Positions 1 through 24,629 of a stretch of 24,629 bases of DNA are shown here, piece by piece. Origin of the DNA: a virus. The notes beneath the pieces are model-generated. The model was not told where the DNA came from. It ran no database searches and saw only the letters and a list, made by a program, of their open reading frames with translations. The translations under genes were made by a program, and so were the position numbers. Position 1 is the first letter of the stretch. Every line of letters starts with the position of its first letter. Where the stretch lies: positions 1-24,629 of the IMG/VR virus record IMGVR_UViG_3300018065_000071, one strand, 5' to 3'.

Positions 1-22
1 GAAATCACACACGGAGGACGAC

Positions 23-247
23 ATGGCAGGACACGGGCACATCGGAGCGGAGCAAGGGCGAGGGCCCTGCGTGGTCTGCGGCTCGACCGGGGACGGCGAG
101 TGCTCGGCACGGATGCGGACGGCGACACCCGGCGGACCGCGGGACCGGTACGACACGGCAAGGGCGGTCGGGTGCTGGATGGACCGGGAACGGCCGGTGC
201 CCCTCGAGGTCAATGCGGACGGTGGCCGTCCTGATGGGTGGGGGTGA
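23..247 (+). CDS. Small Cys-containing phage protein, unknown function
   Basis: A 74-residue protein that starts at ATG 23 behind a GGAGGA ribosome binding site eight bases from the window edge region. Cysteines at residues 16, 19 and 27 (CVVCG, then GEC) and one more at about 51 could bind a zinc ion, but no complete zinc-finger family is recognised. Third codon positions are strongly G/C, as in the neighbouring genes, which supports it being coding. It sits upstream of the terminase small subunit and is separated from it by a promoter-like motif, so it may be the last gene of the preceding transcript. Function is not known; a small nucleic-acid-associated phage protein is one possibility. 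Confidence 0.6.
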   Translation: MAGHGHIGAEQGRGPCVVCGSTGDGECSARMRTATPGGPRDRYDTARAVGCWMDRERPVPLEVNADGGRPDGWG

Positions 248-263
248 GCCGATGCGGTGCGAG

Positions 264-276
264 CGTGATAGACTGC
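264..276 (+). promoter_or_regulatory. Putative late promoter, extended -10 (copy 1 of 3)
   Basis: The 13-mer CGTGATAGACTGC contains an extended -10 element (TG, one base, TAGACT). Near-identical 13-mers lie before the portal (2735) and capsid (6260) genes. No -35 hexamer is conserved between the copies. Transcription would begin near 281, directly at the ribosome binding site of the terminase small subunit gene. It is a promoter by inference only. Confidence 0.5.
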
Positions 277-293
277 ACGAGGAGGGCTGAATC

Positions 294-707
294 ATGCCAC
301 AAGACGCCCCATTGGACGAGCGCCAGATTCAAGCGGCACGCATGGAGGCCCAAGGCGTGGTCATGCGCGAAATCGCGGAGGCGGTCGGTGTGAACCGGAA
401 GACCCTCTACCGGTGGCGGGACAACCCCGCGTATCCGGCGCTTGTGGCTGCCCTCCTCGATGACGCGCACCGGTCTGCCCGTGCTCGCCTGCGGATGGGG
501 GTCACGGACGCGGCGACCCGTATCCATGCTCTCATTGGCTCGGAAGATGAGCGCATCGCCTTGTCCGCTGCGCAGACCCTATTGGACCGCGCGGGCCTGC
601 CCAAGGCCGAACGCATGGAGCTGTCCGCCGACGTCCGCGCCTCGGGTAGCGTGACGGTCGACCCCTCGGACGAGCTCGCCGCGATGCTCGCCGGGGGTGG
701 CGAATGA
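294..707 (+). CDS. terS: Terminase small subunit (HTH DNA-binding)
   Basis: A 137-residue protein starting at ATG 294, eight bases after a GGAGGG ribosome binding site. Residues about 9-42 form a helix-turn-helix: a Gln/Ala-rich first helix, then REIAEAVGVNRKTLYRW as turn and recognition helix, typical of phage terminase small subunits and related homeodomain-like proteins. The central part (about 60-100) is helical and probably oligomerises; the C-terminus is short and acidic. In this family the protein recognises the packaging site and loads the large subunit. The location directly before the large terminase gene supports the call. Its stop overlaps the next start (ATGA at 704-707), so the two are translationally coupled. 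The family match is from pattern, not alignment. Confidence 0.8.
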   Translation: MPQDAPLDERQIQAARMEAQGVVMREIAEAVGVNRKTLYRWRDNPAYPALVAALLDDAHRSARARLRMGVTDAATRIHALIGSEDERIALSAAQTLLDRAGLPKAERMELSADVRASGSVTVDPSDELAAMLAGGGE

Positions 708-877
708 ACGCGCCACTTCGGGTGGACCCCGACCGCTTGACGCGCCTCGTGTGGGGGGCGGTTGTAGCGGCGCTGCTCGCCGCTGTGCTGCTCGCCGGTG
801 GCGTGGGAGCCCTCGGGTACACCCTCGGGCATCGGGACGGCTACGCGGCAGGTATGGGGCTCTGCTCGTGGACATAG
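704..877 (+). CDS. Small single-pass membrane protein in terminase cassette
   Basis: A 57-residue frame starting at ATG 704, which overlaps the stop of the terminase small subunit gene (ATGA), and ending at TAG 875-877. A strongly hydrophobic segment of about 25 residues (LVWGAVVAALLAAVLLAGGV and onward, about residues 14-38) forms one transmembrane helix; the N-terminus is short with a few Arg residues and the C-terminus is about 19 residues. Third positions are about 80% G/C in this frame, better than in the frame that would extend the large terminase upstream. It could be a holin or antiholin-like protein, or another membrane-acting small phage protein; only the transmembrane nature is visible. 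Confidence 0.7.
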   Translation: MNAPLRVDPDRLTRLVWGAVVAALLAAVLLAGGVGALGYTLGHRDGYAAGMGLCSWT

Positions 878-2718
878 GGCTGCGGCTCGTGTCTCGACCC
901 GACGCCCCACCGAGCCCACCCGCGTGGGCGTCCTACTACGACCGCCTCCGATGGGCGCTGTACGTCGTGCGGCACGGGTGCGACGTGCGCCCCGAGATGA
1001 TGGACGTGTGCCGACGTCTCGTGGCCCACGAGGTCGCGCAGCGCAAGGAACACGCGGGGCACCCGCTGCGCTTTGTCGAGCTGTGGAGGCCCGAGTGCCG
1101 GACTTGTTCGGACCCGACGTGGCCCCGCCTCGCGGATGGCCGACTCGGCAACGTCGCCGGCAAGCCGTGCGGGCGGACCGGCCCCCATGATGAGCAGCCC
1201 ATGCACGGGGTGTCGATGGAGCACACGGGCGGCGGCGTGCACCGGTGTCCGGCCTGCGGGGTCGAAGAGGAGCGGACAAGCCAGCGGGAGCTCTTGCGGC
1301 GGTTCCTCGAGTCCTCGGCGCTGTACTTCGTGGCCCTCGGCGGCAACCGGTCGAGCAAGTCGTGGAGCGGGTCGGTCTGCGGTGCAATAACGGCCATGGG
1401 TGCCGACCACCCCGACGTGCGGGAGTTCCTGCGGCGCAACGGTCTCGGGGCCGGTCGACTCCAGGCGGCGCCGGCCCTCGTGCTCGCCGGTTCCATCACC
1501 AACGACGACAGCCGGGACTACCTGCGGCCCATCTACGACACGCTCTTGCCCTCGGATTGGGCGTGGTCGGCTCGATTCGCGGCGCAGACGGCCGCCGCGT
1601 GGATGCCGGGGTCGGGGCTCGGGCTACCGGGGTCCATCCTCTTCAAAACCACCTCCGGCGCCGATGCAAGCAAGCGGTGGCAGGGGACGTCCTCGCCTCT
1701 CGTCCACAACGACGAAGACCACGGAGACGTGGAAGTGCTCCGCGAACAGGTGCGCGCCGTTGCAGACCAGGGCGGCCGGTGGCTCGGGACGTTCACCCCG
1801 ACGCGGGGCAAGTCGGCTGCGGTGGTGGACATCCTGTTCCGCGACCCTCCGCGGGCAGCGGGTGAGGTTGAGGTCTACAGGCTCGACCCGACTGACAACC
1901 CGATGATTGACGGCGACGCCATGGCCCGGTGGCTCGGGTCGATGACCGAGCGTGAGAGGCGCGTGCGTCGGTTCGCGGAGTTCGTGCAGCTCGAGGGGCT
2001 GGTGCATCCCACCTACGACGAGGCCGTCCACGTCATCGAGGCACTACCCGACGCCGAGATGGCCGATTGGCCCCGAGTCGATGGCGCCGACTTCGGATTC
2101 CGGGCGCCGTTCGCGTACATTTGGGGCGCGGTCGACCCGCGCGGGACCTTGCACATCCTCCGCGTCCGCTATCAGGCGAAGGTCGGCACCGACGCGCACG
2201 TGTACGCGGTCCTGCGGCACGAGTCGTGCCCCGATTGTTGGCCCGGGCCCGAGGACTGGCCCGCCGACCGGTGGTGGGACCGGAGATTCATGCGTGCCGA
2301 GCAATGCGGGACGTGCGACGGCACCGGGCGCCGACTTCCCGAACCCTACGCCCGTGCAGCCGACCCGGCGGACGCGGACGCGCGCGACCGGTGGGCGGCC
2401 CTCGGACTGCCGACCATCCCCGCAAACAAGGCCCGGCGCGAGGGGTTCCAAGCGCTCGACCGCTTGCTTGAGGTGCAGGACGGCCGCCCCGGTCTCGTCA
2501 TCCATGACCACCCGAGCACAGCACCGCTCCGGGTCGAGCTGCGGGAGCTCGCCTGGAAAGACCCGACGGCGGGCAAGCGCTCGCAGCTCACGGTCCACCG
2601 AGAGACTGAGGTAGCCGGGCCTGACCACGCATGGGACGCGCTCCGCTACCTCGTGATGGAGGCCCGACGGCTACGTCTGCTCGCGTGGGATACCGACGCC
2701 CCGGATGAGGAGTCGTAG
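868..2718 (+). CDS. terL: Terminase large subunit (packaging ATPase and nuclease)
   Basis: A 616-residue protein from GTG 868, which overlaps the end of the small membrane gene. The frame is open back to GTG 697, but that part is the shadow of the membrane gene. The Walker A motif is GGNRSSKS (residues 158-165, Lys164). The Walker B-like acidic pair is in HNDED (282-284) and the coupling motif TPTRGKS follows at about 311. The RNase-H-like nuclease begins with Asp408 (GADFGF) and ends with DHAWDALR (Asp586, Asp590). It powers DNA packaging and cuts concatemers. Unusual points are an N-terminal extension of about 155 residues with Cys pairs (77/80, 127/130, plus Cys101) and a CPDC/CGTC pair (454-457, 480-483) inserted in the nuclease domain, both resembling zinc-binding knuckles. 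Confidence 0.92.
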   Translation: MDIGLRLVSRPDAPPSPPAWASYYDRLRWALYVVRHGCDVRPEMMDVCRRLVAHEVAQRKEHAGHPLRFVELWRPECRTCSDPTWPRLADGRLGNVAGKPCGRTGPHDEQPMHGVSMEHTGGGVHRCPACGVEEERTSQRELLRRFLESSALYFVALGGNRSSKSWSGSVCGAITAMGADHPDVREFLRRNGLGAGRLQAAPALVLAGSITNDDSRDYLRPIYDTLLPSDWAWSARFAAQTAAAWMPGSGLGLPGSILFKTTSGADASKRWQGTSSPLVHNDEDHGDVEVLREQVRAVADQGGRWLGTFTPTRGKSAAVVDILFRDPPRAAGEVEVYRLDPTDNPMIDGDAMARWLGSMTERERRVRRFAEFVQLEGLVHPTYDEAVHVIEALPDAEMADWPRVDGADFGFRAPFAYIWGAVDPRGTLHILRVRYQAKVGTDAHVYAVLRHESCPDCWPGPEDWPADRWWDRRFMRAEQCGTCDGTGRRLPEPYARAADPADADARDRWAALGLPTIPANKARREGFQALDRLLEVQDGRPGLVIHDHPSTAPLRVELRELAWKDPTAGKRSQLTVHRETEVAGPDHAWDALRYLVMEARRLRLLAWDTDAPDEES

Positions 2719-2734
2719 CGCACCCGCGCCCCTA

Positions 2735-2747
2735 CGTGATAGTGTGC
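2735..2747 (+). promoter_or_regulatory. Putative leaderless late promoter before portal (copy 2 of 3)
   Basis: CGTGATAGTGTGC contains an extended -10 element (TG, A, TAGTGT at 2740-2745). Only six bases lie between the end of the -10 and the portal ATG at 2752, so the expected transcription start is at or next to the A of ATG. No Shine-Dalgarno sequence is present between the terL stop and the ATG, which fits leaderless translation. The 13-mer matches copies at 264 and 6260. No convincing -35 was found. Confidence 0.55.
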
Positions 2748-2751
2748 TCCC

Positions 2752-4164
2752 ATGTCAAGCCCCATCGCCCGTCTCTCGCTCCCGGTCCGCGTCCTGCGGG
2801 CACTGTCGGTCGTGACAACCGAGCCCCCTCGGGACGAAGACGCGTTCGTGGCGGGGTCCGACTTTGCGATGGCCGAGGCCGTCCCGGTCCCCTACGACCC
2901 GAAACGCGCCGCGTCTGCGCTCATCGCGAACCCGTGGTATTGGCGCGCGGTCGCCATCCGGGCAAGCAAGCTCGCCGCGCTGCCGCTCCAGGTCCAGCGG
3001 CAAGGCTCCGACGGCTGGGAGCCAGCCGAGGACCACCCGCTCTCCGCGCTCCTCCACAAGCCGAACACCTCACAGACGGCCCTACAGTTCCGGGTCCAGC
3101 TCGCCACCGACCTGCTCCCGGCCGGGAATGCCTACGTGCTCCCCGCGGGGTGGTCGGTCCCCGGCACCGCCCCGGCGGCGCTCCTGCTCCTCGAGCCCGC
3201 ACGGGTCACCATCACACCAGGGCATGACGGGTCGCCGCTTGCCTACGTGTACGACCAACAGGGCGTCACGGTCAACTACTCCCCGGACGTCATCGGCCAC
3301 ATCAAGTACGCATCGGCGGGGACGGGTCTGTTCCGGCTGTATGGGACCGGCGAGGTCCAGCCGATGGATCGCGACATCGCCGCAGACGTCGCGCTCGCCG
3401 CGCAGATGGCGCGGAAGTCGGCACGAGGTCGACCGGATGCCGCCTACGTGCCCCGCGACCCGAAACAGACCTGGGGCCGTCCGCAAGTCCGGGACATGCA
3501 GACGCAGATTGACCGCATCCTGCGCGAGCAGACGGGCGGGGTCGCGGTCATGTCCGGTGCGGGCCAGTTTGAGGCCATCGACTGGACCATCGGCGACCTC
3601 GGAGGCATTGAGGCCCGCGAATACGCCCGGTCTGTCGTGGTCGCGGTTACGGGCGTGCCCCCCACGCTCCTCGGGCTCCAGTCAGCCAACTACGCGACCG
3701 CGGAGATGGAGCGCAAAACCTTCATCACGGACACGCTCGCCCCGCTCGCTTCGTTGCTTGATGACGCGCTGACCGACCTTGCCCGGCGCCTTGGGTTCCC
3801 CGACGTGCGCATCCGCCACGTCATCCCCGAGACAGACGACGGCCGCGCGGAACGGCTCGCACGGGTGCAAATCCACGTCGCAAACGGCATGGCCCCGGCC
3901 GATGCTTACGCCTACGAGGGCTTTGACGACGCGCCCGAGGTCGCAGGGTTCGGGGTTGCGGTTGACGCTCCCGGTGCACCAGAGCCCGAGCCCACGGACG
4001 ACGGCGCCGACGACGAGGCCCCCGACGACGAAACGCGCGCCGACATCGCAGTCCAAGCGCAGGCCCTCCGGTCAATGCTCGTGGACGCGGACCCGGACGA
4101 CGAGGACGACCTTCGTACCGAGCTGTCGGTGCTGCTCGACATGCTCGGGCCGGTGCTCGGATGA
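2752..4164 (+). CDS. Portal protein (HK97-type)
   Basis: A 470-residue protein from ATG 2752. The segment ANPWYWRAVAIRASKLAALP (about 59-78), followed by HPLSALLHKPN and a long middle domain with KSARGRPDAAY and ATAEMERKTF, is the layout of HK97-type portals (usually about 400-500 residues). Twelve copies form the ring at one capsid vertex through which DNA passes and on which the connector is built. The C-terminal 60 residues are very acidic (runs of Asp and Glu at about 415-460). The gene lacks a Shine-Dalgarno sequence and follows a -10-like element at a distance suited to a leaderless transcript. Its stop overlaps the next start (ATGA, 4161-4164). Confidence 0.9.
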   Translation: MSSPIARLSLPVRVLRALSVVTTEPPRDEDAFVAGSDFAMAEAVPVPYDPKRAASALIANPWYWRAVAIRASKLAALPLQVQRQGSDGWEPAEDHPLSALLHKPNTSQTALQFRVQLATDLLPAGNAYVLPAGWSVPGTAPAALLLLEPARVTITPGHDGSPLAYVYDQQGVTVNYSPDVIGHIKYASAGTGLFRLYGTGEVQPMDRDIAADVALAAQMARKSARGRPDAAYVPRDPKQTWGRPQVRDMQTQIDRILREQTGGVAVMSGAGQFEAIDWTIGDLGGIEAREYARSVVVAVTGVPPTLLGLQSANYATAEMERKTFITDTLAPLASLLDDALTDLARRLGFPDVRIRHVIPETDDGRAERLARVQIHVANGMAPADAYAYEGFDDAPEVAGFGVAVDAPGAPEPEPTDDGADDEAPDDETRADIAVQAQALRSMLVDADPDDEDDLRTELSVLLDMLGPVLG

Positions 4165-5405
4165 CGGCGGGGTTGCCCTACAGCCGCAGCGACGGCGGCA
4201 AGGCGCCAAGCCGGTACGATGACATCGACCTCAAGGCAACCCGGCCGATGAAACGGGCAGCCAAGCGCGGAAAGGACCTCCGCGAGAAACACCGCCGCGG
4301 CGGGACGCGCAAGGGCCTCGCGATGGCCAACCGCATCCTCTCGGGTGAGCGCATCCACCCGGACAACGTGCGGGACATGTTCGCCTTTTTCGAGCGGTTC
4401 GCGTCTGAGGCGCAAAAGCAGCGCGGCACCGAGCGGTGGGACACGTCATCAGACAAGGTGGGACCGCTGCGCATCGCTTGGGACCTGTGGGGCGGCGACT
4501 CGGGCCGGGCCTGGAGCCGCCGCAAGCGGGCCGCCCTCGACCGCGCCGACGAGCAGGACAAACGCTACACGCTCGAGGTCTGCGGGCCGGTGGTGCGTGC
4601 CCTCGAGGTGCAAGCCGGCGAAACTCCCCGCGGCGCCTACTGGCGTGCGTGGCTTGATGCCGTCCAGCGCCCCACCGAGCGGGCCATCCGGGCGCAATGG
4701 CGCGCAGGCCGGGGGGGCATCTTCCCCGCGCAGGCGCAGCGCTACGCGGACCGTGTAGGCCGTGTGCTCAGCGGCCAACGGTCGGTCACCCGCGCGGACG
4801 TCACCGACGAAGAGCTCCGCGCCATCCTGATGTCAGACGCCGAGCTGGTTGCGGTGCGGGAAGCATTCGACGATGAGACGGTAGCCCGCGGGGTGCGCCG
4901 GGCCTACGCGCTTGTGGCGCGCCGCCTCATGGATGATCTCGACTTTGACCCGACGCTGGACCCGACCGAACAGGTCATCGCGCAGATGGTGACGCAGGTG
5001 CAGCAGGTCACGAAAGACCGCATCGCCAAGCTCGTCCGGTCTGCGCTCGCCGAGGGGGCAAGCGTCGGCGACCTCCAGCGGGCCATCATCCTCGACCAGT
5101 CGTTTAGCCCGGCGCGTGCCCTCACCATCGCCCGAACCGAGACGGCCCGCACCGTGTCGGAGGGGCAGGAGATGGCGTTCAACCAGGCCGCCAACTTGGG
5201 CGTCGAGTTTATGAAAGAGTGGGTGAGCAGTCGCGACGATGCCGTCAGGCCTACTCATGTCGCGCTCGACGGCCAGAAGCGCCAACCCGGCGAGCCTTTC
5301 GACTCCGAGAGCGGGGCAAGCGGCCCCGGTCCGGGCCTGTTCTACGTCCCCGAAGAGGACATTAACTGCCGGTGCGTTGCCCGCCCGGTCGACATCCGAG
5401 GGTAA
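4161..5405 (+). CDS. Mu-F-like minor head protein
   Basis: A 414-residue protein coupled to the portal gene by an ATGA overlap. The C-terminal third carries the Mu gpF-like signature: ARTETAR at about 324-330, then DDAVRPTHVALDGQ, and a closing NCRC motif (Cys403, Cys405) near the end. Members of this family (Mu gpF, SPP1 gp7) are minor head morphogenesis proteins that associate with the portal and may enter the host with DNA. The N-terminal two thirds are rich in Arg and Lys, helical, and not recognised; the first 60 residues are particularly basic, which could mean DNA contact. The position between portal and protease is the classic one for this family. Confidence 0.85.
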   Translation: MTAGLPYSRSDGGKAPSRYDDIDLKATRPMKRAAKRGKDLREKHRRGGTRKGLAMANRILSGERIHPDNVRDMFAFFERFASEAQKQRGTERWDTSSDKVGPLRIAWDLWGGDSGRAWSRRKRAALDRADEQDKRYTLEVCGPVVRALEVQAGETPRGAYWRAWLDAVQRPTERAIRAQWRAGRGGIFPAQAQRYADRVGRVLSGQRSVTRADVTDEELRAILMSDAELVAVREAFDDETVARGVRRAYALVARRLMDDLDFDPTLDPTEQVIAQMVTQVQQVTKDRIAKLVRSALAEGASVGDLQRAIILDQSFSPARALTIARTETARTVSEGQEMAFNQAANLGVEFMKEWVSSRDDAVRPTHVALDGQKRQPGEPFDSESGASGPGPGLFYVPEEDINCRCVARPVDIRG

Positions 5406-5407
5406 CC

Positions 5408-6238
5408 ATGGATACCGCACTTTCGCCGATTCTCGTCACCTGTACCCCCGCCGATGTCGTCCGCGGCTGGATTGGGCAAGCCTCCCGCGCGGGGTTGTCT
5501 CCCGAGGTGGTGCCCCGCATGGCGGACGCGCTCGGCGGCACCATCGAGGACGTCCACGCAATCGCGCGGGGCTCGCTGCCTCACCTCGGGCAGCTCCTCG
5601 ACGGCGACCTCGTGCAACGACTCGCCGGGTCCGTGGGGGCGTCCCCGCTTGACCTCGCCTACCGGTCGGTCCTCCGCTACGACTCGACCGGCGCACCCGA
5701 GCCCATCGAGGACGACGAGGACAAGCCGCAAGGCTACCGCTTCGTGATGAGCGACGCGCAGCCCGACCGCGCCGACGACATTGTGGAGCAGGGATGGGAC
5801 CTCCGCGAGTTCATCGCAAACCCCGTGGCACCCTACAACCACAACTACACCGCGCCCCCCATCGGCCGGTGGGAAGACGTCGCGGTTGAAGGCGGCGTGC
5901 TCCGCGGTACCCTCATCCCGACCCCGGTGCAGTCCTACCCGCTGTCGCTCACGGTCGCGGCGCTCCTCGAGGCCGGCACCCTGCGCACGTGCTCCGTTGG
6001 GTTCAGGCCGTCGGCGGTGCTCGCACGGTCCTCGCTCCCCGAGGACGACCCGCGCTATGCAGACCGGGGCTACGTGTACGCGCTGCCCCGTTTGTTGGAG
6101 TGCTCGCCTACCCCTATGCCGATGAATCCGCGCGCCGCCCGCCTGCGCACCACGGACGCGGAACCTGTCAAGCGGTCGGCCCCCTCGGGGCTGCCGTGGT
6201 CCCCCTCTCCCATCTCGTCCGGGCTCCCCTGGACTTGA
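5408..6238 (+). CDS. HK97-type prohead protease
   Basis: A 276-residue protein from ATG 5408, three bases after the stop of the Mu-F-like gene; an upstream in-frame ATG at 5372 lies inside that gene and lacks support. The protease core starts at about residue 107 with FVMSDAQPDRADDIV, then YNHNYTAPPIGRW with the likely catalytic His145, and LRTCSVGFRP with the likely nucleophile Ser196. The 50-residue spacing of His and Ser fits herpesvirus-assemblin-like (U35) phage proteases. It removes the capsid N-terminal delta domain during maturation. The first 90 residues precede the usual protease domain and are unrecognised, so the protein is longer than many family members; the C-terminus is Ser/Pro-rich. 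Confidence 0.85.
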   Translation: MDTALSPILVTCTPADVVRGWIGQASRAGLSPEVVPRMADALGGTIEDVHAIARGSLPHLGQLLDGDLVQRLAGSVGASPLDLAYRSVLRYDSTGAPEPIEDDEDKPQGYRFVMSDAQPDRADDIVEQGWDLREFIANPVAPYNHNYTAPPIGRWEDVAVEGGVLRGTLIPTPVQSYPLSLTVAALLEAGTLRTCSVGFRPSAVLARSSLPEDDPRYADRGYVYALPRLLECSPTPMPMNPRAARLRTTDAEPVKRSAPSGLPWSPSPISSGLPWT

Positions 6239-6259
6239 CACCCCCACCCGCCTGGGTCC

Positions 6260-6272
6260 CGTGATAAGGTGC
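6260..6272 (+). promoter_or_regulatory. Putative late promoter before capsid gene (copy 3 of 3)
   Basis: CGTGATAAGGTGC lies 42 bases before the capsid ATG and contains an extended -10 element (TG, A, TAAGGT at 6265-6270). It matches the 13-mers at 264 and 2735. Transcription would start near 6277 and give a leader of about 38 bases. A dedicated capsid promoter would fit the high demand for this protein. Confidence 0.5.
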
Positions 6273-6314
6273 AGGCGACCGCCCATGCTGGGCATTCACC
6301 CGAACGGAGGCATC

Positions 6315-7835
6315 ATGCCCACCACACAGGCCGAGTGGAACGCGTTTGCTGCGACCACCGCACAGAAGGCCCAGCAGCTCGCCGAGAAGGTCGAGCAGGG
6401 CGAGCGCAACCGCGCCGAGCAGACCGAGCAAATCAAGCGCATGGCGGACGACCTCCGCACCGTGCGTCAGGAGCTCGCCGAGGCCAAGGCCAAGGCCGCC
6501 GACCCCCTCGCCACCCTCGGCGGCACCGACCGCGAGCTCGTGCAGCGCTTCGTCGACACCGACGGCAAGGTCTTCCTCCGCGGCCACGAGGGCGGCGCGT
6601 CCGAGCGCTTCCGCTCCGACTCCCCCGGTCTGCTCGCGAGCCAGCCCGTCAACGACGTGCACCGCGACCTCATCGACGCCACCGAGCAGCTGTACGTCCT
6701 CTCCGTCGCCCGCCACGGCCGGGACGCCTTCGACCACCGCGGCCAGGGCTACCGCCTGGACGTCGTGAAGGGCGAGAAGGCCGCATGGGACCGCGTGCAA
6801 CGCGCATGGTCGCGGATGCCCGCTCCCATCCGTCGCGCCTGGGATTCGCAGAACGGCAACGGCGGCGAGTTCATCCCGGAACCGCTCCTCGCCTCGCCGA
6901 TGTGGCAGGTGGAAGCCTACGACCCGGACGGCCTTCTCGGACTGTTCGAGACCATCACCATCAACAGCGAATCGGTTGAGCTCCCCGTGGGCACCGCCTA
7001 CCCGTTCCCCTACAAGGGCGGCGGGGCAGTCGGTGACAACCCGGCCGCGCTGGCCAAGTCGAGCGTGGACACCGACAAGCTCACCCTGACCGCAAGCCCG
7101 ATGTACTCGATGGTGCTGGTGCACGAAGACGCCGCCGCCGACAGCATCGTGGCCGCCTTCCCGTTCATCCGGTCGGCTATCTCGATGTCGCTCGCCATGG
7201 GCCGCCGCCTGTGCATCATGAACGGCGACACGGCCGCCAGCCATCAGGACGACCTCGCCAACTGGGACCTGCGCGGCTACTTCGGTGCGGTGGACGCCGG
7301 AAGCATCGACTACCGCCGGACCTTCAAGGGTCTTCGCGCGATGGCGCTGGACGACTCCAACGGTGTGGACCGCTCGACGCACAGTCTGACCACGCTGTTT
7401 GCCGACATCAACGCCGTCGGTGGCCCCCGGTCGGTGCCGCAGGACATGCCCGTCATCACCAGCCCCGAGGGCTACCTGACGAACTTCGTCAACCTCTCGG
7501 GCATCGTGAGCGCCAACGACTACGGCAACCGCGCCCCCATCGCCTCGGGCGAGGTCGCGAGCATCGCCGGTCACCCTATCCTGATGACCGACGCCATGCC
7601 CGCCGACCTGAACGCGTCCGGTGTGTACGACAACAGCACGACCAACCTCACCGGCTACGTCGTGTTCAACCGCCGCATGTTCCGAAACGTCATGCGCGCC
7701 GGGGCGACTGTCGCCTTGCAGAACGATATCACCATCGGCGGCACCTACCTGCGGGCTCGCCAGCGGGTCGGCTTCAAGGACATGACCAAGTCTTCGGACA
7801 AGGCCGTGCGCTACGCCTACAACATGAGCAAGTGA
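6315..7835 (+). CDS. Major capsid protein (HK97 fold with N-terminal coiled-coil delta domain)
   Basis: A 506-residue protein. ATG 6315 is chosen because GGAGG lies four bases upstream; a GTG at 6261 in frame would start inside the promoter-like motif. Residues about 11-61 form a charged coiled coil rich in Gln, Glu, Lys and Ala, the expected delta/scaffolding domain that the upstream protease removes. No separate scaffold gene is seen, consistent with a fused scaffold. The rest (SQNGNGGEFIPEPLLASPMW, then GTAYPFPYKGGGAV, and a C-terminal YLRARQRVGFKD) follows the HK97-like capsid layout. It forms the icosahedral shell. Position after the protease and before connector genes supports the call. 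Confidence 0.9.
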   Translation: MPTTQAEWNAFAATTAQKAQQLAEKVEQGERNRAEQTEQIKRMADDLRTVRQELAEAKAKAADPLATLGGTDRELVQRFVDTDGKVFLRGHEGGASERFRSDSPGLLASQPVNDVHRDLIDATEQLYVLSVARHGRDAFDHRGQGYRLDVVKGEKAAWDRVQRAWSRMPAPIRRAWDSQNGNGGEFIPEPLLASPMWQVEAYDPDGLLGLFETITINSESVELPVGTAYPFPYKGGGAVGDNPAALAKSSVDTDKLTLTASPMYSMVLVHEDAAADSIVAAFPFIRSAISMSLAMGRRLCIMNGDTAASHQDDLANWDLRGYFGAVDAGSIDYRRTFKGLRAMALDDSNGVDRSTHSLTTLFADINAVGGPRSVPQDMPVITSPEGYLTNFVNLSGIVSANDYGNRAPIASGEVASIAGHPILMTDAMPADLNASGVYDNSTTNLTGYVVFNRRMFRNVMRAGATVALQNDITIGGTYLRARQRVGFKDMTKSSDKAVRYAYNMSK

Positions 7836-7845
7836 GGGGGTACCA

Positions 7846-8241
7846 ATGAACTCCGAACGCATGAGCTCCGCGCTCTACATCCCCGTCGCCGCCGCCACCG
7901 CTGGCACCGCCGCCGATTTGTTCTGCGCAAACCGGACCGGCGGCAAGGCCAAGGTGGTCGCCGTCGACTTCGTGGCCGACGGCGCCGTCACCGCCAACGA
8001 CACCAACTACGCGACGTTCACCGCGTCCGTGGGTGGCACGTCCATCGGCACCGTGTCGACCACCACCACCGACTCGGGCGACATCTCCGACGGCGGGGTG
8101 GCTTCGGTCGCACTGTCCGGCGCGGGCAGCAACCTCGTGGCCGACGGCGGCGCGGTCAAGGTGGCCATCACCAAGCCCGGTACCGGTGTCGCCATCGCGG
8201 GCACGGTGCAGGTCACCCTGGAGCGAGTGCGGGCCGACTGA
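7846..8241 (+). CDS. Candidate capsid decoration protein
   Basis: A 131-residue, Ala/Gly/Thr/Val-rich protein starting at ATG 7846 behind a GAGGGGG ribosome binding site, ten bases after the capsid gene. It has many alternating beta-type stretches (KAKVVAVDFVADGAVTAND, then VQVTLERVRAD at the end) and no transmembrane segment. Small beta-rich proteins encoded directly after the capsid gene are often decoration or head-stabilising proteins; this is the basis of the call. No specific family is recognised. The stop overlaps the next gene's start (TGATG). Confidence 0.6.
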   Translation: MNSERMSSALYIPVAAATAGTAADLFCANRTGGKAKVVAVDFVADGAVTANDTNYATFTASVGGTSIGTVSTTTTDSGDISDGGVASVALSGAGSNLVADGGAVKVAITKPGTGVAIAGTVQVTLERVRAD

Positions 8242-8459
8242 TGGTCTACGACCGCGCCATCCGGGCCACCTACCCGGCACCCGTGGCTCCCCTCGGGGCG
8301 CTTTCGGGCGGGGCGCGGTCCATTGTCGAGCGTGTCGCGTCCGGCGCGCTTGACGGTGTGCTCGGGCCGCTCCGTGACCGAGAGGTTGCCGGGGCGGCTC
8401 GGGAGTCGGTGGTGCGAGCCATCGACGACCGGACGCGCGCACTACTCGCGGAGGGATGA
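8241..8459 (+). CDS. Small hypothetical head-region protein
   Basis: A 72-residue protein from ATG 8241, overlapping the stop of the preceding gene in TGATG. Third positions are strongly G/C, which argues that it is a real gene. The sequence is helical and Arg/Ala-rich in its second half (SIVERVASGALDGVL, then AARESVVRAIDDRTR), without motifs I recognise. It lies between the candidate decoration protein and the connector, so it is probably a minor head or connector accessory protein. Confidence 0.6.
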   Translation: MVYDRAIRATYPAPVAPLGALSGGARSIVERVASGALDGVLGPLRDREVAGAARESVVRAIDDRTRALLAEG

Positions 8460-8462
8460 GAC

Positions 8463-9065
8463 ATGGCACTCGCAACGGCCGAACAGGTCCGCGCCCTCGT
8501 GCCTGGACTGTCCTCCGCAGACGACGCGACGATTGGGGTGGTCCTCGCCCGGATTGATGCGTCGTTCGCTCGCTACTGCGGGCATCCCGTCCCGGACAGC
8601 GGCGCCCACACGATGGAGGCCGCCGCCTACACGATGTATCCGGGGCGCTACGACATCGGCACCGGGGATGACCGAAACGTCCTCGTGCTGCCGTGTCCTC
8701 CTGTCCTGTCGGTGACGTCGGTGCACGTAGACCCCGACCAGACCTACGGGGCGGACACGCTCCTCGGGGCGTCCGAATACGTCGCCGACGGTCGCCGGCT
8801 TGAGCTCCTCGTGGGTGCGACGGCGGGGTGGTCGACCTCTCCGCGGGCCAACAAGGTAATCGCGTCCGCGGGCTACACGGTCGCCGACCACCCCGTGCTG
8901 ACTGAAGCGGCCATCACACAGGCAGCGCACATCACGTCCAACACATCCGCCGCGGGGTCGACCTCGACCTCGACACGCGGCGGCGGCTCCCGGTCCATCG
9001 CGCCGCTTTCGCTACTCCCCGAGGTGCGCGAAATGCTCGCCCGGTACGTGCTGGCGGTGCCGTAG
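8463..9065 (+). CDS. Head-tail connector (gp6/gp15-like adaptor)
   Basis: A 200-residue protein from ATG 8463, four bases after the preceding stop, with GAGGGATGAG upstream as ribosome binding site. The N-terminus (ATAEQVRALVPGLSSADDATI followed by ARIDASFARYCG) matches the helical start of HK97 gp6 / SPP1 gp15-like adaptors, which begin with a short helix bundle that docks under the portal. The centre is beta-rich (RNVLVLPCPPVLSVTSVHVD). A Ser/Thr/Gly-rich stretch at about residues 160-180 is probably a flexible loop. It would form the first ring below the portal. The family call rests on pattern and gene order. Confidence 0.7.
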   Translation: MALATAEQVRALVPGLSSADDATIGVVLARIDASFARYCGHPVPDSGAHTMEAAAYTMYPGRYDIGTGDDRNVLVLPCPPVLSVTSVHVDPDQTYGADTLLGASEYVADGRRLELLVGATAGWSTSPRANKVIASAGYTVADHPVLTEAAITQAAHITSNTSAAGSTSTSTRGGGSRSIAPLSLLPEVREMLARYVLAVP

Positions 9066-9739
9066 TGGAGCGGCTGTCGCCGGAGGAGTGGGAGCGGCGG
9101 TGCTCGTCTGCGGGTCCGCGGCTTGCTGCGGTGCTACAGCGACGGGCTACGGTCCTCGCCCTCAAGATGCAATCGCGGGCCGTGGAGAATGCGACGACGC
9201 GGCCCCGGTCGCGCTCGGGCTCCCTGCGGCGGTCCATCGCGGGGCGTGTCGTGCAGACCGGGCGCACTGTTTCAGCGGTCGACGAATCGGGTCAGGTGCA
9301 GCTCTTCGGCCGCACGGTTCAGGGGTCGCCGCTCTCGGCCATCCTCTCGGCGGGCGGGCGCACGGGCGGTCGAAACCTCATCTATGCCCGCATCCAAGAC
9401 CAGGGCGGCACCATCCGCCCGGTTCGGCGCAAGTGGCTCGCCATCCCGACACCCGAGGTCAAAACGGCCGCCGGGGGCGCGGGCTACGCATCACCGCGGG
9501 ACTACCCCGAGCCGCTACGATTCCAGTACCTATTTTTTGGTCTCGCGGCACTGGTAGAGCGGGTCGGCGACGAGGATGTCGTGCGGTGGTGGCTCCGCAA
9601 AAAAACCAAGGTGCCCGCGACCGGCTTTGCGCGCCGCGCGTGGTGGGACACCCGCGCCGAGATTCCCGGCACGCTCGGGGATGCTTTCAACGTCGCTTTC
9701 CGGGCGCCGGGGTCCATCGCTGGGGAGGGTAAGGCATGA
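9065..9739 (+). CDS. Tail completion / head-tail joining protein (HK97 gp10-like)
   Basis: A 224-residue protein from GTG 9065, which shares a base with the stop of the connector gene (TAGTG). The motif ARIQDQGGTIRPVRRKWLAIP (in two parts, about residues 108-128) is the typical 'QxGGxIxP...LAIP' segment of gp10-like and Z-like tail completion proteins, and TGFARRAWWDTRAEI resembles the C-terminal region of that group. The N-terminal 60 residues are helical and basic. It probably closes the connector and joins head and tail. The Trp-rich segment VVRWWLRKKTK is unusual. The start has only a weak ribosome binding site and probably depends on translational coupling. Confidence 0.65.
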   Translation: MERLSPEEWERRCSSAGPRLAAVLQRRATVLALKMQSRAVENATTRPRSRSGSLRRSIAGRVVQTGRTVSAVDESGQVQLFGRTVQGSPLSAILSAGGRTGGRNLIYARIQDQGGTIRPVRRKWLAIPTPEVKTAAGGAGYASPRDYPEPLRFQYLFFGLAALVERVGDEDVVRWWLRKKTKVPATGFARRAWWDTRAEIPGTLGDAFNVAFRAPGSIAGEGKA

Positions 9740-10209
9740 GCGGCCCCACGAATCGCAACACCATCGCCACGGCGCTGACCGGCATCCTCCAAGGCATCGA
9801 CGGCGCCGGAGACTACACCTACGACCTTTCGGCTACGGGGCAGGTCGAGCAGGTCGATTTGAACGGCCCGCCGCTGTCCCGTGTCCGGCCCTACGTCGCG
9901 TTCTACCTCGGGGCACGGCAGGACATCCGTAGCGGTGCGGGTGCCGACCTTTCGCAGTACGGCCAAACGCTCGCGGTTGACCTCGTGGGCGTCGTCTCCG
10001 GGGGCATCGACCCCGACGCGGCGGTGTCGGCGGGCAACGACCTCGAGGCCGACATCATCGCGGCGCTACACGGGTCGCGCAATCTCGGCGCGGCGGCGGT
10101 CCACGACCTCACGGTGTCGACCGAGGTGGTTACGGGACCGGAGCCGGACGGCCGCGCGCGGGATGTGTACGTGGTAATGTCGGTCGAGCTCTTCTGGGCG
10201 AGGTTGTAG
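9736..10209 (+). CDS. Tail terminator protein
   Basis: A 157-residue protein overlapping the previous stop in ATGA. The architecture, an N-terminal helix (NTIATALTGILQGIDG), beta strands (PYVAFYLGAR, LAVDLVGVVS), a further helix (AGNDLEADIIAALHG) and terminal strands ending in VYVVMSVELFWARL, is that of tail terminators such as lambda gpU or HK97 gp10-neighbour proteins. The protein caps the tail tube at its final length and attaches to the head connector. Gene order, after tail completion and before tail tube, supports this. Identification is by predicted fold and context only. Confidence 0.6.
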   Translation: MSGPTNRNTIATALTGILQGIDGAGDYTYDLSATGQVEQVDLNGPPLSRVRPYVAFYLGARQDIRSGAGADLSQYGQTLAVDLVGVVSGGIDPDAAVSAGNDLEADIIAALHGSRNLGAAAVHDLTVSTEVVTGPEPDGRARDVYVVMSVELFWARL

Positions 10210-10211
10210 TC

Positions 10212-10979
10212 ATGTCCTGGTTCTCGTCTGACAGCCAATGGCGCGCACCGGTCACCGTCGACAACAACGGCGGGACTTCGCCGATTGATGTTTCTATCGC
10301 CATCCCCGGTGACTTCGGGGCGTTCTGGGGCAACGTCGACGCCAGCGGCCACAGCATCAAGGTCTGCGACTCGGACGGCTACACCGAGCTGACATGGCAG
10401 CGGCAGACGTGGAACTACGCGAACCGGCAAGCGGTCATCGAGGTCGACGGGTGGGTGCCGGACAGCACCGACGGAACGTGCGTGCTGTACCTGTACTGGG
10501 GCGAGGACAGCCCGACAGATTCGTCCGGGTCGTTCACCGCGAGCACCCCGAAGACCGGTACGGTCCTTCCGAGTCGCCCGGCACCGGGTCAGGTCATCGT
10601 CGACGCGCAGCCGCTCCCGGTCGGGCAGGATGTGCCCCGCGCGTCCTACAGCCTGTCGCCGAACGAAGATAGGTATCTCGCCTTCGACATCACCCGCCAT
10701 CTGATGCGCCAGTCGGCGCCGTTCAATGGCCGGCTTGACTACGAAGAGGTCGCAGTTGTCGAGGTCGAGACCCGCACCGTGGGCGGCGCATACGCGGGCG
10801 GCAATGTCAAGGCCAACACGCGGGTGACGCAGTGGGACGGGCGCACACTTGTCTTCATGTGGGTGACCGGGTCTGCTGACAACACCGACTACGTGGACGA
10901 GGTGGAGGTCATCACGTCCACGGGTCGAGAACTCATTTTCGCGGCGGTACGAACCGCTAACACCGCTGAGGAGTCGTAA
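10212..10979 (+). CDS. DUF2341-like beta-sandwich virion protein
   Basis: A 255-residue protein from ATG 10212, two bases after the tail terminator stop. Residues about 1-100 fit the DUF2341 pattern seen in bacterial extracellular proteins: an opening aromatic/Arg segment (QWRAPVTVDNNGG), then DVSIAIPGDFGAFW, an 'IKVCDSDGYTEL' strand, a Trp pair, and YLYWGEDSP near the end of the domain. The C-terminal 150 residues are a second beta-rich region (FDITRHLMRQSAPFNG, VKANTRVTQWDG) with no family I recognise. It has no signal peptide and lies between terminator and tail tube genes, so it is probably a virion component, perhaps a tail or neck decoration that binds carbohydrate. Function is inferred. 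Confidence 0.55.
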   Translation: MSWFSSDSQWRAPVTVDNNGGTSPIDVSIAIPGDFGAFWGNVDASGHSIKVCDSDGYTELTWQRQTWNYANRQAVIEVDGWVPDSTDGTCVLYLYWGEDSPTDSSGSFTASTPKTGTVLPSRPAPGQVIVDAQPLPVGQDVPRASYSLSPNEDRYLAFDITRHLMRQSAPFNGRLDYEEVAVVEVETRTVGGAYAGGNVKANTRVTQWDGRTLVFMWVTGSADNTDYVDEVEVITSTGRELIFAAVRTANTAEES

Positions 10980-11947
10980 TGGCCAGTGTCCTACTTGGGC
11001 GGAATGCCGCCGTCGGCATCGGGTTCGAGAGCACCGAGGGCACCGCTGTAGCGGCTGCGCTGTGGGCGCGTCTCGCCTCGCTGTCTCTCACCGCCGTGTC
11101 GAACCGCGTGCGCATCGACGACCTGTCTCTGGGCGGCACCGGCTACCTACAGGCGCGGTACCTCGAGCAGGTCGACGTGTCCGGCAGCATGGAGATTATC
11201 TCCTACTACAAGGGAGGCGCGTTTGCGTCGTTCCTCCGCGCTTGCATCGGCGGGACGTGGGTGGACTCGGGCGCCGGCCCTTACACGCACGTCCTCGATC
11301 CCGGTGCGGAGCCTCCCGCGGTCACGTTCCGCACGGCGCGGGACACCCTGTCCTCGTCCGGCGCGCTCCAGAAGGGCGACGTCATCGCCGGGGCACGGGT
11401 CACCTCCGCGACCATCTCGGCCGAGACGCCGGGGCTTCTGCGGCTGTCGCTCAACTTCGTAGCGATGAGCTCGACACCGGGCAGCGCCCCGACGCACTCG
11501 CTTGCAGTCCACGACGACCCCATCGTGTACCACCAGGGCGGCACCTGGGGATGGAACTCGGCGAACTACACGCTCCGGTCGCTGTCGCTGGAGCTCGAAA
11601 ACGCCGTGGAAGGTCTGCGCGGCTTCGGGTCGAGCAGCATCAACGGCGCCGCGGTGACGGGCATCCGCAACGCTCGCCTGACTGCGACCCGCTACAAGAC
11701 CTCCGACGACTGGGCAGACGCGCAGACCGCGGGCACCGAGAGCGACGGCGCAATCACGTTCACCAGCGGGACCGATTCGTTCCGGATCGTTCTCTTCAAC
11801 TCGCTCATTCCCGAGGGGGTCGCGCTTGACGCACAGTCCGTCGGGTTGGTCGAAGAGTCGGCCATCTTTGAGCCGCGGGACGACGGGACCGGCCCCGTGT
11901 TGCGCTTCACACTCGTCAACGACGACGCGACCGCTGAGGCTTCGTGA
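10979..11947 (+). CDS. Major tail tube protein
   Basis: A 322-residue protein whose ATG shares a base with the preceding stop (TAATG). It opens with LLGRNAAVGIGFESTEGTAV, the usual start of large siphovirus tail tube proteins ('G...v.i..E...GT...'), then has LARYL/QVDVSGSMEI and GGAFASFLRACIG strands, and ends with an acidic beta-rich C-terminus (GPVLRFTLVND). Stacked hexameric rings of this protein form the tail tube. Location upstream of the chaperone pair and the tape measure is the conserved order in siphoviruses. At over 300 residues it is longer than minimal tube proteins and probably has an extra outer domain. Confidence 0.75.
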   Translation: MASVLLGRNAAVGIGFESTEGTAVAAALWARLASLSLTAVSNRVRIDDLSLGGTGYLQARYLEQVDVSGSMEIISYYKGGAFASFLRACIGGTWVDSGAGPYTHVLDPGAEPPAVTFRTARDTLSSSGALQKGDVIAGARVTSATISAETPGLLRLSLNFVAMSSTPGSAPTHSLAVHDDPIVYHQGGTWGWNSANYTLRSLSLELENAVEGLRGFGSSSINGAAVTGIRNARLTATRYKTSDDWADAQTAGTESDGAITFTSGTDSFRIVLFNSLIPEGVALDAQSVGLVEESAIFEPRDDGTGPVLRFTLVNDDATAEAS

Positions 11948-12435
11948 TGCTCGACCTTGCCGCACTTGCTGCACCGACGTGGGTGGAGACCGCGGGGCTC
12001 GGGCGTCGTCTCGACTTCGGGTGCATCCCGCTGTCCCCCGGCGACTTTGACAACCACGCGTCCACCCTCTTCGGGCTCGTGGCCGGGGTCGAGGGCGACA
12101 AGCCCGCGCGTGAGCCGACCGCCGCAGACCTGCAACACCTCCAGGTCATCGCGTGTCTGACGGTCCGTCATGTCCGCGCGCCGGGGGGCGAGTCGCAGCC
12201 GTTCCGCTTCGTGCTGGACGAGGGCGCCGAGGACCCCAGCGCGGGCCGCTTCTGGATTGGCCGGCTTCCCTCGCTTGAGGTGGGGCAGGTCGCCGGGGCA
12301 GCGCTCAAGGACTACATCGAGGCGGCTACGCGTGCGGCCCGATTTCGCCGCGGACCCGAGGACGGCGCACATGCTGGACGAGATGGCGAGGCGGTACGGT
12401 CGGAGTCCGGCGACGTGGCTGCGGCGGCCGGGTGA
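11947..12435 (+). CDS. Tail assembly chaperone, upstream frame (gpG-like)
   Basis: A 162-residue protein from ATG 11947, overlapping the tail tube stop in TGATG; GTG 11944 is a possible alternative. It contains a mixed helical and beta sequence (LDFGCIPLSPGDFDNHA, LQVIACLTVRHVRAP, FRFVLDEGAEDPS) and reads well until about residue 133. The last 30 residues (after RAARF) are compositionally different and look like a poorly constrained tail, while a well-formed frame continues one base over. This is the arrangement of lambda G/T-type chaperones, which coat the tape measure during tail assembly. It precedes the tape measure gene, as expected. Confidence 0.7.
   Translation: MLDLAALAAPTWVETAGLGRRLDFGCIPLSPGDFDNHASTLFGLVAGVEGDKPAREPTAADLQHLQVIACLTVRHVRAPGGESQPFRFVLDEGAEDPSAGRFWIGRLPSLEVGQVAGAALKDYIEAATRAARFRRGPEDGAHAGRDGEAVRSESGDVAAAAG
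12340..12348 (+). promoter_or_regulatory. Candidate +1 programmed frameshift site
   Basis: In the upstream chaperone frame the codons are CGA UUU CGC CGC. A ribosome with Phe-tRNA on UUU (12343-12345) could slip forward one base onto UUC and continue with GCC at 12347, entering the downstream frame. The UUU-CG context is the one used by influenza PA-X. The fused product would be 207 residues (133 from the first frame, 74 from the second). CCC-G at 12355 is a weaker alternative. Confidence 0.45.
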
Positions 12436-12571
12436 TGGGCCGGTCCTGTCGATGTGGCTTGACCTCCTGATGTGCCGGGTCTGCACGGCGGCGGGTGTCG
12501 ATTCGCAGCGGCAATGGCTACAGCGCAACGGCCAACACGTCATGTGGGTGATGCCCGCACCGGGGAGCTGA
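12371..12571 (+). CDS. Tail assembly chaperone, downstream frame (gpT-like)
   Basis: The frame one base over from the upstream chaperone encodes LDEMARRYGRSPATWLRRPGDG and then MWLDLLMCRV, the short helical pattern common in T-type chaperone extensions. It is most likely made as a +1 frameshift fusion that enters this frame near 12347. It could instead start independently at ATG 12371, which has GAGGA eight bases upstream and would give 66 residues (the coordinates listed). Two Cys residues and a Trp/Gln/Asn-rich C-terminus follow. The stop is one base before the tape measure ATG. The fused form would bind the tape measure while the short form recruits tube protein, as in lambda; this is by analogy. 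Confidence 0.6.
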   Translation: MLDEMARRYGRSPATWLRRPGDGPVLSMWLDLLMCRVCTAAGVDSQRQWLQRNGQHVMWVMPAPGS

Positions 12572-12572
12572 G

Positions 12573-14903
12573 ATGGCAGACGGAATCGTAGAATACGTCC
12601 TCCGGCTCAAGGACCAGACAAAGCAGGGCACCGCGTCCGCAGTCACCGGGTCAAAGCGACTCGAGGACCAGACCGAGAAGACCACGCGCGCCGTAGACGA
12701 CCTCGGCGACGAGGCGGTCCAGACCTCCAAGCAGCTCGACCGGATGGGCAAGGAGTCGACTTCTGCTGCGCGTGCGCAGTCCGGCCTCTCGCGTGGCCTT
12801 TCCGGGGCCGTGACGGGCGCTGGGCGGCTCCTGTCGTCGGTGGGGGGCCTGACTACCGCCATCGGCGCCGCGGGCCTTGCCGGGGCAACTACGGCCGCTG
12901 TGGTGTCGTTTCGTGCGGCTGCGCAGGAGGTAGCCGACCTCCGCAACGACATCGCGGACGCGTCTACCCGCTCGGGCATCGCCACGGACACGCTCCAGGG
13001 GCTACGACTCGCCGCGGAGGGCGCGGGGCTACAGTTAGCGGCCCTCACCTCGGGCCTCGACCAGTTTGGCCGGCGGGTGTCCGACGCGGCACGGGGCGGC
13101 AACGCGACCGCGGAGGCATTCGCCGAGCTCGGCGTGTCCGTCACCGACGCAAACGGAGACATTCGGGACGGGGATGCAGTCCTCCGCGAGACCCTCGCCG
13201 CGCTGAATGCGATGGAACCGTCGGCGCAACGGTCGGCGCTTGCGGTCGAAACGCTCGGGCGCGCTGGCGGGCGCTTGCTTCAGGCGCTTTCGGGCTCGGA
13301 GTTGGATTCGTTCGTCGCGCTCGCCGATGAATTCGGCGTCGGTGTCGGCCCTCGGGCCGCGCAATCGGCCGGAGAGTGGCAACGCGCGGTTGCCGAGCTC
13401 GGGGTGGTCCTCGATGGCGTAAAGGGGCAGTTGGTTGACGCGTTCGGCGGCGGCGCAAACCTCGTGTTCGACCTATCCGAGGCGGTCGTCATCTCCGTCG
13501 AGGTCATCAAGGGCGCGCTGTCTGGGTTCACTACGGGCATTAGCAACATCGCAGACGACATCATCGCGCCGTTTCAGTCGTTGCTCGATGTGCTCGCGGG
13601 CATCAATCGGGCGCTGGACGAGGCCGCAAAGGGCAACTACGCGGCGGCGGCATCGGCGGCGGCAGACGCGGCGGTCGCAGCCGGAAAGGCGCTTGCACAG
13701 GCCCCGTCCGCAGCCCTCACCGCTACGGGTGGGCTCACTGGCGCGCTCCCTGGCTTAGCAGCCGACACCCTCATAGGCGCACAGGCTGGCCTTGAGGCCG
13801 GGCAGGAACGGGCTGAACGGCTCCGTGAGCTCCGGGCGGCGACCGGTGCTGCGCAGCGCGCTCCAGACCTCGGCGACGGCGGCGGCGGCGACGGCGGCGG
13901 GCAGGAATCGGCCTCGCGCGTGTTCGCGTCTGGGTTCACCGACCCCGAGGCCGTCGCCACCGAGGCGGCTGTAGCGGCCTCGCGCGTGTTCGCGTCTGGG
14001 TTCACCGAGGACCGACGGCGGCTGTCTGATGTGCTCGCGGAGGGTGCGGAGAACCTCGCCGAGCAGGTCGAAAAGACAGCCGCGGCGGCGGCCGAAAGCC
14101 GTGCAAGAACCCTGGGTGGGGTGAGCACAGGCATCGGGGTGGGAACGTCTGTCCTACAAGGAAACATCGGCGGCGCTCTCGGGCAGGCTGGGCGCGCGGT
14201 CGGGTCTGCGGGGCTGTCGGCGGCGGCGTCTTCGCTCGGTGTCGCGGGCGCTGTGGTGTCTGGTCTTCAGTTCATCGGCGAGCAGGGTGCGGAGGGGATT
14301 TCGGACACCCTCAACGGCGTGAAGGATTCGCTTGTCGCCGCGCTGGAGGCGTTGCCCGAGCTCATCGGGGATGTGCTGCCTGATTTCGCCGTGGCTCTCA
14401 TCCGTGACCTCATCCCCGCGCTCATCGAGGCCAGCCCGCAGATTTTTTACGCGCTCCTCGTGGAGCTCCCCGGCGCAATCGGGGACGCGGTAGCCAAGGC
14501 CATCGGGGTCGAATCAGAGGCCGGGAAAGGGGCAATCCGGGGCGGCTCCATCGGCGCGGTGATCGGCGGCGTGGTCGGCGGGGTTACGCTGGGCCTGCTT
14601 ACGGGCGGGGTTGCTACCGGCGCAGGGATCAAGCTCGGCGCCGCGGGCGGTGGCGCAATCGGCGCTGTCGTTGGCGCAATCGCCAGCGGTCGGTCTTCCC
14701 GGAGTAGCGACGCCGCGCGCACCGCCACCGACGGACAGGCCGCGACGGCTAGAGAGTCGGACCGACTCGCGCAGGTCTCCATCCGACCCCGTCGGCAGAA
14801 AATAGCCGTCCGCCAGAACCCCTACGACACCCTCGCGCGGCAGTACGACGCTCAATACGGTACACTCGGACGCGCATCCTCTACCACCATCGGGGCAACA
14901 TGA
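12573..14903 (+). CDS. Tape measure protein
   Basis: A 776-residue protein from ATG 12573. The N-terminal 70 residues are a charged coiled coil. A hydrophobic Gly/Ala stretch follows (LLSSVGGLTTAIGAAGLAGA, about 86-105), then long helices typical of tape measures (VADLRNDIADASTRSGI, LQGLRLAAEGAGLQLA). A Gly-rich hinge and a repeated ASRVFASGFT motif lie at about 430-480. The C-terminal third is hydrophobic and ends with a Gly-zipper (about 652-708: GGSIGAVIGGVVGG and onward), suited to membrane insertion during DNA entry. At roughly 0.15 nm per residue the tail would be about 115 nm. It sets tail length and is ejected before the DNA. No peptidase or lysozyme motif was seen. Confidence 0.88.
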   Translation: MADGIVEYVLRLKDQTKQGTASAVTGSKRLEDQTEKTTRAVDDLGDEAVQTSKQLDRMGKESTSAARAQSGLSRGLSGAVTGAGRLLSSVGGLTTAIGAAGLAGATTAAVVSFRAAAQEVADLRNDIADASTRSGIATDTLQGLRLAAEGAGLQLAALTSGLDQFGRRVSDAARGGNATAEAFAELGVSVTDANGDIRDGDAVLRETLAALNAMEPSAQRSALAVETLGRAGGRLLQALSGSELDSFVALADEFGVGVGPRAAQSAGEWQRAVAELGVVLDGVKGQLVDAFGGGANLVFDLSEAVVISVEVIKGALSGFTTGISNIADDIIAPFQSLLDVLAGINRALDEAAKGNYAAAASAAADAAVAAGKALAQAPSAALTATGGLTGALPGLAADTLIGAQAGLEAGQERAERLRELRAATGAAQRAPDLGDGGGGDGGGQESASRVFASGFTDPEAVATEAAVAASRVFASGFTEDRRRLSDVLAEGAENLAEQVEKTAAAAAESRARTLGGVSTGIGVGTSVLQGNIGGALGQAGRAVGSAGLSAAASSLGVAGAVVSGLQFIGEQGAEGISDTLNGVKDSLVAALEALPELIGDVLPDFAVALIRDLIPALIEASPQIFYALLVELPGAIGDAVAKAIGVESEAGKGAIRGGSIGAVIGGVVGGVTLGLLTGGVATGAGIKLGAAGGGAIGAVVGAIASGRSSRSSDAARTATDGQAATARESDRLAQVSIRPRRQKIAVRQNPYDTLARQYDAQYGTLGRASSTTIGAT
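13909..14008 (+). repeat. In-frame 34-bp direct repeat in tape measure gene
   Basis: A perfect 34-bp direct repeat occupies 13909-13942 and 13975-14008, offset by exactly 66 bp (22 codons). It encodes ASRVFASGFT twice, at about residues 447 and 469. The intervening sequence is partly similar in composition. It sits in the hinge between the helical and hydrophobic regions, and the perfect identity at DNA level suggests a recent duplication. Confidence 0.85.
14861..14866 (+). promoter_or_regulatory. Possible -10 element before distal tail gene
   Basis: TACACT lies 33 bases before the ATG of the distal tail gene, inside the end of the tape measure gene. It fits a TAnnnT -10 pattern but lacks the TG extension and any -35. 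The gene's ribosome binding site is also weak. Reported as a possibility only. Confidence 0.2.
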
Positions 14904-15661
14904 GCGTCACGACCATCTATTGGTACCCGATGGGCACGGGCAACGTGGAGACCATCACGCTTCCGTTCATCACCTCGCTCGAGGACGATGACCCCGAGGT
15001 CGAGGCGGCCACGTCGGAGACCATCGGCGGCGGGATGTACCGGCAGCTTTACGGCGACTGGCGGCGGGTGGTCATCACGCGGCAGAATCTCCGGCCGGAC
15101 GACGCCACCGAAGCTGAGACCATCCGGGGCCTCCGGTCGCTGCAATCGCACCTCATCGCCGGGTATTCGGTCGGTATTGCGGTGGGTGCGGGGGCGACCT
15201 TCGGGTCCTACACGGTCGCCGGCATCGGGCGCGGTGCCGGGACTCTCGGCATCCCCGCGAACACCTACGGCCCCTGGGACCCGTCCGCGGTGCTGTCCGC
15301 GGGTGACGAGGTGGTGCTACAGTCGCCCTCCCCGGACGGCGCCCGAGAGGTCCACACGCTGTCAGCGGTGACGCCCATCGGGTCTACGTTCGCACTCGTG
15401 CTTACGCGAAACACGCGCTACGACCATCCTGGCCCTATCCTCGTGCGTCGGCGGACATTCTACCCGCACCTCAAGCTACCAGACGACCAATTGGATACGC
15501 CCATCATCACGTCATCGACGCGCGGCCGTACCTACGATTTGCGGCTGGAGCTCCGCGAAGACATGCAGGAGGCGTGGGACACGGGCACCGCCGGCGAAGC
15601 GCTCACCGGTCCGACCGGACAGCCGCGCACCTACAGCGGCATCCTCGCCGGGCGCTTCTGA
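14900..15661 (+). CDS. Distal tail-like protein
   Basis: A 253-residue protein overlapping the tape measure stop in ATGA. It is beta-rich with a long, ordered sequence (TIYWYPMGTGNVETITLP at the start, VVITRQNLRPDD, then DEVVLQSPSPDG and FALVLTRNTRYD) and ends in GILAGRF. In siphoviruses the gene directly after the tape measure usually encodes the distal tail protein, the ring at the tube tip to which the hub attaches. That context, with its size, is the main evidence; I do not recognise a specific family motif. The stop overlaps the next start (TGATG). Confidence 0.55.
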   Translation: MSVTTIYWYPMGTGNVETITLPFITSLEDDDPEVEAATSETIGGGMYRQLYGDWRRVVITRQNLRPDDATEAETIRGLRSLQSHLIAGYSVGIAVGAGATFGSYTVAGIGRGAGTLGIPANTYGPWDPSAVLSAGDEVVLQSPSPDGAREVHTLSAVTPIGSTFALVLTRNTRYDHPGPILVRRRTFYPHLKLPDDQLDTPIITSSTRGRTYDLRLELREDMQEAWDTGTAGEALTGPTGQPRTYSGILAGRF

Positions 15662-17193
15662 TGCCGTGGTCTACCGCTCTACTGTCCGCGCTTGCGGCCC
15701 CTGCGGCCCGGCTACGTCTGTCGCTCGCGAAGATTCCCGACTCGTGGGGACCGGGCACGTCTGCGGGCGCGGCTACGTCGGACCCGCGCACCGGGGTGGG
15801 GGGAATCTCGACGGATGCCGCCATCGCGATGTCTTCGCAGTCGGTTTCTGTGCCCCGCTGGACGACCAATCGCGGCACCGCACGGGTAGGGCTCGGCTCT
15901 ATCGCCGCGGGACATTGGGTGGCGCAGAACATGCCCCGCGGGTCGCTCGTTCAAATCGGCGGCCGTGTGGCGGGCATGGCGACGGCAGACCGTCTGTTCG
16001 TGGGGCAGCTCCGCGACCTTGAGGGAGTCGGACCTCGCACCATCGTGTCGGCCTGGGACATCCTCGCAAGCCTCGGGACGCAGACCGGGTGGTTTGCTGG
16101 ACTCGACTCGGGCGCGCTGTTCTACCACTGCGACCCAGACAGCATCAATACCCGGACCTTGGCGCTTCCTTACACCCCCGGGGATACCGCATTGGGATGC
16201 AACGCGGCCACGAATTTTGGGAAGCCAACCGGCGCAGACGGCGCGGTGCTCGTGACTCCTACGTCGGGTACAGACCCCTTCCTCCTGACCTTTTCGTCGC
16301 AGTCTGGTGCGGTGGTGTCGGGCGTGTCGGACGCGCACGGATGGGGTGCGCCATCTTCCGTCGCGGCCGTCGGGTCGACGGTGCAGGAGGTCGCGTGGAT
16401 GGCCGGGCACCCGCTCCGGGTCGCGCGGCGCATTCTCGCGAGCACCGGCAACGGCACGAACGGTGCAGACGACGTGTACCCGGCGGCGTGGGGATTCGGC
16501 TTGCCGGCCGCCTACATCGACACGGTGGGAATCAATCTGTGGGCTGGCCTCACTGACCCGAGGTCGGGTACGCATTCGGTGCGCATCGTCTCGACGACAC
16601 CGCAGGACGGTCTATCGTGGCTCGAGGGGCGCCTGTCCGCCTACGGGATGTGGCTAACCATGCGGCAAGGGCAGGTCACCGGCCGAGGGGCGGTCGACTA
16701 CGGCGGGTCACGTCCGCCGCTCGTGATGACGCTCGACCGGAGCCGCATCCTGCGGGGTGAGCCCGTTCGGTCGCTGTACGACAGCGGCAGCTCGGCCGAG
16801 TACGCGCGGACAGCAACCCGGTACGGGACCGTCTCGCCCACGACGGTAGAATCTGCGCTCACTCTCCCCGACACGCGGCCCGCGCACGGGTCCTACCTCA
16901 CCGACTACGGGGACGAGCTGTACCAGAATCAGGCGAACATCGCCGCACGGCTGAATCAACGGCTCGGCGCCTACCGTGAGCGTATCCCGGTGTCGGTGGA
17001 CGTCTCGTGTCGGCTCGACGCCGCGCAGCTATGCCCCGGTGATTGGGTGCTACTAAAACACCGGGGGGTCTGGACGCAGGACGACCTGGACGGCGGCCCG
17101 ACCGTTGCGATGGTCGCGGAGGTGTCGGTGGACTGGTCTGCGGGTGTCGTCACACTCACACTCTACATTCAGCCCGGCGAGGGGCTATACTAG
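15661..17193 (+). CDS. Tail hub / tip protein
   Basis: A 510-residue protein. ATG 15661 is chosen because it overlaps the preceding stop in TGATG; the in-frame ATG at 15574 lies inside the distal tail gene. The C-terminal half (LNQRLGAYRERIPVSVDV, LCPGDWVLLKHRGVWTQDD, VDWSAGVVTLTLYIQPGEG) has the look of gp27/hub-like barrels of tail baseplates, in which a 'PGD.V.l' turn is common. The middle contains WDILASLGTQTGWF and a 'MWLTMRQGQVTGRG' stretch. It would form the trimeric hub below the distal tail ring. No peptidoglycan hydrolase domain is visible. The call is by position, size and fold-like pattern. Confidence 0.55.
   Translation: MPWSTALLSALAAPAARLRLSLAKIPDSWGPGTSAGAATSDPRTGVGGISTDAAIAMSSQSVSVPRWTTNRGTARVGLGSIAAGHWVAQNMPRGSLVQIGGRVAGMATADRLFVGQLRDLEGVGPRTIVSAWDILASLGTQTGWFAGLDSGALFYHCDPDSINTRTLALPYTPGDTALGCNAATNFGKPTGADGAVLVTPTSGTDPFLLTFSSQSGAVVSGVSDAHGWGAPSSVAAVGSTVQEVAWMAGHPLRVARRILASTGNGTNGADDVYPAAWGFGLPAAYIDTVGINLWAGLTDPRSGTHSVRIVSTTPQDGLSWLEGRLSAYGMWLTMRQGQVTGRGAVDYGGSRPPLVMTLDRSRILRGEPVRSLYDSGSSAEYARTATRYGTVSPTTVESALTLPDTRPAHGSYLTDYGDELYQNQANIAARLNQRLGAYRERIPVSVDVSCRLDAAQLCPGDWVLLKHRGVWTQDDLDGGPTVAMVAEVSVDWSAGVVTLTLYIQPGEGLY
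17186..17191 (+). promoter_or_regulatory. Putative -10 element before tail tip gene
   Basis: TATACT matches the bacterial -10 consensus at five of six positions and overlaps the hub gene stop. Transcription would start at about 17198, next to a hairpin and 20 bases before the next ATG. No -35 of normal spacing was found. Confidence 0.35.
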
Positions 17194-17207
17194 GCGCGCA
17201 CCGCGCC
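17193..17207 (+). other. GC hairpin just upstream of ribosome binding site
   Basis: GGCGCG, loop CAC, CGCGCC forms a perfect six-bp, all-GC stem with a three-base loop. It ends one base before CGGAGG, the ribosome binding site of the gene at 17218. It could stabilise the 5' end of a transcript, pause RNA polymerase between hub and tip genes, or tune translation. It lacks a U-tract, so it is not a standard terminator. Confidence 0.6.
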
Positions 17208-17217
17208 CGGAGGCCCC

Positions 17218-17634
17218 ATGCCTGTCAGCAAATCCGTTCACGTCGACGCCGCAGGGCGGCAGCTCCACCGCCTCCGGTGCACGTTTGCGTCGGCCGACGG
17301 TGCGGCGGTTGTCGAGCTCATCCGGGGGACTCACCTACCGGATGCGTGCGTCATCGCGCAGGTTCACGGCTACGGATTGACGGGAAGTGCGAGCAACTAC
17401 CGCCCGGACATTCACGAGGCCGCCGAGGGTCTGTCTGCGGTCCCCGCGGGGTCGGCCATGCTCTACCAGGCCGACTCCACCGCGGCGGCAGACCAAACCA
17501 ACACGAGCCGTATCGGGGGGCTCGTCGCCCTCGCATCGGCGCGGTCCCTGTATGTCCGACTGGTCCCCGACTCGGGCAGCGATAACGCGGGCACGGTCGA
17601 CGTCTACGTGCTTCCGACAATCGAGGGGCAGTGA
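17218..17634 (+). CDS. Small tail tip protein, unknown
   Basis: A 138-residue protein from ATG 17218 with CGGAGG four bases upstream. It is beta-rich and without transmembrane segments (KSVHVDAAGRQLHRLRC, DACVIAQVHGYGLTG, SLYVRLVPDSG, GTVDVYVLPTIEG). Its size and predicted beta-sandwich resemble small virion proteins that sit next to fibres, but no family is recognised. Separate expression signals (a -10-like TATACT and a hairpin) lie upstream, and its stop overlaps the next gene's start (TGATG), so the two are likely to be co-translated. Tail tip or fibre accessory is the best guess. Confidence 0.6.
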   Translation: MPVSKSVHVDAAGRQLHRLRCTFASADGAAVVELIRGTHLPDACVIAQVHGYGLTGSASNYRPDIHEAAEGLSAVPAGSAMLYQADSTAAADQTNTSRIGGLVALASARSLYVRLVPDSGSDNAGTVDVYVLPTIEGQ

Positions 17635-18710
17635 TGGCGTACCCTTCCGCGCCGACCTACCCGGCACAGCCCGCGGGGGCAACCGCCACGCAGCCCACCT
17701 TGTCGGTGGCTGGCCGTGTCGACGGCGAAGCCTACACGGTCACAGCCGGGTCGAGGTCGTTGTCTATCACGGCGCAGTCGGGGGCCACGCTCCTGACGAC
17801 TGTGGAGCAGGCGAGCACCGGGGCATCGGTCGCAGTCACGGGCGCCGACACCACCACGCCGTCGTGGACGGCTCCGGCTGGCACCACGGTAGGCGAGGCG
17901 TGCAACGTGCTGACCGTCGCGACGCTCGCCGGCTTGACGTCGCATGTGGGCTTCACCGAGTACACGGCGGGTAGCGGCGGCGGTGGCGGTGGCGGTGGCG
18001 GATCGTGGTCTACCCTACTGGACTTGGATCTCAGCTCGGTCACCAGCGCCGGACCCTACACGAGCGGCACCAATACGTTGACCATCGGAACCGACACCAT
18101 CGACCTTACGGTCACACGGTTTTCTGGCGGCACTGGGTCAGTGACGCCGACAAACGGCACGGGCTTGGTGTTTTCGGCCAACGGGCCTGGGACGCTGACC
18201 GCTGCGCTAGACTTCGTGGCGCAGCTTGCGCAGTGGGGCCGGGCGGCCGTGTCGCAGTACGTACACGCAGTCCACATCGTGTGCGATTCAGTCGCCATGC
18301 CGTCCGTGTCAGACAGCATCATAAGCGGGCTGTCGACGAACACCACCCACAATAGCGGTGACTCGCGTGTTTTCTACACCACTGCGGACGGCAGCGGTCC
18401 CACCACGGAACGATGGCGAACCCGGAACAACACCAATAACTCCGCAGACATCGCGACGGGACAGACGGCGCGGACTGCCCGTGTCATCACGGCTATCGTC
18501 ATCGGCGGGGCTATCGTCGAGGTCATGGACACGGCAGGGACGACGCTACCGACTCCTGCGCCGGGCGGGGCGTCCACCTACACAGTCGGCGCGGACGCGG
18601 TAGGCCAGCTCGATTCGACGCCGCAATACCTGAACTGCTATTGCGTGCTCACTGTCGCGTTTGGGACGAGCTTGACGGTTACCCGGCTGGCAGTCCAGCG
18701 CTACGAATAG
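17634..18710 (+). CDS. Tail fibre / receptor-binding candidate
   Basis: A 358-residue protein from ATG 17634 (GTG 17631, one codon upstream, is possible). Residues about 1-110 are Pro/Ala/Thr-rich at the start and then Ig-like (TLSVAGRVDGEAYTVTAG). A stretch of nine consecutive glycines (17976-18002) forms a flexible hinge. The C-terminal 230 residues look like a lectin-type beta-sandwich (WSTLLDLDLSSV, LDFVAQLAQWGRAAVS, then VHAVHIVCDSVAMP) and end in TVTRLAVQRYE. A modular protein with an anchoring domain, a hinge and a lectin-like domain at the end of the tail block is likely to recognise the host surface. The exact family is not identified. Confidence 0.6.
   Translation: MAYPSAPTYPAQPAGATATQPTLSVAGRVDGEAYTVTAGSRSLSITAQSGATLLTTVEQASTGASVAVTGADTTTPSWTAPAGTTVGEACNVLTVATLAGLTSHVGFTEYTAGSGGGGGGGGGSWSTLLDLDLSSVTSAGPYTSGTNTLTIGTDTIDLTVTRFSGGTGSVTPTNGTGLVFSANGPGTLTAALDFVAQLAQWGRAAVSQYVHAVHIVCDSVAMPSVSDSIISGLSTNTTHNSGDSRVFYTTADGSGPTTERWRTRNNTNNSADIATGQTARTARVITAIVIGGAIVEVMDTAGTTLPTPAPGGASTYTVGADAVGQLDSTPQYLNCYCVLTVAFGTSLTVTRLAVQRYE
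17976..18002 (+). repeat. Nine-codon glycine tract
   Basis: Nine consecutive Gly codons, mostly alternating GGC and GGT, form a short GGN microsatellite between the two domains of the fibre candidate. Slippage by multiples of three would change hinge length without breaking the frame. Confidence 0.9.
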
Positions 18711-18718
18711 GAGGCACC

Positions 18719-19015
18719 ATGCGCATCCGTGACGTATCGACGACCACCGACGGCCCGACCGGACACACGGTTCGGCGGCTACAGGTCGACATCCCGCTGG
18801 ATCGCCCCATCATGCAGCGCGTGGATGACGGAGAATATCAGCTCGTCATCGCAGGACTACCGGTGCCAGCCCAGGCGGCAGACGCCGTGCTCGCAGACAT
18901 CCGCGGGCGGGTGGCGCTGGGCTCATCCACCCCCGTCACCGCCGAGCATATGCGCACACTGAGGTTTGATGACGCGTTGTTGTCGCTGGCAATGGCGGTC
19001 GAGGTGGACCCGTGA
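18719..19015 (+). CDS. Small hypothetical protein after fibre gene
   Basis: A 98-residue protein. ATG 18719 is chosen because AGGAGG lies four bases upstream, overlapping the fibre stop; the in-frame ATG at 18641 is inside the fibre gene. Beta-strand stretches (HTVRRLQVDIPLDRPIMQ, YQLVIAGLPVP) precede a helical half (AADAVLADIRGR, FDDALLSLAMAVEVDP). No membrane segment or motif is recognised. It lies between the fibre candidate and the endolysin and may belong to either group, for example a fibre chaperone or tip component. Confidence 0.6.
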   Translation: MRIRDVSTTTDGPTGHTVRRLQVDIPLDRPIMQRVDDGEYQLVIAGLPVPAQAADAVLADIRGRVALGSSTPVTAEHMRTLRFDDALLSLAMAVEVDP

Positions 19016-19086
19016 CCGAGCCCCACCGCTACGCCCGGCGTCGCAGACGGCTGGGCACCCGCACCCCACACCCTCGGAGGCAGTCT

Positions 19087-19497
19087 GTGCCCAGATACCG
19101 ATACGGCCGCCGGTCGCTCGAGCGTTTGAACTCGTGCGACTTTGACCTGATTCTGTTGTTCACCCAGGCGCTTGCTGACCCGGCTTGCCCCTCGGACATC
19201 AGCATTCTTGAGGGGCACCGGGGCGAGGCTCGCCAGAACGAGATGAGGGCCACGGGCAAGTCGCAACTCGCGTGGCCAAAGAGCCGCCACAACTCGTTCC
19301 CGTCCATGGCTGTGGATGCGGCGCCCTACGTGGGTGGTTCGGTGTCGTGGGATTGGGAGCACTACCACCCGCTTGCCGACCACATCAAAGCGACGTGGGC
19401 ACGGCTCAAGGCCGAGGGCAAGGTGCACGGCGAGCTCGAATGGGGCGGCGACTGGCGCAACTTCAAGGACGGCCCGCACTGGCAGATCAACCGATAG
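19087..19497 (+). CDS. Endolysin: M15-type L-alanyl-D-glutamate peptidase
   Basis: A 136-residue enzyme. GTG 19087 is chosen because GGAGG lies six bases upstream and the length matches T5 endolysin (137 residues); an in-frame GTG at 19012 would add a basic, unstructured 25-residue stretch. SRHNSFPSMAVDAAPY provides zinc ligands His68 and Asp77, WGGDW lies at about 119-123, and KDGPHWQ provides the catalytic Asp128 and ligand His131, equivalent to the DGGH of T5. The N-terminal YGRRSLERL parallels the start of T5 endolysin. It cuts the L-Ala-D-Glu link of peptidoglycan stem peptides. It has no signal peptide or cell-wall-binding domain, so it should need a holin for export. Confidence 0.85.
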   Translation: MPRYRYGRRSLERLNSCDFDLILLFTQALADPACPSDISILEGHRGEARQNEMRATGKSQLAWPKSRHNSFPSMAVDAAPYVGGSVSWDWEHYHPLADHIKATWARLKAEGKVHGELEWGGDWRNFKDGPHWQINR

Positions 19498-19505
19498 GAG
19501 GTCAC

Positions 19506-19721
19506 ATGTCTGGACCTGGAATCCCCGCATTTGACGCAGGCGTCGCACTCGCCGAAGGCCGCAAAGCGCAGCTCAGGCGCGCGCTCGACCGCATGATTGA
19601 GCCCAAGAGCCCGCTCGCCGAACGCCTCTCCGATGTCGGCATCGATCTCCTCGTGGACGCCCTCGACGCGGTGCGGGACGACTTCGTGGCCGGTGTGCAG
19701 TCCGTGGGCGACAAGACCTGA
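19506..19721 (+). CDS. Small helical protein in lysis cassette
   Basis: A 71-residue protein. ATG 19506 follows TAGGAGG, three bases upstream, which overlaps the endolysin stop; an upstream ATG in this frame is inside the endolysin gene. It is amphipathic-helical (ALAEGRKAQLRRALDRM, LSDVGIDLLVDALDAVRDDF) with no transmembrane helix. No family is recognised. Its stop overlaps the start of the next, holin-like gene (TGATG), so it is probably part of the lysis operon. Confidence 0.65.
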   Translation: MSGPGIPAFDAGVALAEGRKAQLRRALDRMIEPKSPLAERLSDVGIDLLVDALDAVRDDFVAGVQSVGDKT

Positions 19722-20182
19722 TGTGGCCGTGGCTGCTCGAGGCCGTTGCTCACGCGCAGGACGCGGCCACCGTAGCCACCGTAGCTACCGGTGCCGCTGA
19801 GGCCGTCGCGCCCGGCACAATCGGCGACTACACCGGCCCGGTCTCAATCGTGGTCGCAGTGGTCTACGGGCTCGACAAGGCCGGAATGCTCCGCATCGGG
19901 CGGCGCGACCCGGCCCCAATCGAGGCCCCAACGCGCGCTCAGGATGCCTCTATCGCGGCTCTTGACGCGCGGGTGCAGGTAGCCGAAACTGCTATTACGC
20001 GGCTGGAGCGGCGAGCCGATGCCGCGCAGACTGAGAGAGCCCGGCATGATGAGCGTATCGGCGGGCTCCGTGGAGAATTCGATGGGCATGTTTCCGAATG
20101 TCGAACGCAGCGCAACGCAGACCGCACCGAGCTCGCCGACCGGCTTGACAGGCTCGCAGACCGACTCGCCCCGCCACGGTGA
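19721..20182 (+). CDS. Holin-like membrane protein with coiled-coil tail
   Basis: A 153-residue protein from ATG 19721, overlapping the previous stop in TGATG. It begins with a short aromatic segment (MWPWLL), an Ala/Thr-rich stretch, and a hydrophobic helix at about 38-56 (YTGPVSIVVAVVYGLDKAG), directly followed by RIGRR. Basic residues after the helix put the C-terminus in the cytoplasm by the positive-inside rule. Residues about 65-150 are a charged coiled coil (LDARVQVAETAITRLERRAD and onward). A one- or two-helix holin with a cytoplasmic coiled coil next to the endolysin is the likely role. An i-spanin would need the opposite topology, so it is less likely. Confidence 0.55.
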   Translation: MWPWLLEAVAHAQDAATVATVATGAAEAVAPGTIGDYTGPVSIVVAVVYGLDKAGMLRIGRRDPAPIEAPTRAQDASIAALDARVQVAETAITRLERRADAAQTERARHDERIGGLRGEFDGHVSECRTQRNADRTELADRLDRLADRLAPPR

Positions 20183-20325
20183 CGACGACTGGCACCGGTG
20201 GGCCGCCGAGGTGCTACGCGCTGAGGCTCGGGATGTCCGCCGCGGCTGTGCTCGTGTCGATGCACGGGGCGAGCGGGGGCCGCTACTGCCTCGGAGCGCG
20301 TGATGGGCGTCAACGGCCAAAGTAA
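20179..20325 (+). CDS. Possible small membrane peptide overlapping two genes
   Basis: A 48-residue frame from GTG 20179, overlapping the holin-like stop in GTGA and ending at TAA 20323-20325, inside the next gene. About 90% of third positions before 20300 are G/C, clearly better than the competing frame on the same strand. A weakly hydrophobic segment (LGMSAAAVLVSMHGASGG) may be a short membrane helix. It may be a second lysis peptide. The 23-base overlap with the next gene and the absence of a strong ribosome binding site leave doubt. Confidence 0.4.
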   Translation: MTTTGTGGPPRCYALRLGMSAAAVLVSMHGASGGRYCLGARDGRQRPK

Positions 20326-20662
20326 CGCGGGTTGTCCCGAGCTCTTCTCGCATCCCATCATCGGCAAGCGCTACAGCCTCTCCTGGGGCTGTGAGGGCAA
20401 CGGAGGGCCGGGGTACCCTCACCATGCTTGCCTGCCCGGCGAGCGCATCACAGCGGCACAGTGGGCCAGCATCACGGCCGCAGCGGTTCAGGGCGTTGCT
20501 CAGATGGAAGCGGCCATCGCTGCCACGCCAGCGGCGCCGGCCTATGCCCGCGCGAAGGCAGCAGCGCTTGCCGGCGGGGTGCTCATGATGCCGGCGCAGA
20601 CCCGTGCACGGTACGCGGCGTGGGATGGGGCTCCGCTGTCGTCGGTGTGGGTGACGGGGTAG
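20303..20662 (+). CDS. Hypothetical protein, end of late block
   Basis: A 119-residue protein from ATG 20303 (GTG 20300 is an alternative). The N-terminal half has three Cys residues and many Gly/Pro/His (RYSLSWGCEGNGGPGYP, HHACLPGER); the C-terminal half is Ala-rich and helical (ITAAAVQGVAQMEAAIAA, ARAKAAALAGGVLMM). No family is recognised. It is the last gene on the plus strand before the strand switch and ends one base before the convergent stop on the minus strand. Confidence 0.55.
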   Translation: MGVNGQSNAGCPELFSHPIIGKRYSLSWGCEGNGGPGYPHHACLPGERITAAQWASITAAAVQGVAQMEAAIAATPAAPAYARAKAAALAGGVLMMPAQTRARYAAWDGAPLSSVWVTG

Positions 20663-20687
20663 TCATCGCGGCCGGATGAGCGTCACC
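20650..20687. terminator. Hairpin spanning convergent stop codons
   Basis: GGTGACG at 20650-20656 and CGTCACC at 20681-20687 form a seven-bp stem with a 24-base loop that contains both convergent stops (20660-20662 on plus, 20663-20665 on minus). There is no U-tract on either side, so intrinsic termination is uncertain; it may be a weak bidirectional end signal. Confidence 0.3.
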
Positions 20688-20884
20688 ACCACGACCGCTC
20701 CGTCTAAGATGGTGGCCCGTGACTCTCCGCGCCCCTCCTGAGCCACGAGCGCTGTGAGGGCCGCCGCGTGTCCGGTGGCAGCCCGGCGCACGGCTTGGGC
20801 CGTCGCCTGGTCCTGTCGTTGCGCATAGTCCTCGTCCTGCACCATCTGGAGGGCGACTGTGTACGCGGCATCAAGGTCGGGCAT
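20663..20884 (-). CDS. Small hypothetical protein, last gene of minus operon
   Basis: A 73-residue protein. The start at 20884 is chosen because GGAGG lies four bases upstream on the minus strand; a longer frame to 20992 would begin with a His/Arg-rich stretch that lacks a ribosome binding site. The N-terminal half is helical and charged (LDAAYTVALQMVQDEDYAQR), and the C-terminus is hydrophobic (ATILDGAVVVVTLIRPR). No family is recognised. It is separated by a 104-base gap with a -10-like element from the next gene upstream, so it may have its own promoter. Confidence 0.55.
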   Translation of the reverse strand: MPDLDAAYTVALQMVQDEDYAQRQDQATAQAVRRAATGHAAALTALVAQEGRGESRATILDGAVVVVTLIRPR

Positions 20885-20970
20885 CCGTCCTCCGAGGCGG
20901 ACCTGTCCCCGGACGCTGGTATGCGCCTGGAGACGGACCGCCGCAGTCCGGGGACGGTGGTGGTGGCTGT

Positions 20971-20987
20971 AGTGTAGCCCGCGCGGG
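20971..20987 (-). promoter_or_regulatory. Putative minus-strand -10 with adjacent palindrome
   Basis: On the minus strand, TACACT (20976-20971) fits a TAnnnT -10 element, and the perfect 10-bp palindrome CCCGCGCGGG (20978-20987) lies directly upstream of it, where a -35-binding factor or repressor could act. Transcription would start near 20964, giving a leader of about 80 bases for the gene ending at 20663. No -35 hexamer is evident. Confidence 0.3.
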
Positions 20988-20988
20988 T

Positions 20989-21300
20989 TCACGTGGGGGA
21001 GTCGGGTTTGTCGGGTGTCATCCGTGGGAAGTGCCCCGCCCCACCGTCCGAGCCAAACCGCGGCCCCTCTCGGGGCGTGAGTTCAGATTCGAGCAGGAAG
21101 GGTCCGGTCTCAGTGCCGGCGGGATGGGGCGAAGGTGTCAGTTGCCGCTTTCGCCCCAGAATGCGCTGACTCACCAAACCGAGTCCCGTTGCCCCGTAGC
21201 CTCGCCGGCACGGGGTTTTCGCGGTGAACCACAACAACACGCACAACAGCATGAAAGAGGAGCCGCAGGCGGTAATGATGGCTTCGATGATGTCGAGCAT
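20989..21300 (-). CDS. Small membrane protein, unknown
   Basis: A 103-residue protein starting at 21300 on the minus strand with GAGGAGAG upstream. Residues about 4-26 (IIEAIITACGSSFMLLCVLL and onward) form one transmembrane helix, followed by a basic stretch (KTPCRRGYG, RILGRKRQ), so the C-terminus should be cytoplasmic. The remaining 60 residues are Pro/Gly-rich and probably disordered. It could be a superinfection or lysis-control protein, or another early membrane protein; nothing specific is visible. The stretch upstream (21301-21419) holds no gene. Confidence 0.6.
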   Translation of the reverse strand: MLDIIEAIITACGSSFMLLCVLLWFTAKTPCRRGYGATGLGLVSQRILGRKRQLTPSPHPAGTETGPFLLESELTPREGPRFGSDGGAGHFPRMTPDKPDSPT

Positions 21301-21419
21301 GTGCTCTCCTCTGGCGTGCCCTCTCGGGCGGGTGAAAGTGCCGACCCGCGCGTGGTTCTATTGGTTCCACTGCGCATCAGTAGAAAGGTTAGTGCACGGG
21401 CCGGCGTAAGTGGTCAACA
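21301..21419. other. Intergenic region in minus operon
   Basis: A 119-base stretch without an open frame of note between the 81-residue gene and the membrane protein gene. It has lower G+C than its surroundings (TGGTTCTATTGGTTCCAC) and a TAACCT -10-like hexamer on the minus strand (21391-21386) with TTGACC upstream, but the 20-bp spacing is too long for a standard promoter. A promoter for the membrane gene is possible but not shown. Confidence 0.4.
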
Positions 21420-21665
21420 CTAAATCAGTCCGGTGTCGATGGATTCGGCGGCATCAAGGGCCGCGCTTTTGGCGCGCGTCAACGTCTCCGCGAAACCCGA
21501 GGCCACCGCGTGGAATCGGCCAGTCGGCCCGATACGAGCTACCAGCCATCGCCACCCGTCGAAGTCGGAGTCGGGGTAGATCTCAAGCTCCGCATAAGGC
21601 GAGCGGATGGTCATCTGATAGTGTCCACCGGACTGATACCAGGGGGTGAGGCGGGGGCGGGTCAT
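21420..21665 (-). CDS. Small hypothetical protein of early operon
   Basis: An 81-residue protein starting at 21665 on the minus strand; GGAGGGAGAGA directly upstream is a clear ribosome binding site. The long frame open to 22388 on this strand is a shadow of the genes upstream. It contains a compact pattern (YQMTIRSPYAELEIYPDSDF, then WRWLVARIGPTGRF) and a closing Ala-rich helix (TLTRAKSAALDAAESID), typical of small phage proteins of unknown role. Its start overlaps the stop of the winged-helix-like gene by four bases. Confidence 0.65.
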   Translation of the reverse strand: MTRPRLTPWYQSGGHYQMTIRSPYAELEIYPDSDFDGWRWLVARIGPTGRFHAVASGFAETLTRAKSAALDAAESIDTGLI

Positions 21666-21967
21666 TCTCTCCCTCCAGGCGAGTGCTCGCGCCAAGCGGA
21701 AATCAGCGCCACACCAAGCTTGGTCGGGGCAATCACAGCGACCCGGCGCCGATATTCCCTCATCCCGTTTTCGCTGTGTAGTCTGCACGGCATGTTTCGC
21801 GACCCGTAGGTCACGAGACCGTATCTGCGCAGCCGGGTCGCGTACCGCCGGACTATTCGCTGCTGCGGCTCGGGCCATAGCTGGTGCACGACATCTGGCT
21901 TGCCGATATCGATCCAGTCGACGATCTCGCCAAGAAACAGCATCGCGCTCCTGGGAAGTCCGAGCAT
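21662..21967 (-). CDS. Winged-helix-like protein
   Basis: A 101-residue protein from ATG at 21967, overlapping the recT stop in TGATG (GTG 21970 is an alternative). The order of short helices and a possible wing (PEPQQRIVRRYATRLRRYGL, then VTYGSRNMPCRLHSENG, then YRRRVAVIAPTKLGVALIS) resembles a winged helix-turn-helix of the kind in phage replication or regulatory proteins. It is strongly basic in the middle, which fits DNA binding. No exact family is recognised. Its place after exo and recT suggests a regulator or accessory factor of recombination or replication. Confidence 0.5.
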   Translation of the reverse strand: MLGLPRSAMLFLGEIVDWIDIGKPDVVHQLWPEPQQRIVRRYATRLRRYGLVTYGSRNMPCRLHSENGMREYRRRVAVIAPTKLGVALISAWREHSPGGRE

Positions 21968-22839
21968 CACACGGCCATCGGGTCGGAGGGGTCGCCGTTG
22001 TCCGGGTCGGGCAGGATTTCCGCCTCAACCTCCTCGAGTTCGGGCTCGGGCGGTGCGAATGCTGCGGACGGCAGGGCGGGGGCATCCCGCTGGACGACGA
22101 TGGGCGCGGGCCGCTCGTCGGCGACAGTCGCGCGGGTGTCGGCGGCAAGTGCGTTGTCGAGCTCCACCGACTCGATGGGCACGAGGCCACGGGCACACGC
22201 CCATTTGATGGCCGTTTTCTGCGCCATCTCCAGGGGCCACGACTTCCACACAGAACCAGCACCACGGGCGCTCGCCCGCGCGTGGTTCTCACGCTTGCGG
22301 ACATCGGCACCGGGAAGCCAGTAGCGACCGAGGATTGCACCGTCGGCGAGACGGCGACACGACACGATGACCCCGGCGATGTGGTCAATGGTGAGCGGTT
22401 CCGAACCGATTTCGGCGCGGTGTTCGGTCACCTCGCCGAACTCTACCACGATGTGGTCGTGGTGGCCTACGACACAGGTGGAGAGTTGGTAGCCGGCGCG
22501 GCGGCAGAGCTGGGTGAGGCCCCGGTGGCTAATCATCCACTGGAGCTCGCCGGACCGAGGGACGAGCCACACCGACGGCATCGCACCGCCCGGCATGAGG
22601 CCCGTGAGCGCGGACATGGCGACTGCCGAGGCGATGCTCGCGGGACTACACCGCTCGATGTCCCGCGGGTTGCGAGCGGCGCGGTGGGCGGCGGCAAAGG
22701 CCATCCCGACACGGGCGGCGGCTTCGGTGGCGCGCTCCTCACCCACGAGGTCCGTAAGCATGGACCCGGCCATGTGCTGGACACGGCGGCGGAGGGTCGG
22801 CGGTGCGTTGTTGCGTCGTTGCAGGTTGGTCATGGTCAC
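21967..22839 (-). CDS. recT: RecT family single-strand annealing protein
   Basis: A 290-residue protein from GTG at 22839, overlapping the exonuclease stop in GTGA; ATG 22833, two codons in, is an alternative start. RecT features are CSPASIASAVAMSALTGLMP (about 64-83), VWLVPRSGELQWMISHRGL (about 90-108), a following DHIVVEFG strand, and VWKSWPLEMAQKTAIKWACA (about 197-216). The C-terminal 60 residues are acidic and Pro-rich (PEPELEEVEAEILPDPD), possibly a partner-binding tail. The protein binds single-stranded DNA ends made by the exonuclease and anneals them, for phage recombination or replication. Adjacent placement with a YqaJ-like nuclease is the standard Red/RecET arrangement. Confidence 0.9.
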   Translation of the reverse strand: MTMTNLQRRNNAPPTLRRRVQHMAGSMLTDLVGEERATEAAARVGMAFAAAHRAARNPRDIERCSPASIASAVAMSALTGLMPGGAMPSVWLVPRSGELQWMISHRGLTQLCRRAGYQLSTCVVGHHDHIVVEFGEVTEHRAEIGSEPLTIDHIAGVIVSCRRLADGAILGRYWLPGADVRKRENHARASARGAGSVWKSWPLEMAQKTAIKWACARGLVPIESVELDNALAADTRATVADERPAPIVVQRDAPALPSAAFAPPEPELEEVEAEILPDPDNGDPSDPMAV

Positions 22840-23849
22840 AGTCCCCGGATGGTGAGGCGGCCCCGTGCGGACACGGACGCCGTGATTTTGCCTGCGGTGC
22901 TCTTGGCGCGGATGCCGGCGCTACCGCTGTCGGCGATGGTGTCGCGCAGTCGAGCGCGGAGGGTATCGATCTGGGCCTTGTCGGCTTTGTGGCGGTGGGT
23001 GAGCTCGGCCAAGTCGGCGAGCATCGAGACCTCTTCAGGCTCGGCGTCCCGCTTGCCCTTGAGGGGGTCGCGCTTGCTGTCCCATGGCGGCGGCGGGCGG
23101 TGCTCGAGGGGTTCTGCGCCCTCGACAATGATGCGCTGGTGTGCGTCGGCCAGCGAAGTGGTTACGGCGTCGCACAGGTCGCCGTCGCGCCAGATGCGCA
23201 TACGGGCAGTGTCCTCGACTGCGACAGGCGTGTCCCAGCCCGCGACCATGTGCCCGACCTTGACGTCCTGAGCAAAGAGGCAGTAGAGGTCGCAGTAGTC
23301 GAGGCCGGACGCGAGCAGGTGGGCGACGCATTGGACTACGTACTGACGGTCGACAGGCCACCGGCCCATGCTTGATGCCGCATCGAGGTCCGCGAGCGTG
23401 CGAATCTCCAGGTCTGCCGACGGGTAGCCGCCGCGCTTCCAAGGCTGGATGACCTTGTACTCGCAGACGCCCACACCCTCGGGCGTCCGGCAGAACGCAT
23501 CGGGAGACACGGACAGCACTCCAGACGTAACTGTCATGTGCAGGTCGACGCCCCAGGTTTGTGCGCCGGTCTCCTCGCGGTACAGACGGTCGGCGAGACC
23601 TTCGAGGGCGAGGCCGCGGGCGAGCAGGCGCGGGTCTGCCGGCTTGCGCTCCTCGAGCAAGTGCGGCGCGTGGACGGCTGCCCACACATCCCACGGGGTG
23701 CGCCAGGGGGAGAGGCCGAGGAGGGCGGCGGCGGTTGTCGAGCCGACGCCGCCGGACGCAATGCGCTCCTGACGGGCCGCGAGCCATGCGTCCCGGCCCG
23801 TGTGGATGTCGACGGGGCAGGGGAGCCAGGTGGGTACGGTCGCGGTCAT
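22836..23849 (-). CDS. YqaJ-like / lambda-type exonuclease
   Basis: A 337-residue protein starting at 23849 with GAGGTG upstream, overlapping the previous stop in ATGA. The N-terminus (RDAWLAARQERIASGGVGSTTAAALLGLSPWRT, in parts about 19-51) is the YqaJ signature. PD-(D/E)XK residues are Glu83 (ALEG), Asp117 (SPDAF), Glu130 and Lys132 (EYK), and Gln173 (QYVVQ). The enzyme degrades one strand of double-stranded ends and hands single strands to RecT. Residues about 240-337 form a charged, helical tail beyond the nuclease domain (DLAELTHRHKADKAQID) with a short beta-like end. The pair is transcribed from the promoter at 24113-24141. Confidence 0.9.
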   Translation of the reverse strand: MTATVPTWLPCPVDIHTGRDAWLAARQERIASGGVGSTTAAALLGLSPWRTPWDVWAAVHAPHLLEERKPADPRLLARGLALEGLADRLYREETGAQTWGVDLHMTVTSGVLSVSPDAFCRTPEGVGVCEYKVIQPWKRGGYPSADLEIRTLADLDAASSMGRWPVDRQYVVQCVAHLLASGLDYCDLYCLFAQDVKVGHMVAGWDTPVAVEDTARMRIWRDGDLCDAVTTSLADAHQRIIVEGAEPLEHRPPPPWDSKRDPLKGKRDAEPEEVSMLADLAELTHRHKADKAQIDTLRARLRDTIADSGSAGIRAKSTAGKITASVSARGRLTIRGL

Positions 23850-24064
23850 GCGGTCACCTCATGCGCGTCTTTGATGATGCGATCTCGCATGGCGTCGAGG
23901 GTGTCGACGCTAGCGGACAAGACTTTGCGCTTCTCGTGCGGGGTGGTGTGGTCGTGTTCTTGAAGGATGGTGCTAAGTGCGGCGCTCACCTGTTCCACGA
24001 AGACTGCGAGCGCGTAGAACTCCGCAGCGGTCTCGGTGGGGGTCATTGGTTTCTTGTCGGACAT
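23846..24064 (-). CDS. Small helical protein, first gene of early operon
   Basis: A 72-residue protein starting at 24064 with GGAGAG upstream. It is helical and charged (TETAAEFYALAVFVEQVSAAL, in parts, then KRKVLSASVDTLDAMRDRIIKD) without recognised motifs. As first gene of the exonuclease-recT operon, about 42 bases downstream of the predicted transcription start, it may be a modulator of the recombination functions or of the host. Its stop overlaps the exonuclease start. Confidence 0.65.
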   Translation of the reverse strand: MSDKKPMTPTETAAEFYALAVFVEQVSAALSTILQEHDHTTPHEKRKVLSASVDTLDAMRDRIIKDAHEVTA

Positions 24065-24112
24065 GGGCTCTCCGTTGTCGTTGTGACCGGCGGTTTCCCG
24101 TCCGGCCCGTCG

Positions 24113-24141
24113 GTAATACCGGAGCAGACACCGGGTGTCAA
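24113..24141 (-). promoter_or_regulatory. Early promoter for exonuclease-recT operon
   Basis: On the minus strand TTGACA (24141-24136), a 17-bp spacer, and TATTAC (24118-24113) match the sigma-70 consensus: -35 six of six, -10 four of six. Transcription would begin near 24106 and give a leader of about 42 bases before the first gene. An inverted repeat lies in the spacer and overlaps the -35, so a bound repressor should block it. Confidence 0.75.
24127..24139. promoter_or_regulatory. Putative operator in the divergent control region
   Basis: GACACC, G, GGTGTC is a perfect inverted repeat with six-bp arms that overlaps the -35 and spacer of the early promoter. The half-site GTGTC recurs at 24170-24174 and 24206-24210, about 35 bp apart. 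A second dyad, TCGGA-TTC-TCCGA, lies at 24173-24185. The likely binder is the HTH protein encoded from 24215. Confidence 0.6.
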
Positions 24142-24183
24142 CGGAAACAATGGAGATATTTCGGCTTGCGTGTCGGATTCTCC

Positions 24184-24189
24184 GATAGT
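24184..24189 (+). promoter_or_regulatory. Weak candidate -10 for HTH regulator gene
   Basis: GATAGT matches four of six -10 bases and lies 11 bases upstream of the AGGAGG of the repressor gene. No -35 at normal spacing is clear, so the promoter may depend on an activator or be elsewhere in the 24142-24183 stretch. It overlaps the end of the TCGGA dyad, so autoregulation is possible. Confidence 0.25.
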
Positions 24190-24214
24190 AGAACCGTGGC
24201 AGGAGGTGTCAGAC

Positions 24215-24475
24215 ATGACCGACACAGCAACCACCGCGGCGCATGGTGCCGCAATCCGGGCAGCGCGAGAGGCGTGCTCACCCCCCATCCGCCGCGGCGA
24301 ACTCGCCGGACGGCTCGGAATCGGACACAGCACGCTCGCGGAGATGGAGGGCGGCAAGACCCGGTGTCCTCTCTCGCGAGCCGTCCAGATTGCGGACTAC
24401 ATCGGCAAGCGGTCCGGCCGTCCCGCGTGGCAGGTGCTCCTGGCCATCGCCTACCCGGCTGGGGGTGGAGCATGA
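24215..24475 (+). CDS. Cro/CI-type HTH transcriptional regulator
   Basis: An 86-residue protein from ATG 24215, eight bases after AGGAGG; the longer open frame upstream is a shadow of the minus-strand genes. Residues about 11-64 form an XRE-type helix-turn-helix: GAAIRAAREACSPPIRRGEL as first helices, AGRLGIGHSTLAEMEGGKT as the turn and recognition helix, then AVQIADYI. It lacks a cleavage/dimerisation domain of the lambda CI kind, so it is a short Cro-like regulator. It is divergent to the exonuclease-recT operon and separated by about 150 bp with operator-like repeats, so it most likely controls that operon and itself. Confidence 0.8.
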   Translation: MTDTATTAAHGAAIRAAREACSPPIRRGELAGRLGIGHSTLAEMEGGKTRCPLSRAVQIADYIGKRSGRPAWQVLLAIAYPAGGGA

Positions 24476-24629
24476 GCGCCGCACGAGACCCGCGGCACGA
24501 CCCGCGGCCCGGCGATGTGCTGCGCGATGTGACCTACAACATGCACACCAAGCGGCTGCACGAGTACTCGTTCGTGGTCATCCGGCGGTACGTCGACAGC
24601 GCCGGAGACGAGATGGTTGAGTGGGCGGC
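24472..24629 (+). CDS. Partial small phage protein (continues beyond window)
   Basis: The first 52 codons of a gene starting at ATG 24472, overlapping the regulator stop in ATGA, and cut by the end of the window. RHDPRPGDVLRD followed by a strand-rich segment (LHEYSFVVIRRYVDS, VEWA) resembles small phage proteins with a 'DPRPGDV' opening, whose role is unknown. It is co-transcribed with the HTH gene. No more can be said from the fragment. Confidence 0.65.
   Translation, partial: MSAARDPRHDPRPGDVLRDVTYNMHTKRLHEYSFVVIRRYVDSAGDEMVEWA

Follow-up and report, generated by a model that had tools for sequence, protein, structure and literature searches.

What are the three closely similar 13-base sequences that precede the TerS, portal and major capsid (MCP) genes of this viral DNA, and how far are they kept in its relatives? 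In the window, the whole stretch of 24,629 nucleotides that was analysed, the sequences and their genes lie as follows.

264-276, + strand: TerS-side repeat, CGTGATAGACTGC, exact 13-mer match
294..707, + strand: TerS gene (phrog_2538, 2.5e-11)
2735-2747, + strand: portal-side repeat, CGTGATAGTGTGC, exact 13-mer match
2752..4164, + strand: portal gene (PF04860, 2.2e-37)
6260-6272, + strand: MCP-side repeat, CGTGATAAGGTGC, exact 13-mer match
6315..7835, + strand: MCP gene (PF05065, 5.5e-6; phrog_10, 4.7e-8)

As the preliminary description had said, the three 13-mers are real and lie in the gaps before these genes, the profile matches agree with its gene identities, and there is no further whole copy in the window: on both strands, the only exact matches are those at 264, 2735 and 6260. 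None was produced by 100 dinucleotide shuffles of the window (mean 0.00, largest 0), and CGTGATANNNT was observed three times against a shuffle mean of 0.21 (largest 2). Allowing up to two mismatches, the 13-mer occurs in the window about as often as expected by chance (10 found, 8.85 expected), and a repeat search of the window returned nothing on the motif.

Conservation and location of the motif in relatives

The 13-mer consensus was fitted after the fact, and relatives therefore served as an independent test. They bear out a shorter form. The R and TGC of the 13-mer are lost outside the window's near kin, so that the reading of the 13-mer as the unit was dropped; only (CG)TGATANNNT is kept there. 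Genes were called with our own script, using codon scores trained on the window genes. Some of the 31 contigs compared nearly duplicate the window region, and counts are therefore of distinct contexts; L004, identical to the window across the genes searched, the distant MCP matches L039-L045 and two further contigs, L062 and L068, stand outside this set.

CGTGATA occurs in 31 distinct contexts in the 31 contigs: 15 before portal, 11 before MCP, 2 before TerS, 2 before gene 17218 and 1 elsewhere. A motif found mostly inside genes would have spoken against promoters; 30 of these 31 contexts, and all 22 distinct contexts of CGTGATANNNT, lie between genes; our gene calls make 93.4% of this DNA coding. 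Four single-base variants of the motif fall inside genes (70/73, 89/97, 8/8 and 19/19). With the CG ignored, 14 of the 41 contexts of TGATANNNT are within genes, which we counted against extended -10 promoters, together with a TerS gene that has no site (277_041, below). The proposed late promoter family with an extended -10 is well supported across the family, and "phage-wide" shrinks to four places: TerS, portal, MCP and gene 17218.

Chance repeats or coding constraint would be a very improbable explanation, contradicted by the shuffles, by conservation in relatives and by the location in gaps. One coincidence of that kind does occur: in four relatives TGATANNNT precedes the tape measure gene, and there the sequence encodes NGD(S/N/K)V; the window retains that frame but uses different codons in it. 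We rejected this copy as a promoter.

What is observed is the motif, where it stands, how well it is kept and its fixed spacing; from this we infer, as probable, that the sites are extended -10 promoters of the host sigma-70 class that start several late transcripts. The host polymerase, carrying a sigma-70-class factor, would read TGATANNNT, usually as CGTGATANNNT, and would not need a -35; separate transcripts would start at TerS, portal and MCP, and a fourth candidate would start one at gene 17218.

Predicted starts at portal, TerS and gene 17218

2735..2745, + strand: predicted portal promoter, CG-TGA-TAGTGT, hexamer 2740-2745; predicted start 2752, the A of the ATG (leaderless)
264..274, + strand: predicted TerS promoter, CG-TGA-TAGACT, hexamer 269-274; predicted start ~281-282, leader of 12-13 nt
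17186..17191, + strand: fourth candidate promoter, TATACT, TG absent, 26 nt before gene 17218

The portal site is the most regular. In all 16 distinct portal contexts the bases T, G, A, T, A and the final T never change, the three N positions vary, and ATG follows the motif by 6-7 nt. This count omits portals less than 40 nt from a contig end (724_7850, 776_5100 and 124_1857); the site of 724_7850 is itself visible. TANNNT stands 5-8 nt before 9 of 274 distinct called gene starts, all nine of them portals, a figure that undercounts portals, several of which were called at internal starts. Invariant TGATA and last T around a variable NNN, at a fixed distance from ATG, is the pattern of a putative -10 box with a leaderless start. 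The spacing is so fixed in relatives that the portal mRNA is expected to start with the start codon: transcription would begin at the A of AUG or beside it, and the message would be translated without a leader. The portal protein has diverged to 47% identity with no shift in this predicted leaderless geometry.

At TerS, TGATANNNT lies 16-19 nt before the start in four of six distinct upstreams, and 277_041 lacks one at the called start of its TerS. The TerS leader in the window would begin at its Shine-Dalgarno, GGAGG at 281-285. The fourth candidate was found by a generic promoter scan and had been missed in the preliminary description; the same gene in two relatives carries CGTGATAGGAT and CGTGATACCCT 24 nt upstream.

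TGn directly before TANNNT is found at three window sites and in 16 of 16 portal contexts; the site at 17186 has TATACT and no TG, and 18 of 24 MCP contigs have TG but no T6. The sites that lack TG, TATACT at 17186 in the window and TACAAT before the TerS of 723_9064, match TATAAT at five of six positions, as expected if TG compensates for a poor hexamer, although these are only two cases. The earlier claim that no -35 is shared holds for the three window sites, where the best match within 15-19 bases upstream is 3 of 6 (3, 2 and 2), but not fully for relatives: nine of their 16 portal contexts match TTGACA at 4-5 of 6 positions with spacing 17 or 19 (11.5% by chance on that measure), and a -35 may therefore contribute there.

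Relatives also carry an ordinary promoter class, so the late class is distinct. It reads TTGACG-N17-CATA(C/G)T at seven sites, all intergenic, six of them upstream of small genes that lie between TerL and portal. In the window, the leftward operon provides the contrast:

24113..24141, - strand: ordinary promoter of the leftward operon, TTGACA-N17-TATTAC, leader of 48 nt

The same contrast lends something to an unlikely alternative, namely that the late promoters depend on a phage-encoded factor (sigma-like, an activator or a polymerase modifier) that recognises CGTGATA or replaces the -35. The window's late sites lack a -35 in a family that has the TTGACG-N17-CATA(C/G)T class and in a window whose leftward operon has its own TTGACA, and CGTGATA is conserved over more bases than a minimal extended -10. 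Extended -10 promoters in general, as in E. coli, need less than a strictly kept CG before TG and A after TG. This stricter keeping was counted against a plain extended -10. Against this alternative, Sigma70_r2 and Ogr_Delta matched in none of 10 records, an absence that is weak because all of these records are fragments; Sigma70_r4 appeared only below cut-off, in 2 of the 10 fragments, and its match in G006 sits in a protein that in Pfam matches HTH_31 best. By eye, no shared upstream box was seen. Because the family has two promoter classes that clearly differ, the choice between host sigma alone and a phage factor can be tested directly.

Searches bearing on the host gave little. Portal and MCP relatives in genome contigs yielded 62 candidate stretches per scan, none confirmed; protein relatives in the phage collection were weak and mixed (portal 4 records, MCP 1, TerL 3, RecT 9, tail tube none), and there was no near DNA match to the window. 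There were no tRNA genes in the window or in 8 loci, and no Rfam match at the gathering threshold.

The MCP site, its inverted repeat and a hairpin

6235..6240, + strand: TTGACA, sharing bases with the protease stop codon and lying 24 bases from TAAGGT; most relatives keep TTGAC
6249..6277, + strand: inverted repeat H1 (CGCCTG...CAGGCG), CGTGATA in its loop; 91% of cells paired, both-sided changes at 4 of 9 pairs
6260..6270, + strand: predicted MCP promoter, CG-TGA-TAAGGT, hexamer 6265-6270; predicted start ~6277
6281..6293, + strand: hairpin H2 in the MCP leader, GCCCA-TGC-TGGGC; 100% of cells paired in 20 sequences, both-sided change at 1 of 5 pairs

MCP is the weakest of the three sites. 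Upstreams from 24 contigs have CGTGATA in 14, CGTGCTA in 8 and neither in 2, and T6 is present in only four. The -10 reading is secure only in the window's clade. The clade A site stands 44-47 nt before ATG with a hairpin and a CGGAG site between; the MCP transcript would begin just before a small hairpin. We did not accept TTGACA at 6235 as the MCP -35, given its distance and its overlap with the stop codon.

Two findings were counted against extended -10 promoters: T6 is absent in 20 of 24 contigs, and the motif lies inside the loop of an inverted repeat that shows covariation. Both bear on a rather doubtful alternative, in which the MCP repeat would act chiefly as an RNA or operator element and not as a promoter. 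Pairing was scored on 20 of the 24 upstreams (the window, 967_5972, 724_7850 and 674_1004 left out), with L035, out of register for H1, counted as unpaired or gap. The whole-structure covariation score of H1 exceeded 500 of 500 shuffles, and 674_1004 and 200_5427 keep a stem at the H1 place in unrelated sequence without CGTGATA. On the other side, the both-sided changes are common to few lineages and their count was reached by 50 of 500 shuffles, further pair types were fewer than in all 500, and stability is unexceptional, windows of equal length being at least as stable in 5.7% of cases in the window, 12% in 724_6942 and 13% in 967_5972. The clade A loop holds the full TGATANNNT, with a leader length like that of the relatives' ordinary promoters (44-48 nt).

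A broader scheme can be offered as speculation that we think improbable. CGTGATANNNT would mark a late-only class, used once a phage product turns the host polymerase towards promoters that have no -35, the ordinary TTGACG-N17-CATANT being kept in the same genomes for small cargo and early genes. A leaderless portal mRNA and a hairpin-led capsid mRNA would help to balance a single portal ring with the hundreds of subunits that the capsid needs, and the -10 of the capsid promoter, lying in a dyad loop, would add a second control.

Comparison with known systems

Extended -10 sigma-70 promoters have TGn-TATAAT, their -35 is dispensable, and the sigma-70 holoenzyme starts transcription on them 6-8 bases past the hexamer. 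The present sites resemble them in the TG one base before the hexamer and in the kept TA and T; they differ in also keeping the A that follows TG and, in most cases, a CG in front of TG, and their sigma class is one that we infer. T4 middle and late promoters are stage-specific, have a -10-type element without a -35 and need phage factors. The sites here share such an element without a -35, whereas a phage factor was not found in the 10 fragment records.

Leaderless genes of the TA-led kind (PMC3160421) have TANNNT ~12 bp before the start codon with no Shine-Dalgarno between, in cellular genomes. Only the portal has this arrangement here, its first T standing 12-13 bases before ATG; unlike them it is one phage structural gene, with TG in front. 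In Cluster O mycobacteriophages, leaderless SigA promoters are predicted with +1 on the first base of the start codon, and promoter PL6 combines a -35 with a spacer of 17 bp (PMC4351075). The predicted +1 on a start codon is common to both; the genes are others and the phages unrelated. Cluster K start-associated sequences (PMC3203893) have the consensus GGGATAGGAGCCC, 13 bp, asymmetric, in one orientation a few bases before ATG, with 93 sites linked to non-structural genes and about half with inverted repeats. The sites here have another sequence, CGTGATARNNTGC, and precede structural genes; the places number four, and two of the three window sites lie at least 17 nt from ATG.

Within the portions of the literature on the motif's themes that we consulted, no account was recognised as about this phage family, and we do not claim the motif as unpublished. 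What results is a map of promoters and their predicted start bases in a phage family that metagenome contigs alone represent here. The predicted portal promoter would be neat but of an ordinary kind.

The CGTGATA motif in the window and its relatives

The window, a fragment represented by a virus record of 24,629 bases with a G+C content of 68%, carries its late genes on the + strand:

294-707, +, TerS
ending at 2718, +, TerL
2752-4164, +, portal
4161-5405, +, Mu-F-like head protein
5408-6238, +, protease
6315-7835, +, major capsid protein (MCP)
downstream of MCP, +, tail genes and endolysin
leftward, operon with RecT and YqaJ

The gene preceding the tape measure (11947-12570) has an apparent continuation in another frame (…NGQHVMWVMPAPGS) and in this seems to resemble tail assembly chaperones, whose synthesis involves programmed frameshifting. 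At 24215-24475, a small HTH_31 protein is encoded divergently from the leftward RecT/YqaJ operon, which is the layout of a putative early control region.

The three 13-mers that the preliminary description placed before TerS, portal and MCP (264, 2735 and 6260) are exact, and a search of both strands found no other exact copy in the window; none appeared in 100 shuffles. The shorter form CGTGATANNNT occurs three times against 0.21 expected from shuffles, and with two mismatches permitted the 13-mer count in the window is at chance level. Since the pattern was written after the sites were seen, other genomes are the fair test; we therefore rely on 31 contigs (294.8 kb), comprising the window and IMG/VR relatives encoding a related portal, MCP or TerL.

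By our own gene calls these contigs are 93.4% coding, and yet 30 of the 31 distinct CGTGATA contexts lay between genes, as did all 22 of CGTGATANNNT. The outcome named earlier as counting against a promoter family, a motif mostly inside genes, thus did not occur for CGTGATA (1/31). Single-base variants behaved like coding DNA, lying inside genes in 70/73 (CGTGATC), 89/97 (CGTGATG), 8/8 (CGTCATA) and 19/19 (CGAGATA) cases. The 31 contexts, which are related by descent and so are not independent trials, precede portal (15), MCP (11), TerS (2) and gene 17218 (2), the one other being on the opposite strand within a window gene. When CG was disregarded, 14 of 41 TGATANNNT contexts fell inside called genes, including those before TerS in three clade B contigs, where the site falls within the 3' end of the gene ahead.

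Portal, TerS and gene 17218 sites and the ordinary promoters

TGATANNNT preceded portal in all 16 distinct contexts, among them that of contig 674_1004, whose portal is 47% identical. Its T, G, A, T, A and final T were invariant (2.0 bit) and the three N variable (0.49 to 1.0 bit), with C two bases ahead of TG in 16/16, G immediately ahead in 15/16, and 6 or 7 nt to the ATG throughout. TANNNT lies 5-8 nt before 9 of 274 distinct called gene starts, and these nine are all portals. Directly upstream of the portal site, most clade B contigs inspected carry a G+C-rich inverted repeat (GAGCCCCGC...GCGGGGCTC) that might be placed as a terminator; it was absent from the list of the terminator scan.

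At TerS, TGATANNNT stood 16-19 nt ahead of the start in four of six distinct upstreams; 723_9064 has TACAAT without TG at 17 nt, and 277_041 has no such site at the called start. Before gene 17218, two relatives have CGTGATAGGAT and CGTGATACCCT, and the window has TATACT (17186-17191), which a generic promoter scan also selects (3 found versus 1.2 expected). TATACT and TACAAT, both lacking TG, each match TATAAT at 5/6, which fits the idea that TG may compensate for a poor hexamer (n = 2). Directly 3' of TATACT, where the leader of gene 17218 starts, AGGCGCGCACCGCGCC (17192-17207) folds to give a hairpin of 6 bp.

Scanning the 31 contigs with TTGACN-N17-(C/T)ANNNT yielded 13 distinct sites, six of them inside genes. 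The other seven, TTGACG-N17-CATA(C/G)T, were all intergenic, 44-48 nt ahead of a small gene's called start, with leaders that have a hairpin at the 5' end and also a CGGAGA site; six lay between TerL and portal. In a 2-kb piece from this region the generic scan found 3 promoters (0.4 expected). In the window, TTGACA-N17-TATTAC stands before the leftward operon, whose leader measures 48 nt. These sites indicate that ordinary -35/-10 promoters are present in the family and that the late sites are distinct from them, having TG and, in the window, no -35. The earlier statement that no -35 is shared held in the window: its three late sites score 3, 2 and 2 of 6, the most frequent chance values. A partial -35 (4-5 of 6, spacing 17 or 19) occurred in 9/16 portal contexts of relatives, with 11.5% expected by chance.

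Small TerL-portal genes in 168_469 (reverse of G004; L055 ~6000-7000), 277_041 and 129_288 each have their own TTGACG-N17-CATA(C/G)T promoter and hairpin leader. Three of the products had no Pfam or PHROG match, and the genes resemble cargo (moron) genes.

Inverted repeats at the MCP site

The 24 MCP upstreams contained CGTGATA (14), CGTGCTA (8) or neither (2), and the last T of the hexamer followed TGnTA in 4/24. CGTGATA is surrounded by the arms of an inverted repeat, H1 (6249-6277 in the window): CTCATGTTC/GAACATGAG in most relatives, CCCATG/CATGGG in 277_041 and CGCCTG/CAGGCG in the window's clade (clade A). A second repeat, H2 (6281-6293), reads GCCCA-TGC-TGGGC. H1's place is taken in 674_1004 (L036; 4710-4734) and 200_5427 (L035; 1285-1309) by a stem of 10 pairs that is unrelated to it in sequence and lacks CGTGATA.

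At MCP only, the repeat might be mainly an RNA or operator element rather than a promoter, a reading we regard as possible but doubtful. G-U among some H1 pairs leans toward RNA, and across 20 sequences (paired cells 91% in H1, 100% in H2) the covariation score and paired-cell share exceeded 500 of 500 shuffles. However, H1 offers few independent events of change; both-sided changes occurred at four H1 pairs and one H2 pair, the count of such pairs was matched by 50/500 shuffles, and further pair types were fewer than in any of the 500. Nor is H1 unusually stable in the window, 724_6942 or 967_5972, where 5.7%, 12% and 13% of sequence windows are at least as stable; in other contigs it is (0.5-2.9%). 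Moreover, H2 and a GGAG site separate the clade A hexamer TAAGGT/TAGGAT from the ATG 44-47 nt further on, repeating the layout of ordinary leaders. We take the MCP site as likely a promoter in the window's clade; outside it, this assignment is uncertain.

H2 was missing from the lowest-energy fold of the 724_6942 leader, and from that of the window leader when coding bases were included. In the latter, GGGCAT pairs with ATGCCC, replacing H2; TGGGCAT of the H2 3' arm and ATGCCCA, where the capsid gene starts, are complementary (6286-6320). Alternation of the two modeled pairings could control capsid translation.

Proposed reader of the late sites and comparison with known systems

In extended -10 promoters, sigma regions 3.0 and 2 contact TG and the TANNNT hexamer. 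Beyond the sequence facts, we infer that host holoenzyme would bind the late sites through these elements and open the DNA, with transcription starting 6-7 nt 3' of the hexamer. The TerS leader would then be 12-13 nt, beginning at GGAGG (281-285), and the MCP RNA would begin near 6277, just 5' of H2. At portal the predicted start falls on the A of AUG with no Shine-Dalgarno ahead, so leaderless translation is expected.

Dependence on a phage-encoded factor would accord with the separation of the late sites from the ordinary class, but profile searches of 10 records, all fragments, found Sigma70_r2 and Ogr_Delta in 0/10 and Sigma70_r4 below cut-off in two, the G006 match being in a protein with HTH_31 as its best Pfam match. 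We consider such a factor unlikely, leaving it some room because the records searched are fragments. Two scans of genome_contigs (84,980 species) for the host confirmed no relative.

The late sites resemble extended -10 promoters, and the portal site fits the TA-led leaderless genes in the available part of PMC3160421; together these likenesses suggest a known kind of promoter. The leaderless portal and the contrast between two promoter classes are of interest for specialist testing. Predicted leaderless promoters are reported for Cluster O mycobacteriophages in the accessible text of PMC4351075, whereas the start-associated sequences of Cluster K mycobacteriophages, as described in the portion consulted of PMC3203893, differ from the late sites in both sequence and gene class.

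What the first reader, a model, noticed from the sequence alone, without database searches (positions are those of the whole stretch)
12322..12571. Tail-assembly chaperone frameshift of the +1 type at UUU-CGC
The downstream chaperone frame lies +1 relative to the upstream gene, not -1 as in lambda. At 12343 the codons UUU CGC allow Phe-tRNA to re-pair on UUC, the same UUU-CG context as the influenza PA-X site. Sequence before this point reads well in the first frame and after it in the second. Independent initiation at ATG 12371 with GAGGA upstream is the main alternative.
Basis: partly seen in the sequence, partly recalled or inferred. Interest (0 to 1): 0.6.

Follow-up and report, generated by a model that had tools for sequence, protein, structure and literature searches.

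The report
Forward frameshift in phage tail chaperone
In a group of uncultivated tailed phages the ribosome very probably skips one base at the sequence UUU-CGC to make a long form of a tail-building helper protein, using the same core signal that was proposed for unrelated archaeal viruses and shown for influenza A virus.

Summary
Between tail tube and tape measure, the window holds a zero-frame ORF (11947-12435) and a second coding frame at +1 (12347-12571), with CGA_UUU_CGC at 12340-12348. UUU_CGC is invariant in 16 aligned relatives at fixed spacing. A scan of IMG/VR for the downstream peptide, blind to the site, found 15 contigs; all carry it. Coding constraint switches from zero frame to +1 at the site. 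The segment between the site and ATG 12371 evolves as +1-frame protein, so initiation at 12371 alone cannot explain it; one relative has no usable upstream start codon. UUU to UUC is the only position where a +1 slip keeps cognate pairing in all relatives; no -2 re-pairing exists. No 3' RNA structure, SD-like stimulator or rare A-site codon was found. The first product folds weakly like the HK97 tail assembly chaperone. Unrelated haloviruses of the HF1/HSTV-2 group carry the same UUU_CGC in their chaperone gene, where a 2020 paper already proposed it; so this is a new, apparently bacterial member of a known kind. Frameshifting itself is unmeasured.

The parts
10979..11947 (+). tail tube protein gene, directly upstream
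   Evidence: Pfam Phage_tube_2 E=6.6e-20; PHROG 290 minor tail protein
11947..12435 (+). zero-frame tail assembly chaperone ('G'), 162 aa if no shift; GTG 11944 is an alternative start
   Evidence: ORF; position between tube and tape measure; predicted fold of residues 1-133 nearest HK97 tail assembly chaperone 2ob9, Z 5.7; no sequence family match
12340..12348 (+). shift cassette CGA_UUU_CGC: E-, P- and A-site codons at the moment of the slip; C12346 is the skipped base
   Evidence: UUU_CGC invariant in 16/16, E codon CGA 13 or GGG 3; present in all 15 contigs of a site-blind scan
12347..12571 (+). +1-frame 'T' domain, 74 aa after the slip (AADPRTAHMLDEMARRYG...PAPGS), stop 12569-12571
   Evidence: conserved as protein across relatives; +1-frame purifying selection; predicted all-helical
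12349..12435 (+). overlap after the site: zero-frame tail of G plus stop, also read as T in +1
   Evidence: zero frame shows no protein constraint here while +1 does
12371..12373 (+). ATG proposed as the independent start; not conserved
   Evidence: Gln or Ser in L005-L009; GAGGA at 12358-12362
12332..12334 (+). +1-frame GTG with GAGG upstream: rival start just before the site
   Evidence: GTG present in 12 of 16 sequences, absent in L007, L008 and L053; L054 has a GTG at -5 instead
12573..14903 (+). tape measure protein gene, directly downstream
   Evidence: PHROG 2276 tail length tape measure E=1.8e-20

Best explanation
This is a programmed +1 ribosomal frameshift in a siphovirus tail assembly chaperone gene. 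Most ribosomes finish the zero frame and make G (162 aa). At CGA_UUU_CGC, with tRNA-Phe (anticodon GAA) on UUU in the P site and CGC waiting in the A site, a minority slip forward one base so that the same tRNA pairs with UUC. They then read GCC (Ala) and go on to make the 207-aa G-T fusion (133 G residues plus the 74-aa T domain). As in lambda and HK97, an excess of G with a little G-T would bind the tape measure protein and recruit tail tube subunits. Shown here: the two frames, the invariant site, the switch of coding constraint at the site, and the lack of any other conserved way into the +1 frame. Inferred: the slip itself, its +1 direction from re-pairing logic, its low frequency, and the chaperone role from gene order and fold.
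For: UUU_CGC invariant in 16 sequences with T-domain identity down to about 40%, and in all 15 contigs of a scan that asked only for the T peptide motif, always 34 nt before it. Substitutions: upstream, zero-frame constraint (50 nonsynonymous codons, 67.9 expected) and none in +1 (68, 67.9 expected). From the site to ATG 12371, +1 constraint (19, 30.7 expected, 0 of 3000 simulations as low) and none in zero (32, 29.3 expected). Variability phase flips at the site. L008 has no ATG/GTG/TTG in the +1 frame from its stop at -185 to +19. In eight diverged lineages the site codons CGA and UUU are fixed, while the other invariant Arg columns use CGA at most 2 of 8 and the other invariant Phe columns mix UUU and UUC. 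UUU followed by CGN is otherwise rare: 3 of 156 UUU against 27 of 342 UUC, p=0.008. Fold and gene order fit a chaperone. Precedent: UUU_Ynn is prone to +1 shifts in bacteria and tailed phages use -1, -2 or +1 here (PMC5009743); UUU_CGC at the same gene in HF1-group haloviruses (PMC7230728).
Against: No protein or reporter data. If both frames were translated through the site, Phe-Arg in one and Phe-Ala in the other would by themselves force TTTCGC, so invariance alone does not prove slippage; the argument rests on the missing +1 constraint upstream and the missing starts. No stimulator was found: downstream folds are no stronger than shuffles in 10 of 11 sequences and only z -1.2 in the other, and CGC is not rare. 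Another UUU_CGU lies in frame in the tape measure gene at 12909, so UUU_CGN alone is not a sufficient marker. The family is small (about 20 IMG/VR contigs).
Confidence: 0.87

Rival explanations
1. The T frame is a separate gene started independently at ATG 12371 (or the ATG at 12383) with GAGGA upstream, by re-initiation or coupling.
For: ATG at +28 with GAGG or GGAG upstream in window, L004, L010-L013, L015, L016; every relative has an in-frame ATG at +22, +28, +31 or +40.
Against: Codons between the site and ATG 12371 are under +1-frame purifying selection; ATG 12371 is Gln or Ser in L005-L009; it gives no reason for invariant UUU_CGC. It may still add a short T form.
Confidence: 0.05
2. Independent initiation just upstream of the site, at the +1-frame GTG 12332 with GAGG about ten bases before it; Phe-Arg/Phe-Ala double coding then fixes TTTCGC.
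For: GTG with GAGG upstream in 10 of 16 sequences; double coding alone would force TTTCGC.
Against: GTG is missing in L007, L008 and L053; L008 has no start from its -185 stop to +19; the +1 frame upstream shows no constraint (68 nonsynonymous codons, 67.9 expected). The GAGG is part of the codons of a conserved Glu-Ala pair in the zero frame.
Confidence: 0.04
3. A -2 frameshift, as in Mu, rather than +1: same frame reached, one more residue.
For: -2 and +1 reach the same frame; GenBank notes on haloviruses with the same site call their shift -2.
Against: Moving tRNA-Phe back two bases puts it on GAU or GGU, and neighbouring codons offer no cognate re-pairing; codon -6 is not conserved; +1 from UUU to UUC is fully cognate.
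Confidence: 0.04

Closest known systems
[quoted passage not shown]
   Same: Same gene position (tube, chaperone, tape measure), same +1 frame, same conserved UUU_CGC, even the same Phe-Ala junction
   Different: Archaeal myoviruses; chaperones show no sequence similarity to the window's; E codon AAG or UCC; zero-frame stop within a few codons of the site instead of 29; shift annotated there as +1 or -2
Lambda G/G-T and HK97 tail assembly chaperones
   Same: Two-frame gene before the tape measure; fold of the G part nearest HK97 chaperone 2ob9 (Z 5.7)
   Different: Lambda shifts -1; here +1 on UUU_C; no sequence similarity detected
Influenza A PA-X, UCC_UUU_CGU (PMC3498833), and plant amalgavirus UUU_CGN (PMC5052127)
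   Same: UUU_CGN core, +1 slip, conserved E-site codon (PA-X)
   Different: Eukaryotic ribosomes; A-site CGU rare there, CGC common here; E codon UCC there, CGA or GGG here
Phage Mu gpGT (-2 shift)
   Same: Reaches the same relative frame in the same kind of gene
   Different: -2 slip; no -2 re-pairing site here
Bacterial RF2 (prfB) +1 shift, CUU_UGA
   Same: +1 slip of a P-site tRNA in bacteria
   Different: [quoted passage not shown] neither is present here

Membership tests
Tailed-phage tail assembly chaperone with programmed frameshift (lambda G/G-T type) | two overlapping frames directly between major tail/tube gene and tape measure gene | tested here: met
   tube 10979-11947, TMP 12573-14903; same order in relatives
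Tailed-phage tail assembly chaperone with programmed frameshift (lambda G/G-T type) | chaperone fold or sequence family | tested here: inconclusive
   no Pfam, PHROG or NCBIfam match; model's best solved match is HK97 chaperone 2ob9 at Z 5.7, a middling score; several BFVD matches are named tail assembly chaperone, with weak E-values
Tailed-phage tail assembly chaperone with programmed frameshift (lambda G/G-T type) | second frame translated as extension of the first | tested here: inconclusive
   comparative evidence strongly favours it: constraint switches frame at the site; no product seen
Tailed-phage tail assembly chaperone with programmed frameshift (lambda G/G-T type) | minority G-T product needed for tail assembly | not testable with these tools
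   needs proteomics and mutants
UUU_CGN-type +1 frameshift | UUU_CGN at the frame transition, conserved | tested here: met
   16/16 aligned and 15/15 site-blind contigs
UUU_CGN-type +1 frameshift | cognate P-site re-pairing UUU to UUC | tested here: met
   only position with cognate re-pairing in all relatives, from the codon table
UUU_CGN-type +1 frameshift | slowly read (rare) A-site codon, a proposed stimulator and not required for the name | tested here: not met
   CGC is the commonest Arg codon in the window (173 of 441); CGU rarity holds for PA-X hosts (PMC3498833)
UUU_CGN-type +1 frameshift | trans-frame product shown | not testable with these tools
   needs mass spectrometry or reporter
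-1 frameshift of lambda type | T frame at -1 | tested here: not met
   T frame is +1
RF2-type +1 shift | stop codon in A site and SD-like sequence just upstream | tested here: not met
   A-site codon CGC; no SD-like sequence adjacent to the site

The most novel reading that the evidence does not exclude
UUU_CGC is a cross-domain +1 cassette that unrelated tailed viruses of bacteria and archaea have adopted separately in their tail chaperone genes, and in this phage group it works with an E-site codon (CGA or GGG) and without stop codon, SD-like element, rare A-site codon or RNA structure. That would make it a compact, portable +1 signal for bacteria.
Probability: 0.35. Interest if true: 0.62.

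Novelty: new member of a known kind. Interest (0 to 1): 0.42.

Why it matters
Most phage chaperone shifts are -1; +1 cases are fewer and their signals poorly defined. This family gives a clean +1 site with deep conservation and independent recurrence of the same hexamer in archaeal viruses. It makes the role of the E-site codon and the need for a slow A-site codon directly testable in a bacterial reporter. It also helps annotate phages whose T domain is now missed or split.

Tried and rejected
Sequence-family searches of G and T in Pfam, PHROGs and NCBIfam: no useful match. Relatives in annotated phage genomes and in 84,980 prokaryote genomes: none found, so no named host. RNA structure downstream: z-scores -1.2 to 1.1, consensus energy only -4.2 kcal/mol; rejected as a stimulator. 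A phage tRNA that reads four bases: no tRNA in the window. Transcriptional slippage: the run is only three U. Distant tube hits: L073 has a -1 arrangement and L074/L075 look unrelated; not used. Foldseek against PDB alone gave nothing significant. The T-domain model was not searched against structures. General avoidance of UUU_C was not significant (p=0.20); avoidance of UUU_CGN was (p=0.008), a small count. Descent from the halovirus chaperones: no sequence similarity.

Full report
What is there. The window is a fragment of a tailed-phage genome (68% G+C; a virus record of 24,629 bases) with terminase, portal, head, neck, tail tube and tape measure genes in the usual order. Between tube (10979-11947) and tape measure (12573-14903) lie two overlapping frames. 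The zero frame runs from ATG 11947 to a stop at 12435. The other, at +1, is open from 12161 and ends at 12571. Reading UUUC as one Phe joins the frames into 207 residues.

Relatives. The tail tube brought 18 IMG/VR loci; the T domain brought three more distant ones, L053-L055, at 40-44% identity. All 16 sequences compared carry UUU_CGC at the frame transition, preceded by CGA (13) or GGG (3). A DNA scan for the T peptide motif, which does not ask for the site, returned 15 contigs, all already seen, and every one has UUU_CGC 34 bases upstream of the motif in the same phase. No relative was found in annotated phages or in prokaryote genomes.

Which frame is translated where. Upstream of the site, substitutions spare zero-frame protein (50 nonsynonymous codons, 67.9 expected) and ignore the +1 frame (68, 67.9 expected). 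Between the site and ATG 12371 it is the reverse: 19 with 30.7 expected in +1, 32 with 29.3 expected in zero. The same holds further downstream. The position of highest variability moves from the third base of the zero frame to the third base of the +1 frame at the site. So the +1 frame is translated from the site onward, before any ATG.

Can it be initiation? ATG 12371 starts too late. It is also Gln or Ser in five loci. A GTG at 12332 with GAGG before it is the serious rival, but L007, L008 and L053 lack it. L008 has no ATG, GTG or TTG in the +1 frame from the stop at -185 to +19. Double coding of Phe-Arg and Phe-Ala would by itself force TTTCGC; that caveat is met by the missing +1 constraint upstream.

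Which shift? A +1 slip of tRNA-Phe from UUU to UUC is cognate at all three positions. Other codons near the transition give no cognate +1 pairing shared by all relatives. A -2 slip would put the Phe tRNA on GAU or GGU. Hence +1, by inference. UUU_Ynn is known to be prone to +1 shifts in bacteria (PMC5009743).

Stimulators. None of the usual ones. RNA downstream folds no better than shuffles in 10 of 11 sequences, and only slightly better in L055, and the alignment has no real consensus structure. CGC is the commonest Arg codon in the window. What stands out is the E-site codon: CGA is fixed in eight lineages, whereas other invariant Arg columns hold CGA in at most two of eight. An E-site role would match PA-X, where changing UCC cut shifting by 40-70% (PMC3498833). 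Outside the site UUU_CGN is rare (3 of 156 UUU, 27 of 342 UUC, p=0.008). This fits a codon pair that is avoided because it slips, but the count is small.

What the protein is. G matches no sequence family. Its model (pLDDT 82) has HK97 tail assembly chaperone 2ob9 as best solved match, Z 5.7 over 96 residues, one of only three chains with Z of 2 or more. Several weaker matches among viral models are named tail assembly chaperone. With the gene order this makes the chaperone role likely, not certain.

Comparison. HSTV-2 and HF1-group haloviruses have the same hexamer at the same place, with the T frame at +1 and a Phe-Ala junction. A 2020 paper proposed TTT-CGC as the +1 site of the HF1 group (PMC7230728), while some GenBank notes say -2. 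Their proteins show no similarity to the window's. The window has Shine-Dalgarno motifs before many genes and is not acid-rich like HSTV-2, so a bacterial host is likely. The case is thus a new, independent member of a kind already proposed.

Verdict. Observation confirmed, interpretation supported, about 0.87 that the main route to T is a +1 shift at UUU_CGC.

Noticed in passing
window 12909-12914: A second in-frame UUU_CGU (TCG TTT CGU GCG) lies in the tape measure gene with no sign of a second frame; a natural negative control for the E-site question.
   Followed up: partly
L092-L098, L090:15457-15515: HF1-group and HSTV-2 haloviruses carry UUU_CGC_AGA at the end of the first chaperone frame; public annotation disagrees on +1 or -2, and re-pairing favours +1.
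   Followed up: yes
window 12340-12342: The E-site codon is CGA in 13 and GGG in 3 sequences; the one-step intermediates CGG and GGA were not seen.
   Followed up: partly
L073:4000-4586 and L076:3971-4563: Distant Phage_tube_2 relatives with two overlapping small ORFs before the tape measure, the second at -1 in L073: probably ordinary -1 chaperone shifts.
   Followed up: no
window 15574-24620: Long ORFs downstream of the tape measure (for example 15574-17193, 21646-23271) without a PHROG match.
   Followed up: no
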